64,000 nt of DNA from Chloroflexota bacterium (GTDB lineage Bacteria > Chloroflexota > Anaerolineae > Promineifilales > Promineifilaceae): contig JAKEFB010000120.1 in NCBI GenBank assembly GCA_022616275.1, forward strand, positions 62,001 through 126,000, written 5' to 3'. The translations under genes and the position numbers were made by a program. The number at the start of each line of letters is the position of its first letter. The first letter of the stretch is position 1. Positions 1-64,000 of this stretch are shown here, piece after piece. Below the pieces are notes generated by a model that had not been told where the DNA came from, did not search any database, and worked only from the letters and a program-made list of their open reading frames with translations.

Positions 1-1
1 G

Positions 2-469
2 AAGACGCCGATGGACGCGGCGCGCCAAAAGGCCAGCGGGTACGATGTGGAAGAGTTGGGGCTGGGGTTCGTTCATTTTACGAACGGGGTGACGCTAGAC
101 ATTATCGAGGCCTGGGCCATTCACCTGGATGGGCTGGAGGGGTCAAGCGTCGTCGGAACATTAGGAGGCATACGCCTGGATCCGTTCGGCTATTACCACA
201 ACCTTGGCGACCTGGAAGTGAACAGCACGGTGGACCTGGAGCGGATAGAGTACCGTTGGAAGAATGTTCACGACGGCGGGGACGTGTACGATAGCTCAGA
301 ACACCACTGGATTGCGGCGCTGCAAGGGCGGGTGGACCTACTGCCGAGCGCGGAACTGGCCTTGAATACGATGTTGATTTCGGAGGGGATTTATCTATCT
401 GACGACCTGGGGCGGGAGGTGACGGCCGGGGAGGTGAGAGAGCGATCTGTCTCGCTCAGCACGCTGTAG
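2..469 (+). CDS. Gfo/Idh/MocA-family oxidoreductase, C-terminal part (5' end outside window)
   Basis: The frame is open to the left edge (K-T-P before the first internal Met), so the N-terminal NAD(P)-binding Rossmann domain lies outside the window. What remains, about 155 residues, looks like the C-terminal beta-sheet domain of Gfo/Idh/MocA oxidoreductases: a '[18 protein letters not shown]' strand pair followed by '[10 protein letters not shown]', which matches the family pattern of 'F.NG....W' then 'GT.GG...DP'. Such enzymes oxidise or reduce sugars and inositols with NAD(P). Substrate cannot be predicted. It ends 222 bp before the next gene with a repeat in between. Family call is fairly firm, function within the family unknown. 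Confidence 0.7.
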
Positions 470-481
470 GATGGGGAAATT

Positions 482-540
482 TGACGCAAAGACGCAGACT
501 TTGGCAAGGCCAAAGTTCACGCAAAGGGGTAAAGGAAAAT
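482..540. repeat. 'GACGCAAAGACGCA' intergenic repeat with small hairpin
   Basis: The stretch reads as short GACGCAAAG / CACGCAAAGG units around an 8-bp inverted repeat, ACTTTGGC (498-505) and GCCAAAGT (509-516), with a 3-nt loop. There is no U-run, so it is not a typical terminator. Similar 'cgcagagacgc' sequence recurs near 28523, which suggests a dispersed intergenic repeat family. Confidence 0.5.
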
Positions 541-691
541 TTTTCACCGAAGCAGTTATGGTACAATAAGTGCAAGTAGATTGGTTTTCAAGGGTGTAAA
601 GATGAGCGCAACTTTTCCTACAACCACTTCAAAGGTATATCCCAAAAAATGCACCTCAGAGATTGTCTAGGAGCAGCATAGGAAACAGAAG

Positions 692-1036
692 ATGGCGATA
701 GCAAATACCTTAGAAGGACTGATTGTTAAAAGACCGGAACTACGCGGAGGACGGCCAATTATCGCTGGCACGGGGGTGACGGTTCGGACTATCGTTGGCC
801 ACTACAAGCTGGGACTGACGCCAGAAGAAATTGCCGACGAGATGTCTCTGGAGTTGGCGGGGGTCTATGCCGCACTGCACACTGAATACTTGTCGGAGGG
901 CCAATCTCATGCCGGTATCATCGTTTCTGATCAGTTGCAGGTAGGCCTGATTCTACGTCGCTTACTTAAATTACTTGATGCTCGCTCAGCGGCCGATATG
1001 CAGAACCGGTTAGAGTTTTTAAGCAACTGGAAGTAA
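692..1036 (+). CDS. DUF433 antitoxin-like protein fused to the tail of a DUF5615 PIN-like protein
   Basis: Residues about 8-65 form a DUF433 domain: 'RGGRPIIAGTGVTVRTIV', then 'LGLTPEEIADE' and 'LAGVYAALHTEYL'. DUF433 proteins are small HTH-like proteins usually encoded just before a DUF5615 PIN-like protein and predicted to act as antitoxins. From about residue 68 the sequence becomes 'HAGIIVSDQLQVGLILRRLL' and ends 'MQNRLEFLSNWK', which is how DUF5615 proteins end. The natural reading is that a deletion removed the end of the antitoxin gene and the first three quarters of the toxin gene and joined them in frame. The hybrid keeps no PIN active-site region. ATG start with AGGAAAC upstream. 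Confidence 0.7.
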   Translation: MAIANTLEGLIVKRPELRGGRPIIAGTGVTVRTIVGHYKLGLTPEEIADEMSLELAGVYAALHTEYLSEGQSHAGIIVSDQLQVGLILRRLLKLLDARSAADMQNRLEFLSNWK

Positions 1037-1082
1037 CTGGCTCACGTTGTCCGGCCGGTCAGACGAGTAATTTGTTCAGGCG

Positions 1083-1591
1083 TTAAACGTTCCTGTAAAC
1101 GAAGTTAGTATTGCAAAAGTGAATGACGAATTTCAGGAACCTGACTGCTTCAACAGCGCGAATTATGCGCAGCCTGTACAGAGAGCTATTGGTTTGGTTT
1201 CGGATGTTGAGCGCCTCCTGAATCATCCGATGCCATCTTTCCGGTAAATGTTCCACTGCATACTCGCCGGCGCACGTTTTTGAGGTGATATCCTGCTCCT
1301 TGAACGTGTAGAACTGTCGAAGTACCCCAAGAACTACCCATTGAACGCCATAATCAGATAACAACCATGCCATTCGGGTTGGCTCTTGCGTAAAGCGCGC
1401 CCAGTAGGTATTGAGGTTCTCCCTGGTGGCTGCCATAAAGCTATCCCAATCCATCGAAAAGTTTAATTCTTGGGGCTCAGGGCCAGTAAGCGCCAACCCA
1501 TGATATTTGAGCACCCACGCAGTTCTTTTTCCATGACAGTCATGTACTCTTGCAAAAGAGGCCCCACCAGTTTGGGAATTTCCGCAGACAT
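1083..1591 (-). pseudogene. DUF4111-type nucleotidyltransferase pseudogene lacking the catalytic domain
   Basis: The gene starts at an ATG (1591-1589) with a good GAGGAGAA Shine-Dalgarno and reads MSAEIPKLVGPLLQEYMTVM, the usual first helix of AadA-like nucleotidyltransferases. That frame ends after 42 codons. The C-terminal DUF4111 domain follows in a different frame ('YHGLALTGPEPQELN', 'DYGVQWVVLGVLRQFYT', 'ITSKTCAGEYA', 'WHRMIQEALNIR'). The segment that should lie between, carrying the GSxxxG and DxD catalytic motifs, is absent. A deletion with a frameshift explains this. The C-terminal frame alone is open as a 173-residue ORF, but its first ~25 residues are out-of-frame translation of the helix. 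Confidence 0.75.
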
Positions 1592-1648
1592 GGCTTCTCC
1601 TCAAATGCTGCTATTTCGACTAATTCTATTTCCCCGTTCCTACGCTTT

Positions 1649-2725
1649 TTACCAGAGTTCACGGCAATTCAAGTCGTCGCAAGCCGTTAGCGACCTTTGC
1701 AGCTTGGGCAGCCAGACCCATTGGAACTGCTCGTTGAGACCGCCGCGGCAGTACTCCGTGGCGATGTAGATGCCCATGGCTACGCACAATCTATAATCAT
1801 CCCAGAGCTGTTCCCAACTATAGTTTGCCACGCCATGCCGGAGCAGGTGGGTATGGTAGTGCTTGAGGACAGGTATCTCCAGGCGCCGGCGCCTCTCCAC
1901 GTCCCAATCAAGGACAAGGGCATAGGCCAGGTCATAGACGCCTAACCAGGTGGTGAGGCTCCAATCGAACGGCTGCCGGTCAATGATGTAAATCGGCCGG
2001 TCCCCCTCCCGCGGCGCCAGGATATTTGTGCAACCAACGTCCCCGTGAATGAGGGTAAAGCCATTGCCGTCCTGGCTTCGGGCGATCATCACTTGCGGGT
2101 GCCTGGCATAAAACTCATGGATCATCCCCGGCCAGTGGGGTTCCAGTTCGGCGGAGCATTGATTCAGGATGTGCCCGGCGCCGGGTTCGGCGATGTCTAC
2201 AAAACGCCGGACGTGCCTGGCGTTGTGGATGGGCGCTCCCGCTTCGGCCAGCCGCTGAGCGCCCCACCACCGGGCGTGCATCGCCGCCAGCCCTTCTGCC
2301 AGCGCCAGGCCATATGCCAGCGTTGGCGCTTTCTCGGCCGCCTGGACGTGGGTTTGAGACAGGTCGTCCAGAAGTATATGGTAGCGTTGCTTTTCCGCTG
2401 AGTAGGCCGCGTGATAACAGTGGACGAGCGGCGCACCGGCAACGCCGGCATAATCGCGCGTGTAATAAGTTACCTCGGAGGGGCCGAAGCACTCATCCTC
2501 CAAATCGGTATTGACCATCTTCAAAAACAATCGTCGGGGCAACTCTCCCTGCGATCCGGCCACGTACCGTACGTTGAGCGTGGCATTGCTTGACCAGTTA
2601 CCACGGTTTGTATCCACGTCAAACGCCGCCACGGCGCCATCACTGATGGCGCCGCTGTGGGCGAGAACGGCCGTCAACCACTCAACCGTGACCTGCTCTA
2701 AACTGGTAATCACTTCATCCGGCAT
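1649..2725 (-). CDS. APH/ecdysteroid-kinase-like phosphotransferase
   Basis: A 358-residue small-molecule kinase of the aminoglycoside phosphotransferase superfamily. I see the phosphate-loop lysine region 'RLFLKMV' (Lys ~69), the catalytic loop 'IHGDVGCTNIL' (Asp ~229) and the Mg-binding 'IIDRQ' (Asp ~249, Gln after Arg as in CHK-type kinases rather than the DWE/DFE of many APH). Family members phosphorylate aminoglycosides, choline, homoserine or steroids with ATP; the substrate here is not predictable and resistance should not be assumed. The ATG at 2725 is preferred over the upstream TTG because GAAGAGG lies at the right distance. Neighbours give no pathway. Cytoplasmic. Confidence 0.8.
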   Translation of the reverse strand: MPDEVITSLEQVTVEWLTAVLAHSGAISDGAVAAFDVDTNRGNWSSNATLNVRYVAGSQGELPRRLFLKMVNTDLEDECFGPSEVTYYTRDYAGVAGAPLVHCYHAAYSAEKQRYHILLDDLSQTHVQAAEKAPTLAYGLALAEGLAAMHARWWGAQRLAEAGAPIHNARHVRRFVDIAEPGAGHILNQCSAELEPHWPGMIHEFYARHPQVMIARSQDGNGFTLIHGDVGCTNILAPREGDRPIYIIDRQPFDWSLTTWLGVYDLAYALVLDWDVERRRRLEIPVLKHYHTHLLRHGVANYSWEQLWDDYRLCVAMGIYIATEYCRGGLNEQFQWVWLPKLQRSLTACDDLNCRELW

Positions 2726-2898
2726 TGTATCCCTCTTCAACCTGTGCTAAATGATGGCATAGGTTAACGGTTTAGCCAGACCGCACAAGATAGCTCTCAA
2801 CATGAACCGCAGCCCTTGCCCTATGACCCTATTTATCCCCATAAATATTGGTTCATTGATATTCGTTACCTGGTCCAGTAACCCGTTGAGCGCGGCGG

Positions 2899-3453
2899 CT
2901 AATCTCCGCTTGCCGGTGCATAATGCAGGGCGACGACTCCCGTATTGAAGGTCTGCGTATGGATGAGGGTCAGCACTGTTTTGTCGAAGTTTTCAAAGAC
3001 ACGCGGTCCCTCCCCAAAAGCAAACGGAAATACCAAGAAGCGCAGTTCATCTACAAGGCCGTGCCGCAGCATCGTGTATGTCAGCTCTCCCACACCATAT
3101 TGTAACAGGTCTTTGCCTGGTTCCTGCTTCAGCTTGCCAATCTCTTCGGCGATATCTCCCTTGATAAGCGTTGCATTCCAGGCAAGCGGCCCCTGCAAGG
3201 TTCTCGAAGCAACATACTTTGGCATGGTATTGATTCTGTCTGCGTCTTCTCCCTGCCTTGCTGGCCAAACCTCAGCAAAGACTTCATAAGTCTTTCGTCC
3301 TATCAGAAGTGCATCTGGCATGAATAAAAGATCATGGAGGTATTTGGTTACATCAGCGCTACGAAATGGGCCAGTTAACCCCCAAAATTCCATGTTCTCC
3401 CCGCCCATAGCTCCATCTACAGAAATTTCAGCTTCAACGATTATCTTTCTCAT
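2899..3453 (-). CDS. Dihydrofolate-reductase-family protein (RibD C-terminal type)
   Basis: 184 residues, the normal length for the YwjB/YyaP-type branch of the RibD_C/DHFR fold. Motifs: an N-terminal 'ISVDGAMGG' strand-turn, 'ALLIGRKTYEVFAEVWP' (NADPH-contacting helix), 'KYVASRTL' and the glycine-rich 'LLQYGVGELTYTMLRHGLVDEL', followed by 'LVFPFAFGEGPRVF'. These proteins are NADPH-binding reductases of mostly unknown substrate, distinct from true FolA. Start supported by a strong GAGGAGG eight bases upstream. It stands alone between two gene-poor stretches, and small reductases of this kind are commonly exchanged accessory genes. Confidence 0.85.
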   Translation of the reverse strand: MRKIIVEAEISVDGAMGGENMEFWGLTGPFRSADVTKYLHDLLFMPDALLIGRKTYEVFAEVWPARQGEDADRINTMPKYVASRTLQGPLAWNATLIKGDIAEEIGKLKQEPGKDLLQYGVGELTYTMLRHGLVDELRFLVFPFAFGEGPRVFENFDKTVLTLIHTQTFNTGVVALHYAPASGD

Positions 3454-4103
3454 GGTGTCCTCCTCTAGTTTTGATTAATGATTCTCTGCTGCGAGTTGTT
3501 AGGCTCTTCTATCAGGGTGGTCAAGTGAATCACACTCAATAATCCAAAAACTCTGTCTGCTATACTACCCTCAAAATCGACACCAGCCAACGCATGTTGG
3601 CCATCGTCACCTTTGGAGCGACGGCAGTCTTGTTGTTTCAAACGCCTACGAAGTATGGTAGTGACCGATTTCGGCAAATATTCATCGACCCCTGGGAGAA
3701 GTGGTGGGATTATCGTCGGGAAGAGATACCGGCTGACCAGCGAGCCTACGTGTTAATCGCATCCCGCTCCAAAAAGTATCGTCAACTCGATTTGGGCTTC
3801 TTGTGACCTGGCTCACCCTGCTTGTGTGCATCGGCTACCTGCATCATTCTTACGCTCATCATCGACGCGGTAGTTGTTTAAGCCTGCCTGCTGGTGGCAA
3901 AACCGCCGAATCTTCTCTCCCCGCCGATAGCCAAATTTGCCGGATGCTTCCCTTTTCGTTATTGGTAGTTGACTGCAGACCACATCAGCCGCTACCCCCA
4001 ATGTATAAAATCCTAGACATGAACCAGACCCGATCCCATTCTGCAACTTCCCGGCCGGTCGGGACGCTGCTCCCATGACAACGGGACACCTCTTCTGGTA
4101 AGT

Positions 4104-4167
4104 TTAGAGCTAGAGCGAGAGCGAGAGCGAGAGGGAGAAGGTCTCTTCCTCTAGCTCTCGCTGTAAC
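4104..4167. repeat. GAGAGC-periodic purine hairpin
   Basis: Repeated GAGCGA hexamers (about 4110-4135) are followed by a pyrimidine-rich partial complement (CTCTAGCTCTCGCT, about 4149-4162), so the element can fold into an imperfect hairpin. A close relative made of TTAGAG/GAGCGA units lies at 25768-25840. Both are intergenic. Confidence 0.6.
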
Positions 4168-4238
4168 GCCAGAAGTAGCCGAGCAGGCTAAACAATTGAT
4201 CCGCGAGGAATAAGTGGTCTTCTCGCCAAGTTTTTAAT

Positions 4239-4291
4239 CCTCCCGGAGGCTCCTACATGATGCTGTCTTCTCTGACGAAGCCTCCGGGAGG
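4239..4291. repeat. CCTCCCGGAGGCT inverted repeat (degenerate member of AACCTCC family)
   Basis: A 13-bp inverted repeat, CCTCCCGGAGGCT (4239-4251) and AGCCTCCGGGAGG (4279-4291), with a 27-nt loop. Each arm is itself nearly palindromic. It matches the AACCTCCCGGAGGTT elements at 8398 and 9994 but with a much longer loop, so it is probably an older copy. Confidence 0.7.
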
Positions 4292-4353
4292 ACGCTAGCG
4301 GAATTAGCGAGAGAACCAATAAGTGAGCCAATGGGGGGACGAAGGAGAATTAA

Positions 4354-4947
4354 ATGCCAGTATATAACGGATTGATCAGGTGGTCAGGCGTGTTGAGCCT
4401 GTTCAGTGGTGTGACGGCCGTTCCGCTGATGGTCGCCCTGGCCCTCACCGGCTGGGGAGAGCCGGGCACGGCCGCTTACCAGACCTACGAAACGTTGAAC
4501 CGGCTGATGATCATCTCGCTGCTGCTGATGGCGGCCGGTTGGATTGGTTTACTGCTGCTGTGGCCGGGTGGTTATGGCCGTGAGGGCGCGCTGCTGGCCT
4601 TGAGTGGCGCCATCCTCATGGTTATTGGCCACGCCGCCGAATTCTGGCTCTTTTCAGGCCAGCCCTATGGAGCTACCGGTAACCTGGGCAACGGGGCCTG
4701 GGTGGCCTTTTCGCTGGGCAGCCCGGTGATGAGCCTTGGGGCGACAGTGGCCGGCCTGGCCATCTGGCGTAGCAGCCTTTGGGCGCGTTGGAGTGGATTG
4801 TTGCTCCTGCTGGCTCTACCGCTAGACCTGGTCGCCTTTTTCACCGTCTCGCCGTCCCTGTCTCCGGCCGTGATGGCGCTGGCGCTGGGCTGGCTGCTGG
4901 TGCCACAGAACGGCCGGCCCACCATCATGTCTGGCGCAACAACGTAG
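4354..4947 (+). CDS. Polytopic membrane protein of unknown function
   Basis: 197 residues with five or six hydrophobic spans (about residues 9-30, 50-71, 77-99, 113-135, 145-165, 168-185) and short loops. I recognise no motif. ATG with GAAGGAGAA upstream. The next gene (5024) encodes another protein of almost the same size and span pattern, ending in the same short polar tail style, so the two are probably a co-transcribed pair of related membrane proteins. Function unknown. Confidence 0.7.
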   Translation: MPVYNGLIRWSGVLSLFSGVTAVPLMVALALTGWGEPGTAAYQTYETLNRLMIISLLLMAAGWIGLLLLWPGGYGREGALLALSGAILMVIGHAAEFWLFSGQPYGATGNLGNGAWVAFSLGSPVMSLGATVAGLAIWRSSLWARWSGLLLLLALPLDLVAFFTVSPSLSPAVMALALGWLLVPQNGRPTIMSGATT

Positions 4948-5023
4948 GAGACTTATAGGCGGGGGCCTTGAAGGATAAGTTGGCCATGATAACCAGAACT
5001 TTGACGGATAGGAAGAATAGAAA

Positions 5024-5614
5024 ATGAACGCGACAAATTATATCTCTCAATGGGGTGGGCCAGCCTTCATGCTTGGCAGCGCGCTTTTCCTGGTGAACAA
5101 GCTCAACGAAATGAGTCGCCTTTTCCTCTCAAGGTGGATGCCAGATGTGATTTCAGGGGAAGATATTTGGCTAATCGCCCTTGGGCAGGTGGCATTTATC
5201 ATCGGGTATGTCGGGTATTTCCGGTTGTATGCCGATCGGGCAGGGCGATTTGGCAAAACGACGCTCTACCTGTTCTGCGGTGGCGGTATTTTGTTGGCAA
5301 TTGGTCATATCAGCTTCATGCCTGTGCTCCCTTTTGATGCGTTCATCCTGGTAATCATTGGGTTGATGCTGATGCTGATTGGCCTGATACTGTTTGGCAT
5401 CGTCAATCTGCGCCGGCCGATTCTGGCCCGCTGGCAGTGGCTGCCGTTGGCAACAGGCCTGATGGGGTTTATTGGTTTTTTTCTGTTTACTGGTGAGGAG
5501 ATGACGGCCGTTTTCCTCCTCTTCCGTACCCTATTTGCTCTGGGGCTACTGGGGCTTGGCCTGGCGATGTGGTTAGAAAAATCCGTCGCGCCGCCGGAGG
5601 AAGTATTAGCTTAA
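5024..5614 (+). CDS. Polytopic membrane protein of unknown function
   Basis: 196 residues, six likely membrane spans (about 12-28, 45-65, 78-98, 102-126, 138-158, 160-182). The second half is rich in Gly/Leu ('LMLMLIGLILFGIVNLRRP', 'LFALGLLGLGLAMWLEK'). It follows the membrane-protein gene at 4354 by 76 bp on the same strand and has the same length and layout, so they may be distant paralogues forming one complex. No family recognised. GATAGGAAG in front of the ATG serves as ribosome binding site. Confidence 0.7.
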   Translation: MNATNYISQWGGPAFMLGSALFLVNKLNEMSRLFLSRWMPDVISGEDIWLIALGQVAFIIGYVGYFRLYADRAGRFGKTTLYLFCGGGILLAIGHISFMPVLPFDAFILVIIGLMLMLIGLILFGIVNLRRPILARWQWLPLATGLMGFIGFFLFTGEEMTAVFLLFRTLFALGLLGLGLAMWLEKSVAPPEEVLA

Positions 5615-5746
5615 TACCCCGAATGTAGGCTCGTGGCATACCTCCACACGCCCTCACTCGCCACTTGCTGCCGGGCAGGTTATAATGCCTAAAGTGATGG
5701 CTGCGCCGGCCGGAACGGCGACCCAAGCGCGGCGAGGAACAATCTC

Positions 5747-6025
5747 ATGATCCAGGTAACAAAGCACCGCTATATCGTGACCAATAACGAGATTTTGGGC
5801 GGCGAGCCGATCATCCAGGGCACGCGGACGCCGGTGCGGGCGATTGTCGAGTTGTGGCGTTTGGGTATCCAGCCGGAAGAGATACCAACCCACTTACCCC
5901 ATCTGACGCTGGCCCAGGTCTTCGACGCCTTGAGCTACTACAGCGACCACCAGGATGAGATTAATGCTTATATTGAGCGTAACCGTATTCCTGACGATCT
6001 GCTTGATCCGTTAGTCAAAGATTAA
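5747..6025 (+). CDS. DUF433 domain protein (antitoxin-like)
   Basis: 92 residues, full length for DUF433. The signature 'ILGGEPIIQGTRTPVRAIVE' is followed by 'RLGIQPEEIPTHLPHLTLAQ' and 'VFDALSYYSDHQDEINAYIE', the helix-turn-helix-like core and the Y-Y-x-D-H-x-x-E-I-x-x-Y end that is typical. DUF433 genes are usually paired with a downstream DUF5615 PIN-like gene. Here only the last 39 residues of such a partner remain, directly after the stop codon (6027-6146), so this antitoxin-like gene appears orphaned. It may still act as a DNA-binding regulator. Confidence 0.85.
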   Translation: MIQVTKHRYIVTNNEILGGEPIIQGTRTPVRAIVELWRLGIQPEEIPTHLPHLTLAQVFDALSYYSDHQDEINAYIERNRIPDDLLDPLVKD

Positions 6026-6026
6026 A

Positions 6027-6146
6027 GACCACTACGGCATCACCATTGCCGTCCGCCGCTCACCGTACGAGATTGCCAGGCGACTCTTGCAGATTCTCAA
6101 TCACGTCACTGCCGGCGAAATGCAGAATCAGATCCGCTACATTTGA
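6027..6146 (+). pseudogene. C-terminal remnant of DUF5615 PIN-like toxin
   Basis: Immediately after the DUF433 stop a +1-shifted frame reads 'DHYGITIAVRRSPYEIARRL' and ends 'TAGEMQNQIRYI' then stop. This matches the C-terminal end of DUF5615 PIN-like proteins (HxGI, E-I-x-R-x-L, A-x-E-M-x-N). The acidic active-site residues of the N-terminal two thirds are gone. There is no start codon for it. A deletion that removed the toxin catalytic part and spared the antitoxin is the simplest reading. Confidence 0.7.
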
Positions 6147-6168
6147 ATCAAGCTATTGATGCCGGGCG

Positions 6169-6234
6169 CTACGGCCGCTCAAACAAGTCGGCCACCGTCA
6201 GCTTGAAACCCGGTAGAATCTCCGGCAATTCCAG
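6169..6234 (-). pseudogene. C-terminal tail of a Uma2-family (DUF820) nuclease
   Basis: Twenty-one codons on the minus strand read 'LELPEILPGFKLTVADLFER' plus P and stop. Uma2 restriction-endonuclease-fold proteins characteristically end with 'PEILPGF.L.L.DLF'. Only this tail is present. It overlaps, in another frame, the end of the minus-strand DUF433 remnant next to it, so the junction between the two is a deletion point. Confidence 0.6.
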
Positions 6235-6445
6235 CGTGTCCCCCTACTAACTGTTTCTGAACAGCCTCTGGCGTGTTGGCTGCCAGTTCGGCGTCTATCT
6301 CTTCTCGATGGTCGTAATAGTAAGCAATTGCCTCATGAATGGCGGCCGGCGGAATATGCGCCAGGCCTTCACGGATGATCTCTTCGGCCGTGTGGCCGGC
6401 TTGTAGAAAAGCGGCGATGTGTCGAACGGCGACCCAGGTCTCACC
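6179..6445 (-). pseudogene. 5'-truncated DUF433 gene remnant
   Basis: The minus frame reads 'TWVAVRHIAAFLQAGHTAEE' then 'IIREGLAHIPPAAIHEAIAY' and 'YYDHREEIDAELAANTPEAV', the whole DUF433 core after the GGRPIIxGTR signature. The signature and start codon are missing: an in-frame TAG lies just upstream of Gly-Glu-Thr-Trp. About 15 bp further, on the opposite strand, lies an isolated DUF433 signature (6462-6518). The two pieces may be halves of one gene separated by an inversion or parts of two genes. Confidence 0.7.
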
Positions 6446-6461
6446 TATAGTATACTACAAA

Positions 6462-6518
6462 TTATTACCGAAATTATGTGGAGGACGGCCGGTCATTGCC
6501 GCTACGGGTGTGCGGCCG
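6462..6518 (+). pseudogene. Isolated DUF433 signature peptide remnant
   Basis: Plus-strand codons read 'LLPKLCGGRPVIAATGVRPG', which is the N-terminal signature of DUF433 proteins (GGRPVIAGTGVR) and then degenerates. It lies in the same open frame as the downstream M23 peptidase gene, which makes that ORF look longer than it is. No start codon or continuation of the DUF433 domain is present. Confidence 0.6.
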
Positions 6519-6584
6519 GGTCGAAATAAACGTCCACTTCGCTACCTGATTGACCTCACGCCAATTTCCCTCATAATAGTGACC

Positions 6585-8414
6585 ATGCCCTGGCGCGCCG
6601 TTGGTCTTTGTTTTCTGGTCGCTTTCCTGGCCGCCTGCGGCCGGGCAGGGATCACGGCCAACGTGGGCGCGCCGACGCGGCCGGCGGCTATCGCCCGTTC
6701 GCCGGCTACCCCAACCCTGACCCCCACCCCTATCTTATCGCCAACGCCGTCGGACACACCGACGCCATCGGCAACGCCGACGATGACGCCTACCCCTACC
6801 CCAACGGCCCCGCCGCTGGCCATTGTGGGAGACCCACGCGCCGGCCGGTTGAGCGACCCGATCCCGACAGGCAACGCGCCCTGCGGGGTGGTGGACGTGC
6901 TCGATTTTCCGGTGGACCCGCCGGACGCGGCCAGCGTGCCGGCCGGTGGCGGGGACTTTGGAGTGTACCGCGGCCGCTTTGGCAAGTATCACGCCGGCGA
7001 GGATTGGTGGGTGGGCGGCCGGGGGGCCAGTTTTGGCAAGCCGGTCTACAGCATTGGCCACGGGCTGGTGACGTACGCCGAGCCGCTGGGCTGGAACCGG
7101 GACAAAGGGGTGATCATCATCCAGCATACCTTCGCCGACGGCAGCACGCTGCTCTCTTTTTACGGCCACCTGGACCCGCCGAGCATTGTGCTCCAGCCTG
7201 GTCAGTGTGTGGTCCGGGGAGAACAGATTGCCCAGATTGGCCGGCCGCGCAGCTCGCCGCACCTCCATTTTGAGATTCGCACCCAGTCGCCTTATGCGCC
7301 GCTGACCGGTTACTGGCCGGAAGACCCGGCGCTGGTTGGCTGGCTGCCGCCCTCGCAGACAATCTGGCAGCAGCGGATTGCCGGCGCGTCGGGGGTGCAG
7401 TGGACGCGGCCGTTTGCGGCCGAAGGGACGAAGGGAGCGGGAATCTTCAATGGCGACACGCTCGTGGCCGTCGAAGATGCGCAACTGATTGGCCTTGACC
7501 TGGCCGGTGGCAGCGTCCGCTGGCAATATGCCGATTCAGGCCGGGTGAGCGAGGCAGCCTTAGACGCCCTGAGTCCGGTTGTCTACGTCGCCGGCCGGGC
7601 CGGCTGGGTGGAGGCCCTACGCCTCCCCGGCGATGATGGAGCAGGCCTTTCATCGCACTGGCGGGTGGAGTTGGACCTGTTCGGCACGCCAACGCTGATA
7701 CCGTTGCCCCAGGGTGGCGTCCTCCTGGCCATCCGGGAGAAGTTGTTCGCCCTGGCCCCGGACGGCTCCATCCGCTGGCAAAGCGAGTCGTTGGGCCAGC
7801 CGCTGGCCTGGGCGGCGGCCGGCGAGGAGTTAATTCTGTCCACGACCGGCGGCGACAGCCCGCTGTGGCAGATCGGCCAGGCGGGGCCGGAAGCCTGGGA
7901 CGCGCCGGCCGGAGGCTACCCGGTGGTGGCCGGGGAGCAGTGGTGGCTTTATGCGGGCGATGGGCTTTACCGGCTGGACGCGGCCACGAGGACGGCCGGG
8001 TTGGTGTACGCTTTCCCCCGGGGGATGCTGGCCCTGGGCGACGCGGTGGCGCTGCCGGACGGCGGGCTGCTGGTGGCCCACGCCGACGCTTTTGACCGCC
8101 GGTTGGTGGCCTTTAACGCCGACGGCTCGCTGCGCTGGGAGCGGTCGTACGCCGGGCTGCTGGCCGGGGCGCAGCGCCTGCTGGTGGTGGAGGGCGCGGT
8201 GTACCTGGTGTCGCACAATGACGGCGGCCAGGTGGGCGAGGTTTCGGTTTACGCGGTGGACGTGGCCAACGCGGAACTGCGGCACATTTTCGTGGGCGGG
8301 ACACGGACGTCTGTCCCGGCCGATACCTGGGCGCTGGTAGCGGGCCAGGGGCTGGTGATCAATATCGGCGGGGGGCACATGCTGGCGCTGGATCCCCAAC
8401 CTCCCGGAGGTTAA
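6585..8414 (+). CDS. Lipoprotein with M23 (LytM) peptidase domain and PQQ-like beta-propeller
   Basis: I place the start at the ATG at 6585 because it opens a lipoprotein signal peptide (hydrophobic 'LCFLVAFLAACG', lipid-modified Cys 19). The 609-residue product then has a Thr-Pro linker (about 40-76), an M23/LytM metallopeptidase domain (about 130-240) with zinc ligands in 'HAGED' (His136, Asp140) and 'HLHFE' (His228; His226 catalytic), and a C-terminal half with repeated 'GS(V/I/L)RW' strands typical of PQQ-like beta-propellers. Active M23 enzymes cut peptidoglycan cross-bridges; the propeller may bind a wall partner. The last residues (PQPPGG) are translated from a palindromic repeat. The upstream in-frame extension comprises gene remnants and should not be annotated. 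Confidence 0.85.
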   Translation: MPWRAVGLCFLVAFLAACGRAGITANVGAPTRPAAIARSPATPTLTPTPILSPTPSDTPTPSATPTMTPTPTPTAPPLAIVGDPRAGRLSDPIPTGNAPCGVVDVLDFPVDPPDAASVPAGGGDFGVYRGRFGKYHAGEDWWVGGRGASFGKPVYSIGHGLVTYAEPLGWNRDKGVIIIQHTFADGSTLLSFYGHLDPPSIVLQPGQCVVRGEQIAQIGRPRSSPHLHFEIRTQSPYAPLTGYWPEDPALVGWLPPSQTIWQQRIAGASGVQWTRPFAAEGTKGAGIFNGDTLVAVEDAQLIGLDLAGGSVRWQYADSGRVSEAALDALSPVVYVAGRAGWVEALRLPGDDGAGLSSHWRVELDLFGTPTLIPLPQGGVLLAIREKLFALAPDGSIRWQSESLGQPLAWAAAGEELILSTTGGDSPLWQIGQAGPEAWDAPAGGYPVVAGEQWWLYAGDGLYRLDAATRTAGLVYAFPRGMLALGDAVALPDGGLLVAHADAFDRRLVAFNADGSLRWERSYAGLLAGAQRLLVVEGAVYLVSHNDGGQVGEVSVYAVDVANAELRHIFVGGTRTSVPADTWALVAGQGLVINIGGGHMLALDPQPPGG

Positions 8415-8430
8415 GAACCTCCGGGAGGTT
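8398..8430. terminator. Bidirectional hairpin of the AACCTCC palindrome family
   Basis: A perfect 15-bp inverted repeat: AACCTCCCGGAGGTT (8398-8412) and AACCTCCGGGAGGTT (8416-8430), loop AAG. It lies exactly between the convergent M23 and GMC genes and overlaps both stop codons (TAA at 8412-8414 on plus, TAA at 8432-8430 on minus). GC-rich stem followed by short T runs on both sides; it probably terminates both transcripts. Confidence 0.8.
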
Positions 8431-9992
8431 TACGCTTTGATGAGGTCGGCCGCTTTTTCGGCGATCATCATGGTCGGGGCGTTGGTGTTGCTGCTGACGA
8501 TGGTGGGCATGATCGAGGCGTCTACGACGCGGAGGCGCTGCAGGCCGTGGACGCGCAACCGGGAGTCAACGACGGCCAGGGGGTCCTGGCCCATTTTGCA
8601 GGTCCCGACGGGGTGGTACATGGTGGCGGCGTTCTGGCGGACAAAGTCGAGCAGGGCCTCCTCGCTCTGGACGGCCGGGCCGGGGGCCATCTCCTGGCCA
8701 CAGTAAGGGGCAAAAGCGGCGGTCTGGGCCAGCCGCCGGGCCAGGCGGACACCGCCGACGAGCAGGCGGCCGTCTCGCTCGACGGCCAGGGCGTTGGGTT
8801 GAATGGCCGGCGGGGCCAAGGGATCGGGGCTGTCCAGGGTGATAGTTCCCCGGCTCTGCGGTTGGAGCAGGGTCGGCCCCAGGGTGAAGCCGTGCCCGGC
8901 CAGGCGAATGGCGTAGAAAGGGGTGAAGTGAAACTGTAAGTCGGGCTGGGTGGCGGCCGGGTCGAGGCTGACAAAGGCTCCGGCTTCGGTAATGTTGGAG
9001 GTCAGCGGCCCCTGGCGCGCCCGTTCGTAGAGGGCGATGTTTTCGGCCGTCTCCCAATCAATGATACTGACCGGCTGGGTGCAGGCGTAGGCGACGTAGA
9101 CGACGGGGTGGTCCTGTAAATTCCGGCCAACGCCGGGCAAATCGGCGACGACAGGGATGTCGAGGGCCTGCAACTGGTCGGCCGGCCCTACCCCGGACAA
9201 GAGCAACAACTGGGGCGAGTTGATGGCCCCGGCGCAGAGGAGGATTTCCCGGGCCGCGGCGACGTGGTGGGAGCGGCCGTTTTGAACAAAATCTATGCCG
9301 GCGGCGGCCAGGCCGTCGAAGCAAAGGCGGGTGACGTGGGCGCCGGTCTCAATCGCCAGGTTTGACCGCGACCGGGCCAGCGCCAGGTAGGCAGTCGCGG
9401 CGCTATGGCGGGCGCCATCTTTTTGGGTCACCTGGTAATAGCCGAAACCGGCCTGGTCGGAGCCGTTAAAATCGTCGTTGAGGGGAAAGCCCAGCTCCCG
9501 GCCGGCCTGGACGAAGGCGTGGCTCAAGGGGTTGACGTGGCGCAAATCGCCGACGTACAGCGGGCCGTTAACGCCGTGGTAGGGCGAGGGGCCACGGGCC
9601 TGGTGCTCCATCTTTTTGAAGGTGGGCAAAACGTCGGCAAAGGACCAGCCGGCGTTGCCCAGGGCCTGCCAGCGGTCGTAGTCGGCCGGGTGGCCGCGCA
9701 TGTAGATCATGGCGTTGATGGCGCTGCTGCCGCCCAGGACTTTGCCGCGCGGCCAACGCTGGCGGCGGCCGTTGAGTCCTGGTTGCGGCGCAGTACGATA
9801 GGCCCAGTCAACGGGACTCTTGAAGAGACGCCGCCAGGCGCGGGGGATGTAGATGGATGGTAAATCGTCGTGGCCGCCGGCTTCGAGCAATAAGATGGTA
9901 CTGCGGCCGTCTTCGGTCAGGCGGTTGGCCAGGACGCAACCGGCCGAGCCGGCGCCGATGATGATGTAGTCGTACATGGGCAATTTACTCAT
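8430..9992 (-). CDS. GMC-family FAD-dependent oxidoreductase (choline dehydrogenase-like)
   Basis: 520 residues, normal for GMC enzymes. The N-terminus has the FAD dinucleotide fold 'YDYIIIGAGSAGCVLANRL' and 'LLLEAGG'. Next come the GMC signatures 'GKVLGGSSAINAMIYMRG' and 'GAINSPQLLLLSGVGP'. The C-terminal active site is 'MYHPVGTCKMG' (His) and 'SSNTNAPTMMIAEKAA' (Asn in the second position). Such enzymes oxidise alcohols such as choline or polyethylene glycols; the substrate is not readable here. The ATG overlaps the stop of the upstream ABC gene (TGATG), so the two are translationally coupled. An alternative upstream TTG adds one residue. Lacks a signal peptide, so cytoplasmic. Confidence 0.9.
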   Translation of the reverse strand: MSKLPMYDYIIIGAGSAGCVLANRLTEDGRSTILLLEAGGHDDLPSIYIPRAWRRLFKSPVDWAYRTAPQPGLNGRRQRWPRGKVLGGSSAINAMIYMRGHPADYDRWQALGNAGWSFADVLPTFKKMEHQARGPSPYHGVNGPLYVGDLRHVNPLSHAFVQAGRELGFPLNDDFNGSDQAGFGYYQVTQKDGARHSAATAYLALARSRSNLAIETGAHVTRLCFDGLAAAGIDFVQNGRSHHVAAAREILLCAGAINSPQLLLLSGVGPADQLQALDIPVVADLPGVGRNLQDHPVVYVAYACTQPVSIIDWETAENIALYERARQGPLTSNITEAGAFVSLDPAATQPDLQFHFTPFYAIRLAGHGFTLGPTLLQPQSRGTITLDSPDPLAPPAIQPNALAVERDGRLLVGGVRLARRLAQTAAFAPYCGQEMAPGPAVQSEEALLDFVRQNAATMYHPVGTCKMGQDPLAVVDSRLRVHGLQRLRVVDASIMPTIVSSNTNAPTMMIAEKAADLIKA

Positions 9993-11845
9993 CAACCTCC
10001 CGGAGGTTCGGAACCTCCGGGAGGTTTCTCTGTGTGCAGAAACTGTTTCTGGTACAACTCGCGGTAGAGGCCGGAGCGGGCGATGAGGTCGCCGTGGGGG
10101 CCTTGCTCGACGATGCGGCCGTTTTGGATGACGTAGATAACGTCGGCATTGCGAATGGTGCTCAGCCGGTGGGCGACGACGATGGCGGTGCGGCCGGCCA
10201 TGAGGCGGTCCAGCGCCCGTTGAATGAGCACCTCGGTGACGGTGTCTACGCTGGCGGTGGCCTCGTCTAGAATCAGGATGCGCGGGTCGAGTAGTGCCGC
10301 CCGGGCAATGCAGAGCAGTTGGCGCTGGCCAACGGACAGATTGACCGCCCCTTCCAGGATCCTGGTGTCGTACCCGTCCGGCAAAGCCCGGATAAAGTCG
10401 TCGGCGTTGGCCAGCCTGGCGGCGGCGATCACTTCCTCCAGCGGGGCGTCCATCCGGCCGAAGCGAATGTTGTCGGCAATGGTCCCGGCAAAGAGAAAGG
10501 GGTCCTGGGGGACCAGGCCAAAGTGGCGGCGCAACGACGCCTGCCGGACGGCGCGGACGTCAATCCCGTCAATGGCTACACAGCCGCCGCTGGCGTCGTA
10601 AAAGCGGAGAACCAGGCTGGCGATGGTCGTCTTGCCGGCGCCGGTTGGCCCCACCAGGGCCACGGTTTGTCCGGGCTGGATGGCCAGTTGCACGTTGTGC
10701 AGCACTTCTGGGCTGTCGTCGCGGTAGCGGAAGGAAACGCCGTCAAAGGTGACGGCGCCGGTGAAGGGCGGCATGTTGGCGGCAGTGGCGGCATCTACCA
10801 CCTCGGGCGGGGTGTTGAGCAGCCGTAGCACCTGCTCGCCGCCGGCCATGGCCGATTGCATAGTGGTGTAAATGCGGCTGAGTTCCTGGATGGGCTGGAA
10901 GAAGCGGGTGACGTAGGCCATGAAGGCGACCATGACGCCCAGGGTGACTTCGTTAGCCGCCACGGCCCGGCCGCCAGCGTAGAGGACAATGGCCGTGGAG
11001 AGAACGGCTAGAAACTCGATGGTCGGCAGGAAAATATAGGAGAGGCGGATGGCCTCAATATGGGCCTGGCGGTTGGCGTCGTTGACCTCGTCGAAACGCT
11101 CTTCGGCCGTCGCTTCCTGGGCAAAGGCCTGGATGACGCGCATGCCGTTGATGTTCTCGGCCAGGTTGCCGACCAGCGCCGCCACTCGTTTGCGGGTCAG
11201 GCGGAAGGCGCCCCTGGCGCTACGCGAAAAGAGATAAGTAGCCAGCATCATCAACGGCAGGACGGTGAAGGTCAGCAGGGCTAACCGGGCGCTCATGGAG
11301 AGCATGATGGCGACGATGCCGACCAGGACAAGCAAATCGCCGAGGAGGGAAATGAACCCCTGGGTTAGAAGGGTATTGATGACGGCGACGTCGTTGATGA
11401 CGTGGGAGACGGTGACGCCGACGATGGTCCGGTCGTGGTAGCTGAGGGACAGGGCCTGGAGGTGGCGGAATAGTTTTTCGCGCACGTCGGCCAGGACGCG
11501 CTCGGAGGTCCAGCCAAGCAGATATTCCTGGCCGGCCGTGGCCAGGTAAAGGCCGAGATAGCAGAGGGCAATCAGGAGAGCCAGGCGGGCCAGGCCGCTG
11601 GCGTCGCCGGCGGCGATGTGCTGGTCAATGGCTTCTTTAATCAGGTAGGGCGCCACGAGGGTGAAACCGGTGGCCAGGATCATGCAGCCGACAGCCAGGA
11701 GCATCTTGCGCCAATACGGCCGGACGAAGGCCAGCATGGCGCCGACGACGCTTTTGTCGAAGAAGCGGCCTTCCTGGGCCGCGGCCTGGCCGAACTCGCT
11801 GACCGCGCTGCGTGGGCCGATGCCGGGGCTGAAACTAAAACTCAT
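9992..11845 (-). CDS. ABC exporter half-transporter (canonical Walker B, LSVGQ signature)
   Basis: 617 residues: six-span transmembrane domain (about 45-340) then a nucleotide-binding domain. Walker A 'GPTGAGKTT' (399-407), Q-loop 'VPQDPF', signature 'LSVGQ' (503-507), Walker B 'ILILDE' with catalytic Glu528, H-loop 'AHRLS' (His559). The signature has Val in place of the second residue of LSGGQ. The upstream gene encodes a second half-transporter with the opposite defect, so the two probably form a heterodimeric lipid or drug exporter. The C-terminus (EKPPGGSEPPGG) is encoded by a dispersed palindromic repeat and is not part of the fold. Substrate unknown; inner membrane. Confidence 0.9.
   Translation of the reverse strand: MSFSFSPGIGPRSAVSEFGQAAAQEGRFFDKSVVGAMLAFVRPYWRKMLLAVGCMILATGFTLVAPYLIKEAIDQHIAAGDASGLARLALLIALCYLGLYLATAGQEYLLGWTSERVLADVREKLFRHLQALSLSYHDRTIVGVTVSHVINDVAVINTLLTQGFISLLGDLLVLVGIVAIMLSMSARLALLTFTVLPLMMLATYLFSRSARGAFRLTRKRVAALVGNLAENINGMRVIQAFAQEATAEERFDEVNDANRQAHIEAIRLSYIFLPTIEFLAVLSTAIVLYAGGRAVAANEVTLGVMVAFMAYVTRFFQPIQELSRIYTTMQSAMAGGEQVLRLLNTPPEVVDAATAANMPPFTGAVTFDGVSFRYRDDSPEVLHNVQLAIQPGQTVALVGPTGAGKTTIASLVLRFYDASGGCVAIDGIDVRAVRQASLRRHFGLVPQDPFLFAGTIADNIRFGRMDAPLEEVIAAARLANADDFIRALPDGYDTRILEGAVNLSVGQRQLLCIARAALLDPRILILDEATASVDTVTEVLIQRALDRLMAGRTAIVVAHRLSTIRNADVIYVIQNGRIVEQGPHGDLIARSGLYRELYQKQFLHTEKPPGGSEPPGG
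9994..10026. repeat. AACCTCC palindrome element inside the 3' end of an ABC transporter gene
   Basis: AACCTCCCGGAGGTT (9994-10008) and AACCTCCGGGAGGTT (10012-10026), loop CGG: the same element as at 8398-8430. On the minus strand it is translated as the last residues of the ABC protein (PPGGSEPPGG) and its edge forms the TGA stop. It sits inside a two-gene operon, so if it folds it could attenuate expression of the GMC gene. Confidence 0.8.
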
Positions 11846-11857
11846 GAGGGCTCCTGC

Positions 11858-11894
11858 AAAAATCTCGACACGAATTGCACGAATTACACGAAAT
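11858..11894 (-). repeat. CACGAATT repeat directly upstream of an ABC gene start
   Basis: Between the two ABC genes lies CACGAATTGCACGAATTACA, preceded by 'AAAAATCTCG' and next to the CAGGAG Shine-Dalgarno of the downstream gene (read on minus). A related sequence with the same order of parts lies before the gene starting at 35441. It is probably a dispersed repeat. Confidence 0.5.
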
Positions 11895-11904
11895 TATTTT
11901 GAAA

Positions 11905-13686
11905 TCAGCGTTCATCAGGAAACTCTGCGCCCCTCTGCTGGTGTAACTGTGGCTGGACGTGCAGTTCATAAATCTGTTGGTAGAGGGGCGACGAGGCCAG
12001 CAGTGACTCGTGCGTGCCCTGGGCGACGAGCCGGCCGTATTCCAGGAGCAGGACCAGGTCGGCCCGCTGGACGGTGCTTAAGCGGTGAGCAATGATAAAG
12101 GTGGTGCGGCCGGCCATTAGCCGGTTTAGCGCCTGCTGGATCAGCCGTTCGGTCTTGTTGTCCACGCTGGCGGTGGCGTCGTCCAAAATCAGGATGCGGG
12201 GATCGGTCAGCAGGGCGCGGGCAATGGCCAGACGCTGCTTCTGGCCGCCGGATAACGTGACGCCCCGCTCGCCGACGTGGGTGTCGTACCCGGCCGGCAT
12301 GGCCATGATAAAGTCGTGGGCCTGGGCGTCTTGAGCAGCCTGGATAACGTCGGCTTCGGTGGCCTCCGGCCGGCCAAAGGCAATGTTCTCGCGAATCGTG
12401 GCGGCAAAGAGAATGGTATCCTGCATGACAAAGCCGATCTGGCTGCGCAGGGAGTGGAGGGTGGCGCAGCGGGTGTCGTGGCCATCTACGCGAATGGTCC
12501 CGGCCGTCGGGTCGTAGAAGCGGGCCATGAGGTTGACGAGCGTGGACTTGCCGGAACCGGTCGCGCCCATCAGAGCAACGATCTGGCCGGGCTGGACGGT
12601 AAAGGAAACGTCGCGCAGAATGGTGTGGCCACTCTGGTAGGCAAAGGAGGCGTGATCAAAGTGGACGTGGCCCTGGAGGCGGGGCAGCGGCCGGGCCTGG
12701 GGATCGTCGGCCACGTCAACGGGGGCGTCGAGAATGGCGAAGAGGCGTTCGCCGGCCGAGGCGGCAATGGCCAGGATGGGGATGATGCGGCCGATGTTGC
12801 GAATTGGCCCGACGAGCATGGCCAGGTAGGTGGTAAAAGCGACCAGCTCGCCCAGGGTCAACGACCCCTGGACGACCAGCCAGCCGCCGTACCAGAAGAT
12901 GAGGACGGTGCCAAAGTTGGCAATCATGTCGAGCATAGGGGCGTTGGCCGCCTGGACGCGAGTTGACTCGGCCGATAGATCGAAGAGCTTTTCGTTTTCG
13001 GCGACAAAGCGGTTGATTTCGGCTTCTTCCTGGGCAAAGGCTTTGACGATGCGCGCCCCGCGCAGGTTTTGCTCCAGTTGGGTGGTGAGGCGGCCGAGCT
13101 GGTCCTGGATTTCGAAGGACAAAGGGCGGAAACGGCGGCCGAAGGTGTAGGCGCGGTGAATGAGCGGCGGCAGAATGAGGAGGATCAGGGCCGCCAGGGC
13201 AGCATTCATCCAGACCAGGGCCACGGCGGTGAAGAGAATCAAAACCGTCCCTTCGACCAGGCGCAGGACGGCCCGGCCGGTCAGAAAGCGAATGCGCTCC
13301 ACGTCCTGCATGGCCCGGGTGAGAATCTGGCCGGCTTCGGTACGGTCGTGGAAGGAGAAAGAGAGGGTGGACAGCTTTTCCAGCAGCTCGCGGCGGAGAT
13401 CATAGGCCACGTTCTGGGAAGCTTCTTCGCTCCATTTGCCCTGGAAGAAGATGACGACGCCTTTGACCAGGGTCACGGCCAACAAGCCGCCGGCCGCCAG
13501 GCCAAGCAGGGTTAAATCGCCGCCAAAAATGCCCCGGTCAATACTCCAGCGGATGAGTTGGGGGGTGAGGATATTGGCCAGGTTAATGAGCAGCATGGCC
13601 AGGTAGATGCCGCCGGTCATTCGCCAGTAGGGGCGCAGGTAACGAAAACAGCGCCAGAGGATGTGCCAGTCGCTTTGTTTGGGCAT
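11905..13686 (-). CDS. ABC exporter half-transporter (Asp in place of catalytic Glu)
   Basis: 593 residues with an exporter-type transmembrane domain (about 20-330) and NBD. Walker A 'GATGSGKST' (about 374-382), canonical signature 'LSGGQ' (478-482), Walker B 'ILILDD' where the catalytic Glu is replaced by Asp503, H-loop 'AHRLS'. In heterodimeric exporters such as TM287/288 one site is degenerate in just this way: Glu-to-Asp in one subunit and an altered signature in the other. The partner gene 59 bp downstream has LSVGQ, so the degenerate site would comprise this Walker B and that signature. Likely exports lipids or toxic compounds, ATP-driven. Start ATG with no strong Shine-Dalgarno seen. 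Confidence 0.9.
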   Translation of the reverse strand: MPKQSDWHILWRCFRYLRPYWRMTGGIYLAMLLINLANILTPQLIRWSIDRGIFGGDLTLLGLAAGGLLAVTLVKGVVIFFQGKWSEEASQNVAYDLRRELLEKLSTLSFSFHDRTEAGQILTRAMQDVERIRFLTGRAVLRLVEGTVLILFTAVALVWMNAALAALILLILPPLIHRAYTFGRRFRPLSFEIQDQLGRLTTQLEQNLRGARIVKAFAQEEAEINRFVAENEKLFDLSAESTRVQAANAPMLDMIANFGTVLIFWYGGWLVVQGSLTLGELVAFTTYLAMLVGPIRNIGRIIPILAIAASAGERLFAILDAPVDVADDPQARPLPRLQGHVHFDHASFAYQSGHTILRDVSFTVQPGQIVALMGATGSGKSTLVNLMARFYDPTAGTIRVDGHDTRCATLHSLRSQIGFVMQDTILFAATIRENIAFGRPEATEADVIQAAQDAQAHDFIMAMPAGYDTHVGERGVTLSGGQKQRLAIARALLTDPRILILDDATASVDNKTERLIQQALNRLMAGRTTFIIAHRLSTVQRADLVLLLEYGRLVAQGTHESLLASSPLYQQIYELHVQPQLHQQRGAEFPDER

Positions 13687-13765
13687 GGTTTTGGGAGATT
13701 ATGCCAGACCCGGTACAGCAGCGTCAAACGATAAAGTAGACGGTGCCGCAGTCAGCTATCATTGC

Positions 13766-13817
13766 TTGACAAAGAACAATCGTTCCGCTAATATTTAACC
13801 ATATGGTTAAATATTAG
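13766..13817 (+). promoter_or_regulatory. Sigma70-type promoter with 30-bp palindromic operator over the -10 box
   Basis: TTGACA (13766-13771), 17-bp spacer, TAATAT (13789-13794). A perfect 30-bp palindrome with half-site CTAATATTTAACCAT occupies 13788-13817 and covers the -10 box and the start region. The ArsR-family gene 1.3 kb away carries a 25/30 match to the same palindrome over its own start, so this is very probably the binding site of that regulator, repressing the gene at 13854. Confidence 0.85.
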
Positions 13818-13853
13818 CGCTTGCCAACTCACAACGATAAAGGAGAATGAAAA

Positions 13854-14288
13854 ATGGCGGACGTATTACACCAGGTAGGTATTCAAGCATCGCCGGAAGA
13901 AGTGTACACAGCTCTTACAACTGTAAACGGTTTAAAAAGCTGGTGGTCAGAGCACAGCGCTATTGAACCCAAAGTTGGCTCACTAGCCAGCGTTAGCTTT
14001 TATAACAACGCCGTCACCTTCAAACTGAGAATCGCAGAACTGGTACCGGGCGAGAAGGTAGTTTGGGCTGTAGAAGGGGGACCCCCAGACTGGACGAACA
14101 CCAAGATTACGTGGACGATTTCAGAAAATAATGGCCAGAGTATGCTCCACCTGGCCCACCGTGGTTTTGCCTCAACAGAGGGGAATTTTGCCAATGTTAA
14201 TTACAATTGGGGCTGGTACGTCACCAGTCTAAAATTTTACCTCGAAAAAGGACAGGGCATGCCCCACACCGACGCCGATCTACGATAA
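13854..14288 (+). CDS. SRPBCC/AHSA1-family protein under ArsR control
   Basis: 144 residues with the START/AHSA1 layout: 'VGIQASPEEVYTALTTVNGL' (helix 1 and first strand), 'SWWSEHSAIEPKVGS', then 'LVPGEKVVWAVEGGPPDW' and 'FASTEGNFANVNYNWGWYVT' before the long C-terminal helix. The fold binds hydrophobic ligands; no catalytic residues are known. The AAAGGAG Shine-Dalgarno and a strong promoter with a palindromic operator lie directly upstream, and a second AHSA1 gene is coupled to the ArsR gene facing it. Proteins of this kind often respond to small molecules, but the ligand is unknown. The gene converges on the arsR-AHSA1 operon with 15 bp between stops. Confidence 0.85.
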   Translation: MADVLHQVGIQASPEEVYTALTTVNGLKSWWSEHSAIEPKVGSLASVSFYNNAVTFKLRIAELVPGEKVVWAVEGGPPDWTNTKITWTISENNGQSMLHLAHRGFASTEGNFANVNYNWGWYVTSLKFYLEKGQGMPHTDADLR

Positions 14289-14303
14289 GGTGGCCGGGTG
14301 ACG

Positions 14304-14756
14304 TCAATCGCTCAAAAAACGCGCCAATTTTTCTAAGATACCTACCCACCCTTCACTATGAGCGATACGGGCCTCCTTGGTCGAGAGTTGGGCGTGGGTA
14401 AGTCGCAAATCAGTTTTATTACCGTTGGCTCGAAACTCAAGCGTTACCAGGCTGGAGCCGATATCCATGTCTGCGTTTTCCCAACGCCAGGTAAACGCTA
14501 GCTTGTGTGGCGGTTGAATATTCTGGTAAATGCCACTTACAAAATAAGTCACCTGCCCCGGCCGTTGCACCCCCAGGCGATAGCGCCCGCCGACTCGAAA
14601 ATCAATTTCGGCCACTTTCACGACAGTACCAGGCGGTCCCCACCACTGTTCTAACAGACGTGGGTTCGTCCAGGCGGCAAAAACCTGTTCTGGTAAAGCG
14701 TCAAAGGTGCGCTCCAGGAATAGCAGTTCGCCCTGCTGGCTGTTGGCCTCGTCCAT
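14304..14756 (-). CDS. SRPBCC/AHSA1-family protein coupled to ArsR regulator
   Basis: 150 residues (ATG at 14756, overlapping the TGA of the ArsR gene as TGATG; a GTG one codon upstream is an alternative). AHSA1 features: 'FDALPEQVFAAWTNPRLLEQ', 'WWGPPGTVVKVAEIDFRVGG', 'YRLGVQRPG', and the C-terminal 'EARIAHSEGWVGILEKLARF' helix. ArsR-AHSA1 pairs are common in Actinobacteria and Chloroflexota, where translational coupling keeps regulator and AHSA1 protein in step. Probably a ligand-binding protein. Its paralogue at 13854 is transcribed from an operator-controlled promoter, so both would rise when the regulator lets go. Confidence 0.9.
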   Translation of the reverse strand: MDEANSQQGELLFLERTFDALPEQVFAAWTNPRLLEQWWGPPGTVVKVAEIDFRVGGRYRLGVQRPGQVTYFVSGIYQNIQPPHKLAFTWRWENADMDIGSSLVTLEFRANGNKTDLRLTHAQLSTKEARIAHSEGWVGILEKLARFLSD

Positions 14757-15100
14757 CACGTCTCATTCTCTGCTTTTGTTTTCTCCAAAAAACGCGCCAG
14801 CGAATCCAATTGACCTTCCCAAAAGCGCTCGTAGAGGGCCAACCAACCGGATGCTTCCCTTAAGGGGGTCGCGTTAAGGTGGCAAACGTGAATTCGCCCC
14901 TTTTTTTGGCGAACTAAAAGACCAGCCTGTTCCAGGACACGCAGATGCTTGGAAATGGCCGGCATAGAAATGTCGAACGGCCGGGCAATTTCTGTCACTG
15001 TAGCCGGTCCTTGCGCCAACCGGGAGAGGATCGCTCGGCGCGTAGGATCGGCAAGAGCGGCAAAAGTAGCGTCAAGAGGGGCAGTCGCATATTTAACCAT
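14756..15100 (-). CDS. ArsR/SmtB-family transcriptional repressor
   Basis: 114 residues. Winged-helix signature 'LADPTRRAILSRLAQGPATV', 'TEIARPFDISMPAISKHLRV', 'LEQAGLLVRQKKGRIHVCHL', followed by a C-terminal helix with 'YERFWEGQLDSLARFLE', the form found in ArsR proteins paired with AHSA1 genes. No paired Cys metal site is visible, so metal sensing is unlikely. I choose the ATG at 15100: upstream in-frame codons are not protein-like, and a TATAAT (minus strand, 15116-15111) puts the transcript start only a few bases before this ATG, so the mRNA may be leaderless. A 25/30 copy of the palindrome at 13788 covers -10 and start codon, indicating autorepression. Confidence 0.9.
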   Translation of the reverse strand: MVKYATAPLDATFAALADPTRRAILSRLAQGPATVTEIARPFDISMPAISKHLRVLEQAGLLVRQKKGRIHVCHLNATPLREASGWLALYERFWEGQLDSLARFLEKTKAENET

Positions 15101-15116
15101 ATCGTTAAGTATTATA
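15086..15116 (-). promoter_or_regulatory. arsR promoter -10 box and second palindromic operator
   Basis: Plus-strand half CGCATATTTAACCAT (15086-15100) and half ATCGTTAAGTATTAT (15101-15115) match the perfect operator at 13788-13817 in 25 of 30 positions. On minus, TATAAT lies at 15116-15111 with a weak -35. The operator overlaps both the -10 box and the first codons of the ArsR gene. Confidence 0.8.
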
Positions 15117-15266
15117 ACCTTAGTGAGTTTACATGACCATATACTGCAAAAGCCAACGCCGGCCGCTTGTCGAATCGGCCGTTGCTTACGCACGGATACT
15201 TTCAGCCAAGTTTGGTATAATTGCCGGCATACTTGTTGCGAACCAACTATGCTGGGAGAAAAAGCA

Positions 15267-15419
15267 ATGGCAAACAACGTGACAATAACCATTCCACAAA
15301 CTACGAGCTATTAACCAGCGGCCCCAATAGTACCCATTGGCCTCAGCCGCTCAGGGGATGCAATTATCGGCCAGGAAATTACTGCAAACGGCCCGGCCTA
15401 TGAAGTTTGGGTTAGCTGA
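15267..15419 (+). pseudogene. Small ORF interrupted by one in-frame TAA
   Basis: ATG after GGGAGAAAAAG begins MANNVTITIPQTTSY, then a TAA at 15312-15314, and the same frame continues with PAAPIVPIGLSRSGDAIIGQ to 'NGPAYEVWVS' and TGA. The two halves read as one 50-residue protein-like sequence. It could be a decayed small gene, the end of a formerly longer gene, or chance. I recognise no family. It ends 23 bp before the TPR gene. Confidence 0.35.
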
Positions 15420-15442
15420 GTAAAGCGTTAAATTCTGAGAAG

Positions 15443-17476
15443 ATGGCAAAACGTAAAAAACGAAAGACGGCCAAGAAATATTCACCTGCCCTACCCTCGC
15501 GAAAGCTGGAGAGGGCGGTTGACGAAGCGACAGAATTGTTCGAGGAAGGCGACTACGATGAGGCGGAGGCTCGCCTGGTGAAACTGGCCGAGCGTTACCC
15601 GGGCAGTAAACTCGTGCTGACAGCGTTAACTGAGGTATATCTCGAACTGGAGGATTGGTCGCCTTTTGCTCGTTACAGTGAGCAACTGCTTCCCCTGGAA
15701 CGAGGACCCGACCAGGCGGCAACCCTCAACAACATCATTGTCGCCTACACACAGCTTATGTACCCAGCCCTGGCCTGGCAGGCAGCGAAGAAAATAATCA
15801 GCCAGCACCCTGACTTCCCGGACATTGACAAAGCGCGCGCTTTAGCCCAAAAACTTGAAGAGTTCCTACGAGAACAGGCGGCCGAGTTACCAGGGACGGC
15901 CGATCTCGCGCCGGATGAGCAGATGGAAATGATGGTCCAGCACGACCGCATCCGTTTTTACACCGAGTCAGGCCAACCTAAACTGGCCATTGCGGCGGCC
16001 GAAGCGCTGCTGGAAAAGGTGCCAACCTTCATCCCCATCCTCAATAACCTCAGCCTGTCTCACTTTGTCACGGGTGACGTGGAGCGAGCCATTGCCGTTG
16101 CCCAACAGGTGTTGGCCCAGGCGCCTGACAATTTTCATGCCCTGGCCAATTTGACCCGTTACACCTTTCTAACAGGGCAGTTTGAGGCTGCCCGCCAACA
16201 CGCGGCGCGGCTGAAGCAACTGGCCGGCAGCAGCGCTGATTTGGTGACAAAACAAGCGGAGGCGCTGTCATTTCTCGGCGACGACGAAGGTATTCGCCAG
16301 GTATACCAGCGGGCAAAAAAGGGGCGGGAGCAATTATCGCCCTTACTGTTGCACCTGGCGGCGACGGCTCACTACCGCCTGGGTGATGAAAAGAAAGCCT
16401 GGCGCTTGTGGCGCGAAGCGATCAAGCAACAACCTTCCTTTTCACTGGCCCGGGCCTGTCTCGACGACGAGGATTTGCCAGTTGGGGAAAGAGATATACC
16501 CTGGTATTGGCCATTGCCATACTGGTTGCCCGCCAGCCTCCGCGAGGAACTTAAACAATTCGCAGCCAGCCCGGGGCGCACGAAAGATAATAAGGCCGCC
16601 GAAAAGGCTGCCCGCGCCTTACTTGACAAATACCCCTCTATAGCTCAACTCGCAGAGCACATGCTGGAGCGGGGCGACCACAGCGCCCGTGGATTTGTGA
16701 TTAACTTCGCCCGCCTTGCCGAGACGCCAGAGCTGGCAAATCCTCTTTATCATTTTGCGCTGGGGCGATATGGGAGTGACGACTTGCGGATGCAGGCTTT
16801 GCAGTTCGTCAGTGACCACCGGCCGGAATTGCTGCCGGAAGATAAAAAGGTGCCGTTCTGGACGCACGGGCAACAAACTGAAATCTTCTTCATGGGATTT
16901 GAAATTTATTACGAGCCGGAAACGCCGGAAGAGCTGGCCGACGACTTCATTGACAAATATTCAGAAGCGTACGATTTGCTCCTGGACGGCCGCCTGGAAG
17001 AGGCGGAACAGCTTTTCAAGGAAGTGATGGCCACTGCCCCCGACTTTCCCAGCGCCTATAATCAACTGGCGGTCGTTTACGAAAGGCAGGGCCGGCGCGA
17101 GGAAGCCCGGGCGTTGGTTGAGGAAACCCACGCCCGGTTCCCGGACTATCCTTTTGCCCGTATTGCCCTGGCCCGGCTGTACGCCCTGGAGAAGCGGACG
17201 GAGGAGGCCAAAGAGCTGGTTGGTCCTATCCTTGGCTACGAGCGCCTGCACATCAGCGAATTCCGGGCTTTAGCCCAGGCTCATATGGAAATTGCCCTGG
17301 CCGAAGGAAATAAAGAAGGAGCGCGCTCGTGGCTGAATATGTGGGCGGATGTCGAAGACGACCACCCTGATTTGCTGCAGTGGCGGGTACGCGTCGAAGG
17401 AGCTGATTTGTTTCTCCAGGACTTGAAGAAGATGGCCGGCCGTTTTGGCAAGAAAAGCGGCGGCCGGCGCAGATGA
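15443..17476 (+). CDS. Large tetratricopeptide-repeat protein
   Basis: 677 residues, basic N-terminus (MAKRKKRKTAKK) and basic C-terminus (GKKSGGRRR), no signal peptide, so cytoplasmic. TPR-type helix pairs are clear at about 25-80 ('EEGDYDEAEARLVKLAERYP'), 155-260 ('TGDVERAIAVAQQVLAQAPD'), 290-320 and again 505-600 ('DGRLEEAEQLFKEVMATAPD', 'QGRREEARALVEETHARFPD'). A central segment (about 320-490) with 'PWYWPLPYWLP' and 'GFEIYYEPETPEELADDF' is less repeat-like and may be a conserved domain of its own. TPR proteins act as protein-binding scaffolds. No partner can be named; downstream genes encode membrane proteins with their own spacing. Confidence 0.85.
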   Translation: MAKRKKRKTAKKYSPALPSRKLERAVDEATELFEEGDYDEAEARLVKLAERYPGSKLVLTALTEVYLELEDWSPFARYSEQLLPLERGPDQAATLNNIIVAYTQLMYPALAWQAAKKIISQHPDFPDIDKARALAQKLEEFLREQAAELPGTADLAPDEQMEMMVQHDRIRFYTESGQPKLAIAAAEALLEKVPTFIPILNNLSLSHFVTGDVERAIAVAQQVLAQAPDNFHALANLTRYTFLTGQFEAARQHAARLKQLAGSSADLVTKQAEALSFLGDDEGIRQVYQRAKKGREQLSPLLLHLAATAHYRLGDEKKAWRLWREAIKQQPSFSLARACLDDEDLPVGERDIPWYWPLPYWLPASLREELKQFAASPGRTKDNKAAEKAARALLDKYPSIAQLAEHMLERGDHSARGFVINFARLAETPELANPLYHFALGRYGSDDLRMQALQFVSDHRPELLPEDKKVPFWTHGQQTEIFFMGFEIYYEPETPEELADDFIDKYSEAYDLLLDGRLEEAEQLFKEVMATAPDFPSAYNQLAVVYERQGRREEARALVEETHARFPDYPFARIALARLYALEKRTEEAKELVGPILGYERLHISEFRALAQAHMEIALAEGNKEGARSWLNMWADVEDDHPDLLQWRVRVEGADLFLQDLKKMAGRFGKKSGGRRR

Positions 17477-17511
17477 TGGCCACTGGGGGAGTTGAACCAT
17501 ACAGACCTGAC

Positions 17512-17535
17512 AGGGTGACAAGGTGACAAGGTGAC
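17512..17535. repeat. AGGTGACA tandem repeat
   Basis: Three tandem copies of an 8-bp unit (AGGGTGACA, AGGTGACA, AGGTGAC) just after the TPR gene, with a further AGGGTGACAGGG at 17551-17562. It resembles the heptamer/octamer-periodic repeats at other gene ends in the window but has no inverted partner. Confidence 0.6.
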
Positions 17536-17612
17536 GGCTGTTCGCAGAGCAGGGTGACAGGGTAAAAGTCATTTTGTGATCGTGCTGAGTGCAGCCGGCT
17601 GGAAACCGTGGC

Positions 17613-19847
17613 ATGGAATTGGCGCAAGCAGAGGGGCGGGTAAAAAGAGGCTGGCAGAAGGTTCGTGCGTCTCCGCTCTGGCGTGAGCATGGCTGGCCGA
17701 TCCTGCTGTACCTGGCCTTGAGCGCTGGCCTCACCTGGCCGCTGCTGCCCAATTTCACATCGCACATTCCGGGCCATAGTTACGACGCCTACAACGGGCT
17801 GTGGGTGATGTGGCACACCAAGGAAGCGCTGCTGGGACGCCAGCCCCTCTTTGGCCTGCCGATTCTCTATTATCCCCACGGGGCCACGCTACTGACCCAC
17901 GTGCCGGGACCGGCGACGGGACTGTTGGCGCTGCCGTTCTGGCCGTGGGGGCCGGAGGCGGCCCATAACGGCGCGGTGTTGATCAGCTTTGTGCTGACCG
18001 GCTACTTCACCTACCTGTTGGCCCGGGCGCTGGGACTGGAACGGCCGGTGGCCTTCTTTGCCGGGTTGCTGTTGCTGGTGGCGCCAATGCACCTGGCCGG
18101 CTTGCTGGGACACACCACCAAAGTGTTCCTCGGCGCCACCCCCCTGGTCCTCCTCGGCCTGCACCGCACGCTTGACCTGGCGCGGCCGGAGCGGCCGGCG
18201 GCAGTGTGGGCCGTGGGCACGGCAGTAGCTCTCTTGTTGACGATGCTCCACGATAGTTTTCAGTTCATCACAGCCGTCATGGCCCTGCCGTTTTTTGCCC
18301 TGTTCGGCCTGGCGACTGCGTCACCGGCCGGCCGTCTACGCCTGCTCCGGCGACTGTTGTTTGTGGCGTTGGCGAGCGCCATCATTGTCGGGCCGCTCCT
18401 GCTGATGACGGTAAGGGCGGCTTACGACCCGGCCATTACTTTTGACCACAATCTCGCTTCTTTTACGTTCCAGCCTGACCTGGTTGAATTGATACTCCCT
18501 ACCCCGCGCAGCCGCCTGTTAGGGCCGGCCATCGAACAATTTCTCTACACCTACAACGTTGGGCCAGGCATTGAAACGGCTGTGTCCATTTCCTGGGTGG
18601 CGCTGGCGCTCATGGCCGTGGTGGCCGTACGCGGCGGTACGCAGGCGCGGTTCTGGCTGGCATTTACCTTTGTCTGGGTGGTCCTTTCACTGGGACCGGC
18701 GCTGAGCCTCCTGGGCCGAACCACCTTTACAGAGTATGGGCTGCCGATTATTCTGCCTTACGCTTTCTTGACTAAGCTACCCGGCCTGGACTTCTTGCGC
18801 ACGCCGGGGCGCTTTATGCAGATCGGTTTTGCCGGCGTGGCCATTGCCGCCGCCTGGGGGCTGGCCTGGCTGCGGCAGCGCTGGCCGCAGCGGGCCACGG
18901 CTTTGACTGTTGCCGCCGTATTGCTGGTGTTGCTGGAAAGCTGGCCACAACCGTGGCCGATGATGCGGTTACGTCCTACGCCGGCCTTTTACCAGCAGCT
19001 TGCTGGCGACGAGGAAGTGTACGGCGTGCTGGACCTCCCGATCACAGCGGACGATTCCATACCAACCATCATGTACAATGCGACCTACCAGATGTACCAG
19101 ATGGCCCACGGCAAAGGGATTGCCATGGGCTACATCTCCCGTACCTACGCCAGCCACCCCATCTTTCCCTGCCTGTACGATCTGGCGCTGGAGACGCCAG
19201 ACGTCCTGGTCAACGGCGAGCCAGCCCCTTGCCCCTTCCACGCCCTCTATGATCTACCTCTGAACAACTACCGCTACGTTGTCTGGCACAAGCCGCAGCC
19301 GGAGTACGGCGATTACAAGCCGGGTTCGCCCGGTGAGCTGGCGGCGGCTGAATTTGTTGCCCGCTACTTTGCCGGGCAGGAGCCAGTGGTGGAGGATGAA
19401 CTGGTGGTGGTCTACGCCGTTCCGCCAACAGTGGACGCGTCGCTGTTGCCGACGACGTTGATGTTGGGAGAAAACTGGCATGGGCGGGAAGAGGACGGCA
19501 ACCTGGCCTGGCGCTGGGCGCGGTCGCCGGCGACGCTGATTTTGAACGCGCCGCGCCGGCAGGAGGTGGTGCTGGAGATCCTGACTCAGAGCGTTTATGA
19601 TCCCTCGCCAGAGCAAGACGGCGCTACTCGGGGTCGTCTGCAGGTGGAAATGGATACGGGCTTTCGCACGGTGGTGGAGATTGAGCCTGGACAGTTGACG
19701 ACCATTCCGCTGGAGCTGCCGGCTGGCAAGCATACCCTGACGCTGGGCCTGGAATCGGGTAATTACCAGCCGTCCGCGTATGGTGTGGCTGACTCGCGCT
19801 GGCTGAGTTTTGCCGTTCGTTGGCTAAACCTGCGTACGGTGCCTTGA
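17613..19847 (+). CDS. GT-C-like polytopic membrane protein, copy 1
   Basis: About 744 residues from the ATG at 17613 (an upstream GTG at 17589 is possible). The first ~460 residues are strongly hydrophobic with many spans. A first outside loop carries an acidic pair, 'GHSYDAYNGLWVMWHTKEAL', as in GT-C glycosyltransferases. Later conserved blocks include 'LLHDSFQF'-like (MLHDSFQF), 'LPYAFLTKLPGLDFLRTPGR' and 'ESWPQPWP'. The last ~280 residues form a soluble, probably extracytoplasmic, domain with 'VLDLPI' and a beta-sandwich end. It is closely similar along its whole length to the next gene (19913), so they are tandem duplicates. Likely a membrane transferase using a lipid-linked sugar; this is inference. 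Confidence 0.6.
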   Translation: MELAQAEGRVKRGWQKVRASPLWREHGWPILLYLALSAGLTWPLLPNFTSHIPGHSYDAYNGLWVMWHTKEALLGRQPLFGLPILYYPHGATLLTHVPGPATGLLALPFWPWGPEAAHNGAVLISFVLTGYFTYLLARALGLERPVAFFAGLLLLVAPMHLAGLLGHTTKVFLGATPLVLLGLHRTLDLARPERPAAVWAVGTAVALLLTMLHDSFQFITAVMALPFFALFGLATASPAGRLRLLRRLLFVALASAIIVGPLLLMTVRAAYDPAITFDHNLASFTFQPDLVELILPTPRSRLLGPAIEQFLYTYNVGPGIETAVSISWVALALMAVVAVRGGTQARFWLAFTFVWVVLSLGPALSLLGRTTFTEYGLPIILPYAFLTKLPGLDFLRTPGRFMQIGFAGVAIAAAWGLAWLRQRWPQRATALTVAAVLLVLLESWPQPWPMMRLRPTPAFYQQLAGDEEVYGVLDLPITADDSIPTIMYNATYQMYQMAHGKGIAMGYISRTYASHPIFPCLYDLALETPDVLVNGEPAPCPFHALYDLPLNNYRYVVWHKPQPEYGDYKPGSPGELAAAEFVARYFAGQEPVVEDELVVVYAVPPTVDASLLPTTLMLGENWHGREEDGNLAWRWARSPATLILNAPRRQEVVLEILTQSVYDPSPEQDGATRGRLQVEMDTGFRTVVEIEPGQLTTIPLELPAGKHTLTLGLESGNYQPSAYGVADSRWLSFAVRWLNLRTVP

Positions 19848-19912
19848 CAGCCGGTTCTCCTGAAAAATAGCAGGAGGCAGGTGGTTCTGGGGCTGGATGG
19901 TATAATTACCAC

Positions 19913-22123
19913 ATGGATGAATGGCCGGTAACCAGGGGGAGACGCAAGGCTCGCATTTTGGATCTGTGGCGTGAGCATGGGCTGCCGACCGCCGTCTATT
20001 TTGCCCTCAGCGTTGGCCTCACCTGGCCGATGGTGGCGCGTTTTACGGCACAGATCGTCGGCAAATACAACGATGCCCACAACGGTCTGTGGGTGATGTG
20101 GCATACCAAAGAGGCTCTACTGGGACGCCAGCCCCTTTTTGATCTGCCTATCCTCTATTACCCTGAAGGCGCCACCCTATTAACTCACATTCCCGGTCCA
20201 CTGACCGGTTTTTTTGCTTTGCCTTTCTGGCCGTGGGGACCGGAAGCAGCCCACAATGGAGCGGTCCTGGTCAGCTTCGTCCTCACGGGCTATCTCATGT
20301 ATCGCCTGGCGCGCGCCTTTCAGCTTGAGCGGCCGATCGCCTTTTTCGCCGGCCTGATGCTGCTCATGGCGCCCATGCACCTGGTGGGACTATGGGGCCA
20401 CACCACCAAGGTCTTCCTGGGCGCTGCGCCGCTGGCCTTGCTGGGCCTGCACCACGCCCTTAACCCGGCCCGCAGCGCGTGGTGGTCGGTCGTTGCCGGC
20501 TTCGGCCTGCTGCTGGCCCTGCTGCACGACAGTTTCCAATTTATCCTGGCCGGGATGGGGATGGCCTTTTTTATCCTGGCGGTGTTTGTTGAGGCCTGGC
20601 AAAGTGGCCGGCCGCTGCCTGTCAGGCGAACATTGGCGGTGTTGGCTAACAGCATTCTCATCGCCGGCCCGTTATTCCTGGCGATGGCTGCGGCCGCCTT
20701 TGATCCGGCGCTTGATCTCAACCGCAATTTTGACTCCTTCACTTTCCAGCCAGACCTGGTTGAGTTTCTATTGCCGTCCGGTTTTAGCCGTCTATTTGGA
20801 CCGTTCACCGCGCGCTTTTTCGCCTCCCATCATATTATCAACGGCCTCGAAAGCGCCGTCTTCCTGTCCTGGGTGGCGTTGTTTCTTAGCGCCATCGCTT
20901 TGATCAAAGGGCCACGGCCGGCCCGCCTCTGGCTGCTGTTTACCGCAATCTGGGTGGTCCTTTCCCTGGGGCCATCGCTAAAGTTTCTCGGCCGGCTCAC
21001 CTTTACCGAATACCACCTGCCTATCATCTTGCCTTACGCTTTTCTGACTGCCCTGCCAGGACTTGACTTTTTACGGACACCAGGCCGCTTTATGCAAATT
21101 GGCTTTGTTGGGCTGGGCATGACCGCTGCCTTTGGCCTGGCCTGGCTGGCGCAGCGTTTTCCCCGCTATGCCCTGGCAGTGGTAGCCGCGGCTATCCTTT
21201 TTCTGCTCCTGGAAAGCTGGCCCCAACCCTGGCCACACCTGGGGCTGCGTACAGTCCCCGCCTTCTATGAGCAAATTGCGCAGGATGAGGAGCATTATGG
21301 CGTTCTGGACCTGCCCCTGGCGCCGTCGCCAACTACGGCGGCGATTGTTTATGATACGCACTACCAGATGTACCAGATGACCCATCACAAAGGCATCGCC
21401 ATGGGTTATCTTTCCCGCACTTACTACACCCACCCCGTTTTTCCCTGCCTGATTCCCGAATTAGCCACGACGCCGGACGTGACGGTCAACGGGCGACCTG
21501 TCCCCTGCTACCGCAATGGGTTGTACGATCTATCCCGGCTCAATTACCGTTACGTGGTCTGGCACAAGGCCCAGCCCTGGTATGAGGATTATAGGCCTGG
21601 CTCGTGGGGCGAGCAGGCAGCGGCCGAGTACATTGAGGTGCTTTTTGCGGGGCAGGCGCCAAGCGTCGAGGATGAGCTGGTGCGGGTCTACGCCGTACCG
21701 GCCGAGGTTGACCCGTCGCAGTTAACGACGGCCGTCGCCTTGCAGGAGAATTGGTACCTGCTGGACGACACCCCGGGTCAGCGTCTGCGCTGGGCCAGGT
21801 CCCCGGCCACCCTGACCATCTATTCGCCCCGGCCGCAGAGGGCCACGCTGGAAATCGTTCCTTTCCACATTTACGTACCGGGGACGGGCACCTTTCTAGG
21901 AGACGAGGGGGTGCTGGTGGTGGAAACAGAAAACGGCGCTACCGTGACGGTGACCATTCACCCGAATGAGTCGGTCGCTATCCCGCTTGAACTGGTGGCA
22001 GGCGCGCAGTGGGTGACGCTGGCGCTGCAAGCAGGTAATTTTAAACCGTCCGACTATGGTGAGGCCGATTGGCGTCCGCTCAGCTTCGCGATTCGCTCCC
22101 TGAATTTGCGAACGACGCCATAG
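19913..22123 (+). CDS. GT-C-like polytopic membrane protein, copy 2
   Basis: 736 residues, paralogue of the product at 17613 with the same order of blocks: 'KYNDAHNGLWVMWHTKEALL', 'GPEAAHNGAVLVSFVLTGYL', 'APMHLVGLWGHTTKVFLG', 'LLHDSFQFIL', 'AFLTALPGLDFLRTPGRFMQ', 'ESWPQPWPHLGLRTVPAFYE', and a soluble C-terminal half with 'GVLDLPLAPSPT' and 'YQMYQMTHHKGIAMGYLSRT'. Shared acidic and His residues on the outside loops suggest that both copies are active and have the same reaction. Spacing of 65 bp, no repeat between them. Function as for copy 1: probably a GT-C transferase, not proven. Confidence 0.6.
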   Translation: MDEWPVTRGRRKARILDLWREHGLPTAVYFALSVGLTWPMVARFTAQIVGKYNDAHNGLWVMWHTKEALLGRQPLFDLPILYYPEGATLLTHIPGPLTGFFALPFWPWGPEAAHNGAVLVSFVLTGYLMYRLARAFQLERPIAFFAGLMLLMAPMHLVGLWGHTTKVFLGAAPLALLGLHHALNPARSAWWSVVAGFGLLLALLHDSFQFILAGMGMAFFILAVFVEAWQSGRPLPVRRTLAVLANSILIAGPLFLAMAAAAFDPALDLNRNFDSFTFQPDLVEFLLPSGFSRLFGPFTARFFASHHIINGLESAVFLSWVALFLSAIALIKGPRPARLWLLFTAIWVVLSLGPSLKFLGRLTFTEYHLPIILPYAFLTALPGLDFLRTPGRFMQIGFVGLGMTAAFGLAWLAQRFPRYALAVVAAAILFLLLESWPQPWPHLGLRTVPAFYEQIAQDEEHYGVLDLPLAPSPTTAAIVYDTHYQMYQMTHHKGIAMGYLSRTYYTHPVFPCLIPELATTPDVTVNGRPVPCYRNGLYDLSRLNYRYVVWHKAQPWYEDYRPGSWGEQAAAEYIEVLFAGQAPSVEDELVRVYAVPAEVDPSQLTTAVALQENWYLLDDTPGQRLRWARSPATLTIYSPRPQRATLEIVPFHIYVPGTGTFLGDEGVLVVETENGATVTVTIHPNESVAIPLELVAGAQWVTLALQAGNFKPSDYGEADWRPLSFAIRSLNLRTTP

Positions 22124-22311
22124 CGGTTGATTTCCGCCTCTTGTCGGGTGTTTGCCCGGCGTCAAACCGTTTTCCCATATACTCCTTGACGTTATTTGAT
22201 GTATGATTAAGGATGTAGGCGAGTCCCTGCCACTTGTCTGACAAGAATACGTCCACACCTTCCGCACCAACCGACCTTGATGCAACACAGATTTAGCCAG
22301 GAAAAGCAGTA

Positions 22312-22557
22312 ATGAACATGACCACTTTAAATCCAAACAAAGTTCTTGACTGTACAGGTATGCTCTGCCCAATGCCAGTTATCAAGACCTCCAAAGCTAT
22401 CAAGGAAATTGAGATAGGCCAGGTCCTTAAGGTCATTGCGACCGACCCAGGCGCGCCACCCGACATGCAGGCCTGGACACGCCAGACAGGACACGAAATG
22501 CTGGACGCTCATGAAGAAAACGGCGCATACGTTTTTTTCTTCCGGCGGCTAAAGTAG
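22312..22557 (+). CDS. tusA: TusA/SirA-like sulfur carrier protein
   Basis: 81 residues, typical length. 'LDCTGMLCPMPVIKTSKAIK' has the defining CPxP motif (Cys19 carries the persulfide), followed by 'IGQVLKVIATDPGAPPDMQA' and an 'HEMLDAHEENGAYVFFFRR' end. TusA proteins accept persulfide sulfur and hand it to DsrE-type proteins or biosynthetic enzymes. It opens a four-gene set with DsrE2 (20 bp downstream), an NTase-like gene and a rhodanese-MBL enzyme, which fits sulfane-sulfur handling. TusA here is more likely a trafficking carrier for catabolic or detoxifying sulfur flux than a tRNA-thiolation protein, because no Tus/Mnm genes are nearby. Confidence 0.9.
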   Translation: MNMTTLNPNKVLDCTGMLCPMPVIKTSKAIKEIEIGQVLKVIATDPGAPPDMQAWTRQTGHEMLDAHEENGAYVFFFRRLK

Positions 22558-22577
22558 TTTTACAAGGAGTACAAACC

Positions 22578-23099
22578 ATGGCTAAATCTGATCCTGACGC
22601 CCCCAAACGGCTGGCGCTAATTGCCAGCAAGGGAACACTGGACTGGGCCTACCCGCCGTTTATCCTGGCCAGCGCGGCCGGTTCGATGGGCTGGGAGGTG
22701 GGCATGTTTTTCACTTTCTACGGCCTGCCTTTATTGCTAAAGGAGATTGACCCGGAGGTAACGCCGCTTGGTAATCCGGCCATGCCGATGAAGATGCCCT
22801 TCGGTCCTGAAAACTTTCAAAAGGTTAACTGGCCGATTCCCACGGCGTTAATGGCCGCCCCCGGCTTTAACTCGCTGGCAACGTCTTTAATGAAGCAAAC
22901 GTTTAAGAATAAGGGCATTGCTTCGATTCCTGAGTTGCGGGCGATTTGTATTGAAGCAGATGTCCAGTTAATTGCCTGCCAGTTGACAATGGGCGTTTTT
23001 GGCCTCAAGATGGAAGATTTCATCCCGGAGGCTGTGCCTGGCGGCGCAGCGACTTTTCTGGAATTCGCGGCCGATGCGGACGTTTCGCTCTTTATTTGA
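22578..23099 (+). CDS. DsrE2-type DsrE/DsrF-family protein
   Basis: 173 residues. The DsrE fold starts with 'RLALIASKGTLDWAYPPFIL', then the membrane-associated-looking 'GWEVGMFFTFYGLPLLLKE' of DsrE2 proteins, 'ELRAICIEADVQLIACQLTM' with Cys124 and the conserved Cys134, and 'GVFGLKMEDFIPEA'. DsrE2 accepts persulfide sulfur and is commonly encoded next to TusA and a rhodanese, as in the rhd-tusA-dsrE2 arrangement of sulfur oxidisers. Here the same three functions are together. AAGGAG in front of the ATG. The protein may sit at the membrane. Confidence 0.9.
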   Translation: MAKSDPDAPKRLALIASKGTLDWAYPPFILASAAGSMGWEVGMFFTFYGLPLLLKEIDPEVTPLGNPAMPMKMPFGPENFQKVNWPIPTALMAAPGFNSLATSLMKQTFKNKGIASIPELRAICIEADVQLIACQLTMGVFGLKMEDFIPEAVPGGAATFLEFAADADVSLFI

Positions 23100-23108
23100 A
23101 AGCTGGTA

Positions 23109-23534
23109 ATGACTGCTGGAAACCACTTTCATATCTCAAGCCAGATGGTTTGGTATAGCGACGTTTATAAAGAGATTGTGCGCTGGTGCCATTATCATTA
23201 CCAGGATAACCTGGTTGGCCTGGCGTTTTATGATCCGGCGGCAACGAACCAGGAGTTTCCACGCGGCGATATCAATCTGCTGCTACTGCTCAGGACAGCG
23301 CCGGCCGATGCTCGCGAGAGATACGACGCTAAAACAGAGGTTGTCCTGAGGAATCTGGCGCCAAGCCACAAGTTCGTTTGCCGCATCCAGACAGTCAGCG
23401 AGATAGAGGCCCTGGCAGAGCTAAAACTGCCGCTACTGGAGATTTATTTGAGAGAGGTTGATATTGTCTACGACCCGCAAGGGATCTTACAAGCAACCCG
23501 CACAACGTTGAACGCTGATTGTCTTCAGAGTTAA
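23109..23534 (+). CDS. Nucleotidyltransferase-fold-like protein within the sulfur cluster
   Basis: 141 residues, nine bases after the DsrE2 stop, so in the same operon. The middle reads 'NLVGLAFYDPAATNQEFPRG' then 'DINLLLLL' and later 'LLEIYLREVDIVYDPQGILQ', which follows the plan of MNT-type nucleotidyltransferases (strand-GS..RG..xDxDLLV, then a third Asp in 'DIVYD'). But the GS motif is replaced (FYDP) and the second Asp of DxD is Asn, so a normal adenylyltransferase reaction is doubtful. It may be a pseudo-enzyme or regulatory partner. No such protein is part of the known TusA-DsrE2 pathways that I can recall. Family assignment moderate. Confidence 0.55.
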   Translation: MTAGNHFHISSQMVWYSDVYKEIVRWCHYHYQDNLVGLAFYDPAATNQEFPRGDINLLLLLRTAPADARERYDAKTEVVLRNLAPSHKFVCRIQTVSEIEALAELKLPLLEIYLREVDIVYDPQGILQATRTTLNADCLQS

Positions 23535-23559
23535 TGGTCTTCACCCTAAATCCGCAAGC

Positions 23560-23618
23560 AACCTTTCGGAAGCTTCCTCAGAGCAAGCTAGTCCAATGTG
23601 GAAGCCTCCGGGAGGGTT
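23560..23618. repeat. Degenerate AACCTCC-family inverted repeat
   Basis: AACCTTTCGGAAGCTTCC (23560-23577) and GGAAGCCTCCGGGAGGGTT (about 23600-23618) form an imperfect stem with a 22-nt loop. The right arm is a nearly intact copy of the element found at 8398 and 9994. It separates the NTase-like gene from the rhodanese-MBL gene and might lower read-through. Confidence 0.5.
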
Positions 23619-23634
23619 AGAAACTTAGGAGATC

Positions 23635-24807
23635 ATGACTTCCCCTGAACCTGCAGCCGCCCACCTCTCGGTTGCTGATTTTTATTCCCTGATCCAACAA
23701 GAGAATAGCCGCGTTCTTTTATTGGACGTCCGTAATGACCAGGAATTTAATGCCTGGCGGATTGAGTCTCGCTTTACGCCGGAAACGCTACATATTCCTT
23801 ACGTGATCTTTGTCGAAGAGGAGGAAGCGGCGCTTGACCAGATACCGGCCGGGCGGGAAATCATTGCTGTCTGTGCCAGGGGGCGGGCAAGCGATTTTGT
23901 GGCCGGCATTTTGCGCCAGAATGGCTTCGCCGCGCTCAATCTGGCCGGAGGAATGGCGGCCTGGGGCAGTTATTACGTCTTCCGGCCGGTCGTGCAAGAG
24001 TCAGAGTACCAGATTTACCAGGTGGACCGCGTGGCCCGCGGTTGCCTGAGCTATGTTCTGATCAGTCAGGGACAGGCGGCCGTCGTGGACCCCCTGCGCC
24101 ACGTGGCCCAGTACACACAATTTCTGGCCGGGCACGGAGCAGCGCTGACTTTGGTTCTGGACAGTCACGCCCACGCCGACCATATCAGCGGCGGCCCGGC
24201 CCTGGCCAGGGCTGGCGGCGCTCCTTATTATCTCCATCCTTATGACGCGATCCATCCCTTTGACTTATTGCCGGCCGCGGTTGAATACCAGCCTTTGCAG
24301 GATGGGCAGCAGTTCACGGTGGGGCATTTGACCATCCACGTTTTGCACCTGCCCGGCCATACCCTGGGTCAGGTCAACTTCCTGGTGACTGAGCCGAGAC
24401 AGCGGTCATACGTTTTCACCGGCGACGCCGTCTTTCTGGAGGGTTTCGGCCGGCCAGATCTGGGCGGCCGGGGCGAAAGCTGGCTGACCCTGGCCTACGA
24501 GAGTATTTTCAACAAGTTTAAGGCGACTGTACCGGCCGACAACTGGATCCTGCCCGGCCATTACGCCAGCTTTGACGAGGCCAGCGATGGGGGTCTTTAT
24601 CTTAAGAAAGCGGCCGAGCTATGGCGCGATAATAGCTGGCTGCAATTTAGCGACCGGGACAGCTTCGTCGAATACACCTTGGCCCACCTGGCCGATATAC
24701 CTCCCCAATGCGTAGAGATCAAACGGGTTAACACGGGCCTGCTGGCAGTGGATGAACACCAGGCCGGCGAGCTGGAGCTGGGCAGAAATCTATGCGCGGT
24801 AAGCTGA
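23635..24807 (+). CDS. Rhodanese-metallo-beta-lactamase fusion (persulfide dioxygenase-like)
   Basis: 390 residues. N-terminal rhodanese domain (about 12-115) with active-site loop 'CARGRAS' (Cys80). C-terminal MBL domain (about 125-350) with 'HAHADH' (His178, His180, Asp182, His183), 'LPGHTLGQ' (His242), 'FTGDAVF' and 'LPGHY'. Bacterial persulfide dioxygenases (ETHE1/Blh type) have the same metal set and may carry rhodaneses, usually at the other end. The enzyme would oxidise glutathione or protein persulfides to sulfite and, via the rhodanese, exchange sulfur with thiosulfate or TusA. Fits the upstream TusA and DsrE2 genes. ATG after GGAGATC. Cytoplasmic. Confidence 0.85.
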   Translation: MTSPEPAAAHLSVADFYSLIQQENSRVLLLDVRNDQEFNAWRIESRFTPETLHIPYVIFVEEEEAALDQIPAGREIIAVCARGRASDFVAGILRQNGFAALNLAGGMAAWGSYYVFRPVVQESEYQIYQVDRVARGCLSYVLISQGQAAVVDPLRHVAQYTQFLAGHGAALTLVLDSHAHADHISGGPALARAGGAPYYLHPYDAIHPFDLLPAAVEYQPLQDGQQFTVGHLTIHVLHLPGHTLGQVNFLVTEPRQRSYVFTGDAVFLEGFGRPDLGGRGESWLTLAYESIFNKFKATVPADNWILPGHYASFDEASDGGLYLKKAAELWRDNSWLQFSDRDSFVEYTLAHLADIPPQCVEIKRVNTGLLAVDEHQAGELELGRNLCAVS

Positions 24808-25068
24808 TATAGGCAGGGGTCCGGCGGTTTACGGAGCCAGCTCCTCAAAGCGCTCATTTTCTGCCCCATCAACTATCTAAAACTCAGTAGCTCTCGAGAA
24901 CCTACGAGGTTTGACGGCGGATTTTGGAGCTGCCAAAACTCCGTACTACCTTCCCCTACTTTCCGTACTTTCCACGATGAACGGCCGCTCCCCTTCTGCT
25001 ACAGTGTTGGCAGGAGTTGAAAAGAAGGGCTTTGCGTAAAACCCCATTTATTTATAAGGAGCGTAACG

Positions 25069-25773
25069 ATGTACCGTTTGATGTATTACCGGCCTGGCCG
25101 GAAAGTGTTGTTGTCCCTTCTCGGGCTGTTTGCCCTGGTGGCGCTGTTGGTAAGCCGGCCGGCCGGCGTGAGCGCCGACCCGCCGGACCACGAGGACGCG
25201 GTCCAGGCGTATAACCGGGACGTATATGTTATTGTCGGTTCCACCCTGCGCAACCCCACGGCCGAGACTTCACCGGAAGCGCCGCTGTTCAATATCGCCG
25301 GTGTGTCGTTGGATCTTACCTGGGGACAGTGGCAGACGGCCTCGGCCGCGGCGACAGCCCATATTATCGGCGGGCCGAATAGCCCACGTACGGACGCGCG
25401 TATTGAGCTGAGCGGGCTGGTTCCCGGTGGCGTCTATTCGATCTTTTACGGCACAATCCAGCCGGACTCGGAGAACCCGCTGTGCCCGGGGGTGGAGCGG
25501 ACGCTGGGCCTGACCGCCTTTCACGCCGACCAGCAATTGCCTGACGCCTCATCCTTTATCGCCGACGCCAATGGGCAGGCCAGCTACCACGGCCGGGTGG
25601 ACGGCAATTTGCTGGACGCCTACCAGAGCTTTTACTTCGTCATCTACCACTTCGACGGCCAGACGTACCATCCCCTGCCCAACCGGGGCGAGTTTCTGAC
25701 CCAGGGTGACAACTGCCGGAGTTCGTTCGGCGAGGATGCCATGCGGCAGTTGGTTATTTTCCAGAAGAGCTAG
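25069..25773 (+). CDS. Secreted protein of unknown function
   Basis: 234 residues. AAGGAG seven bases before the ATG. N-terminal signal peptide ('KVLLSLLGLFALVALLVSRP', probable cleavage after VSA), then a soluble domain with 'FNIAGVSLDLTWGQWQTASA', 'IELSGLVPGGVYSIFYGTIQ' and 'HFDGQTYHPLPNRGEFLTQG'. The 'GLVPGGVYS..YG' pattern and the 'LTWGQW' start resemble small secreted beta-barrel proteins seen in Chloroflexota, but I cannot name the family. One Cys pair (Cys ~143 and ~214) may be disulfide-linked. Followed by a purine-rich hairpin and another secreted-protein gene. Confidence 0.65.
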   Translation: MYRLMYYRPGRKVLLSLLGLFALVALLVSRPAGVSADPPDHEDAVQAYNRDVYVIVGSTLRNPTAETSPEAPLFNIAGVSLDLTWGQWQTASAAATAHIIGGPNSPRTDARIELSGLVPGGVYSIFYGTIQPDSENPLCPGVERTLGLTAFHADQQLPDASSFIADANGQASYHGRVDGNLLDAYQSFYFVIYHFDGQTYHPLPNRGEFLTQGDNCRSSFGEDAMRQLVIFQKS

Positions 25774-25840
25774 AGCGAGAGGAAGAGTTAGAGCGAGAGT
25801 TAGAGTTAGAGTGGTAGTCACTTTAGCTCTAACTCTAAAT
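25768..25840. repeat. TTAGAG/GAGCGA-periodic hairpin
   Basis: Purine hexamers AGAGCT, AGAGCG, AGAGTT, AGAGTT (25768-25812) are followed by a pyrimidine complement (CTCTAACTCTAAAT, about 25827-25840), giving an imperfect hairpin starting at the stop codon of the previous gene. Same type as 4104-4167. Confidence 0.65.
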
Positions 25841-25859
25841 CCCATTAAGGTGAAGAAAG

Positions 25860-27311
25860 ATGAAACGTGTTTTAGCTTCCATTAGCTTTTTGCTTGTCGT
25901 GGTGTTCTTGTTGGCCGGGGAGCGCGCCGCCGGGCAAGAGTTGGCGCCAGGCGCCAACCCCCAGCAGGCGCCGGTTAGTACGGCTTTCACGTACCAGGGC
26001 CAACTGAAGCAGAACGGCAGCCTGGTCAACGGCAACTGCGACCTGCGCTTTAGCCTGTGGGACGACCCCAGCGCCGGCGCCCAAATCGGTAGCATCCAGA
26101 CCGTGGCCAATCAAACTATCAGCGACGGGCTGTTTACGGTCCAGTTGAACGGCAACAACGAGTTTACCAGCGACGCCTTTTCCGGCGAGGCCCGCTGGCT
26201 GAAAATTGAGGTGCGTTGCCCGGCCGGCAGCGGCAGCTACACCCCCCTTAGCCCGCGCCAGCCGGTGACGGCCGTGCCCTACGCGCTTGGCCTGCGATTG
26301 CCCCTCAGCGCCAGCGGTTCTTATGCCGGCGCTGTGCTCTCCATCTTCAATACCACCACCGGCGCCTTCGGCGATGGCCTTTTTGCCCAGACAGAGAGCA
26401 GCAGCGACACCGGTGTAACCGGCTATGCCAGCGCTTCTTCGGGTGCCAACACCGGCGTCAAGGGGCAAAGCAACAGCAACAGTGGCACGGGCGTGTACGG
26501 CGTGACGATTAGCTCGTCAGGAAACACTTATGGCGTTTGGGGCGAATCGCTCAGCAGCAGTGGGACCGGCGTGCGGGCTGGGGCTACGAACGGGGGCGTC
26601 GCCGTATGGGCCTTGTCCAACGGTTCCGGCATCACCCGCCCCACCCTCCACGTCGAAAACACAAACGCCAGCGGCATTTCCATCTTCGCCGAGCAGAACA
26701 GCAACGACGCCGTCCTCGTCGTCACCAACGAGGGCGCCGGCGACCTCATCCGCGCCTTCGGCACGGCCGGCGGCGCCAACCTCCGCTTCCGCGTCACCCA
26801 GAATGGCGACGTTTACGCCGACGAGGGTTTCCACTGCGGCAACGACGTCAACGACGGCAACGGCTCCGGTGACCTGAGCGAAACCGAGATCGATCCCTGC
26901 CTCCAGGACAACGCCCCGGCCGACTTTGCCGAGATGCTGCCGGCCACGGCCGGGCTGGCGCCGGGGGACGTGCTGGTCATCGGACCGGACGGCCGGCTGG
27001 CCCTCAGCAGCGAAGCGTACCAGACCAGCGTCGTCGGGGTCTACTCGACCCGGCCGAGCTACCTGGGCAACAGCCGCTTTGCCGATGAGGACGGCTACGC
27101 GCCCCTGGCCATCGCCGGCGTCGTCCCGGTGAAGGTGAGCGCCGAGAACGGCCCTATCCAACCTGGCGACATGCTGGCCACGGCCGGGACGCCGGGCCAC
27201 GCCATGCGCTGCGAGGGCGTCGAGCTGTGCTTCGGCCGGACGATTGGTAAGGCGCTGGCAGGGTGGGAAGGGGGGACGGGGGTGATTTTGGTCCTGGTTA
27301 TTTTGCAGTAG
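25860..27311 (+). CDS. Secreted fibre-like protein with Ser/Thr/Gly-rich repeats
   Basis: 483 residues. Signal peptide ('FLLVVVFLLAGERAAGQ'). The N-terminal module 'AFTYQGQLKQNGSLVNGNCD', 'LRFSLWDDPSAGAQIG', 'ISDGLFTVQLN' and 'YTPLSPRQPVTAVPYALG' is a well-known start of bacterial surface proteins that resemble phage tail-fibre or collagen-like adhesins. The middle (about 150-300) has short repeats of 'TGV.G.S' and 'SGTGV.G', likely a beta-helical shaft. The C-terminal part ('ADFAEMLPATAGLAPGDVLV', 'AGVVPVKVSAENGPIQPGDM', 'IGKALAGWEGGTGVILVLV') resembles the self-processing or chaperone-like caps of such fibres. Probably exported and structural. The stop codon is supplied by a palindromic repeat. 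Confidence 0.7.
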   Translation: MKRVLASISFLLVVVFLLAGERAAGQELAPGANPQQAPVSTAFTYQGQLKQNGSLVNGNCDLRFSLWDDPSAGAQIGSIQTVANQTISDGLFTVQLNGNNEFTSDAFSGEARWLKIEVRCPAGSGSYTPLSPRQPVTAVPYALGLRLPLSASGSYAGAVLSIFNTTTGAFGDGLFAQTESSSDTGVTGYASASSGANTGVKGQSNSNSGTGVYGVTISSSGNTYGVWGESLSSSGTGVRAGATNGGVAVWALSNGSGITRPTLHVENTNASGISIFAEQNSNDAVLVVTNEGAGDLIRAFGTAGGANLRFRVTQNGDVYADEGFHCGNDVNDGNGSGDLSETEIDPCLQDNAPADFAEMLPATAGLAPGDVLVIGPDGRLALSSEAYQTSVVGVYSTRPSYLGNSRFADEDGYAPLAIAGVVPVKVSAENGPIQPGDMLATAGTPGHAMRCEGVELCFGRTIGKALAGWEGGTGVILVLVILQ

Positions 27312-27353
27312 GGGCACGATGCATCGTAGGGGCACGATGCATCGTGCCCCTAC
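27308..27353. repeat. GTAGGGGCACGATG palindrome supplying two stop codons
   Basis: A perfect 28-bp palindrome, half-site GTAGGGGCACGATG, at 27326-27353, with a further half copy at 27308-27325. The TAG in the leading GTAG forms the stop of the plus-strand gene (27309-27311) and, at the other end on minus, of the histidine kinase (27352-27350). An identical palindrome lies at 39743-39770. It sits between convergent genes and may terminate both. Confidence 0.8.
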
Positions 27354-28504
27354 AACCCCGGCAGTTCGATGGTGAAGGTTGTGCCTTGTCCAGGCTCACT
27401 GGCGGCGGCGATGCGGCCGCCGTGGGCCTGGACTAATTGTTGGGCAATGGCCAGGCCCAGCCCGGCCCCGGCGTTGCCGGCGTGGGAGCGGGAACGGTCA
27501 CCGCGCCAGAAGCGGTCAAAAATGTAGGGCAGGTCTTCGGGGGGAATCCCTTCGCCGGTGTCCCGAACAGTGATGCGTACGCCGTCGTGGGCCGGTTCGG
27601 CGCTGAGGGCGATGCGGCCGCCCGGCGGGGTGTGGCGGAGGGCGTTGGCCATGAGGTTGCCCAATACCTGGTCCAGCCGGCCGGCGTCGGCCGTGACGGT
27701 CAGGGCCGGGGAATCGCCATTCGTCTCGATCCGCAATTCAATGCCGGCTTGCTCGGCCTGGCCGCTAAAGCTGACGCCGACGTCGGCCAGCAATTCGCCC
27801 ACGTCTACCGGTTCGCGGCGCAGCGGCAACTGGCCGGCCTCGGCCAGCGACAGGGTCCGCAAGTCCTCGACCAGCCGGGCCAGCAGGCGGGTCTCGTCCA
27901 GGGTGGCGTTGAGGTGTTCGGCCGTCGGCTCGTAGACGCCGTCGAGAATCCCTTCCAGGTTGCCCTGGATGATGTGCAACGGCGTGCGCAGCTCGTGGGC
28001 CACGTCGGCGGTCAGGTTGCGCCGCTGTTGCTCGGCCCGCTCCAGCTCTTTGACCATGTGGTTGAAGGAGTGGGCCAGGCGGCCAAACTCGCCCCGGCCG
28101 TCTTCTTGTACGCGGACGCTCAAATCTCCCCCGGCGACGGCGTCGGCGGCAGCCATGACGTCGGCCAGGGGAACGGCAATGCCACGAAAGGCGCGGACCG
28201 CCAGGCCCACGGCCAGCAGGGGCAGGGCCAGGGCCAGGCTGCAGCCGCCCAGCCAGACGAGCACGGCCGTCGGCCCGTCGCCACCAAACAGGCGGGTGAG
28301 CAACAGGGCGAGAACGGCCATCCCGCCGGCGACCAGTAGGGCCATGACGCCAAAGAGGCCAGCAAAGCGGACAAAGAGGAAGCCCCGCCGGCGCTGCCAC
28401 CCCCGCCGCCAGCGATGGTCATGATCGTCATTGCCCCACGGCCGGTGCGCCCCGGGTAGTGGGCCTCCCCAACGCTTGCGAAACTCCTTATTCCCCAAGT
28501 TCAT
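27350..28504 (-). CDS. HAMP-domain sensor histidine kinase
   Basis: 384 residues from the ATG at 28504; an upstream GTG lies inside a dispersed repeat and is not used. Two membrane spans (about 42-70 and 78-105) with only a very short loop between them, then HAMP (about 110-165), HisKA with 'DVAHELRTPLHIIQGNLE' (phospho-His), and HATPase with 'NLMANALRHTPPGG' (N box), 'DTGEGIPPEDLPYIFDRFWR' (G1/F) and 'GAGLGLAIAQQLVQAHGG' (G2). The near absence of an outside domain suggests sensing within or near the membrane. The response regulator gene lies 107 bp upstream in the same direction, so they form a two-component pair. The stop codon comes from a palindromic repeat. Confidence 0.9.
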   Translation of the reverse strand: MNLGNKEFRKRWGGPLPGAHRPWGNDDHDHRWRRGWQRRRGFLFVRFAGLFGVMALLVAGGMAVLALLLTRLFGGDGPTAVLVWLGGCSLALALPLLAVGLAVRAFRGIAVPLADVMAAADAVAGGDLSVRVQEDGRGEFGRLAHSFNHMVKELERAEQQRRNLTADVAHELRTPLHIIQGNLEGILDGVYEPTAEHLNATLDETRLLARLVEDLRTLSLAEAGQLPLRREPVDVGELLADVGVSFSGQAEQAGIELRIETNGDSPALTVTADAGRLDQVLGNLMANALRHTPPGGRIALSAEPAHDGVRITVRDTGEGIPPEDLPYIFDRFWRGDRSRSHAGNAGAGLGLAIAQQLVQAHGGRIAAASEPGQGTTFTIELPGL

Positions 28505-28521
28505 ACCTCGTCGTAATGATT

Positions 28522-28590
28522 CACCGCAGAGACGCCGAAAACGCGGAGAAAAACAGTTGGACACTCTGCGGGCTCAGCGTCTCGGCGGTT
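28522..28590. repeat. ACCGCAGAGACGC inverted repeat
   Basis: TCACCGCAGAGACGCCGA (28521-28538) pairs imperfectly with CTCAGCGTCTCGGCGGTT (28573-28590). It lies between the response regulator and kinase genes and would be translated if the kinase started at the upstream GTG. Related 'gacgcaaagacgcag' sequence occurs at 482. Confidence 0.55.
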
Positions 28591-28611
28591 AATTCCATAA
28601 GCGATGGGCGG

Positions 28612-29298
28612 TCATATTTCGTCGTTGAATTTGTAGCCAATGCCGTAAACCGTCAGGACGTAGCGCGGCTCGGCCGGGTCCGGTTCCAACTTGCGGCGCA
28701 GGTTCTTGATGTGGGCGTCTATGCTGCGGTCGAAGCCGTCGTAGGCGACGCCGTGAATACGGCTCAACAACTGGGCACGGGTGAAGGTCTGGCCCGGTTC
28801 TCTGGCCAGCGTGGCCAGCAGGTTAAACTCGGTGCGAGATAGCTCGACGGGCCGGCCGGCGCGGCTGACGCGGTAGCCGTTGAGGTCAATTTCCAGGTCG
28901 CCGGCGCGGAGGAGGCCGGGCTGGCGGACGCCGCCCTGGACCCGGCGCAGCACGGCCCGGGTCCGGGCCACCAGCTCGCGGGGCGAGAACGGCTTGGTGA
29001 TGTAGTCGTCGGCGCCCAGCTCCAGGCCGACAAGCCGGTCGGTTTCCTCGGCGCGGGCAGTCAGCATGATGATGGGCACGTCTGACTCGCGCCGCAGCGC
29101 CCGGCAGACGTCCAGGCCGCCCAGGCCGGGCAGGTTGAGGTCAAGGACGACCAGGTCCGGCCGTTCGTGGCGGGCGGCGGCCAGGGCGGTGGTCCCGTCG
29201 GCGGCGGTGGCGACGCGGAAGCCGCTCTGCTCCAGATAGTCCCGGGCCAGCTTGACGATTTTCGGTTCGTCGTCTACGACCAGGATGAGTTCATGCAT
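28612..29298 (-). CDS. OmpR/PhoB-family response regulator
   Basis: 228 residues. Receiver domain: acidic pair in 'VVDDEPKIVKLARDYLE', phospho-acceptor Asp in 'DLVVLDLNLPGLGG' (about residue 51), Thr in 'IIMLTAR', Lys in 'DYITKPFSPRELVAR'. C-terminal winged helix: 'ELSRTEFNLLATLAREPGQT', 'FTRAQLLSRIHGVAYDGFDR' and 'IDAHIKNLRRKLEPDPAEPR' then 'YVLTVYGIGYKFN'. All catalytic residues are present. It is upstream of the histidine kinase gene, and the small membrane-protein gene at 29502 lies just upstream on the same strand, making it a candidate target or sensor partner. Confidence 0.95.
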   Translation of the reverse strand: MHELILVVDDEPKIVKLARDYLEQSGFRVATAADGTTALAAARHERPDLVVLDLNLPGLGGLDVCRALRRESDVPIIMLTARAEETDRLVGLELGADDYITKPFSPRELVARTRAVLRRVQGGVRQPGLLRAGDLEIDLNGYRVSRAGRPVELSRTEFNLLATLAREPGQTFTRAQLLSRIHGVAYDGFDRSIDAHIKNLRRKLEPDPAEPRYVLTVYGIGYKFNDEI

Positions 29299-29311
29299 TG
29301 GGTTCTTTTGG

Positions 29312-29410
29312 GGAACACAGAGATCACGGAGGAGGCACAGAGATCACAGAGAGGACACAAAGGTTTTTTTCTTTATGTGTTTTGTGTTTCCTCGCATAAT
29401 TCTGTGTTCC
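29312..29410. repeat. GGAACACAGA inverted repeat with CACAGAGATCA units
   Basis: GGAACACAGA (29312-29321) and TCTGTGTTCC (29401-29410) bound a region with further CACAGAGATCAC units (29316-29354) and a T-rich centre. It lies upstream of the response regulator gene. It resembles the other dispersed short-unit repeats of the window; a regulatory role is unproven. Confidence 0.55.
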
Positions 29411-29459
29411 GAACTGTTATCCTATTATCTACTACTACCGATGGGCCGCAACTGAATAG

Positions 29460-29492
29460 AGGTGACTGGCACTTGGGAAGTGCCAGTCACCT
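29460..29492. terminator. AGGTGACTGGCACTT hairpin
   Basis: A perfect 15-bp inverted repeat (29460-29474 and 29478-29492, loop GGG) just after the stop of the minus-strand gene at 29502, so it can terminate that gene before the response regulator. There is no clear U-run. The sequence recalls the GAAGTGACCGGCG hairpin at 33800 and the short AGGTGACTGTCACCT palindrome at 30073. Confidence 0.65.
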
Positions 29493-29501
29493 GGGGAACT
29501 A

Positions 29502-29912
29502 TCAGGCTTTCATGATGGGTTCGTCGGCGGGTTCATCGCCGGACCAGGGGCCTTTAGGACCGTGCCAGTGCGGGTGGCCGTGTCCTCGACCCCAGCCCCA
29601 GCGACCCCAGAAGAAGAGGCGGCCGAGCAGGCCCAGGAAGAGCAGGAAGAGCAGGCACTTGAAAAAGCCGCCAACCAGCCAGAAGGGCGCGAAGCCCCAG
29701 TCTGGACCCCAGCCGTGGCCCCACGGCCGGCCATACTCATAGGGTTGGGAAGGTACGGCCGGGGCGGCCTGTTCTTCGCGGCCGGCGCTCTGCTGGCCGG
29801 CAAAGTAGCCCTGCGACCACCCGGTCCGGTAGGACGACGCCCCGGCCGCGCTCAACAAAGCGACGACGAGGAAGGCCAGAAGGGCGACACCTAAAATGCG
29901 TTTGCCAAACAT
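29502..29912 (-). CDS. Small membrane protein with Gly/Trp/His-rich tail
   Basis: 136 residues from the ATG at 29912, which has AAGGAG six to seven bases upstream; the longer ORF start lacks one. One N-terminal span ('LGVALLAFLVVALLSAAGAS'), a short polar loop with a Pro/Tyr-rich stretch, a second span ('FFKCLLFLLFLGLLGRLFFW') and a tail 'GRWGWGRGHGHPHWHGPKGP'. The His/Trp-rich tail could bind metal. Proteins of this type are frequently encoded next to two-component systems in Chloroflexota and Actinobacteria. Located directly upstream of the OmpR-type regulator gene on the same strand. Function unknown. Confidence 0.7.
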   Translation of the reverse strand: MFGKRILGVALLAFLVVALLSAAGASSYRTGWSQGYFAGQQSAGREEQAAPAVPSQPYEYGRPWGHGWGPDWGFAPFWLVGGFFKCLLFLLFLGLLGRLFFWGRWGWGRGHGHPHWHGPKGPWSGDEPADEPIMKA

Positions 29913-30110
29913 GTCTATCTCCTTTGACTTGAATTGTGGGCCTGGACACCGTTGCCAGGCGACTGCCTTCTTCATAGAAGGGCAACCACTCACAGATGCC
30001 CATAGTGTGGGGTTCAGTTGTGAAGAAGTTATGAAAAAGAGGGGGAAATGTGGTGAAAAGGTGTGCTAAAAGAGGTGACTGTCACCTGAGGCACTCATTA
30101 GCCATAAAAG

Positions 30111-30164
30111 CAAACCTCCTGGGTTGCCTGGGAATGATATGCCAGACAAACACCAGGAGGTTTG
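30111..30164 (-). terminator. Terminator of the FAS1 gene
   Basis: CAAACCTCCTGG (30111-30122) and CCAGGAGGTTTG (30153-30164) form a 12-bp stem. Read on minus, the stem is followed by CTTTTAT, and it lies about 40 bp after the FAS1 stop codon. A separate short palindrome AGGTGACTGTCACCT is at 30073-30087. Confidence 0.75.
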
Positions 30165-30204
30165 TTGGCTGCCTTCATTGAGGCAGCATTAAACCAATCT
30201 CTCC

Positions 30205-31152
30205 CTAAGGCGTCAGCACGCCATCCACGACGTGAATGACGCCATTGCCGGCCCGGATATTGAACGTTTTAACAGGCTGTCCATTGATGTAAACCTGGAA
30301 GTCTTCGCCGGTCGTCACGACGAGCGGACGTCCCTCCAGCGTGGGCAGGAAATCGTCGTTGGCAATCTGGTTGATACTGAGCCGATCAGTAACGATGTGG
30401 TAGGAGAGGATCGTGTTCAGTTCACCCTCGGGATCAGCCATCCACTGCTCCAGCAGGTCCTGATTGAAGTCGGCAAACGCTTCGTCTGTCGGCACAAACA
30501 GGGTGTATTTCCCATCCATATCTTCAAGCAGTTCCATTAAGCCGGCCTGTTCAGCCAGCGACAAGAATGTATGGAATTGACCTTCCTGCTCCAGCACCTG
30601 AGCAAAGCTCTGGTCGGTCGAGCCCAACGGAGACGAGAACAGCGAATTGGCCTCAGGAGCCAGCACTGTGTCAATGACATAGACGACGCCGTTAGAAGCT
30701 TCAAGTGCCGTTCCCGTAACGCGGGCAGATTCATTCAACAGGATGGTCGCGCCCTGGGTCTCAAACGAGATCGGAGCGCCATGCAAGGTTGGCAGCGACC
30801 GGCGATTAGCCAATACCTCCGGCGAATATCTACCATTGACAATGTGGTAGAGCAAGAGGTCAGTCATCGAGATATCTGTCTCCGTGTTCTTGGCCTCGAA
30901 GGCGGCCCAGGCCTGATCCGTTGGAGCAAAGACCGTAAAAGGACCATCCTGATCCAGGTTGTCGGCCAGGGCGGCCGCTTCGACCAGGCTCTCAAAGGTG
31001 TCCAGGCGGGCCTCAGACTCAATCACCGCAAACACGCTTTCTACTGCCAATTCTTGCGTGTCAGACTCCTGGGCATAAGCGGCCGGTCCAGCACTGACTG
31101 CCAGGCCCAGCACGAACAAAGCGATTAACAAGAGGGGGGTTTTTCTTTTCAT
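30205..31152 (-). CDS. Secreted protein with two fasciclin (FAS1) domains
   Basis: 315 residues. Signal peptide ('LLLIALFVLGLAVSAGPAAY', cleavage near AYA-QE). FAS1 domain 1 at about 38-170: 'DGPFTVFAPTDQAWAAF' (H1 motif), 'LLLYHIVNGRYS' and 'ASNGVVYVIDTVLAP' (H2 motif). Domain 2 at about 180-314: 'DGKYTLFVPTDEAFADF', 'ILSYHIVTDRLS', 'AGNGVIHVVDGVLTP'. The FAS1 fold mediates cell adhesion and matrix attachment. AAAGGAG eight bases before the ATG and a hairpin terminator behind it make this a single-gene transcript. Extracellular or cell-surface. Confidence 0.95.
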   Translation of the reverse strand: MKRKTPLLLIALFVLGLAVSAGPAAYAQESDTQELAVESVFAVIESEARLDTFESLVEAAALADNLDQDGPFTVFAPTDQAWAAFEAKNTETDISMTDLLLYHIVNGRYSPEVLANRRSLPTLHGAPISFETQGATILLNESARVTGTALEASNGVVYVIDTVLAPEANSLFSSPLGSTDQSFAQVLEQEGQFHTFLSLAEQAGLMELLEDMDGKYTLFVPTDEAFADFNQDLLEQWMADPEGELNTILSYHIVTDRLSINQIANDDFLPTLEGRPLVVTTGEDFQVYINGQPVKTFNIRAGNGVIHVVDGVLTP

Positions 31153-31309
31153 GGTGCATACTCCTTTCGTGGGAATGGCTGCAAAATAATCTGAACAACT
31201 GGTCTGAATACCGTGGTATGCAGCCGCCCCTTAAAGATTTTGCCAGGAAACAAGCATAACCGGGAATGGCCATTGGTGGCTATATCGAAGCTATAGATTG
31301 GGGATATAA

Positions 31310-31801
31310 ATAAGATACAGATGTAGGGCCCAGGGGCTGTTCATGTGCCTGGGCGACTTCTACTTGCTGGAGGGACAGCTCTCGACGCTCGCCTACGTCA
31401 ACTCGAATAGCCAGGAGGTCGTGGTGCTCAACGGTCAGGGGGAGACAATCAACACGATTCCCGTGGCTACGGAGTACGTTGGCTACCCCACCATCGGGCC
31501 GACAGCCGAATTGTTCTTCTACAGCGCCGATTTGTCTGACACAAACCTGACGCCGGATCAGGCGGCGCTGCACCGGGTGGCGCCGCCGACCACCCCGGCC
31601 GAAGTGGTGGCCAGCGACCCCCGGCTGCTCCTGCCGCACCGTTTCCTGGACGACACTCGCCTTATCGCCAGCTACCTCGTGACCGACAGCGCCTGGGGGT
31701 TGGCAGTGGTGGACATTATGACCGGCGCTATCCAGCCAGTTACCCAGTGGCCGAACGCGGTATTTGTCGGTGTGCTGCCGGCCGAAAGCTCGACGCCATA
31801 A
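31310..31801 (+). pseudogene. 5'-truncated beta-propeller protein fragment
   Basis: The frame opens after a stop at 31307 with no start codon in good context (an ATG at 31343 has no Shine-Dalgarno) and immediately reads as the middle of a propeller protein: 'LAYVNSNSQEVVVLNGQGET', 'ATEYVGYPTIGPTAELFFYS', 'LIASYLVTDSAWGLAVVDIM' and 'TGAIQPVTQWP'. Signal peptide and upstream blades are missing, unlike the full-length propeller proteins at 59016 and 60113. Most likely the 3' end of a deleted gene. It ends just before a strong terminator, which supports a once-real gene end. Confidence 0.6.
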
Positions 31802-31814
31802 GGACCTACACGCA

Positions 31815-31845
31815 AAAAAGCCCGCTGTGGCACAACGGGCTTTTT
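31815..31845. terminator. Bidirectional intrinsic terminator
   Basis: AAAAAGCCCG (31815-31824), 11-nt loop, CGGGCTTTTT (31836-31845). A GC stem flanked by A and T runs gives U-tracts on both strands; it serves the plus-strand fragment ending at 31801 and the minus-strand remnant ending at 31867. Confidence 0.9.
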
Positions 31846-31866
31846 CGTAATGGCGCAAGTTTCTTT

Positions 31867-32004
31867 TTAGGCTGGCTTCAGCGCCGTGAAGTACTCATCG
31901 GCCGTCGTCTGCAGGAGGACCCAGAAGGTATAGAGGCCGACGGCCGTCCCAACCGGGAAGTTGAGCAGGCCCAGGAAGCCGATGACGATGGCCAGGGCTC
32001 CATG
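31867..32004 (-). pseudogene. C-terminal remnant of a membrane protein
   Basis: Minus-strand codons read 'ALAIVIGFLGLLNFPVGTAV', 'GLYTFWVLLQTTADEYFTAL' and KPA-stop. This is the usual end of small Chloroflexota membrane proteins with 'GFLGLLNFP.GTA.GIYT.W', but only the last 45 or so residues are here and no start exists. The region upstream (32005-32147) shows no matching sequence. Confidence 0.6.
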
Positions 32005-32147
32005 ACTTTTTTCCTAGATGTGACATTATTCATAAGATTAGACGCTCTTTATCACTACAGTTTCCGGCGGGAGTGAGGCATAGTAACGGATAGCCTTTCG
32101 GCCCATTCCACCCTTCGAGTAAAACAAGACTTTATGGAGGTTAAGTC

Positions 32148-32717
32148 ATGGAAGAGCTAAAAGTGACAAAGGAAACGAAGCAACCAGGGTTCCGCCTGGG
32201 CAATTTGCTGTTTGGGAGCGCCCTGGTGATTGCGGGCGCCCTATTCCTGTTAGGCAACTTGTTCGATATTCGCGTTGGCCACTTTATCTGGCCCTTCTTC
32301 GTCATGGCGCCGGGAGCGATCCTGCTTTTCCTGGCCCTGGTCGTAGAAGACCCGGCCGGGGAGCCAATGGCCATGGTCGGCAGTTTGATCACGATGGTGG
32401 GGCTGGTCCTGTTCTACCAAAACGTGACCGGCCACTGGGAAAGCTGGTCCTACGCCTGGGCGTTGGTCGCCCCAACGTCCATCGGGCTGGGACAGCTCTT
32501 TTATGGAGGGCTCAAAAACCGGCCGAACCTGGTCCAGAGCGGCAAGAACCTGGTCAAAGTGGGCGTGGGCATCTTCCTGGTTGGCGCGTTTTTCTTTGAG
32601 CTAATTATCGGCGTCAGCGGTTTCGGCCGGGGTCGGCTGTTCTGGCCTTTGGCGTTGATTGCCTTTGGCCTGTACCTGCTGGTGCGCAACCTCATTCCTA
32701 GAGGGCGGAAAGTGTAA
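32148..32717 (+). CDS. Membrane protein with LiaF/DUF5668-like spans, first of a pair
   Basis: 189 residues. GGAGG seven bases before the ATG. A short polar start, then paired spans 'LLFGSALVIAGALFLLGNLF' and 'FIWPFFVMAPGAILLFLALV', further spans near 73-92 and 100-120, and the pattern repeated at 143-184 ('VGVGIFLVGAFFFELIIGV', 'LFWPLALIAFGLYLLVRNL'). The 'G..L...G..FL......W.P..LI..G' layout is that of LiaI/LiaF membrane domains. It lies 26 bp before a second gene with the same N-terminal pattern plus an outside domain, so both probably work in envelope-stress sensing or protection, which is inference from the family. Confidence 0.75.
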   Translation: MEELKVTKETKQPGFRLGNLLFGSALVIAGALFLLGNLFDIRVGHFIWPFFVMAPGAILLFLALVVEDPAGEPMAMVGSLITMVGLVLFYQNVTGHWESWSYAWALVAPTSIGLGQLFYGGLKNRPNLVQSGKNLVKVGVGIFLVGAFFFELIIGVSGFGRGRLFWPLALIAFGLYLLVRNLIPRGRKV

Positions 32718-32743
32718 GCTCGACAAACTGGAGGTAACCAATT

Positions 32744-33787
32744 ATGGCTGAATTATCAGGTCGCGCCTCCCGGCGCGAGGAACGATCACTGTTTGGCCCC
32801 ATCGTGCTGATTGCCATTGGCGTCTACTTTCTCCTTCACCAATTGGACCTGGTAACCGGGTTGCACTGGTGGACGGCCCTGCAACTGTGGCCCCTCTTGC
32901 TGATCTTCGGCGGCCTGAACATCATCGCCCAGCAGGTCCGGTATCCTTACGGCCTCATCTTAAGCGGATTGGTAGGGTTATCGGCCGTAGCGGTATTTGG
33001 CTACGTGTTGTTGTTCGGCGTGGAAAACACCTTTCTGGGTAGCCTGAGTGTCTCCCCCCAAGGAGAGTTCAAAATGGAACAGGTCGCGTTTCCGGCCGGC
33101 GACGTAGACACAGCGACCGTCCATCTAAACATCGCGCCCCCTGGCGCGCGTGTCTTCGCCCTGGAGGATAGCAACAACCTGATTGAGGGGACTATCTATC
33201 ACCACGGCCGGCTGCTCTTCGATACGGAAACGGGCGATGGCCAGGCGGTGGTGACGCTGGCAACAAAGGACAACGACTTCTGGTTTTTCGGCCCTGGTAA
33301 CTGGGACGGCCTGGGTGGCGAAAACCGCTGGCAAATCGGTCTGAACCCCAACGTGCCCCTGGCGCTGGCGCTAGACGTGAACGCGGGGCTGGCGACGCTG
33401 GACCTGAGCCGGCTTACGCTTAACAGCCTGGCAGTGACGGTCAACGCCAGCGACGCCGACCTTCTTCTGCCGGACGGCGATTACAGTCTAGAGCTTGATG
33501 TAAATGCCGGCTCCCTGGAGGCCACGCTGCCGAAACAGGGCGACCACTCTTTCCAAATTGAAGTGAATGGCGGCAGTCTGGTTATGGCGCTCCCTGATTC
33601 GGCGGCCGCGCGGATAGAAGTCCACCGTTCCCTGGGCAGTTTCAATCTGGAGAGCGATCGCTTTAGACAGATAAGCCAGGATGGAAGCGAGGAAATCTGG
33701 GAAACGGCCGGCTATGCCAACGCCAGAAACCAAATCATTCTAAGGATTAACGTGTCGGCCGGCAGCGTCAACGTGCAGGAATCGTAA
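32744..33787 (+). CDS. LiaF-like membrane protein with beta-helical cell-wall-side domain
   Basis: 347 residues. N-terminal spans 'LFGPIVLIAIGVYFLLHQL' and 'LQLWPLLLIFGGLNIIAQQV' plus a third near 70-92 form the LiaI-LiaF-type membrane domain. Residues about 115-345 are a beta-rich domain with repeated 'LDVNAG', 'VTVNASDADLLLPDG', 'LELDVNAGSLEATLP', 'IEVNGGSLVMALP', matching DUF4097/DUF2154 toast-rack-type domains. LiaF proteins inhibit a LiaSR-type sensor system in Bacillus; no LiaRS genes are adjacent here, but an OmpR-type pair lies 3.5 kb away. Co-transcribed with the gene before it; GGAGG precedes the ATG. Ends at a hairpin. Confidence 0.8.
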   Translation: MAELSGRASRREERSLFGPIVLIAIGVYFLLHQLDLVTGLHWWTALQLWPLLLIFGGLNIIAQQVRYPYGLILSGLVGLSAVAVFGYVLLFGVENTFLGSLSVSPQGEFKMEQVAFPAGDVDTATVHLNIAPPGARVFALEDSNNLIEGTIYHHGRLLFDTETGDGQAVVTLATKDNDFWFFGPGNWDGLGGENRWQIGLNPNVPLALALDVNAGLATLDLSRLTLNSLAVTVNASDADLLLPDGDYSLELDVNAGSLEATLPKQGDHSFQIEVNGGSLVMALPDSAAARIEVHRSLGSFNLESDRFRQISQDGSEEIWETAGYANARNQIILRINVSAGSVNVQES

Positions 33788-33799
33788 ATGACTACTTCT

Positions 33800-33838
33800 C
33801 TGAAGTGACCGGCGCTTAGAAAACGCCGGTCACTTCAG
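33800..33838. terminator. CTGAAGTGACCGGCG hairpin between convergent genes
   Basis: A perfect 15-bp inverted repeat (33800-33814 and 33824-33838), 9-nt loop, between the LiaF-like gene (stop 33787) and the minus-strand gene ending at 33841. Position and symmetry suit a bidirectional terminator, although U-runs are absent. Related in sequence to the hairpin at 29460. Confidence 0.7.
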
Positions 33839-33840
33839 GC

Positions 33841-34728
33841 TCAAACGCCTCGAAGCCCGACGGCCGGCCGAACCTCGACGTTTTTGAGCAATAACACGGC
33901 CATGACCAGGTTGACCAGGGTCAGGGCTATGAACCCGGCCACCAACATCGGGCTAACCGCTACGCCGGCGAGGGCCTGGTTGATCCCCATGGCGCTGACA
34001 CACACCCCCATCGTCATGAATTTCATCACGGCCACCGAAGCCAGCAAATAACCCCACGGGCTGCGGCGCAGTAGCAGGATGCCAGACAGGAAGGACAGGG
34101 GCACGATCAACCCCAGGTCCATCGCCTGAATGACCAGCGTGGTCGTGCTTTCAAGGCCGGCCGGGGGTTGGTTTTGCAGCAAGGGCGGCCCGATTAGCCC
34201 TAGCCAGGCCAGCAACAAGAAGCCGCCGGCGGCGAACAATACCCCGGCGATGCCCCGGCGGGGCAGGCGCGTGGAAAAGCGCTGCGGCAAGGAGGCCAGG
34301 TCAATGGACATCATGGCCAGGATGAAGGCGACCAGGCTGAGGGAGAAGAGTGCCACGTAAACCAGGAAAAGCTGGTTGTAGGCCGTGTTAAAGGACATTG
34401 ACATGTAGGTGTACAGGAAATAGCCCAGCGTGCCGGCCAACAGGAGCTGCCCGCGAAACGACCCATGTAGCGCCAGCCAGCCAGATACTGCCAGCAGCGG
34501 CACACCCATCACCAGGGTCACCAGGTCTGCTGCCTGCATCTGGGCCGTTGAGTTGACCGTATCGTAGTAGTACAGGCCGCGCCCATTGATCATGACCGTC
34601 TCTCCCCGCAGGGAAGTAAACGGGTACGGCTGGCCGCCGGTTTGCCAGAAAAGCCCTGCGCCGGCGGCGATTAACGCTAAAACGCCGATCAGGGCAATAA
34701 GCCAGGTAAGCGTAGTTTGGTTTTTCAT
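33841..34728 (-). CDS. Polytopic membrane protein of unknown function
   Basis: 295 residues with about eight spans: 7-27, 65-85, 92-108, 117-140, 158-180, 198-220, 228-248 and 256-280. Between spans 1 and 2 an outside loop reads 'YPFTSLRGETVMINGRGLYY' and 'YDTVNSTAQMQAADLVTLVM'. No catalytic motif seen. I do not recognise a family with confidence; similar proteins of this size are annotated only as hypothetical membrane proteins. AGGAGACAAATATAGAGGCC-like sequence before the ATG contains AGGAG but far upstream, so the ribosome site is weak. It converges on the LiaF-like gene. Confidence 0.7.
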   Translation of the reverse strand: MKNQTTLTWLIALIGVLALIAAGAGLFWQTGGQPYPFTSLRGETVMINGRGLYYYDTVNSTAQMQAADLVTLVMGVPLLAVSGWLALHGSFRGQLLLAGTLGYFLYTYMSMSFNTAYNQLFLVYVALFSLSLVAFILAMMSIDLASLPQRFSTRLPRRGIAGVLFAAGGFLLLAWLGLIGPPLLQNQPPAGLESTTTLVIQAMDLGLIVPLSFLSGILLLRRSPWGYLLASVAVMKFMTMGVCVSAMGINQALAGVAVSPMLVAGFIALTLVNLVMAVLLLKNVEVRPAVGLRGV

Positions 34729-34873
34729 CTGGGCCTCTATATTTGTCTCCTTTCAGTAAATTCATCGGACCCAAAAAGGAAGTTCCGATTGAATTCAGAC
34801 CTACCCAGTATAGAACAAGCGACAGGCGGAAATAGTGACAAACGGCCGATTTCGTAGCGCATAATGTCACAAA

Positions 34874-34908
34874 AAAACCCCGTAGGTCTTAAAGACCTAC
34901 GGGGTTTT
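34874..34908. terminator. AAAACCCCGTAGGTC hairpin (copy 1)
   Basis: AAAACCCCGTAGGTC (34874-34888), loop TTAAA, GACCTACGGGGTTTT (34894-34908): a 15-bp stem with A and T runs on the outside, so it can terminate in both directions, here the minus-strand gene at 34941. A half copy (GACCTGCGGGGTTTTCC) follows at 34919-34936. The same hairpin recurs at 35600. Confidence 0.8.
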
Positions 34909-34940
34909 CCGGCTTGGAGACCTGCGGGGTTTTCCGGTGA

Positions 34941-35441
34941 TCAGGGAAAACAGATCTCGCCCAGGTAGTTGCCTTCACCACCTGTGGTGGTGTTAAACGT
35001 GCCGTTGGCTCTGAAGGAGCCGGTCGCCCCGGCCCACTCTCCAGTGCCGGCTATAACCGTATCCAGCTCGGTAAATTTCCCCTGGCCGGTGGTCTGCAGG
35101 GCAATGGCGTCTTTGGTCGTCAGTTGCCCGCCTGGCGTCTGGAACAGGTTATCCCCCGTCAGAAAGACGACCGAAGTAGTGGGCGTATCAACCGTGGCTA
35201 TCAGGCTGGTGCCGGTGAAAAAAGCAGTGCCGGCCAGGTCGCCGGTGTACGTTCCGGCGGCGCAGATGCCGACGGACGAGGTACACGTTGGCCCGCTGAC
35301 CGGCTCAAGGGTAAAAGTACCTTTGACCTTGTCACAGCCATCCCCGGCGCTAACCCCACTGCCGGCAACCGCCAGCACGGCGAAGGCCAACAAAACAATG
35401 GCTCCTAATCGGACTTTTGTCGAGCTGATTTTTCTGACCAT
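34941..35441 (-). CDS. Small secreted beta-barrel-like protein
   Basis: 166 residues. Signal peptide ('LGAIVLLAFAVLAVAGSGVS', cleavage after VSA). The mature part reads 'VKGTFTLEPVSGPTCTSSVG', 'TYTGDLAGTAFFTGTSLIA', 'TGDNLFQTPGGQLTTKDAIA', 'GTGEWAGATGSFRANGTFNT' and 'GEGNYLGEICFP'. The 'G.G.WAGATG.FRA.GT' motif is shared with secreted proteins of allene-oxide-cyclase-like barrel fold. Three or four Cys may form disulfides. ATG with an AGGAG further upstream; a CACGAATT repeat lies just before. Function unknown. Confidence 0.7.
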   Translation of the reverse strand: MVRKISSTKVRLGAIVLLAFAVLAVAGSGVSAGDGCDKVKGTFTLEPVSGPTCTSSVGICAAGTYTGDLAGTAFFTGTSLIATVDTPTTSVVFLTGDNLFQTPGGQLTTKDAIALQTTGQGKFTELDTVIAGTGEWAGATGSFRANGTFNTTTGGEGNYLGEICFP

Positions 35442-35454
35442 GATCCCGTCTCCT

Positions 35455-35486
35455 GTAAAATCTCGCCGCGAATGGCACGAATTTAT
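35455..35486 (-). repeat. AAAATCTCG-CGAAT-GCACGAATT repeat before a gene start
   Basis: Plus-strand order TCCTGTAAAATCTCGCCGCG then AATGGCACGAATTTA, which parallels TCCTGCAAAAATCTCGACAC then GAATTGCACGAATTA at 11853-11887. In both cases it lies directly upstream of a minus-strand start, next to the CAGGAG ribosome site. Confidence 0.5.
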
Positions 35487-35599
35487 TTGGGTTCGTCGTG
35501 GCGGTCTGTGGCTCGTGCGAGTTCGTGGCTTATCCAGTAAAGTAACCGTTACTGTATAGTCTCACGCGACATCAAAATGTTACATTACTGACTCACTGG

Positions 35600-35634
35600 A
35601 AAACCCCGTAGGTCTTGGAGACCTACGGGGTTTT
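35600..35634 (-). terminator. AAAACCCCGTAGGTC hairpin (copy 2), terminator of the opp operon
   Basis: AAAACCCCGTAGGTC (35600-35614), loop TTGGA, GACCTACGGGGTTTT (35620-35634), directly adjacent to the TAA of the last opp gene. Same stem as at 34874. Outer T/A runs support intrinsic termination. Confidence 0.85.
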
Positions 35635-36642
35635 TTATGGGACATCTTCTCTAAACAGCTTAGGCTCTACTTCCACGCAGGCGACGACGTGCCCGGCCGG
35701 GACCAGGCGCAATTGGGGATCGATCTCGCGGCAGCGGGGTTGGGCTATGGGGCAGCGCGGGTGAAAGCGGCAACCGGGCGGCAAGACAACGGAGTTGGGC
35801 GTTTCCCCCTGCAAGATGATGCGCTCCCGTCGCTGGCGCGGGTTGGGCACCGGCACGACGGAGAGTAGGGCTTTGGTATAGGGGTGCTGCGGCCGGCGCA
35901 AAATCTGTTCGGCCGGACCCAGCTCGACTATCCGCCCCAGGTACATGACGGCAATCCGGTCGGCGATGTAGCCGACTGTGCCCAGGTCGTGGGTGATGAA
36001 CAGAATGGAGATACCTCTGGCCCGGCGCAGTTCCACCAGCAAGTTCAAGATTTCGGCGCGAATGCTGACGTCAAGCATCGAGACCGGCTCGTCGGCCAGT
36101 AAAACGTCCGGCTCCAGGACCAGCGCCCCGGCAATGACCACCCGCTGCCGCTGGCCGCCGGAAAGTTCGTGAGGCAGGCGGTGGAGAAAGGCGCCGGCCG
36201 GTTTCAGGCCGGCATCTTCCAACGCCCGGAGCACCCGCGTCTGCCGCTCCTGTTTGTTCCTGGCCAGCTTATGGACCAGCAACGGCTCGGCGACGATGTC
36301 GCCAATGGTCATCATCGGGTTCAGCGATTCGTAGGGGTCCTGGAAGATCATCTGGATGTGGCGGCGCACCGTCTGCAAGCCCCGGCCGTTTAAGGCAGTA
36401 ATTTCCTGATCGGCGATTTTGATGCTGCCGGAGGTCGGCCGTTCCAGGCCCATGAGGGTCAGGGCCAGGGTAGATTTGCCGCAACCGGACTCGCCCACCA
36501 GCGCCAGCACTTCGCCCCGGCCGACCGTGAAGCTTACCCCGTCTATGGCGTGGACAAATTTCTCTTCCCGGTCAAAGAGGCCGCTCCGTTTGGCCAGAAA
36601 GAGCTTGCGCAGGTTGGTGACTTCGATAACAGGTGTGGACAT
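35635..36642 (-). CDS. oppF: Oligopeptide/dipeptide ABC transporter ATPase, OppF/DppF type
   Basis: 335 residues. Walker A 'VGESGCGKST', Q-loop 'IFQDPYESLNP', signature 'LSGGQRQRV', Walker B 'VLLADEPVSMLD', switch His in 'FITHDLG'. The C-terminal oligo-HPY extension with 'PPGCRFHPRCPIAQPRC' and a further Cys is typical of Opp/Dpp ATPases, where the four cysteines can bind an Fe-S cluster. It powers peptide import with the OppD ATPase encoded just upstream. It is the last gene of the five-gene minus-strand operon 41541-35635 and runs straight into a terminator hairpin. Cytoplasmic face of the membrane. Confidence 0.95.
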   Translation of the reverse strand: MSTPVIEVTNLRKLFLAKRSGLFDREEKFVHAIDGVSFTVGRGEVLALVGESGCGKSTLALTLMGLERPTSGSIKIADQEITALNGRGLQTVRRHIQMIFQDPYESLNPMMTIGDIVAEPLLVHKLARNKQERQTRVLRALEDAGLKPAGAFLHRLPHELSGGQRQRVVIAGALVLEPDVLLADEPVSMLDVSIRAEILNLLVELRRARGISILFITHDLGTVGYIADRIAVMYLGRIVELGPAEQILRRPQHPYTKALLSVVPVPNPRQRRERIILQGETPNSVVLPPGCRFHPRCPIAQPRCREIDPQLRLVPAGHVVACVEVEPKLFREDVP

Positions 36643-36652
36643 GTTACTCGCC

Positions 36653-36720
36653 AGTTGATAGTTGGTAGTTGGCAGTTGATAGTGGGTAAGCTACCAACCA
36701 TCAACTATCAACCATCAACT
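36653..36720. repeat. AGTTGAT heptamer-periodic hairpin within the opp operon
   Basis: Heptamers AGTTGAT (36653), AGTTGGT (36660), AGTTGGC (36667), AGTTGAT (36674), AGTGGGT (36681) are followed by complementary heptamers ending ACCATCA ACTATCA ACCATCA ACT (to 36720). The result is a long imperfect hairpin between oppD and oppF. Its end encodes the last residues of OppD (Leu-Val-Asp-Gly) and the TGA stop. Confidence 0.85.
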
Positions 36721-37697
36721 AAATGACAACTGGCCCAATGGCCGGGTTCAACCTGGCGCAGGGCCGGTTCTTCGACGTGGCAACGGTCAATGGCCACCGG
36801 GCAACGGGGGGCAAAGCGACAGCCGGGCGGCAGTGCATCCAGCCGGGGCGGATGGCCGGGAATACTGGCCAGTTGGTCGGTCAGGCGGCTCAGATTGGGG
36901 AAGGCCCGTAGCAGCTCGCGAGTGTAGGGGTGCTGGGGGTTATTGAAGACGGTGTCCACGCTGGCGTATTCGGCGGTGACGCCACCGTACATGACCAGGA
37001 CCGTGTCGCACATCTCGGCCACCACGCCCAGGTCGTGGGTGACAAAAAGGATAGACAGCCCCAGCCGATCGCGTAATCGTTCCAATAGCTCCAAAATTTG
37101 GGCCTGGATCATGACGTCCAGGGCCGTCGTCGGCTCGTCGGCAATGACGACTTGCGGGTTGCAGGCCAGGGCCATAGCAATCATGGCCCGCTGGCGCATG
37201 CCGCCTGAATATTGGTGGGGGTATTGGCTGCGCCGCTCCGAGGCGATGCCGACCAGGTCGAGTAGTTCGGCGACACGCTTATCTACCAGCGCGCTGTCGG
37301 TCACGTAGTTATGCTGGACGATGGCCTCGCCGATTTGATCGCCAATGGTGCGTACCGGGTTGAGGGCGTTCATCGCTCCCTGGAAGATCATGGCGATATT
37401 TTTCCAGCGGACGGCGGCCATTTCCTTTTCACCCAGGGAAAGCAGGTCGTTGCCCATGAAGTGGACCGCGCCGGAAGTGATGCGGCCGTTGGCCGGCAGC
37501 AGGCGCATGACGCTCAACATCAAGGTCGTCTTGCCGCAACCGCTTTCTCCGACCAGGCCCAAGACCTCGCCTTCACGCAGGGTAAAGGAAACGTCCACCA
37601 ACGCGTGGGACGGAGGGCCGCCGTCAATGAGAAAGTCGGTGGAAAGGTGGGAGACTTCTAATAGAACCGGCGCTCTTTCAATTTGTCTTTTTTGCAT
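36708..37697 (-). CDS. oppD: Oligopeptide/dipeptide ABC transporter ATPase, OppD/DppD type
   Basis: 329 residues. Walker A 'VGESGCGKTT', 'IFQGAMNALNP', signature 'YSGGMRQR', Walker B 'VVIADEPTTALD', 'FVTHDLG', and a C-terminal 'LPPGCRFAPRCP' oligo-HPY motif with Cys residues. The 'SGGMRQR' signature is the usual one for OppD. It pairs with OppF to drive the OppB/C permease. The last codons and stop lie in a heptamer repeat hairpin, so the natural C-terminus may have been replaced. Two bases separate it from OppC upstream. Confidence 0.95.
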   Translation of the reverse strand: MQKRQIERAPVLLEVSHLSTDFLIDGGPPSHALVDVSFTLREGEVLGLVGESGCGKTTLMLSVMRLLPANGRITSGAVHFMGNDLLSLGEKEMAAVRWKNIAMIFQGAMNALNPVRTIGDQIGEAIVQHNYVTDSALVDKRVAELLDLVGIASERRSQYPHQYSGGMRQRAMIAMALACNPQVVIADEPTTALDVMIQAQILELLERLRDRLGLSILFVTHDLGVVAEMCDTVLVMYGGVTAEYASVDTVFNNPQHPYTRELLRAFPNLSRLTDQLASIPGHPPRLDALPPGCRFAPRCPVAIDRCHVEEPALRQVEPGHWASCHLVDG

Positions 37698-37699
37698 TA

Positions 37700-38653
37700 T
37701 CAGTCACCGGCCGCCAGCTTGCCTTCACTAGTTGCCACCGGTTCCGGCCGTCTCAGCCGGGCCACCATTTTGGCGCCTACGGACAGGTGGTGCGACTCCA
37801 GGCGGGGATTAAGGACCTGTTCTAGCCCCTGCCCCAGCAACGTGCAGCCCAGGACCAGCCAGACAATGCCCGCGCCTGGGGCAACCAGCGCCCACCAGGC
37901 CCCGGCGCTCATCGCTCCCCGGGTAAAGGCAAAGTTGAGCATCTGCCCCCAGCTTATCTTGGTCGGGTCAGACAGGCCCAGAAAGCTCAAGGCGCTCTCG
38001 TTGAGGATGGCCACGGAGATCACCAGGACGGTGTTGACGACGATGAGCGGCAGGACCAACGGCAGGATGTGCCGCCGGATGATGTGGGCGTTGCCGGCGC
38101 CAATGGCTCGTGCCCGGAGCACGTATTTACGTTGTTTGACCGACAGCGTTTGGGAACGGACCAGCCGGGCCGATCCCGTCCAGCCGAGCAGGCCAATGAC
38201 GAGGATAATGTTGAGCAGGCTGGGCTTGGTCAGCGCCACCAGGAGGACGATGAGGGGAAAGTCAGGGATGACGAGGATAATGTCGGTGAAGCGCATGAGG
38301 GCGTTTTCCAGCCGGCCGCCGTAATAGCCGGCGACGATACCGATAAGGCCGCCAATGAAGATGGAAATGAAGGAGGCGACGAAGCCGACGATGAGGGAGA
38401 CGCGCGCGCCATAGATGAAGTTGGAGAGCACGTCCTTGCCGGCGTCGTCGGTGCCCAGGAGACGGGTCCGGCCGGGTGTGGCGTAAATGTCGTCAATCGT
38501 GACGCGCACCGGCTCGTAGGGATCATGGGGCGCCAGCGCCGGAGCAAAGACGGCCATCAGGATGGCCAGGACCAGCATCGTGAGCCCGACGACGCCCATT
38601 TTGTTGCGCCGGAACGAATGCCAGAAGCCGTGTAGGTTAGGAACGTCCATCAT
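37700..38653 (-). CDS. oppC: Oligopeptide/dipeptide ABC transporter permease, OppC/DppC type
   Basis: 317 residues. N-terminal OppC_N span ('KMGVVGLTMLVLAILMAVFA'), 'HDPYEPVRVTIDD' and 'GRTRLLGTDDAGKDVLSNFI', the classic OppC loop, then the BPD_transp_1 domain with 'YGARVSLIVGFVASFISIFI' and the EAA loop 'RAIGAGNAHIIRRHILPLVL'. Six spans in total. It forms the inner-membrane channel with OppB (seven bases upstream). Two possible ATG starts are adjacent (38653, 38650). No clear Shine-Dalgarno; probably translated by coupling to OppB. Confidence 0.95.
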   Translation of the reverse strand: MMDVPNLHGFWHSFRRNKMGVVGLTMLVLAILMAVFAPALAPHDPYEPVRVTIDDIYATPGRTRLLGTDDAGKDVLSNFIYGARVSLIVGFVASFISIFIGGLIGIVAGYYGGRLENALMRFTDIILVIPDFPLIVLLVALTKPSLLNIILVIGLLGWTGSARLVRSQTLSVKQRKYVLRARAIGAGNAHIIRRHILPLVLPLIVVNTVLVISVAILNESALSFLGLSDPTKISWGQMLNFAFTRGAMSAGAWWALVAPGAGIVWLVLGCTLLGQGLEQVLNPRLESHHLSVGAKMVARLRRPEPVATSEGKLAAGD

Positions 38654-38659
38654 CGGATT

Positions 38660-39691
38660 TTAGTTTTCCTGCACTCTGGGGTCCAGGTAGGAATAGAGCA
38701 AGTCGGCGGCCAGGTTGGCGAAGATGACGCTGACGGCAATGAGCAGAAACGCGCCCTGGAGCATGGGGTAATCGCGACGCTGGACGGCGGTGAAGATCGC
38801 CCCGCCCAACCCTGGCCAGGAAAAGACGGTTTCAATCTGGATCGCCCCACTCACGGTAAAACCCAGGTTGAGGGCGATAATCGTTACCATCGGCAACATG
38901 GCGTTTTGCAGGGCGTGGTCCTTCAGAATTTGAAAGGTGTTCAACCCCTTGGCCTTGGCGGTCAAGATGTAATCCTCGGACAAGACGTCGAGCAAGGCGC
39001 TACGCATGATGAGCATGTACTCGCCCAGGAAGACGATGGTATAGGTGAGCGTGGGCAAGATGAGGTGCCGGCCGATGTCCATCCATTGGGCCCAGGCGCT
39101 AATATAGGTGGCGCCAGGGGTAATCCGGCCGCCAATGGGCAGGCCCCAACGGCTGCTGCCGATGAAGAGCAGGATAATCCCCAGCCAGAAAGTGGGCAAA
39201 CTCCAGGCGGTCAGGCTGAAGACGAGGGCGCTGTAGTCCACGGCCGTACGGGACTTCCAGGCGGCAAAGACGCCCAGGACCATTCCCAGGGCAATGGCCA
39301 GGAGCTGCCCCAGTCCGATGAGCAGGAGCGTATTCCAGAGCATCTCGCCCAGCAGGTCGGCGACCGGCCGGTTGGTGTGGTAACTGATGCCCAGTTCGCC
39401 CTGGAACAGGTTGCCAACGTAAATGAAGAACTGCGTCTGCAGCGGGTTGACGGCGCAATCGCCCAAGGTAATCGGGTTAAGCGACTGAAAACAGTTAATG
39501 ACCGGCTTGTCCAGGCCAAAGCGGACCCGGATGGCCTCGATAGCCTCCCGCGTCAGGCGGGGGTCATGAATGCCGGCCCGGGCCGGGTCACCCGGCAATA
39601 CCCGGAAGAGGAAAAAGTTGAGCGTGATGACAAAGGCAATGGTCACCAACGCCCAACTTACTTTCCGGGCAATATAGCGCAAACGCTTCAT
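38660..39691 (-). CDS. oppB: Oligopeptide/dipeptide ABC transporter permease, OppB/DppB type
   Basis: 343 residues. OppB hallmarks: 'LFRVLPGDPARAGIHDPRLT' after the first span, 'FQGELGISYHTNRPVADLLG' (the conserved 'G.LG.S......V...I' loop), 'TFWLGIILLFIGSSRWGLP', and the EAA loop 'TAKAKGLNTFQILKDHALQN' 'AMLPMVTIIALNLGFTVSGA'. Six spans. The loop after the second conserved motif is longer than in E. coli OppB and carries two Cys ('NCFQSLNPITLGDCAVNPLQ'), possibly disulfide-linked outside. 83 bp separate it from the binding-protein gene, a spacer filled by palindromic repeats. Confidence 0.95.
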   Translation of the reverse strand: MKRLRYIARKVSWALVTIAFVITLNFFLFRVLPGDPARAGIHDPRLTREAIEAIRVRFGLDKPVINCFQSLNPITLGDCAVNPLQTQFFIYVGNLFQGELGISYHTNRPVADLLGEMLWNTLLLIGLGQLLAIALGMVLGVFAAWKSRTAVDYSALVFSLTAWSLPTFWLGIILLFIGSSRWGLPIGGRITPGATYISAWAQWMDIGRHLILPTLTYTIVFLGEYMLIMRSALLDVLSEDYILTAKAKGLNTFQILKDHALQNAMLPMVTIIALNLGFTVSGAIQIETVFSWPGLGGAIFTAVQRRDYPMLQGAFLLIAVSVIFANLAADLLYSYLDPRVQEN

Positions 39692-39701
39692 GATTCTAAT
39701 G

Positions 39702-39770
39702 GTGGGGCACGATGGTTCGTGCCCGTACCGAGGGTGGTTGGTGTAGGGGCACGATGCATCGTGCCCCTAC
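39702..39770. repeat. GTAGGGGCACGATG palindromes (one perfect, one degenerate)
   Basis: A perfect 28-bp palindrome at 39743-39770 identical to 27326-27353, and a degenerate copy GTGGGGCACGATGGTTCGTG (39702-39721) continuing CCCGTAC. They fill the gap between the binding-protein gene and oppB; a stem here could raise the level of binding-protein mRNA relative to the permease mRNA, as REP elements do in other operons. Confidence 0.8.
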
Positions 39771-39774
39771 AGCC

Positions 39775-41541
39775 TTACGGCACCGGTTCGATGACGACCA
39801 GTGAACTGATGTCGGACAGATCTAGCTTGCTCTCCTCTGCCAGCCAGCCCTGGAAGCGGTCGGTGCGGAAAGCCTGGACCTCCAGGTCGTAATAGGGAAT
39901 GATGTAGGGGATGTCACGATGGGCAATGGCCTGCATCTCGTGAACGATGGCAATACGTGCGTCGCGGTCCAGCTCCGTCGCCTGTTGGGCGTACATCCCG
40001 TCATATTCCGGGTTGGAGTAGCCGGTCTCGCTGGTGCCGGTCGGGATTTCGGCGGTGGTCAAGACGCTGAGCAGGAAACCGGGATCGGGGTCGGAGCCCC
40101 AGCCCCAGAGGATCACGTCAAAGTCGAAGGCCGGGCAACAGATGGAAGTCAAGGCGTCAGGGTCGAGGGCCTGCTGCTCGGTTTCCACGCCAATTTGCCC
40201 CCAGGTCCCGGCCAGCAGCTCGGCGACACGCGGCGCGTTGACGCTGTCGGACGGCCAGTTGAGACGGAAGGTCAGCGATTGGGAACCATCGGGCATTTCG
40301 CGAACGCCGTCGCCATCGCTATCGGCGTAGCCGGCTTCATCCAGGATCTGGTTGGCCCGGTCAATGTCGAAGGCGTAGTCCTCGATGTTGCTGTTGTAGA
40401 AAGGACCAAGGCCATCGGGGATAAGCGTCAGGCCAGGCGTCCCCAGACCCAATAGAACGACGTCAATAATCTGCTGCTTGTCGGTGGCGTGGGCCAGGGC
40501 CAGGCGGACGTTGTGGTCAAGCAGGGCCGGATGGCCGGAGCAAACGCCGTCATCCGGTGGGCAGTTTTCCGCCTCGACGACGTTGAAGATGATGTCGCTC
40601 AGACTGGGGGAGAAAGGCGGCCCGGTGACGACCTGGATGTTGGCTTCGTTGCGCAGGGTGGCCACGGCCGTGTTGGGCATCTCGGTAATCATGTCCACCT
40701 GGTCGGTCCGCAGCGCCTGGACGAGGGCGTCCTGGTTGTCAAAGGTCTGGAAGACGGCGCTGTCAATCTTGGGCGGGTTGAGATAATGGTCCTTGACGGC
40801 GTCGAGGGCGACGAACTCATTTTGCCGGTATTCGCGCATGCTGAACGGGCCAGAGCCAATCATCTCCAGGTTCTCAAACTCGGCCGGGTTTTCTACCTGT
40901 GACCAGATGTGCTCCGGCAGGACGTAGAGGAAGACGAGTTGGCTTTCCATGTTGGGGATGGCCTCGCTCAAGGTAAGGACCACCGTCTTTTCATCCGGCG
41001 CTTCGACGCTGGCGAAATAATCGGTGTAAACCGGCAGGAAGGGGAAATCTGCCTGCTCAGAATAGAGGTTGTAGCTGAAGGCCACGTCCCCGGCCGTGAG
41101 CGCTTCGCCGTCGTGAAATTTAATGCCGTCGCGCAGGGTGAAGGTCCAGACCGTGCCGTCTTCCGACACCTGGACGTCTTCGGCCAGCTCCAGGGCGTAC
41201 GTGCCATCCGTCTTCAACTGGTACATAGAATCGTAGACCAGTTCGTAGATAGTGTAAGCTTCCGACAGCACCCCCAAACCCGGGTTCAGCGAGTCGGGGC
41301 TGCCACCCCAACCAATGCGCACGGTGACCGGCTCGGCCGATTCGGGTGGCTCTGCTTCACCAGGCTCGGCCGGTTCGGGCGTCTCTTCTTCGCCAGGCTC
41401 GGCCGTGGCAAACTCGACCCCTGTGTCCGTATCGGCGACGCTGCCGGTGGGGGTGGCCTCTTCAGCGGCCGGCTGGCCACCGCAAGCGACCAGCAAGAAT
41501 AGAAACAGGGCCAGGCCTAAGTTAATCCAACGACGTTTCAT
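39775..41541 (-). CDS. oppA: Family 5 solute-binding lipoprotein of the peptide transporter
   Basis: 588 residues from the ATG at 41541 (GGAGGA eight bases upstream); a longer reading frame upstream has no ribosome site and no protein-like sequence. Lipoprotein signal 'LGLALFLFLLVACGG' with lipid Cys about 19. An acidic, Pro/Glu-rich linker follows (about 25-75), then the SBP_bac_5 domain: 'GWGGSPDSLNPGLG', 'TWTFTLRDGIKFHDGEALTA', 'FSYNLYSE', 'MIGSGPFSMREY', 'LALAHATDKQQIIDVVLLGL'. It would capture peptides outside the membrane and deliver them to OppBCDF. First gene of the operon. Binding-pocket specificity cannot be read. Confidence 0.93.
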   Translation of the reverse strand: MKRRWINLGLALFLFLLVACGGQPAAEEATPTGSVADTDTGVEFATAEPGEEETPEPAEPGEAEPPESAEPVTVRIGWGGSPDSLNPGLGVLSEAYTIYELVYDSMYQLKTDGTYALELAEDVQVSEDGTVWTFTLRDGIKFHDGEALTAGDVAFSYNLYSEQADFPFLPVYTDYFASVEAPDEKTVVLTLSEAIPNMESQLVFLYVLPEHIWSQVENPAEFENLEMIGSGPFSMREYRQNEFVALDAVKDHYLNPPKIDSAVFQTFDNQDALVQALRTDQVDMITEMPNTAVATLRNEANIQVVTGPPFSPSLSDIIFNVVEAENCPPDDGVCSGHPALLDHNVRLALAHATDKQQIIDVVLLGLGTPGLTLIPDGLGPFYNSNIEDYAFDIDRANQILDEAGYADSDGDGVREMPDGSQSLTFRLNWPSDSVNAPRVAELLAGTWGQIGVETEQQALDPDALTSICCPAFDFDVILWGWGSDPDPGFLLSVLTTAEIPTGTSETGYSNPEYDGMYAQQATELDRDARIAIVHEMQAIAHRDIPYIIPYYDLEVQAFRTDRFQGWLAEESKLDLSDISSLVVIEPVP

Positions 41542-41770
41542 CTTTCTCTTCCTCCAATTACAAACAAAAAGACGGCCGGCGGCTGGCCGCCGGCCAATGG
41601 CAAAACAAATGTAACTGTTTCTGATGGGGATACCAGGAGAAACCACGGGAAAACGACGGGAGGGTAACGGTACGAGACAATGACCAGGCCAGTTCAGGAG
41701 TAATATCCGGGCCACCATCAAAAAGGCGTGGGGCAGTGGGAAATGGCGCTGTGATTCTTAGTGGCAAACA

Positions 41771-43630
41771 TTATACGTGTGAATGACCTGGTAGCAAGTA
41801 CCAGTCCAGAAATCGTTCAATCCGGCCGTAGGCGTCCAGTTGAGTGCTTCGTTTCAGAAACCCGTGCGGCTCCCCGGCATAGGTCTTGTACTCAAACGTT
41901 TTGCCGGCCCGACGCAGCGCCGCCACCCACTCCTCTGAGGCCTGGGGCGGCACGACGTCGTCCAGCAGGCCGTGCAAAATCAACACCGGCTTGTGGACGT
42001 TCTCGACCTGGTAGATGGGCGAGCCATCTAGGTACATCTGCCGGTTTTGGGCCGGGTGGCCGAGAAAAACCTCGCTGTAGAGGCGCAAGCGCCGGTTGCA
42101 TTGGGCCCAAGACGAAATGAGGTTGGCGTCGCCGTACCGGTCTACGCCACAGGCAAAAAGGTACTCGGGGTCGCGCGAGAGGCAACAGGCTACCATGTAG
42201 CCGCCGTAGCTGCCGCCAAAAATCGCCAGGCGGGAAGAGTCAAGGCCGGGTGAGGCGCGTAGGAATCTGGCCCCGTGCAGGCAATCCTGGGTATCGCCGA
42301 CGCCCCAGTCGCCGTAGTTGGCGTGTTCAAAGGGAACGCCATAGCCGGTGCTGCCCCGGTAGTTGGGGCAAAGGTAGGTATACCCTTTGGCCACCAGGTA
42401 CTGGCCAAAGCTGTCCCAGGCAAAGACGTATTGGGCGGAAGGGCCGCCGTGAGGATAGAGCACGGCCGCCCCGTTGGGCTTCTCCGGCCGGAAGAGAAAG
42501 GCCGGGATTTCCAGGCCATCGTAGCTCTGGTAGCTGACCCGCTCCGGCATCACCAGCCGGTTGGCGACCAGCGCCGGGAGGTGGGAAAAGGTCAGTTGGG
42601 TCGTCTGGCCGGAGGGTACTTCGACACGGTAGAGGTCGGGCGGCTGGAGCGGGTCTTCGTACTCGACGGTGAGGAAATTGCCGCCGGGCGACCAGTTCGG
42701 CCGGCTGTAATAGCCCTGCCCGGCGCGCAGGTCGGCCACTTCCCCGGTCTGAACGTCCAACAAGGCCAGGTCTACCGCGCCGCTCCGGTTGAGGGTGCAG
42801 GCCAGCAAGCGGCCATCGGGCGACCAGGTGATCTCCTCCACGTCCAATCCCAACCGGCTGGCCTGGCGCAGCCCGGCGCCATCCGGCTCTACCAACCAGA
42901 GTTCGTTCCAGCCGGATTGTTGGGAGAGGAAAGCCAGGAACCGGCCGTCGGGCGACCAGCGGGCAAACCAGTCTCGGACTTTGGGCGTGTCGGTCAGCTT
43001 ACGGATCTGCCCGGTAGCGACCTCGACCAGGTGAATGTCCAGCCGGTTGAGATCGTGGAAGGGGCGGAAGGTGTAGGCGACCAGGCGGCCGTCGGGCGAC
43101 GGCCTGGCTTCCCACACGTCTCCGTCGGGGCGGGCCACCAGCGGCCGGGGCCAGGCGCCTTCCCGGTCGGTGAGGAGCAACTGGATACAGTCGTGGCGCT
43201 CGACGGACAACAGCAGGCCGCTGCTGTCCGGCATCCAAACCGGGCCGGAAGCGCCGCCGGCAAAGTCGCTAATTTTACGCGGCAGGCCACCGGCGGCCGG
43301 GGCGACGGTGACGTGGCCGTTCATGCTAAAAGCCAGCCACTGCCCGTCGGGCGACCACTGGGGCGTTTCGTCAGACCAGTAGGCCGTGCGCTCTCGTTCG
43401 ACGGAGACGCGCTGCGGCCAGCCACCGGACACAGGCAGGGTATAGACGTCGGAGAGGTCGTCCCGGTCCCAGATGAAGGCGATGGTCCGGCCGTCGGGCG
43501 ACAGTTGGTGATGGCGGACGCGGCTGACGGCGGTGACCAGTTCCAGACTCCACCCCGGCGGCGGTTTCAAGTCCGGCCGGGCGATGGAGGGCCAGCCATT
43601 ATATTCGTATTTCTCTTCCAGTTTGATCAC
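41771..43630 (-). CDS. S9 family prolyl oligopeptidase / acylaminoacyl-peptidase
   Basis: 619 residues. N-terminal propeller (about 40-350) with repeated 'WSPDGR.LAF' motifs. C-terminal alpha/beta-hydrolase domain: 'VLYPHGGPSAQYVFAWDSFG', nucleophile 'FGGSYGGYMVACCLS' (Ser), acid 'LHGLLDDVVPP' (Asp), base 'GEPHGFLKR' (His). Such enzymes cut short peptides, often removing N-acylated residues or dipeptides. No signal peptide, so cytoplasmic. GTG start preceded by AGGAG. It lies upstream of the oligopeptide importer on the same strand, which suggests that imported peptides are hydrolysed by this enzyme. Confidence 0.93.
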   Translation of the reverse strand: MIKLEEKYEYNGWPSIARPDLKPPPGWSLELVTAVSRVRHHQLSPDGRTIAFIWDRDDLSDVYTLPVSGGWPQRVSVERERTAYWSDETPQWSPDGQWLAFSMNGHVTVAPAAGGLPRKISDFAGGASGPVWMPDSSGLLLSVERHDCIQLLLTDREGAWPRPLVARPDGDVWEARPSPDGRLVAYTFRPFHDLNRLDIHLVEVATGQIRKLTDTPKVRDWFARWSPDGRFLAFLSQQSGWNELWLVEPDGAGLRQASRLGLDVEEITWSPDGRLLACTLNRSGAVDLALLDVQTGEVADLRAGQGYYSRPNWSPGGNFLTVEYEDPLQPPDLYRVEVPSGQTTQLTFSHLPALVANRLVMPERVSYQSYDGLEIPAFLFRPEKPNGAAVLYPHGGPSAQYVFAWDSFGQYLVAKGYTYLCPNYRGSTGYGVPFEHANYGDWGVGDTQDCLHGARFLRASPGLDSSRLAIFGGSYGGYMVACCLSRDPEYLFACGVDRYGDANLISSWAQCNRRLRLYSEVFLGHPAQNRQMYLDGSPIYQVENVHKPVLILHGLLDDVVPPQASEEWVAALRRAGKTFEYKTYAGEPHGFLKRSTQLDAYGRIERFLDWYLLPGHSHV

Positions 43631-43649
43631 AGGCTATCTCCTGAAAAGG

Positions 43650-43765
43650 ACTGAGGGCCGAGGACTGAGGACTGAGGGACGACCAAGGGTCGCTGCGAGT
43701 CTGCGAGTTTGCGAGTCACCTGGCCGCTTGCCATTTGCCCACTCGCATACTCGCCCACTCTCTCA
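43650..43765. repeat. GGACTGA and CGAGTCTG-type periodic repeats
   Basis: GGACTGAGG units (43658-43678) are followed by CGAGTCTG, CGAGTTTG, CGAGTCAC octamers (43695-43718) and, 20 bp on, by CACTCGCATACTCGCCCACTC, which is complementary to the octamer block. An imperfect hairpin between the creatininase and S9 genes. Confidence 0.65.
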
Positions 43766-44911
43766 CTCCCTCCCCCTCCAAAGTCCGTACCCGGCGTTGC
43801 GCCGCTGTTCGCGGCGGGTGTGTTGGTCGTGGATTTCGCGGACGTGGGCGGCTTTTTCGGCGACGGCCGTTTCCAGCCAGAGCCGGCCGTTTTCGGCCGT
43901 GGCCAGGCTGCTGGCGCCGTAGGCCCCGGTCTGGGTGTCGTCGTCCCAGGAGGGGTTGGCGACCAGGTCGCCGCCTTCAATCCAGTCCATGAAGTAACTG
44001 GGGGTGCTGACGAAGTCGGTCTCGTCTACGACTCGATCCATGTGGGCCAGGTCCGGCCGGAGGTGCAGGATCATGGCCGTCTCCAACTCGCCGGCGTGGC
44101 CCATGCCGCCTCGGGCCGAGCGGCGGGTGGACTGGACAACCGGCGCGGCGATGTGGCCGGAGGTGTGCAGCCAGGCGGTGGCGCAAAAGATGCGGCGGTG
44201 GCGCTCGCCGGCGTATTTGACGACGTTGACCAGGAAAGAACAGTTGCCGCCGTGGCCGCTCATCAGGTAAAAGCGGTCAAAGCCGCGCGCCACCAGCGCG
44301 TCAACCACCGCCAGCCAGAAATCCTCAAAGGCCCGGCCGCCGCAGTTGAGCGTCCCGGCAAAGGAGGAGCGGTGGGTGCTGACGCCGTAGGGGAAGACGG
44401 GCAGGCAGGTAGCCAGGTCGGGCGCGGCGGCGGCCGTTTCCCGGCCGATGCCGCCGATAATGAGCGTGTCGGTGGAGAGGGGCAGGTGGTAGCCGTGCTG
44501 CTCGGTATGGCCAATGGGGATGAGGACGACCTTGCCGCGCTCGTCGTCGGGTGGCAGGGGGGACGGCCGGTCAAGGTGGCTGGCGTGGGGCAGGGCAATC
44601 CGCTGCACGCCTAAGCCCAGGTCAATCCCTTGCGGGGTCAGGGCGTAGACGCGGGAGAAGCCGTCGTCGCGCAGGCTATCGAGCAGGTTAGCCAGCAGTT
44701 TCCCCAACCAGGGTTCGTGTACGGCCAGGCCACTGTTGGGCCAGCCAAAGGGGATGGGCGGCAAAAGGCCAAGGCGCTCCGGCCGGCCCAGGGTCTCGGC
44801 CAGCCGGGGCAGCTCGTAGCCTTCGCCCAGGGGAATGACCAGGGGCGTGTCGCGGGGCAAGGCGGCAACTTCAGGCCAGGTGAATTCGTCAAAAAGGAAG
44901 AAGGCGGTCAT
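43763..44911 (-). CDS. Creatininase-family amidohydrolase with an extra degenerate N-terminal creatininase-like domain
   Basis: 382 residues, about 120 longer than the usual 250-270. The C-terminal part (about 122-375) has full creatininase motifs: 'PIGHTEQHGYHLPLSTDT' (metal ligands Glu137, His139, Asp148), 'SGHGGN' (His) and 'GHAGELETAMILHLRP' (Glu). The N-terminal part begins like a creatininase as well ('FTWPEVAALPRDTPLVIPLG', then 'LGLLPPIPFGWPN' and 'LRDDGFSRVYALTPQG') but its ligand motif is GYE where EQH is expected, so it is probably inactive. Family members hydrolyse cyclic amides such as creatinine or formamidopyrimidines. It stands with a peptidase and a peptide importer, suggesting amide or peptide catabolism. 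Confidence 0.85.
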   Translation of the reverse strand: MTAFFLFDEFTWPEVAALPRDTPLVIPLGEGYELPRLAETLGRPERLGLLPPIPFGWPNSGLAVHEPWLGKLLANLLDSLRDDGFSRVYALTPQGIDLGLGVQRIALPHASHLDRPSPLPPDDERGKVVLIPIGHTEQHGYHLPLSTDTLIIGGIGRETAAAAPDLATCLPVFPYGVSTHRSSFAGTLNCGGRAFEDFWLAVVDALVARGFDRFYLMSGHGGNCSFLVNVVKYAGERHRRIFCATAWLHTSGHIAAPVVQSTRRSARGGMGHAGELETAMILHLRPDLAHMDRVVDETDFVSTPSYFMDWIEGGDLVANPSWDDDTQTGAYGASSLATAENGRLWLETAVAEKAAHVREIHDQHTRREQRRNAGYGLWRGRE

Positions 44912-44985
44912 GAGCGGAGGGCCACAGATTAGACAGTCTGTGCTACGCCTCGCGTTCCTCGCGAAGGTAGGTAGTCGTGTCTATT

Positions 44986-46188
44986 TTACCGCTGGCTCAA
45001 GGTCAGGTCCAGCCGTTGGGCGAGCGGCCCCAACCGGCCGGCAATAATGGCGTCCAGGTTCTGGTTGGGGTTGGCCAGAATATCCGACCAGACATAGCTC
45101 AATTCGGTCACTAACCGGTCTTCAATCAGCCCCCAGCGCGGCGTGACGGGAAAGGAACGGCCGCTCTTCAGCCCTTCGATAGCCGTGCGCCAGATCGGGT
45201 CGGTGGCGAAGGGGGGTTCACGCCAGGCATCCAGCCGGGCAGGCAGCAAGCCGATCCGCTGGCTATAGAGCACCTGGATGTCCGGCCGGGTGAGGAAGCG
45301 GATGAGTTGCAGGGCGGCCTCGGGCTGGCGGGTGTAGTTCCAGACCACCAGGTGCGAGCCACCAACAAAGGCCGGGCCAGGAGGCAGGGCGACACTAACC
45401 TGGCCGGCCAGGGAACCACCTTGCCGTTGGGCCTGGTCATAAAGCCAGGGGCCACTGAGGGTCATGGCCGCCTGGTCGTTGGCCAAAAATAACGTGTCCG
45501 TCTCCGAGCCAGCGTGGTGGACCTCCGGCAGCAGGTAGCGACCGAGGGCAAAGTAGGCGCGCAGCCCGGCTCGGGCGGCCGGTTCATTAAAAAGGGTGCG
45601 CCTGCCATTGGGAGCCAGAAAGTCGCCGCCGGCGCCCCAGACCCAACTGGCCCCATTGAGCAGCGTGGCGTGGCTGGGATCGGTCGGCACGGCCCAGGGT
45701 GCCGCCACGCCGCTCTCCTGAAGGCGGCGCGCCGTTTGCTCAAATTGGGCGATGGAAGAAAAGGCGGTCTGCTCATCGAGGCCAGCCTGGTGCAAGAGGT
45801 TGCGGCGATAATGGACCAGGCGCGCCCCGGCCAGCCAGGGAATGGCCCAGGTCTCCTGCTCGCCGCCCAGCGTGCCACCCTGCCAGGCCGAGGGCAAAAA
45901 AGCGGCCGCGCCGCCTAACAGGGCAATCTCTTGGGCGCTAAACGGCCGCAGCTCGTGCATGGACACCAGGTCGCCCAACCAGGTGCTGCCGATTTCGGAA
46001 ACGTCGGGGCCATCGCCGTAGAGGGCAACTTTGACGAGCTGGCTCCAGCCTGTTTCCCAGGATAGATAGCGCGGCCGGACATGGACATGAGATTCGGCCT
46101 CGAACTGGTTCAGGAGCGAGCGGAGGTCGGCCACCAGGCTGGCCTCTGGGCTCCCCTCCATGATCCAGAATTCAATTTCTTGGGTCAT
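44986..46188 (-). CDS. Family 1 solute-binding-like protein without signal peptide
   Basis: 400 residues from the ATG at 46188 ('MTQEIEFWIMEGSPEA'). The fold is SBP_bac_1: 'LLNQFEAESHVHVRPRYL', 'YGDGPDVSEIGSTWLGDLV', 'WAIPWLAGARLVHYRRNLLH', 'WVWGAGGDFLAPNGRRTLFN', 'FLANDQAAMTLSGPWLYDQA' and the sugar-binding-type end. Yet no signal peptide or lipobox precedes it; the upstream frame is not hydrophobic. Either the protein stays in the cytoplasm, or the export signal was lost, or it is a regulatory relative. No sugar permease gene is nearby. It shares strand with the creatininase and opp genes, 74 bp upstream. Confidence 0.8.
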   Translation of the reverse strand: MTQEIEFWIMEGSPEASLVADLRSLLNQFEAESHVHVRPRYLSWETGWSQLVKVALYGDGPDVSEIGSTWLGDLVSMHELRPFSAQEIALLGGAAAFLPSAWQGGTLGGEQETWAIPWLAGARLVHYRRNLLHQAGLDEQTAFSSIAQFEQTARRLQESGVAAPWAVPTDPSHATLLNGASWVWGAGGDFLAPNGRRTLFNEPAARAGLRAYFALGRYLLPEVHHAGSETDTLFLANDQAAMTLSGPWLYDQAQRQGGSLAGQVSVALPPGPAFVGGSHLVVWNYTRQPEAALQLIRFLTRPDIQVLYSQRIGLLPARLDAWREPPFATDPIWRTAIEGLKSGRSFPVTPRWGLIEDRLVTELSYVWSDILANPNQNLDAIIAGRLGPLAQRLDLTLSQR

Positions 46189-46499
46189 GTGAATGTCCTG
46201 AGCGAGTTGTGGGAGACAAATACCCTCCTCAAACTGCTCCTCTATTCTACACCAAACGACCCGGATTGCGACCACCGCCGGCCGGCAAGCAGTCCCGTAT
46301 TCACGCCTCCTCCACGAAGCACGCTAAAGAAAACCGCTCGGGCCGGCCTCCGACCGTGCCCGCTGGGTGGCCGGGGCTGGAAACCAGCCCTTACTGGAAG
46401 CCAGCGATAGTCAGAGACCGGCCACAGCTATTGAAAACCTCCCCCAGGTTTGTACCCCGGGGGAGGTTCAGGTTGTCAACAGATCGGGCAGGTTATAGG
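46189..46499. other. 311-bp intergenic stretch
   Basis: No gene seen. It contains a small hairpin GGGCTGG-AAA-CCAGCCC (46374-46390) and the AACCTCCCCC hairpin at 46436-46468 (separate entry). An upstream in-frame extension of the solute-binding gene reaches to 46275 but is not protein-like and lacks a ribosome site. Confidence 0.6.
46436..46468 (-). terminator. AACCTCCCCC hairpin
   Basis: AACCTCCCCC (46436-46445), 13-nt loop, GGGGGAGGTT (46459-46468). It lies 32 bp after the stop of the minus-strand gene at 46500; on that strand the stem is followed by TTTTC. It resembles the AACCTCC palindrome family with changed centre. Confidence 0.7.
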
Positions 46500-47396
46500 C
46501 TAGGAGTTGTCCGGCAGCAGCCTGGCCTGGCCGGTGGGCAGGTGGGCGGCGTTGTTGGCCATTGGCTGCGAGAGCCCCGGCGCCCCCAGGTCTTCGATGT
46601 TGCCGTCTACGAGCGGTTTGAAAGCGAACGGCGCCGGGCTATTGTCCGGGCTGGGTTCGATGGAGATAACGGCCGCCAGGTCGGTCAAATCCATCGGCGG
46701 GTTGACGAAGTCCTGGCCGGGGAAAGGCGGCGTCGGGTCAGGACCGGCGTAAGGACCGCCGCCATCGCTGTCAGCGCCGCTGGCCGAGGTAAAGGTCCCG
46801 GTGGAAATGGGACCGTTCGGGCCGACGACCCAGCCTTCATAGACCCAGCCGGCCGGCAGTGGCGGCAGGTTCAGCGACGGGCCAGGGCCGGCCGCCGGGT
46901 CTAGCCACCAGATGCCGTTGGTGTAGGGCGTGTTGCCGCTGGCGTCTGAGGGAACAGCCAGGATAAAGCTGCCGCCAGCCTGGCGGAAATCATTGCCCAG
47001 GGCCGCCGGGTGGCCGACGGTTAGCCGGGAAGCGCGGCCATGAAAGTCCCCACCCAGAACGTGGACCTGGCTGGGGGCCGGGTCTGGATCGGGGCTGGGT
47101 TCAATGGTCAGAACGAAGGCGGAAACGTCGTCCCGATCGGCCGTGGTCGGGAAGTGGGTCTGGCTGGGGTGGCCATTGCCGTCAATAGTAAACGTGCCGG
47201 TGCTGACCGGCGCGCCGTTGACGATGAGCCAGCCTTCGTAGACCCAACCATCGCCCAGGTCTTCGAGGCCCTTGAAGTCGAGGACCAGGACGTCAGGCGA
47301 GCTGCCGGCCGCCGCCTGTTGGCCGGGAAGAGCCAGGATCAGGCCGAGCAGCAAGAGCCACCATAAAACAACGGTGCCAGATTTCACGGTTTTCAT
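46500..47396 (-). CDS. Secreted protein with two anti-sigma-K-like repeats
   Basis: 298 residues. Signal peptide ('VVLWWLLLLGLILALPGQQA'). Two similar halves follow: 'DGWVYEGWLIVNGAPVSTGT' 'FTIDGNGHP' and later 'PAGWVYEGWVVGPNGPISTG' 'TFTSASGAD', each followed by 'IEPSPD(P/N)(D/S)PAP'. This 'YE.W......P...G.F......F.ltiEP..G..P' pattern is that of the extracytoplasmic domain of RskA/anti-sigma-K proteins, but the N-terminal sigma-binding part is missing and here it is a free secreted protein with two copies. Function unknown. It is divergent from the BrxD-type cassette with 280 bp between starts. Confidence 0.7.
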   Translation of the reverse strand: MKTVKSGTVVLWWLLLLGLILALPGQQAAAGSSPDVLVLDFKGLEDLGDGWVYEGWLIVNGAPVSTGTFTIDGNGHPSQTHFPTTADRDDVSAFVLTIEPSPDPDPAPSQVHVLGGDFHGRASRLTVGHPAALGNDFRQAGGSFILAVPSDASGNTPYTNGIWWLDPAAGPGPSLNLPPLPAGWVYEGWVVGPNGPISTGTFTSASGADSDGGGPYAGPDPTPPFPGQDFVNPPMDLTDLAAVISIEPSPDNSPAPFAFKPLVDGNIEDLGAPGLSQPMANNAAHLPTGQARLLPDNS

Positions 47397-47676
47397 GTCA
47401 GGTTACTCCTTTTAAGCCGGGACTGGCCGGCTTCCTCAAGCGCCAGGCGCTTTGGCAAGTGGTGATGTCCCACTTATTCATGGTAACTGCCAGCTAACAA
47501 CCGCACTGACGACCTTAACGGGTAAAAATTACCACAGGCTTACAGGTCCCTTAACGAACCCTTGTCAAACTCTTACAGCCTTCAATTCTTGCCGTCTCCT
47601 CTGCTGCTTGCCGGAAAAGCCAATCCCTCCTAAAATCCCCCTGGCATATCTCCTGGATCGAAGAGGCATTGACAGC

Positions 47677-48540
47677 ATGGAAGAGGTTTTGTTACAAGTG
47701 CAGGCGGCGCAGGCGGCGCTGGAGCCGCAGTTTAACGCCCTGCGGGCGGTGATGGGGGCGCTGAAAACAGCCGCGGCCCTGGCCGGGGAAGAGAAGGCCG
47801 ACGCGCTGCCGATGCAGAAGGCGCTGGCCAAATTGGAAACGGCCGCGGCTGGGGTGGAGAGCCAGGCGCTGGATGCGGCCGTGGCCGCTTTTGGCGCAGC
47901 CACGCAGACGGCCCTGGACAACCTGGCCTTTGAGTTCGCCAGGGATTTGCGCGACGAATTTGCGGCGCGCGGCGAAACGGTCGAGGGCCGGCCGCCGACG
48001 CTGGTGGTCGGGTTGTTGACCTTCAACCTGGAGATTGCCGCCCGGAAGGGGCAATGGTTGTATGGCAAGGAACCGCTGACCCGGCCGATTTCTCTCTCGT
48101 TGACCGGCATCCTCAAAGCGTACGACCAGCAGGTGAAAAACGTCGTCAAGCGGACGATTGATACGGAGAGCTTTCTACAAGAGCTGCACGAAGCGTGGAA
48201 CGATTGCATCAAGAAGCGCGACCGCAAGCCGGCCGGGGGGCGGATCAACGTCGTCGAGGTCTACAGCCAGTTGACCTTGAACCGGCAGAGCGCCCGCTTC
48301 TGGAACGCGCCGTCGCGGAGCACGTTCAAGGATTACGACCGGCCGCTCTTCGTCCGCGACCTGGCTCTCCTGCGCGACCAGAACGCCACCAGCCTGGCGG
48401 CCGACGGCAAGGTCCACGACCTGCGGCTGGGCGTGGCCACCAAGAGCCAGGCCGAACAGGCCAGCCGCAGCATCTGGCTGCCCGGCAATGGCCTGGATGG
48501 GGAGTATTATGGTGACGTGACGTTTGAAATCAGAGAATAG
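47677..48540 (+). CDS. Unknown protein, first gene of the BrxD-helicase cassette
   Basis: 287 residues from the ATG at 47677; upstream codons in this frame are not protein-like. Residues about 1-95 are Ala/Leu/Glu-rich helices, probably a coiled coil ('MEEVLLQVQAAQAALEPQFN', 'KALAKLETAAAGVESQALDA'). The rest is mixed alpha/beta: 'RPPTLVVGLLTFNLEIAARK', 'SLSLTGILKAYDQQVKNVVK', 'ESFLQELHEAWNDCIKKRD' and a C-terminal beta-rich end 'SRSIWLPGNGLDGEYYGDVT'. I recognise no family and no catalytic motif. It is followed after 53 bp by the first DUF2791 ATPase and probably belongs to the same transcript; it may be an adaptor or recognition subunit. This is inference from position. Confidence 0.7.
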   Translation: MEEVLLQVQAAQAALEPQFNALRAVMGALKTAAALAGEEKADALPMQKALAKLETAAAGVESQALDAAVAAFGAATQTALDNLAFEFARDLRDEFAARGETVEGRPPTLVVGLLTFNLEIAARKGQWLYGKEPLTRPISLSLTGILKAYDQQVKNVVKRTIDTESFLQELHEAWNDCIKKRDRKPAGGRINVVEVYSQLTLNRQSARFWNAPSRSTFKDYDRPLFVRDLALLRDQNATSLAADGKVHDLRLGVATKSQAEQASRSIWLPGNGLDGEYYGDVTFEIRE

Positions 48541-48580
48541 GGATTGGAGATTGGAGATTAATCTCTAATCTCTAATCTCC
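48541..48580. repeat. GATTGGA/AATCTCT heptamer hairpin
   Basis: ATTGGAG units (48544-48560) are followed by AATCTCT, AATCTCT, AATCTCC (48560-48580), nearly the reverse complement, forming a hairpin with no loop spacer. It starts one base after the stop codon of the unknown gene and leaves no Shine-Dalgarno for the next ATG. Confidence 0.85.
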
Positions 48581-48593
48581 CAAACAATTTTCA

Positions 48594-49886
48594 ATGACAA
48601 CAACCGATTCCGCCATCCCCCGCCCGCTGGCCCGGCACGTTATTGAGGTGTTGGGTAGTTTTGGCACACCGCCGGCGCGGGGCATCCAGCATTTTAACGT
48701 CGGCAACCACTCGCTGCTGAACGCGCTAGACGACTTTTACCTGTCGTCCTATTTGCAGGACGGCGGCGCGGCCTACAAGATGGTGATCGGCGATTACGGC
48801 AGCGGCAAGTCGCACTTCCTCTACTGCCTGCGCGACATCGCCTGGGAGCGGAACTTCGCCGTGGTCAAGGTGGACCTCAGCCCGGTGGAGACGCCCTACA
48901 ACGACCAGAAGAAGGTCTACGAGGCGGTGGCCAACAACATTCTCTGGCACGAGCCGGCCGAAGGCGTCAGCGACGACACGGGGTTGACGCGCTTCTTAGA
49001 AGGGACGCTGGAGCGGGTGATCGGCGGGCCGCTGAGCCTGGAGACGTTGACCAATCCGCTGTATCGCGGGCTGGTGGACACGCTGGAGGCGACGCCGGTG
49101 GACAGCCCGGCTTACCAGACGGCCGTCGTCGCCTATTTTGACAGCCTGGTCCGGGACCAGGAAGAGCGGCTGGACGCCCTGGCCCGCTGGCTGCTGGGTG
49201 AGCCGACGACGCCGGCCGACACCAAAATTCTGCGGGAGGTGGGAGTAACGGGCAAGATCAACCGGCCGAACGCCTTCCGCATGCTGCGCTCGCTGTGCCA
49301 GGTCATCCGCGCCCTGTCCTACAGCGGGCTGATCCTGCTCTTCGACGAGGTGGACCGGATGGCCAGCGTGGGCGGCAAGGCGGAGAAGCTGGCCACCGAC
49401 ACGCTGCGGGAAGTGATTGACCGGACGCGCGAAGATTTGCCGGGGGCCATGTTCGTCTACGCCGTCCCGCCGCAGTTTATCAACGACATCGTGCCCAAGT
49501 ACCCGGCCTTGCAGCAGCGGGTGCGCGCCCCCGGCCACTTTAGCCGCGTCAACCATTTCAGCCCGATGATCAGCCTGGACCACCTGGACCTGGACGAAGA
49601 CGACTTGATGCTGGCCATCGGCGAAAAGCTGATTCCCATTTACGAGACCGCTTTCGAGACGCAGTTGGACCATGCCGTGCAGCGGGCCAACGCCGCCATC
49701 CTGGCCAACGTGGCCCGCGACATCTTCCTGGACATCAGCCACCGCCGGCTGTTCGTCAAGTCGTTTGTGGTCGAGTTGTCGCGCCAGCATCACGGCCAGG
49801 AGCATACGATTACCGAGGAGGAAGCGCAGGCCATTTTGCGCGGCCAGGTTGAGGAGTTGACGGGTGGGGAAACGCCGCCGTATTAG
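48594..49886 (+). CDS. BrxD-like (DUF2791) P-loop ATPase 1
   Basis: 430 residues. Begins 'PRPLARHVIEVLGSFGTPPA' and 'NVGNHSLLNALDDFYLSSYL', then Walker A 'GDYGSGKSHFL' (66-76), 'VVKVDLSPVETPYNDQKKVY', a helical middle, and Walker B 'LILLFDEVDRM' (Asp251, Glu252) followed by 'DTLREVIDRTREDLPGAMFV' and 'YPALQQRVRAP', a sensor-like end. GDYGSGKSH plus the YND/YEA region is how DUF2791/BrxD proteins look; in BREX type 2 and related Pgl systems brxD stands beside a Lhr-type helicase, brxHI. Here it stands with a second BrxD-like protein and the helicase. Likely a DNA-linked ATPase. No ribosome site is visible in front of the ATG. Confidence 0.85.
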   Translation: MTTTDSAIPRPLARHVIEVLGSFGTPPARGIQHFNVGNHSLLNALDDFYLSSYLQDGGAAYKMVIGDYGSGKSHFLYCLRDIAWERNFAVVKVDLSPVETPYNDQKKVYEAVANNILWHEPAEGVSDDTGLTRFLEGTLERVIGGPLSLETLTNPLYRGLVDTLEATPVDSPAYQTAVVAYFDSLVRDQEERLDALARWLLGEPTTPADTKILREVGVTGKINRPNAFRMLRSLCQVIRALSYSGLILLFDEVDRMASVGGKAEKLATDTLREVIDRTREDLPGAMFVYAVPPQFINDIVPKYPALQQRVRAPGHFSRVNHFSPMISLDHLDLDEDDLMLAIGEKLIPIYETAFETQLDHAVQRANAAILANVARDIFLDISHRRLFVKSFVVELSRQHHGQEHTITEEEAQAILRGQVEELTGGETPPY

Positions 49887-49922
49887 GTTATTGGTTATTG
49901 GAATAACCAATAACCAATAACC
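49886..49922. repeat. GGTTATT/AATAACC heptamer hairpin
   Basis: GGTTATT (49886), GGTTATT (49893), GG, then AATAACC three times (49902-49922): a perfect 14-bp or longer stem that begins at the last base of the previous stop codon. It lies between the two BrxD-like genes, and no Shine-Dalgarno follows it. Confidence 0.9.
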
Positions 49923-49942
49923 ACTTACTAACCGTCACAGAT

Positions 49943-51337
49943 ATGATTGGCGAGAAGGTCGAACATCCCCAATTTGGGCCGGGGCAGGTGGTGGCGGTGT
50001 ACCGCAACGGGGCGGAGCTGATGGTGCGTTTTGCCAACGGGTTGCGTTTTCGCCGGCCGCGCCACGAATTTGTGAAGGACGGACAGGCTCTGGGCGAACC
50101 TAAACCGGCGTTTGCAGTCACGTACGAGCCGCCGCCGCCGATGAACCAGAGCCAGCGCGAAGCCCGGCAGCTCGTCGAGTCGCTGCGGGTGGGGATTGCC
50201 CCGGCCCAGCACGTGCCCGAACTGACCATTGACCTGAAGGCGGAGCGGGAAAGCCTGGTCCAGGCGCTGAACCAGGCCCACCAGCAGGGCGGCGCGGTGC
50301 GGGCGGTGGTCGGCGAATACGGTTACGGCAAAAGCCACATTGTCGAACTAACCACGCAGGAAGCGCTGGCCCGCAACTTCCTGGTAGCCCCGATCAGCCT
50401 GGACTTGCTGGAATTGCCGCCGCACCGGCCGTTTGACATTTACCGGGAAGCGATGAGCCACCTGCGCTACCCGGACTCAGACGAGCGGGGGCTGGAATTC
50501 CTGCTGGAGAAAACGGCCGACCCGGAACGGACGATTCCCCAACTACGCGATCTTTCCTCGGCCGGGCTCGACCCGCTGGTCGTCGGCCTGCAGGCCCTGG
50601 CCAACACGGCTTCCAGCCGCCAGCGCCAGGCCTGGACGAGGTGGCTGATGGGCGGCCGGCGGGTCTCGATCATGAACAGAGCCATGCCACGCGGCGTCAA
50701 GTTCCCGTCTATTTACAAGATCGGCCACAACGCCCGGCAAATCGCCTACCTGCTGACCGGGGTCAGCGCGCTGGCCAGGCTGGGTAACTACAGCGGCCTT
50801 TGCCTGCTGGTGGACGAGGCCGAGAGCTACTCGCTGCTGACCCCTTATCAACGGCCGAAAGCCAGCCTCTTCTTCCAGGCGGTTATCTACGCCGCGCTGC
50901 GCGATCAGCAAGAGCGGTTGAGCGAAGAGCAATTCCCGCAGCACCGCTGGCGCGATTACCCGATGGCTTACGGCCGGGGCCAGTCGCTCTTTTTCCTGTT
51001 CACGCTGACGCGCAGCGATAACCGGATGCCGCTGCAGGAGTGGCTGGACGAGGAGGAGATTTTTTACCTGGAACCGGAGGCCACGCCGCAGGAGATGGGC
51101 CACTTTTTGCAGCGTATTCTGGAGTATCACGCCCAGGCCTACGATTACCAATCGGGGGAGCGGCAGGGGCAGGTGCGGCGCGGCGCGGCCGAACACCTGG
51201 CCCAGGGGGCGCGCAGCGGCCGTTTCTCAATGCGCAGCGTCGTCCGGCTGGCGGTGGAGCTGTACGACCTCCTCTACCTTTACCCCGACTACGACGTGGC
51301 CACACTCCTGGACGAGCTGCGCGCCCAGACGCGGTGA
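49943..51337 (+). CDS. BrxD-like (DUF2791) P-loop ATPase 2 with N-terminal SH3-like domain
   Basis: 464 residues. Residues 2-45 ('GEKVEHPQFGPGQVVAVYRN', 'MVRFANGLRFRRPRHEF') form an SH3/Tudor-like module as in CarD-type and UvrD/PcrA C-terminal domains, which contact RNA polymerase or other proteins. Then a BrxD-type ATPase: Walker A 'GEYGYGKSHIVEL' (124-136), 'LDLLELPPHRPFDIYREAMS', Walker B 'CLLVDEAESYS' (Asp291, Glu292), 'RDQQERLSEEQFPQHRWRDY'. It is a diverged relative of the previous protein (430 aa), suggesting duplication and specialisation, perhaps a hetero-oligomeric ATPase. 20 bp from the helicase gene. Cytoplasmic. Confidence 0.85.
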   Translation: MIGEKVEHPQFGPGQVVAVYRNGAELMVRFANGLRFRRPRHEFVKDGQALGEPKPAFAVTYEPPPPMNQSQREARQLVESLRVGIAPAQHVPELTIDLKAERESLVQALNQAHQQGGAVRAVVGEYGYGKSHIVELTTQEALARNFLVAPISLDLLELPPHRPFDIYREAMSHLRYPDSDERGLEFLLEKTADPERTIPQLRDLSSAGLDPLVVGLQALANTASSRQRQAWTRWLMGGRRVSIMNRAMPRGVKFPSIYKIGHNARQIAYLLTGVSALARLGNYSGLCLLVDEAESYSLLTPYQRPKASLFFQAVIYAALRDQQERLSEEQFPQHRWRDYPMAYGRGQSLFFLFTLTRSDNRMPLQEWLDEEEIFYLEPEATPQEMGHFLQRILEYHAQAYDYQSGERQGQVRRGAAEHLAQGARSGRFSMRSVVRLAVELYDLLYLYPDYDVATLLDELRAQTR

Positions 51338-51356
51338 GAGCAGTGACGCCGGGCAA

Positions 51357-53426
51357 ATGAAAAACTATGGGAAACAGTCTGAGGTAAAGGGGCGGATTCC
51401 GCACACATGGCCGCTCTTTTTTGGCCGGCACGGCCGGTTTAGCGAGGTACAACTCCAGGCCATCCCCCCTATCCTCGACGGCCGGGATACGCTGGTCGTC
51501 GCCGCTACCGCTTCGGGCAAGACAGAGGCGGTTATTGCGCCGCTGCTGGAACGGCAGTGGCAGCGGCTGCGCCAGCCCCGCCTGGCCATCCTTTACCTTT
51601 GCCCGACGCGGGCGCTGGTGCGCGATCTGTACGAACGGCTGCGGCCGCCATTGGCCGATACCGGCATTGCCTTGAGCATGAAAACGGGGGACACCGGGCC
51701 GCTGGACGCGCAACGGCCGCCGGCCATCCTCCTGACCACACCCGAATCCACCGATTCCTTACTGACGCGCGCGCCCAGGCTCTTCGGCAAGCTGGAGGTG
51801 ATCGTCCTCGACGAAATTCACCTGTTTGACAATACGCCGCGCGGTGACCACATGCGCTGCCTGCTACCGCGCCTGGAACATATCCGGCAGTACACCCGGC
51901 CAGAAGCGCCGCCGGCGCAGCGCGTCGCCCTGTCGGCCACTGTGCCCGACCCGGCCGGGGTGGCCCGGCGCTATCTGCAAACGGGCGTGGTCGTCAGCGT
52001 GCCCGGCGGGCGGCAAATTGTGCCGGAGATTTCACCACTGTACAGCCTGGCGGAGTTGACCCAGGCGCTGGCCCAACGGGCGGCGCAAAAGTCGCTGGTA
52101 TTCTGCAATTCGCGGGAAGAGGTGGAGCAGACGGCCGCCTTTCTGCGCCAACGCCTGCCCCATTACGCCGAGATTTTTGTTCATTACAGCAACCTGGACG
52201 CAGCCATGCGCCAGGAGGTCGAGAGCCGCTTCGCGGCGGCGGCCGTGGCGGTGTGTGTCTGTACCTCGACGCTGGAGTTGGGTATTGACATCGGCACTGT
52301 GGACGACGTGGTCCTCCTGGGCGCGCCGCCTACTCTGACGTCGTTTTTGCAGCGTGTCGGCCGGGGCGGCCGGCGGACGGCGCAGATGCGGGTGCTGTGT
52401 ATGCCCAAGTCGCCGGGGGAGTGGGCGCGGTTTGAGGCTTTGATTCGGCTGGCAGGGGACGGAGTTGGCCGGGCCAACTCAGAACAGGGGGCAGGGGAGC
52501 AGGGACTGGAGGTGGAGGATGTGGCGGTGTATGGCTTCCGGCCGTCGGCGCTGGTGCAGCAGATTTTCAGCCTGATGAAGCAAAGCCCGACGGGGAGTGT
52601 GCGGCCGGCCGACGTGCGGCGGATCGCCCCGCCGGAGGTGACCAGCGAGGAGATCCGCCAGATTTTTTCGCACCTGGTCTTTGACCGCTATCTGCAACCG
52701 GGCCGGCCGGGGGAGTGGAAACCGGCCGAGAAGCTACAAGAGTTGTTGGATCGGCACGAGATTTACAGCAACATCGGCGCGGACGTGCGGGCGGCGACCG
52801 CGGTAGACGCCTACACGGGCCAGGTCATTGCCCAGACGGAGCGAGCGTACCCCAGGGGAACGGTCGTCCTGTTTGGCGGTCGGCCGATGGAGGTGGTCTG
52901 GCGGGAAAAGTACCGCTTTGGCCTGGCCCCGGCGCAGGGCCGGGAGGCGGGCGAGGTCTTGCGTTTCCTGAAAACGTACGCGGCCATTCCTTTTGTGGTA
53001 ACCCAGATGGTGGCCCGCTCGCTGGGCCTCCGGCCGGGGCAAATGGCGGTGCTGCCGGCCGAGCCGGGGCTGTGGCTGTTTCATTTTTGGGGGACGGTGT
53101 GGGGGGAGTTGCTGGCTGCCTTGTTGCTGGCCGGCGGCGCCGGCGCCGAGCCGGTCAACGAGTATTGCCTGCATCTCAGCCGGCCGCTGGCCCAACTGCC
53201 ACCCTGGGACGAAAAGCTGGGGCAAAAGGTGGCCAGGGATAGGGCGGTGGTTCTGGCCGGTCGGCTGGAGATGGGCCGCTTTCACCAGTTGTTGCCGGCC
53301 GGGGTGGCCGTTCCGGCCGTGGTCCGGCAGTTGAATATGGAGCGGCTCAGGCAGGTATACCAATCCGCAACCATTGTTCATCTGTCCGAGCTATACCCGC
53401 GACTGGATATGTTAGCTCATTCGTGA
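51357..53426 (+). CDS. Lhr/BrxHI-like DEAD/DEAH-box helicase
   Basis: 689 residues. Superfamily 2 motifs: Q-like 'SEVQLQAIPPILDGRDTLVV', I 'AATASGKT' (49-56), Ia 'PTRALVRDL', II 'VLDEIH' (DEIH 152-155), III 'ALSAT' (about 192-196), IV 'LVFCNSREE', V 'CTSTLELGIDIG', VI 'QRVGRGGR' (332-339). DEIH box and 'STLELGIDIG.vD.V' mark it as the Lhr-type branch used in BREX as BrxHI. The C-terminal half (about 370-689) lacks the DUF1998 Zn domain. An insertion 'NSEQGAGEQG' (near residue 377) is encoded by a G-rich repeat. As the last gene of the cassette it would translocate on DNA with the BrxD-like ATPases. Confidence 0.88.
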   Translation: MKNYGKQSEVKGRIPHTWPLFFGRHGRFSEVQLQAIPPILDGRDTLVVAATASGKTEAVIAPLLERQWQRLRQPRLAILYLCPTRALVRDLYERLRPPLADTGIALSMKTGDTGPLDAQRPPAILLTTPESTDSLLTRAPRLFGKLEVIVLDEIHLFDNTPRGDHMRCLLPRLEHIRQYTRPEAPPAQRVALSATVPDPAGVARRYLQTGVVVSVPGGRQIVPEISPLYSLAELTQALAQRAAQKSLVFCNSREEVEQTAAFLRQRLPHYAEIFVHYSNLDAAMRQEVESRFAAAAVAVCVCTSTLELGIDIGTVDDVVLLGAPPTLTSFLQRVGRGGRRTAQMRVLCMPKSPGEWARFEALIRLAGDGVGRANSEQGAGEQGLEVEDVAVYGFRPSALVQQIFSLMKQSPTGSVRPADVRRIAPPEVTSEEIRQIFSHLVFDRYLQPGRPGEWKPAEKLQELLDRHEIYSNIGADVRAATAVDAYTGQVIAQTERAYPRGTVVLFGGRPMEVVWREKYRFGLAPAQGREAGEVLRFLKTYAAIPFVVTQMVARSLGLRPGQMAVLPAEPGLWLFHFWGTVWGELLAALLLAGGAGAEPVNEYCLHLSRPLAQLPPWDEKLGQKVARDRAVVLAGRLEMGRFHQLLPAGVAVPAVVRQLNMERLRQVYQSATIVHLSELYPRLDMLAHS

Positions 53427-53777
53427 GATTGCAAACAACTCCCGTTGTCGTTTGACAATAGCTTCAACGTGGTCCGGCCAATCGTGCAGAACGGTAGGAT
53501 CGATATCTGCCCCGTTGGGCCACTCCAGAGCGCCAAAGGTCTCTTCCAACTGTACCTGCTTGAAAAACTCCGGATTGCGCAGTGGACCAAACATCGGACC
53601 ATTCAATATAGGCTCGAAATCAATAAGCTGCCGGGAGCCATCGTCAAATTCAATACGCAACACGTAATCGCCGACGCTTTCAAATTCAGTGACGCGGTAC
53701 AACCTGGAACCATAAGGTTTGTGCTTGTCCATAAACATTCTGATAACTATCCCATAAAACCGTGAAATCTCTGGCAT
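53412..53777 (-). CDS. DUF4160::DUF2442 fusion protein
   Basis: 121 residues. The first 20 ('MPEISRFYGIVIRMFMDKHK') are the conserved start of DUF4160 proteins, which normally go on with 'PPHFH'. After residue ~22 the sequence becomes 'YRVTEFESVGDYVLRIEFDD', 'GSRQLIDFEPILNGPMFGPL', 'LEWPNGADIDPTVLHDWPDH', a near-complete DUF2442 domain. DUF4160 and DUF2442 are usually separate adjacent genes, often considered a toxin-antitoxin-like pair. A deletion that removed most of DUF4160 and the DUF2442 start explains the fusion. The 3' end overlaps the helicase 3' end by 15 bp, tail to tail. Confidence 0.75.
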   Translation of the reverse strand: MPEISRFYGIVIRMFMDKHKPYGSRLYRVTEFESVGDYVLRIEFDDGSRQLIDFEPILNGPMFGPLRNPEFFKQVQLEETFGALEWPNGADIDPTVLHDWPDHVEAIVKRQRELFAISRMS

Positions 53778-54389
53778 ATGCGGTTATCCAGCGGCATTTA
53801 TAGCCCAAATACTCTCATGAACCTACTTCAGAGTAGGCTTTAATCAGGATATGCTATCATGTTTTAGCTTACTTATCGAGTTATGGGCGAGACCAAATTA
53901 GAGTAAACGCACTGGCCCGAGTAGGCTGTAGCAGCCAAATTGCAGGGCCAAGGACTGGAAGAAGAGGAGCTGCTTCAGGCTTTCTTCAGGTTTCTGGTTT
54001 CATCGGGCTAATAGGTGGTACAGACATTGATGGATGAGTACGGCCATTTGTTGGTGCGCAAATCCCATGCCTGGTTGCTTCTGGCCCGGCGTGGCTATAA
54101 AGTTCCCGTCCAGCAGCAGTAGAACCCAGGGATAGCTTCATGCCCCGCGTTTACGTTTCTGAGGCACTCCGGCTCAAAGTGGCAGAAGATGCCAGGCACC
54201 GCTGTGGCTATTGCCTGACGGCGCAAGAATTTACGGCAATGCCCTTGCATGTCGAGCACTTCATCCGTGCCCGACGCCGGTGGGTGCTGGCTGGTTGGCA
54301 CCCGCCAGAACTCTAAGAGTTTTAGCCGCTTGGTTCCTCTAAAAGACTCAAGGAGCGATGGCGGCCGTCTCCCGCCATCGTTGGGCTTG
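53778..54389. other. 612-bp decayed region with gene remnants
   Basis: Besides the HNH remnant (54140-54316), a 30-codon plus ORF at 54030-54122 reads 'MDEYGHLLVRKSHAWLLLAR' 'RGYKVPVQQQ' and looks like a protein tail, and codons about 53938-54010 read 'LQGQGLEEEELLQAFFRFLV' before a stop. Neither has a start context or recognisable family. No promoter or repeat seen. A second patch of accessory-gene decay, next to the BrxD cassette. Confidence 0.5.
54140..54316 (+). pseudogene. 5' part of an HNH endonuclease gene
   Basis: ATG then 'PRVYVSEALRLKVAEDARHR', 'CGYCLTAQEFTAMPLHVEHF', IRA. This is the start of HNH endonucleases of the type 'V...LR..V...A...C.YC......HIDH.IP', with the CxxC and the first His. 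After 'HFIRARR' the match ends and the frame stops 15 codons later; the second half with the Asn and the last His is missing. No product with nuclease activity is expected. Confidence 0.7.
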
Positions 54390-55478
54390 TTACCACACTT
54401 CTTCCAGGATGCGGAGCACATCGGCCTGCTGCGACCCATCGCCGGCGACCGCGCCGGCAATGCGGGCCAACCCTTCGCGAGGCACCTTGACATCCCGCAG
54501 CCGGCCGGGCAGCTCCAGGCGGCGAATGAGGTCGGCCACAGAGCCGGCCGCGGCCAGGGCAGCCTGCTGATCCGGCATCTCCGGCCCGGCCAGGCCCAGG
54601 GCACGGGCCATTCGGGCCAGAGGCCCGGCGTGAGTGGCGGCCATGTAGCGCATAACCGGCGGCAGGGTAATGCAAGAGGTGACGCCGTGGGGGACGCTAT
54701 AGATCGGGCCGAAAGCCTTACCCAGGGCGTGGCTGAGGCCGTACTGGATAGTTGCCGGAGCAAAGAAGCTCATCCAGGCCGCTAACTGGCAGCGCAGGCG
54801 CACGGCCAGGTCGTCCGGCCGCTGGCGGGCGGCCGGCAAGCCGGCGAACAGGTCGGCGATGGCTTGCAGCGCCAGGACATCCTGAACGGGATGGTCGCCG
54901 GGAGCGTAGAGCGTCTCGACGGCGTGGTCCAAGGCGCGGATGCCAGAGGAGGACCACAGCCAGGCCGGCGTGGCCAGCGTCATTTCCGGGTCGAGGATGG
55001 CGACGCGGGGGGTGAGGCGGGGGTCTATAACCCGGCTTTTGCTGCGGGTACTTTCGACGGTGTAGCCGGCAATGTGGGAAAACTCGGCCGCCGAGAGGGT
55101 GGTGGGCACGGCAACGTGGAGCAGCGGTGGGTGTTCTTCATCAGCCAGGGCCAGGGCCACCGACTTGGCGGCGTCAATGGGGCTGCCGCCGCCGACGCTG
55201 AGCAACAGGTCGGCCTGGGCGGCGTGAGCCATCTTGGCCGCTTCGTCAATGCCGCTTTCGGGGACGTGCTGCTGGATGCCGGCAAACGTGCCGGCGTGGC
55301 GATAGCCAAGCAGCATAACCAGCCGTTTGACCAGGGGGGTCTTGTCGGCCAGGGTGCGGCCGGTGACGATGAAGACGCGCCGGCCGCCCAGCCGGTCCAC
55401 TTCGGCCGGCAGGCTGGCGACGCTGCCCGGGCCGTAGAGAACCTTTTCCAGCGGTAGAGAAGTGTAGAGGCCAGTCAT
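54390..55478 (-). CDS. Iron-containing alcohol dehydrogenase (maleylacetate reductase-like)
   Basis: 362 residues, normal for group III alcohol dehydrogenases of the maleylacetate reductase branch. NAD(P)-binding 'LLLSVGGGSPIDAAKSVALA' and 'HVAVPTTLSAAEFSHIAGYT'; metal ligands in 'SGIRALDHAVETLYAPGDHP' (His), 'QYGLSHALGKAFG' (His) and 'YSVPHGVTSCITLP' (His). The conserved first ligand Asp lies near 'RVAILDPEMTLATP'. The enzyme reduces or oxidises alcohols, aldehydes or maleylacetate with NAD(P)H; substrate unknown. Single gene, divergent from the SpoIIE gene. The C-terminus is short ('QADVLRILEEVW'). Confidence 0.9.
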   Translation of the reverse strand: MTGLYTSLPLEKVLYGPGSVASLPAEVDRLGGRRVFIVTGRTLADKTPLVKRLVMLLGYRHAGTFAGIQQHVPESGIDEAAKMAHAAQADLLLSVGGGSPIDAAKSVALALADEEHPPLLHVAVPTTLSAAEFSHIAGYTVESTRSKSRVIDPRLTPRVAILDPEMTLATPAWLWSSSGIRALDHAVETLYAPGDHPVQDVLALQAIADLFAGLPAARQRPDDLAVRLRCQLAAWMSFFAPATIQYGLSHALGKAFGPIYSVPHGVTSCITLPPVMRYMAATHAGPLARMARALGLAGPEMPDQQAALAAAGSVADLIRRLELPGRLRDVKVPREGLARIAGAVAGDGSQQADVLRILEEVW

Positions 55479-55657
55479 AGCAAAATACTATATCACAAAC
55501 AAGAAAATGGACTCAAATCCTCATCATCTGGCTATTAATCAGCTCTCAGCTTTCGGTATGGTTTGTCGTGACGGGCTTTAGCCCCGAGCGGGCTTTTGCG
55601 GTAAAATGGGAGTCTGGGTTCCTGTCTAAACCCACCCAAGGAATCCCCGGCGGGACG

Positions 55658-57895
55658 ATGCTGGACCTCAAAGATTTTAACTACCTGCCCTCTCTGGACG
55701 CCGCCATCGGCCAGCTCGTCAGCGACGGGCCGGGACTGGTGGTAGTCGCCGGGCTGGACCCCCGGCCGCACGGGACGCCCGGCGGGCAAGAGGAGATACT
55801 GCCCAGCGGCCGGGCGACGATCTTCCGCATCCTGGTCCGCCGGCTGCTGCCGGAAAGCCCCCAGCGCGGCTCCCGCCGGGAGCGCGCCATCGTCATCGCT
55901 GCCAGCCGCGACGCCGTCCGGCTGCCGCGCGCCCTGCGCTACCAGGTAACCATCCACCTGGTGAACAAGGCCCATTCTTACGAGGACTCTATCCGCGCCG
56001 CCAGCCTGCTTCGCCCCGATTTGCTGGTGGTGGACACACTCAATGAGGAAACAACTGCGCTGGTATTAGAGGCAGCACAAAGCGGCCTGAAGGTCCTCTC
56101 TCAAATAGATACCATCTTTCACGGCGCAGACGTAGCCCGCCGCTTGCTGGAGCTAGGCGCGTCGCGGGAGTTGCTGGCGGCGCTGCGCTGGGTGGTTACC
56201 GTGCAACGCCTGGCCACGCTTTGTCCCCATTGTAAGCAACCCGTGGCGGCCGAGGCCGTTGACTGGCCGGCCCTGCAACGGCGCTACCCTGCCCTGCCCG
56301 GCCTGGAGAGCAACGTCTTCTACCGCAGCGCTGGCTGCGTCCACTGCGCCGGTACGGGCTGGCTCGGCGAGGCGGCCGCCTTCGACGTTTACCGGGCCGA
56401 CGGCAAAGACCCCCTGGAAGGAGCCAGCCTGCTGCCGCTGGAACAGTACGTCTTTGAGCTGGCCACGGCCGGGCAGGTGGCGCTGGACGACTTGCTCCGG
56501 CTGGAAACGGCCCAGGTGCGCCAGACTTACCAGCTCCTTCTGACCAGCGAGCAGGCCCTGAGCGAAGCCAACCTGGCCCTGCAGCGCCGGCTGGCCCAAC
56601 TGGAGGCGGCTAATAAAGTGCTGCAAGAGCGGACCGAGGCCCTGGTCTCGCTGCACGAGGTCAGCCAGACCCTGTTGAGCGCGGCCGGGCTGGCCGAACA
56701 GGCGCAGCGGGTCTGCATTCAATGTTGCGCCCTATCCGGGGCCGACCGGGCGGTCCTCTACTATTTGAACTCACCTGACACGGCCCAGGTGCTGGCCAGC
56801 TACGGCTGGGACCTGGCTCGCGTCCCGGCCCGGGTAGAGGCCCGCCTATTGAACCTGACTGCTGGCCAGAGCGAGGCCGAGCCGTTCAAGAGCCCGCCAC
56901 CGGGAATTCCTTTCGGCCACCCTGACCGGGAGGGGGCGGAGTTGCGGGCCGGGCTGCGCGTGCCCCTGATGACCGACGGCCGGCCGGTGGGGCTGCTGGT
57001 CGTGCATACCATCCGCAAGAGTGGCTTTGGGCCGGGCGAGGTAGCCCTGCTGCAAACGTTCGCCAACCAGGCGGCGCTGGCCATCCAGCGGGCCGGCTTG
57101 CTGGAGCAGTTGCAGGCCAAGGTGGCCGCCCTGGAGGCGGCCCAGGTTGGGCTGGCCCAGAAGGAACGGCTGGAGCGGGAGCTGGAGCTGGCCCGGCAGG
57201 TGCAGCAACGGATGCTGCCCCACACTTTTCCCCATATCCCTGGTTTCCACTTTGCCACGCTGAACCGGCCGGCGCGGCACGTCGGCGGCGATTTTTACGA
57301 CGTTATTGCTCTGGACGACGACTACTTCGGCGTGGCCGTGGCCGACGTGTCTGACAAGGGGATGCCGGCCGCCCTGTACATGGCCCTGACGCGTAGTTTG
57401 CTGCTGGCCGAGGCGCGGCGCACCTGTTCGCCGGGGGATGTGCTGCGGGCGGTCAACGACCTGCTGCTGCGACTGGGCGAGCCGGATATGTTTGTGACCG
57501 TCTTTTATGGCGTGGTCGAGCGTGGCACGCGGCGCTTCATCTACGGCCGGGCCGGCCACGACCGGCCGTTCTTGCTGCGAGACGGGGACGTACTGGAGTT
57601 GGACGGCCAGGGCCTGGTCTTGGGCCTGCTGGGGAATGAGCGATTACACCTGGAAGAAGTCGAGCTAGAACTCCGGCCGGGAGACCGGCTGGTGCTGTAC
57701 AGCGACGGGCTGACCGACGTGGTGGCGGCCGACGGGCAGATGTACGACCGGCGACAGTTCCAGGCCCTGCTGCGGCAGCACGCCACGCTGCCGCCGGACG
57801 CCCTCTGCCGGGCCGTCTTCGAGGCCCTGCAAACCTACCAGGGCGCGGCCGAGCAGTACGACGACATGACGCTGCTGGTGGTGGGGGTGGAATAA
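55658..57895 (+). CDS. Pseudo-GspE/PilB domain - GAF - SpoIIE (PP2C) phosphatase
   Basis: 745 residues from the ATG at 55658 (an upstream start at 55568 is less protein-like). Residues about 10-250 follow the type II secretion/pilus ATPase C-terminal domain in order: 'GPGLVVVAGLDPRPHGTPGG' in place of Walker A, 'DLLVVDTLNEETTALVLEAA' in place of Walker B/His box, 'RWVVTVQRLATLCPHC', and a zinc site with CPHC (189/192) and CVHC (227/230). The GxxGxGKS/T lysine is absent, so ATP hydrolysis is unlikely. Then a coiled coil (about 290-335), GAF (about 335-495) and SpoIIE phosphatase (about 530-745): 'GGDFYDVIAL', 'ADVSDKGMPAALYM', 'YSDGLTD', 'YDDMTLLVV'. A regulatory phosphatase with an unusual input domain. 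Confidence 0.85.
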   Translation: MLDLKDFNYLPSLDAAIGQLVSDGPGLVVVAGLDPRPHGTPGGQEEILPSGRATIFRILVRRLLPESPQRGSRRERAIVIAASRDAVRLPRALRYQVTIHLVNKAHSYEDSIRAASLLRPDLLVVDTLNEETTALVLEAAQSGLKVLSQIDTIFHGADVARRLLELGASRELLAALRWVVTVQRLATLCPHCKQPVAAEAVDWPALQRRYPALPGLESNVFYRSAGCVHCAGTGWLGEAAAFDVYRADGKDPLEGASLLPLEQYVFELATAGQVALDDLLRLETAQVRQTYQLLLTSEQALSEANLALQRRLAQLEAANKVLQERTEALVSLHEVSQTLLSAAGLAEQAQRVCIQCCALSGADRAVLYYLNSPDTAQVLASYGWDLARVPARVEARLLNLTAGQSEAEPFKSPPPGIPFGHPDREGAELRAGLRVPLMTDGRPVGLLVVHTIRKSGFGPGEVALLQTFANQAALAIQRAGLLEQLQAKVAALEAAQVGLAQKERLERELELARQVQQRMLPHTFPHIPGFHFATLNRPARHVGGDFYDVIALDDDYFGVAVADVSDKGMPAALYMALTRSLLLAEARRTCSPGDVLRAVNDLLLRLGEPDMFVTVFYGVVERGTRRFIYGRAGHDRPFLLRDGDVLELDGQGLVLGLLGNERLHLEEVELELRPGDRLVLYSDGLTDVVAADGQMYDRRQFQALLRQHATLPPDALCRAVFEALQTYQGAAEQYDDMTLLVVGVE

Positions 57896-57897
57896 TT

Positions 57898-58929
57898 ATG
57901 CACCCCTACCTGATTGAATTACTCGAGTGTCCAGCCTGCCATCATAGGCTAGATTGGTCCGTCCAGGAGCGAACGGAACAACGCATCCTGGCGGCCGGGG
58001 CGCACTGCGCTGCTTGTGAGGCCAGCTATTCCGTTCGTGATGGCATCGGCCTGTTTTTGACACCGGAGCTGCAGCGGAATGATTTGTGGGAGCAGGTGGA
58101 CAGCCACCTGGTCCAATATCTGCGCCAGCACCTGGAGCAGGAACGGCAATTGATGCAGTCGCCAGTAGAAAGCCTGAACCCGGCCGACCTCTTTTTTCGG
58201 GCAATGGTCCTGGAAGAGCGCCGGGAGTATGCCCAGGCCAGAACGGTGGCCGAGCGGGCGCAGGTGGGCATGTATACGCCGGAATATCTGGCCTGCTGGC
58301 GCAGCCAGGTAGCGTACGTCATCGGCCAGCTTGCCGGCGCGGACGACCCCATTGTTGACCTGGCCTCCGGCCGCTGTTATCTGGTCGAACAGTTGGCCCG
58401 CAGCCTGGCGCGGCCGATCGTCGGTTCGGATTTTAGCCCACGGGTGTTACAACAGGCGCGCCGGACGCTGGAGTTTCAGGGACTGTACGACCGGGTCAGC
58501 CTGCTGGCTTTTGACGCACGACGGACACCGTTCAAGAGCGGGGCAGTCCAAGCGATGACCACCAATCTGGGATTGCCGAATATCCAGGAGCCGGGCAATT
58601 TGCTCCAGGAGCTACGCCGCATTGTGGCCGGCCGCCTGCTGGCCATCTCCCAGTTCTACCCGGAGGAAGAGGACGCCAATACCGAGGTTATTCGCCAGGC
58701 CGGGCTGGCGTTGCTGCTTCACCGCCAGAATGCGCTGGCGGCCTTTGCCCAGGCCGGCTGGCAGGTGGAGGCGGCCAACGTCTGCCGGGGAATGGCCCGG
58801 CCGACGCCGACCAGCGCCATCCTGGACGGGGCGGGGATTGACGGGATGCCGGTGGTAGAGACGACGTTAGAGTGGTGCGTGTTGTCAGGGATGAGGACGC
58901 CGGTTGCTGAAAGCAACCTCGGGGACTGA
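57898..58929 (+). CDS. Trm112-like zinc domain plus SAM-dependent methyltransferase
   Basis: 343 residues, starts two bases after the SpoIIE-gene stop, so translationally coupled. N-terminus 'YLIELLECPACHHRLDWSVQ' and 'AHCAACEASYSVRDGIGLFL' form a Trm112-type zinc ribbon (CPAC and CAAC). A helical linker follows, then a class I methyltransferase domain (about 135-300): motif I 'PIVDLASGRCYLVEQLAR' (a variant of DxGxGxG), motif II acid in 'VGSDFSPRVLQQA', 'VSLLAFDARRTPFKSGAVQA' and 'MTTNLGLPNIQEPGNLLQEL'. The motif I lacks two glycines, so SAM binding should be checked. Substrate unknown; could modify a partner of the phosphatase, but this is inference. Confidence 0.85.
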   Translation: MHPYLIELLECPACHHRLDWSVQERTEQRILAAGAHCAACEASYSVRDGIGLFLTPELQRNDLWEQVDSHLVQYLRQHLEQERQLMQSPVESLNPADLFFRAMVLEERREYAQARTVAERAQVGMYTPEYLACWRSQVAYVIGQLAGADDPIVDLASGRCYLVEQLARSLARPIVGSDFSPRVLQQARRTLEFQGLYDRVSLLAFDARRTPFKSGAVQAMTTNLGLPNIQEPGNLLQELRRIVAGRLLAISQFYPEEEDANTEVIRQAGLALLLHRQNALAAFAQAGWQVEAANVCRGMARPTPTSAILDGAGIDGMPVVETTLEWCVLSGMRTPVAESNLGD

Positions 58930-59015
58930 GTGATGAGTATTGGACAGGGAACCTCCTCCAAGGTGGTGGTGTATATTGTTTAGGAATCGTTCATGCGCCA
59001 CCGAGGAGGCCTGTT

Positions 59016-60080
59016 ATGCATACTCGGATCAGCATACTGCTCATCCTATTGTTGGGGTCGCTGTTGGCGGCCTGCGCCGATCCAACCGTCACACCACCAG
59101 GACAATCCACACTCATGGCGACAGCGCAGGACACGCGGCCGGTAGAAGAAACGGCAACGCAGCCGTCGGAAGCGCTGCCAACTAGCGCAGCCGTCTCTAC
59201 CGGCCCACTTACCGGCAAAATTGTCTATGATTTCGAGGGCGACATTTACGTCATGGAGCTGCCTGGTTCCGAGCCGGTACGGCTGACGACCGACCCGGCC
59301 GAGGATTTCGATGCCGAGTGGTCGCCTGATGGGACTCAGGTTGTCTTCCGCTCCCACCGCGACGGCAACGAGGAAATTTACGTTATGAACGCCGACGGGT
59401 CGGCCCAGACCAACCTGACCAATTACGCCGGCGCGGACTGGTCGCCGGCCTGGTCGCCCGACGGAACATGGATCGCCTTTCACTCCAACCGGCCGGAGGG
59501 CAGCGGTATCTGGGTCATGAACGCCGACGGCTCCGGCCCCCGGCCGGTGGGGACTCCGCCGGGCGTCAACGATTACCCGACCTGGTCGCCGGATAGCCAG
59601 CGGATAGCCTGGAACTGCACCTTCGGCCGTTTTCTGGACATCCCCGGCCAGGGCGACTTTGAAATCTGCGTCGTCAACGCCGATGGGACCAGGCTGGTCC
59701 AGTTAACCGATACGGCCGGCAATAACAAGTACCCGGCCTGGTCGCCCGACGGCTCGAAAATTGCCTTTGTCTCCGACCGGAACGGCTGGCCGACGCTGCC
59801 CGATTACACGCCGGCCGGCTACGAAGAGGATGATTTCGGCGACAACGAAATCTTCATCATGAACGCTGATGGTTCCGAACAAGTAAACCTGACTAACCAC
59901 CCACGGGAGGGCGATTCGTTTCCCGCCTGGGCGGCCGACGGCCGGATTATTTTTACCCGTTATGGCTGCCTGATCGCCATGAACGCTGATGGATCAGGGT
60001 TGACGGCTATCTCCAGGGAGCCCTGTTCAGAAGCGGACAGCGGCGGCTTCCCCGATTGGTATCAGCCGGCGGAAGGGTGA
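59016..60080 (+). CDS. TolB-like PD40 beta-propeller lipoprotein
   Basis: 354 residues. GAGGAGG before the ATG. Lipoprotein signal 'LLILLLGSLLAACAD' (lipid Cys about 20) and a Thr/Pro/Ser-rich linker to about residue 65. Then six to seven TolB/PD40 blades: 'DIYVMELPGSEPVRLTTDPA', 'DAEWSPDGTQVVFRSHRDGN', 'EEIYVMNADGSAQTNLTNYA', 'PAWSPDGTWIAFHSNRPEGS', 'YPAWSPDGSKIAFVSDRNGW'. Propellers of this type bind proteins at the cell surface; no enzyme activity is seen. The cell-surface neighbour gene at 60113 also encodes a propeller-bearing protein. Confidence 0.92.
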   Translation: MHTRISILLILLLGSLLAACADPTVTPPGQSTLMATAQDTRPVEETATQPSEALPTSAAVSTGPLTGKIVYDFEGDIYVMELPGSEPVRLTTDPAEDFDAEWSPDGTQVVFRSHRDGNEEIYVMNADGSAQTNLTNYAGADWSPAWSPDGTWIAFHSNRPEGSGIWVMNADGSGPRPVGTPPGVNDYPTWSPDSQRIAWNCTFGRFLDIPGQGDFEICVVNADGTRLVQLTDTAGNNKYPAWSPDGSKIAFVSDRNGWPTLPDYTPAGYEEDDFGDNEIFIMNADGSEQVNLTNHPREGDSFPAWAADGRIIFTRYGCLIAMNADGSGLTAISREPCSEADSGGFPDWYQPAEG

Positions 60081-60112
60081 CACGGCCTCTTTTTGTGGTA
60101 TCTTAGCCGGTG

Positions 60113-62614
60113 ATGCCGGCAGATTTTGAGTGGCATACCGAAGAAGGCTGGACTGACGAGCCAGCGAGGACAAAGCCGGAGCGAACTGCTCGCCCGCGCA
60201 GACGGCGCTGGATAACCGCGCTATTAGCCATCTATACGTTGGCTCTGGCCATCGCCACTACTTACTGGCTGGCCAACCGACAGGTAGCGGCCTCTGTCAA
60301 TCTGATCGAAGAGGACGTCCGCCTGACGCACGAGCTGGTGATGGAGGCGGCCGGGCAGGGAGACGTAGACCTGTTCGCCGCCTACCTTTCCGGCCGTGAC
60401 GCGCGCTGGAGCAACCAACAGCGGGCGCTGGTGTCGCAACACCTTTTCGGGAATTTGGACTCCCTGGACTTACACAAAGCCGATACCGCTCCACGAATCG
60501 AGCAGATTACTGTCTCGCCCGACCTGAGAAGGGCTGAGGTCCACTTTACCCAGGTCTATACCACCCACCTGGGCCACGGCCTGACGGAAACGGTCACCCT
60601 GTCCCAGACGGCCATTTACCGGCGGGGCAATGACCGCTGGCTGTTCGCGCCGCCGGAGGCCGACTTCTGGGGGGAGGCGACCATCAGCCGGGACCAGCAC
60701 CTGACGCTGTATTACCCGCAGCGCGATGCGGCCGTAGCCAGGCGGCTGGCGACCGACCTGGAAGCCCAACTGAGTGAGATGTGTGCCAGCCTGGCCGGCC
60801 TGAATTGCCCGGCCACTCTGAGAGTCGAGGTGTTCCTGGATACCGACCCGGAGAGCCTGCTGTTGCTGGCCGACGCCGAGGCGATGCTAGCCAGCGGCCG
60901 GGACATCACCCTACCCACGCCAGGGCTGGTTGGCCAGCCAGCCGGCGAAGCGGCTTACCAGGCCCTCTTCCGGGGCTACGCCACGTACGTCGTCGCGGCT
61001 GCCATTACCGAGCTGGTCGGCTACGAGTGCTGCGAGCAGGGGCTGTTTTATCGCGCCCTGTTGGACAAGCAGTTGAGCCAGCTTGGGCTGCGGCCGTGGC
61101 CGTTGACGCCGGCCGGCTACGAACGACTGTTGGCCACATCCAACGGCCCCCATAGCATCACCACGTCTTATTGGCAAAACCGGGCGGCGCAGGCGCCGAC
61201 GACAACCCTCGACTGGGAAAGGGTCTACGCGCTGGTTGACTTTGTGTGGGAAGAGGCAGGAGCGGCCGCCAACCTGGCGGAAATGCAACGCCAACTGGGG
61301 CGGCTGGAGTACGACGCCTGGCTGCAGCGGTTTGTAGACGCCGACCATTTATCCCGATCGTTCGCCTTGCGGTGGACGGCATTCCTTTACCACCATTCCC
61401 TTTCAGGCCAGTCGGCCGGCCCGCCTATTCCTTTGCCCGATCAGGAGGTCATTATCACCTGTAACGCCCGCCTGGATGAGCCTAGAGGTTTTTATCGCCT
61501 GGATGTAAGGGCCGAGACGTGGGAACTGGTGGCCCGCGAAAACACTGAGGGGATGTCCGGCTCACTTTCTACGATCCCCACGGCGCGGGGCATAATCCTG
61601 GACGAATCACAACGGGGGTACACACGGATTACCTGGCAGCGGGAGGAGCAGGAGATCATCTTGCACGCATCGTCTGACAGCGCAGGCGTTTTTTCCTGGG
61701 TGACGGCCCTGGCGCCTTCGGGACGATACGTGGTGGTAGGGATGTGGTCGCTTGTCGGCGAGCAACCAACCAACGAGTACCAGATATTCGACCTGGACCA
61801 CTGCACGCCGGCCGATTGCGCGAGCCAGGCGATCCCCGGCCGGCCGGTCTGGTCACCGGACGGCGCCGGGACGCTGCTGCTCGTCTCGCCGGCCGTCCCC
61901 GCGATCAAGGACCTCTTCTGGCAATGGCGGCTCCCCATTTACCGGGGCAACGCCCGGGGCGAATTGGTAAAGGAAGTGGGGAGCGGCAATAACGGTTTCT
62001 GGCTGGACGACGAAACGTACGGTTACATTCACCTGGCAGAGGGACCAGAGCTGGAAGTGGTGACCGCCAGCGTAGATGACGACCGGCCGCATGTGATCTT
62101 GCGTTCGTCAGAATTGCTGGAAGTCCTGCCGCCCGAGGAGCGGCCGGAACAACTTCTTATCGGCTACGTATTGATCAACCCGGCTAATCTAAACGACTGG
62201 CTGGTGGTAGCCGACAGCGATGGAGAGGCGCAGCCGGCCGGCCGTTATTATTTTCTCTTCAACAACCAGGAAGCGCCAGGCAAGGAAGCGCTTTCCCTGA
62301 TTTACCAGTCCGGCGGCAATGTTTTTGTCGAGTTTGCGCCCAACGGCCGGTGGTTGACGATCTACAACTATTATTCTCTCGATTCTCATGGCGGCGAGGT
62401 GGCGTTGCTCGATTGGCAAACGGGGCAAATAGAAACTATTGGTACGTTCAGCATGGCTGCATCCTGGCCTGGGGCCTGGTCGGCCGACGGGCAGTGGTAC
62501 GTCCTGATGCAACGCGACTACCTGACTCTGGTAGCGCCTGCGTATAACTACCAGCGTTTATTCTTTCAGGACCTCGGCTACTGCCACCAGGTGACCTGGT
62601 CGGTTGAGGAGTAA
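60113..62614 (+). CDS. Large membrane-anchored protein with C-terminal propeller-like half
   Basis: 833 residues (ATG at 60113; GTG one codon earlier possible). A basic stretch 'RTARPRRRRW' precedes a single span ('ITALLAIYTLALAIATTYWL', about 37-56), so the remainder is outside. Residues about 60-190 resemble a nuclear-transport-factor-like fold ('GQGDVDLFAAYLSGRDARWS', 'VTLSQTAIYRRGNDRWLFAP'), 190-440 is a helical peptidase-like region without an HExxH motif ('FRGYATYVVAAAITELVGYE'), and 440-833 has blade-like strands ('RPVWSPDGAGTLLL', 'FEFAPNGRWLTIYNY'-like). No catalytic motif recognised. Follows the propeller lipoprotein gene with 32 bp, probably one operon. Confidence 0.7.
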   Translation: MPADFEWHTEEGWTDEPARTKPERTARPRRRRWITALLAIYTLALAIATTYWLANRQVAASVNLIEEDVRLTHELVMEAAGQGDVDLFAAYLSGRDARWSNQQRALVSQHLFGNLDSLDLHKADTAPRIEQITVSPDLRRAEVHFTQVYTTHLGHGLTETVTLSQTAIYRRGNDRWLFAPPEADFWGEATISRDQHLTLYYPQRDAAVARRLATDLEAQLSEMCASLAGLNCPATLRVEVFLDTDPESLLLLADAEAMLASGRDITLPTPGLVGQPAGEAAYQALFRGYATYVVAAAITELVGYECCEQGLFYRALLDKQLSQLGLRPWPLTPAGYERLLATSNGPHSITTSYWQNRAAQAPTTTLDWERVYALVDFVWEEAGAAANLAEMQRQLGRLEYDAWLQRFVDADHLSRSFALRWTAFLYHHSLSGQSAGPPIPLPDQEVIITCNARLDEPRGFYRLDVRAETWELVARENTEGMSGSLSTIPTARGIILDESQRGYTRITWQREEQEIILHASSDSAGVFSWVTALAPSGRYVVVGMWSLVGEQPTNEYQIFDLDHCTPADCASQAIPGRPVWSPDGAGTLLLVSPAVPAIKDLFWQWRLPIYRGNARGELVKEVGSGNNGFWLDDETYGYIHLAEGPELEVVTASVDDDRPHVILRSSELLEVLPPEERPEQLLIGYVLINPANLNDWLVVADSDGEAQPAGRYYFLFNNQEAPGKEALSLIYQSGGNVFVEFAPNGRWLTIYNYYSLDSHGGEVALLDWQTGQIETIGTFSMAASWPGAWSADGQWYVLMQRDYLTLVAPAYNYQRLFFQDLGYCHQVTWSVEE

Positions 62615-62628
62615 CAAATCGAGAGGAA

Positions 62629-63999
62629 TCAATTACCGCTTAAAGCTGATTCAGAAGGTTGGAGCGAGCCTTTTAAGGGCACGGTGGCTACCAGGCGGGT
62701 GCCCCGGCCGGGGTGGGAGTCAATTTCTAACAGGCCACCCAACATCTCAAACCGCTCCTGCATACCTACCAGGCCAATCCCATTTGACGGCTGCCTTTCT
62801 TGAGGGTTAAACCCAACCCCGTCATCTTCCACGGCGAGGCTGATCCGGCCAATGTTCTGGCTCAACGTTACCTGGATTTGTTTGGCCTGGGCGTGTTTGG
62901 CCGCATTCGTCAGGGCTTCTTGTAAAAAACGGTACAACGAAATGGGCGTCGTATCCAGCAATGGCAAAACGTCTGTCCCCTGGTAGTGAATGGTCAGGTG
63001 AGTATAGCGGGCAAACTCTTTACATAATCCCTCGAGAATGCCGTTTAAGCCCCTTTCATCCATCATCGGTGGGCGCAAGGTGTGGGCCAGCGTGCGGACA
63101 TCGTCTATCACGGTTTCGGCCAGGTCAATGGCTTCGTCCAGCCGTTGATGGGCCATCCCGAATCCGGGTGTTATCTCTTGTTTAAGTAACTTAAGCGATA
63201 TTTGCAGCGCTACCAGGACCTGACCGGCCTGGTCGTGCAACTCACGCGAAATGTGTTGCCGCTCCTCCTCCTGAACCACCACCAGTTTTTGGGCCAGGTG
63301 GCGCAACTGTCTTTGTTTGTTGTGGACCTCGTCGAACAGACGGGCATTGGCGATGGCCAGGGTCGCCTGGTCGGCCAGCCCACGTAAAAATATTTGCTCG
63401 TCCCCGGTAAAATGGCGCGCCTCCTGAAAAGTAAAAACCGTCAGACAGCCAACCGGCCGGCTATCACGCACCATGACAGCGCTGGCGCTGCTACGAATGT
63501 CCAATGTAGCGTAGTAATCAGCCTCGGCATCTTCAGAGATGGCCTGTATATCGGGGATGACATGAACCTGTTCGGCCCACTCGCCACTCCCGTTGTACAG
63601 GAAACCAGGTATCTGCTTTACCTGCTGGCTAAATTGTTGGGGCAAGCCGAAGTCACAGCTCAGACAAAAGGCTTGTTGCCGCTCATCGTAAAGGGCAACC
63701 AGGGCGGCCGGCGCTTCAAGGGCCCGGGCTGTTTCCTGGCAGACGGTGCTGAGCACCGTCTGAAAATCAAGCTGGGCGTTCAAGCGGGCGGCAATACGGG
63801 CCAGTGTTTTGGCGCGGGCTGCCTCCTGGCGGGCCCACTCCTCGGCGTGCTGGTGTAACAACTGCACTTTGGTTAACTCGACAAACGAGGCAACCTTGGC
63901 CCGGAGGATTTCCGGTACGACCGGCGCGTAGATGTAATCTACTGCCCCCAAACTGTAACCTCTGGCCCGCCCGGTTTCGGTGGCATCGTGTGCGGTTAT
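62629..63999 (-). CDS. Receiver-GAF-histidine kinase (NarL-type HisKA_3), 5' end outside window
   Basis: At least 456 residues, open to the right edge. The first visible codons read 'ITAHDATETGRARGYSLGAV' and 'DYIYAPVVPEILRAKV', the end of a receiver domain in which the usual Lys of '(Y/S)KP' is Ala. A GAF domain follows (about 70-215 of the visible part), then HisKA_3 'EEERQHISRELHDQAGQVLV' (phospho-His) and HATPase 'LYRFLQEALTNAAKHAQAKQ' (N box), 'VEDDGVGFN', 'GIGLVGMQERFEMLGG'. Kinases of this class pair with NarL-type regulators, none of which is in the window. Cytoplasmic because no span is visible. The loss of the receiver Lys suggests altered phosphotransfer. Confidence 0.88.
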   Translation of the reverse strand: MTAHDATETGRARGYSLGAVDYIYAPVVPEILRAKVASFVELTKVQLLHQHAEEWARQEAARAKTLARIAARLNAQLDFQTVLSTVCQETARALEAPAALVALYDERQQAFCLSCDFGLPQQFSQQVKQIPGFLYNGSGEWAEQVHVIPDIQAISEDAEADYYATLDIRSSASAVMVRDSRPVGCLTVFTFQEARHFTGDEQIFLRGLADQATLAIANARLFDEVHNKQRQLRHLAQKLVVVQEEERQHISRELHDQAGQVLVALQISLKLLKQEITPGFGMAHQRLDEAIDLAETVIDDVRTLAHTLRPPMMDERGLNGILEGLCKEFARYTHLTIHYQGTDVLPLLDTTPISLYRFLQEALTNAAKHAQAKQIQVTLSQNIGRISLAVEDDGVGFNPQERQPSNGIGLVGMQERFEMLGGLLEIDSHPGRGTRLVATVPLKGSLQPSESALSGN

Positions 64000-64000
64000 G

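Follow-up and report, generated by a model that had tools for sequence, protein, structure and literature searches.

A four-gene cassette with two BrxD-like ATPases and a BrxHI/SngC-type helicase in Chloroflexota, a candidate defence operon beside BREX and Shango

The described systems closest to the locus considered here are BREX, in those types that carry BrxD and BrxHI, and Shango; in both, an ATPase of the BrxD kind stands beside a helicase. For BREX, PMC12839542 proposes that BrxD is an ORC-Cdc6 ATPase that may load BrxHI, and describes loci that recruit backup effectors within them; the role of the BrxD-BrxHI pair inside BREX is still open. Shango is an anti-phage system (PMC10250203) composed of SngA, SngB and SngC. 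The helicases of these systems, BrxHI and SngC, together with DruE of Druantia and DpdJ of Dpd, possibly form a clade defined by antiphage function (PMC12278908).

The locus lies in a window of 64,000 nucleotides from a Chloroflexota genome of 8.5 Mb (G000), and consists of four genes, here called A, B, C and D. A search of open papers turned up no account of it. The locus belongs to neither BREX nor Shango; of the characterised systems, Shango is as near to it as BREX. A first-pass annotation made from the sequence alone had compared it with BREX; Shango was not named there.

A conserved gene unit with intact ATPase and helicase motifs

The four genes share one strand, as first read, and are separated in turn by gaps of 53, 56 and 19 bp (Table 1). 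Each of the 25 Chloroflexota loci with a full set of genes has the order A-B-C-D on one strand, as do two further loci from other classes (L110 and L112) and two plasmids, plasmid3 of Aulosira laxa and pDESTI.01 of Desulfomonile tiedjei; one near-complete genome (G311) has A-B-C and lacks D. Distances among the A, B, C and D proteins correlate across 24 loci (r 0.87-0.98), and the trees of B, C and D branch alike. All four genes are under purifying selection in the one genome pair compared (G003 and G004), with dN/dS of 0.05-0.20, well below 1 throughout. Median distances are 0.45 for A, 0.48 for D, 0.38 for C and 0.25 for B; on these values A was rejected as the fastest-evolving subunit.

Table 1. 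Features of the cassette (window coordinates; residue numbers for parts of A)
Feature	Position	Strand	Description
Gene A	47677..48540	+	287 aa, new family
Gene A parts	residues 1-97; about 100-157; 161-287		helical hairpin; alpha/beta middle; likely winged helix
Gene B	48594..49886	+	BrxD/SngB-like AAA+ ATPase, 430 aa; best conserved of the four subunits
Gene C	49943..51337	+	second, divergent BrxD/SngB-like ATPase, 464 aa; N-terminal Tudor-like domain
Gene D	51357..53426	+	SF2 helicase of the BrxHI/SngC kind, 689 aa
A-B junction	48541..48593		holds short palindrome 48546-48580
B-C junction	49887..49942		cargo socket, empty in the window locus; short palindrome 49886-49922
C-D junction	51338..51356		main cargo socket, empty in the window locus

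The two DUF2791-type ATPases of the first reading were borne out: B and C match Pfam BrxC_BrxD (PF10923) at 165 and 90 bits, both above the gathering cut-off of 22.2, with Walker A motifs GDYGSGKSH in B and GEYGYGKSH in C and the acidic residues of Walker B in each. These residues are invariant across 23 aligned rows for B, and across 20 rows from three phyla for C. Among PADLOC models B scores 129 bits with BrxD and 100 with SngB; on the BrxD equivalog NF033438, with a cut-off of 350 bits, B and C remain below at 135 and 69.5. An SH3/CarD-like module had been proposed for one ATPase; a Tudor/SH3-like stretch does begin C, but its match to PcrA_UvrD_tudor (E 0.003, 17.8 bits) falls below the Pfam cut-off of 23.9, and this part is absent from the C proteins of Aulosira, Desulfomonile and L113. 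D has the DEIH box and the QRVGRGGR motif reported for it, and its helicase motifs are invariant across 21 aligned rows. Its PADLOC scores are 251 bits with BrxHI and 226 with SngC, and DpdJ is also among the best matches.

Gene A had been called unrecognised, and profile searches agree: no Pfam or PADLOC family is matched at E 1, and the single NCBIfam model matched lies far below its cut-off. A is nevertheless a conserved subunit of the cassette: in the order, an intact A occurs in 20 genomes, every one of which carries C as well. It represents a new family with a helical hairpin and, likely, a winged helix. Its profile has weak matches only to PDB sequences (best E 0.013), and Foldseek against the PDB and viral libraries yields nothing at E 0.001; the weak structural rows for its C-terminus include ORC chains, Cdt1/geminin and the plasmid protein TubR. 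A frataxin-like middle and tRNA-synthetase helical hairpins, suggested by weak Foldseek rows, were set aside as relatives. For the 21 members of A, no TerB family appears among the 25 matched families listed out of 31.

Position relative to BREX, Shango and other helicase systems

B and C are ancient paralogues, both of the BrxD/SngB ATPase type, and their duplication came before any of the cassette's spread. The C proteins form one clade (support 97/95), and B falls outside the Shango clade of the ATPase tree. In the helicase tree, D forms a clade of its own (100/100) and six Shango helicases form another (92/96); the reference loci included L059, L060 and L115 for Shango, which have TerB_N/C, and L118 for BREX, which has PglZ. 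In this phylogeny D stands apart from the helicases of BREX and Shango included in it.

The absence of BREX core genes, first noted for the window, extends for PglZ (PF08665) to the genome, where none is found in the whole 8.5 Mb; PF10923, the family in which a BrxC/PglY partner was sought, matches in this genome only B, C and, on another contig, one protein at 20.4 bits, under the cut-off; and Pfam and PADLOC identify no PglX/BrxX methyltransferase among the four cassette proteins. Across the order, PglZ occurs in nine of 57 genomes (eight above the cut-off), but in only two of the 23 that bear the cassette (G006 and G013), there on other contigs; the cassette thus does not always sit within larger BREX loci. 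The cassette resembles BREX in its pairing of a BrxD-like ORC-Cdc6 ATPase with a BrxHI-type helicase and, if PMC12839542 is followed, in its internal cargo; it differs by having two ATPases and, within the cassette, no PglX, BrxC, BrxA or BrxE partner, in a home genome without PglZ.

With Shango it shares a compact operon of an accessory protein, BrxD-like ATPase and helicase, and carriage on plasmids. It differs in having two ATPases rather than one, in cargo sockets at the B-C and C-D junctions, in its separate helicase clade, and in A, which has a likely winged helix and no match to TerB; TerB is matched in the loci that served as references for Shango. The use of an SF2 helicase recalls Hachiman, Druantia and Dpd, where such enzymes serve in immunity, although the A-B-C-D core contains no recognised nuclease. 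The partner proteins of Hachiman, Druantia and Dpd are unlike those of A-B-C-D.

Distribution and inserted genes

Within Chloroflexota the cassette is distributed patchily; outside it, plasmids from two other bacterial phyla carry it. Of 397 genomes in the class, 40 have C; in the order, 23 of 57 do (8 of the 19 of good quality), where two matches to Shango ATPases are left out of the count and, by the same rule, the Shango match in G044 is left out of the subset. Patchiness had been proposed as a check, and the cassette is indeed missing from 34 of the 57 order genomes and 11 of the 19 good ones; it is also not universal in the class, and most flanks are unshared between loci. One genome (G005) holds a decayed remnant of the cassette. 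In three loci from a single family, the cassette has a RecJ-like exonuclease gene upstream of it.

The plasmid relatives surfaced only through C, and then through the A proteins of Aulosira and Desulfomonile; a plasmid search with the window's A found none. Viral contigs searched with the C profile, as two short peptide patterns, and phage records searched with Desulfomonile A and the window's B, likewise gave none. pDESTI.01 also carries ParA and a DNA polymerase. On the Aulosira plasmid, A-B-C-D directly follows a BREX locus (BrxE-BrxA-BrxC-PglX-PglZ-BrxD-BrxHI), whose own BrxD and BrxHI are not the nearest relatives of B, C or D.

Cargo inside the operon, which is absent from the first-pass annotation, is confined to two junctions: genes are inserted in 8 of 36 loci at B-C and in 15 of 32 at C-D, and in none of 35 at A-B, where a locus gives no value if its contig ends before the next core gene, an overlapping, longer B frame hides A of L084, and a frameshifted A is counted in the A-B value of L061. 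The inserted genes include restriction-modification, GmrSD, PIN, nucleotidyltransferase and toxin-antitoxin types. At 19 of the 23 cargo junctions one or more genes are of a restriction, methylation, nuclease or toxin-antitoxin type or are listed as defence genes, one of the 19 being assigned only below the Pfam cut-off and three by likeness to scanned genes. Near-identical cores occur with different cargo.

Proposed function and rival readings

The cassette is probably, in our moderately confident estimate, an unnamed operon for defence against mobile elements (phages and plasmids), a third lineage beside BREX and Shango, in which A-B-C loads D and the effectors are swappable. We infer the defence function, complex formation, the loading of D and the roles of A and of the cargo from the sequences. 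That is, A would bind or recognise target DNA through its likely winged helix; B and C, as ORC/Cdc6-type AAA+ paralogues, would form a mixed ATP-driven assembly with it; this assembly would load or activate D, a translocating helicase, on invading DNA; the action of D would block replication or establishment of the invader; finally, destruction or altruistic cell death would be supplied by exchangeable modules at B-C and C-D (restriction-modification, GmrSD, AAA plus PIN or DUF4276, toxin-antitoxin). A stronger form, which we offer tentatively as possible rather than probable, makes the cassette an independent third class of defence by ORC-like ATPase and immune helicase, with two specialised ATPases, a winged-helix targeting subunit, and a chassis with two fixed effector sockets and a nearly unchanged core. 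With a four-gene relative that stands alone, and that is present in full on a 27-kb plasmid from a named strain, the loading of an immune helicase by an ORC-like ATPase could be tested apart from the methylation machinery of BREX. The sockets provide a natural series of core and effector combinations, and bear on whether cargo genes are backups, effectors or passengers.

Other perspectives can be set against this defence operon. The cassette might simply be a divergent Shango, with SngA replaced by A and SngB duplicated, working by the same mechanism and not separate in kind. The layout of accessory protein, ATPase and helicase is similar, B and D match SngB and SngC at 100 and 226 bits on PADLOC, and in the Shango locus L059, too, two genes lie between those for the ATPase and the helicase; yet the BrxD and BrxHI models outscore those of Shango, A has no TerB match, the two helicase clades are separate with 92/96 and 100/100 support, and the B/C duplication predates the entire spread of the cassette, so that we consider this unlikely. 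That a BREX locus decayed to leave this fragment is very improbable, and largely contradicted by the trees, even though the best named models are those of BrxD and BrxHI and the cassette adjoins BREX in Aulosira: that BREX locus has its own, less closely related BrxD and BrxHI, A matches no PADLOC BREX model, and the window genome lacks PglZ. The first reading had allowed for a reduced or a distinct surveillance or defence system; a distinct module of BrxD/BrxHI-like parts without the BREX core is supported, and neither of the two outcomes named as refuting it is seen. The cassette does not look like a reduced BREX: D is in a separate clade and the ATPase duplication came before the cassette spread.

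Two further accounts dispense with defence. A module that replicates or maintains integrative elements or plasmids would suit the ORC, Cdt1/geminin and TubR rows for the C-terminus of A, the naming of BrxD as an ORC-Cdc6 ATPase (PMC12839542), and the presence of the cassette on two plasmids, one of them with ParA and DNA polymerase; swappable restriction-modification or GmrSD cargo would be unexpected there, however, D is of the BrxHI/SngC kind, and the flanks on metagenome-assembled contigs are mostly unshared, with the few scanned neighbours host-like. We regard it as improbable. Still less probable is a housekeeping module for DNA repair or genome maintenance in Anaerolineae, built on an Lhr-like helicase. 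The low dN/dS, the single clade within the family, the upstream RecJ-like gene and the 177.5 bits of D on the ligase-associated DEXH helicase model (TIGR04121) would accord with such a role, but that score is far under the cut-off of 850, most genomes of the order do without the cassette, and it has decayed in G005.

The right-hand neighbour gene in the window recurs in only one other (G015) of 53 genomes in the family, with unshared surroundings. The decayed remnants described nearby are confirmed in part: DUF2442 is present at 53412-53777, and a stretch near 54141-54280 may, from its motif, be an HNH-like stub.

A conserved four-gene unit

Genes A, B, C and D are one conserved unit. The first-pass annotation had described four adjacent same-strand genes with two BrxD-like ATPases and a helicase, and these are present as A-B-C-D on the plus strand. 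Gene A has no match in Pfam or PADLOC at E 1, and no Pfam family was matched by more than one of 21 aligned A members (best E 0.014, among 25 of 31 families). Protein C begins with a Tudor-like stretch that scores under the Pfam cut-off, and its named relatives are from MAGs of Ardenticatenaceae, Anaerolineae and other Chloroflexota; for D, the defence models scoring best are BrxHI and SngC. The order A-B-C-D on one strand is constant in all 25 four-gene loci of the junction count, and C is present in 20/20 genomes of the order with intact A; thus the first gene, unrecognised in that annotation, is kept with the others. Over 24 loci, the pairwise distances for proteins A to D correlate with r of 0.87–0.98 (the rows are related, so not independent), branching is alike in the B, C and D trees, and dN/dS between genomes G003 and G004 is 0.11 for A, 0.05 for B, 0.08 for C and 0.20 for D.

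Features in the window and in compared loci
Feature	Sequence	Position	Strand	Remarks
Gene A	window	47677-48540	+	adjoins B
Gene B	window	48594-49886	+	BrxC_BrxD-family ATPase, 165 bits
Gene C	window	49943-51337	+	BrxC_BrxD-family ATPase, 90 bits
Gene D	window	51357-53426	+	SF2 helicase
Palindromes	window	48546-48580; 49886-49922		A/B and B/C gaps; near-perfect, built from repeated short words
Look-alike palindrome pairs	window	8398/9994; 34874/35600; 27308/39740
DUF2442 ORF	window	53412-53777	-	directly 3' of D, intact-looking
HNH-like stub	window	about 54141-54280	+	just 3' of cassette; breaks off; presumed from motif
Secretion-ATPase/GAF/SpoIIE chain	window	55568-57895	+	Type II/IV secretion ATPase-like part, GAF, SpoIIE phosphatase (Pfam)
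BrxC_BrxD match	home genome, contig C129	5374-5547		sub-threshold, 20.4 bits, in 1163-residue open frame
RecJ-like exonuclease gene	L095	3729-6287
RecJ-like exonuclease gene	L096	3743-6205
RecJ-like exonuclease gene	L088	1113-3539
Cassette without D	L099 (G311)	6731-12010		near-complete genome; metabolic genes directly after C
Decayed remnant	L139 (G005)	8319-9174		A pieces adjoin pieces of D C-terminal half; B and C gone
PF04754 gene	L091 (G150)	10236-11249		Transposase_31, YhgA-like; directly upstream of C, at B's expected place
Shango locus	L059 (G007)	4570-17293		TerB_N/TerB_C protein, SngB, SngC

Distribution is patchy, a point on which that annotation had proposed a check. Protein C is matched in 25/57 genomes of the order (E 1e-5); two of these matches (G007 and G044) come only via the ATPase of Shango loci, so the count falls to 23/57. 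It is found in 8 of the 19 good-quality genomes of the order, in 40/397 genomes class-wide and in 7/400 of a phylum sample (E 1e-20). Intact A occurs in 20/57 genomes of the order, to which G005 adds a remnant; three genomes (G023, G030, G048) have C without A, the contig ending short of A's expected place in each, and in G023 two other genes lie upstream of C where B is expected. Among other classes, G439 and G613 carry all four genes in order, G566 has A-B-C, G450 the two ATPases only, and G538 B, C and a doubtful A of 19 bits. Plasmid searches turned up two replicons that carry all four genes arranged as A-B-C-D: the conjugative plasmid3 of Aulosira laxa NIES-50 (Cyanobacteriota) and the 27-kb pDESTI.01 of Desulfomonile tiedjei (Thermodesulfobacteriota). 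No account of the set was found in the open-licence literature searched.

Absence of D, flanks and loss

D can be absent from the cassette. In G311 (98% complete, 5 contigs) flavin-reductase and LGT genes come directly after A-B-C, and a search of the whole genome at E 1e-20 found no D; in G396, B-C is followed by an unrelated AAA protein and then the end of a short contig. G396 and G538 likewise gave no D-like match at E 1e-20. D-like matches exist on other contigs of G566 (125 bits) and G450 (162 bits); the plasmid D proteins, at 375–398 bits, score well above these, in a different search. Elsewhere among cassette loci D runs off the contig end (L046/G175, L090/G105) or is split in two frames (L095/G344). 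Where D is missing, A-B-C may function without it or may be decaying.

Comparison of the loci suggests that the cassette is mobile or dispensable. Flanking genes are mostly unshared, except among close kin (G004/G006; G231/G344; G169/G373/G404). A RecJ-like gene lies upstream in L088, L095 and L096, all in one family of genomes, and directly upstream of A in the latter two; its domains were scanned in L088 and L095, and L096 was assigned by similarity. A SWIM-domain gene is upstream in L034 and L037, and L048, L086-L088 and L091 have an ABC-transporter ATPase on their downstream side (29–40% identity; L086-L088 mutually 85–86%); further shared flank genes are other weak pairs. G005, a congener of G003, G004 and G006, retains only A pieces beside D pieces. 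C forms one clade in the home family (99/99), so that patchiness there mostly reflects old presence followed by loss; in family f16 there are two deep C lineages, and in f39 three.

Beside the window's cassette, the first residues of the DUF2442 ORF resemble, by motif, the start of a DUF4160 protein, which might reflect the fusion of a toxin-antitoxin-like pair by deletion. The domain combination at 55568-57895 struck us as unusual.

Cargo at two junctions

Extra genes are found at B/C in 8/36 loci and at C/D in 15/32, and at A/B in 0/35 loci with both genes on one contig, the widest gap there being 321 bp, with A frameshifted. At least one gene of a restriction, methylation, nuclease, toxin-antitoxin or listed defence family is present in 19/23 cargo junctions: 4/8 at B/C and 15/15 at C/D. 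At B/C, L042, L086, L087 and L088 have only an HTH or no convincing known family. Both sockets of the window copy are empty.

Cargo genes by locus and junction
Locus	Junction	Cargo
L037	B/C	GmrSD
L038	B/C	AHJR-type REase, RusA
L047	B/C	RelE/ParE-like, under cut-off
L049	B/C	AbiLi/AriA-like ATPase, DUF4276 (just under cut-off), nucleotidyltransferase
L034, L047	C/D	Type II MTase, REase
L038, L040	C/D	Type II MTase, REase (by similarity to L034)
L041	C/D	MTase
L037	C/D	PIN, DUF433
L039	C/D	YoeB, beside 2-phosphosulpholactate phosphatase
L049	C/D	HEC-01A-like ATPase, DUF4276
L053	C/D	AbiEii
L054	C/D	resembles L053 (AbiEii), by eye
L087, L091	C/D	AAA, PIN
L088	C/D	HNH
L089	C/D	HigB
L100	C/D	HicB

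Cargo can differ between near-identical cores: G003, G004 and G006 share 92–97% identity in A, B and C and 85–88% in D, yet G003 and G006 have one R-M pair and REase pair in common, and in G004 another R-M pair, with a RelE-like gene, takes their place. The PF04754 gene of L091 may be B/C cargo; the contig ends soon after. Backup effectors of such kind within BREX and BREX-related loci are reported in PMC12839542, whose main text contains no mention of Shango, TerB, DUF2791 or Chloroflexota.

Relation to BREX and Shango

The cassette is neither BREX nor Shango, and is best called a variant of their kind. That it stands apart from a BREX core, as first proposed from the window, is supported by the distribution of PglZ, which is missing from the home genome (assembly of 8.5 Mb, completeness 98%) and found in only 2/23 cassette genomes of the order. 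The NCBIfam BrxD equivalog cut-off of 350 is not reached by B (135) or C (69.5). On the Aulosira plasmid the cassette directly follows a BREX locus (BrxE, BrxA, BrxC, PglX, PglZ, BrxD, BrxHI), the two (L117/L121) lying head to tail; the ATPase and helicase copies of that locus are not the nearest kin of B, C or D.

Helicase trees place D in one clade (100/100), separate from BrxHI and SngC, and its join to these and E. coli Lhr has support of only 43/68. The ATPase tree groups C in a single clade (97/95), with L113 splitting from other C at a weakly supported root and both L113 rows on long branches; B comes out as a clade in no more than 28% of bootstrap trees. In this tree B and C diverge before the Chloroflexota and plasmid copies do. 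Shango is marked by TerB, which three Shango reference loci match, whereas A does not. In L059, SngB and SngC are separated by two genes (362 and 1359 aa); from this locus, Shango too may carry in-operon cargo.
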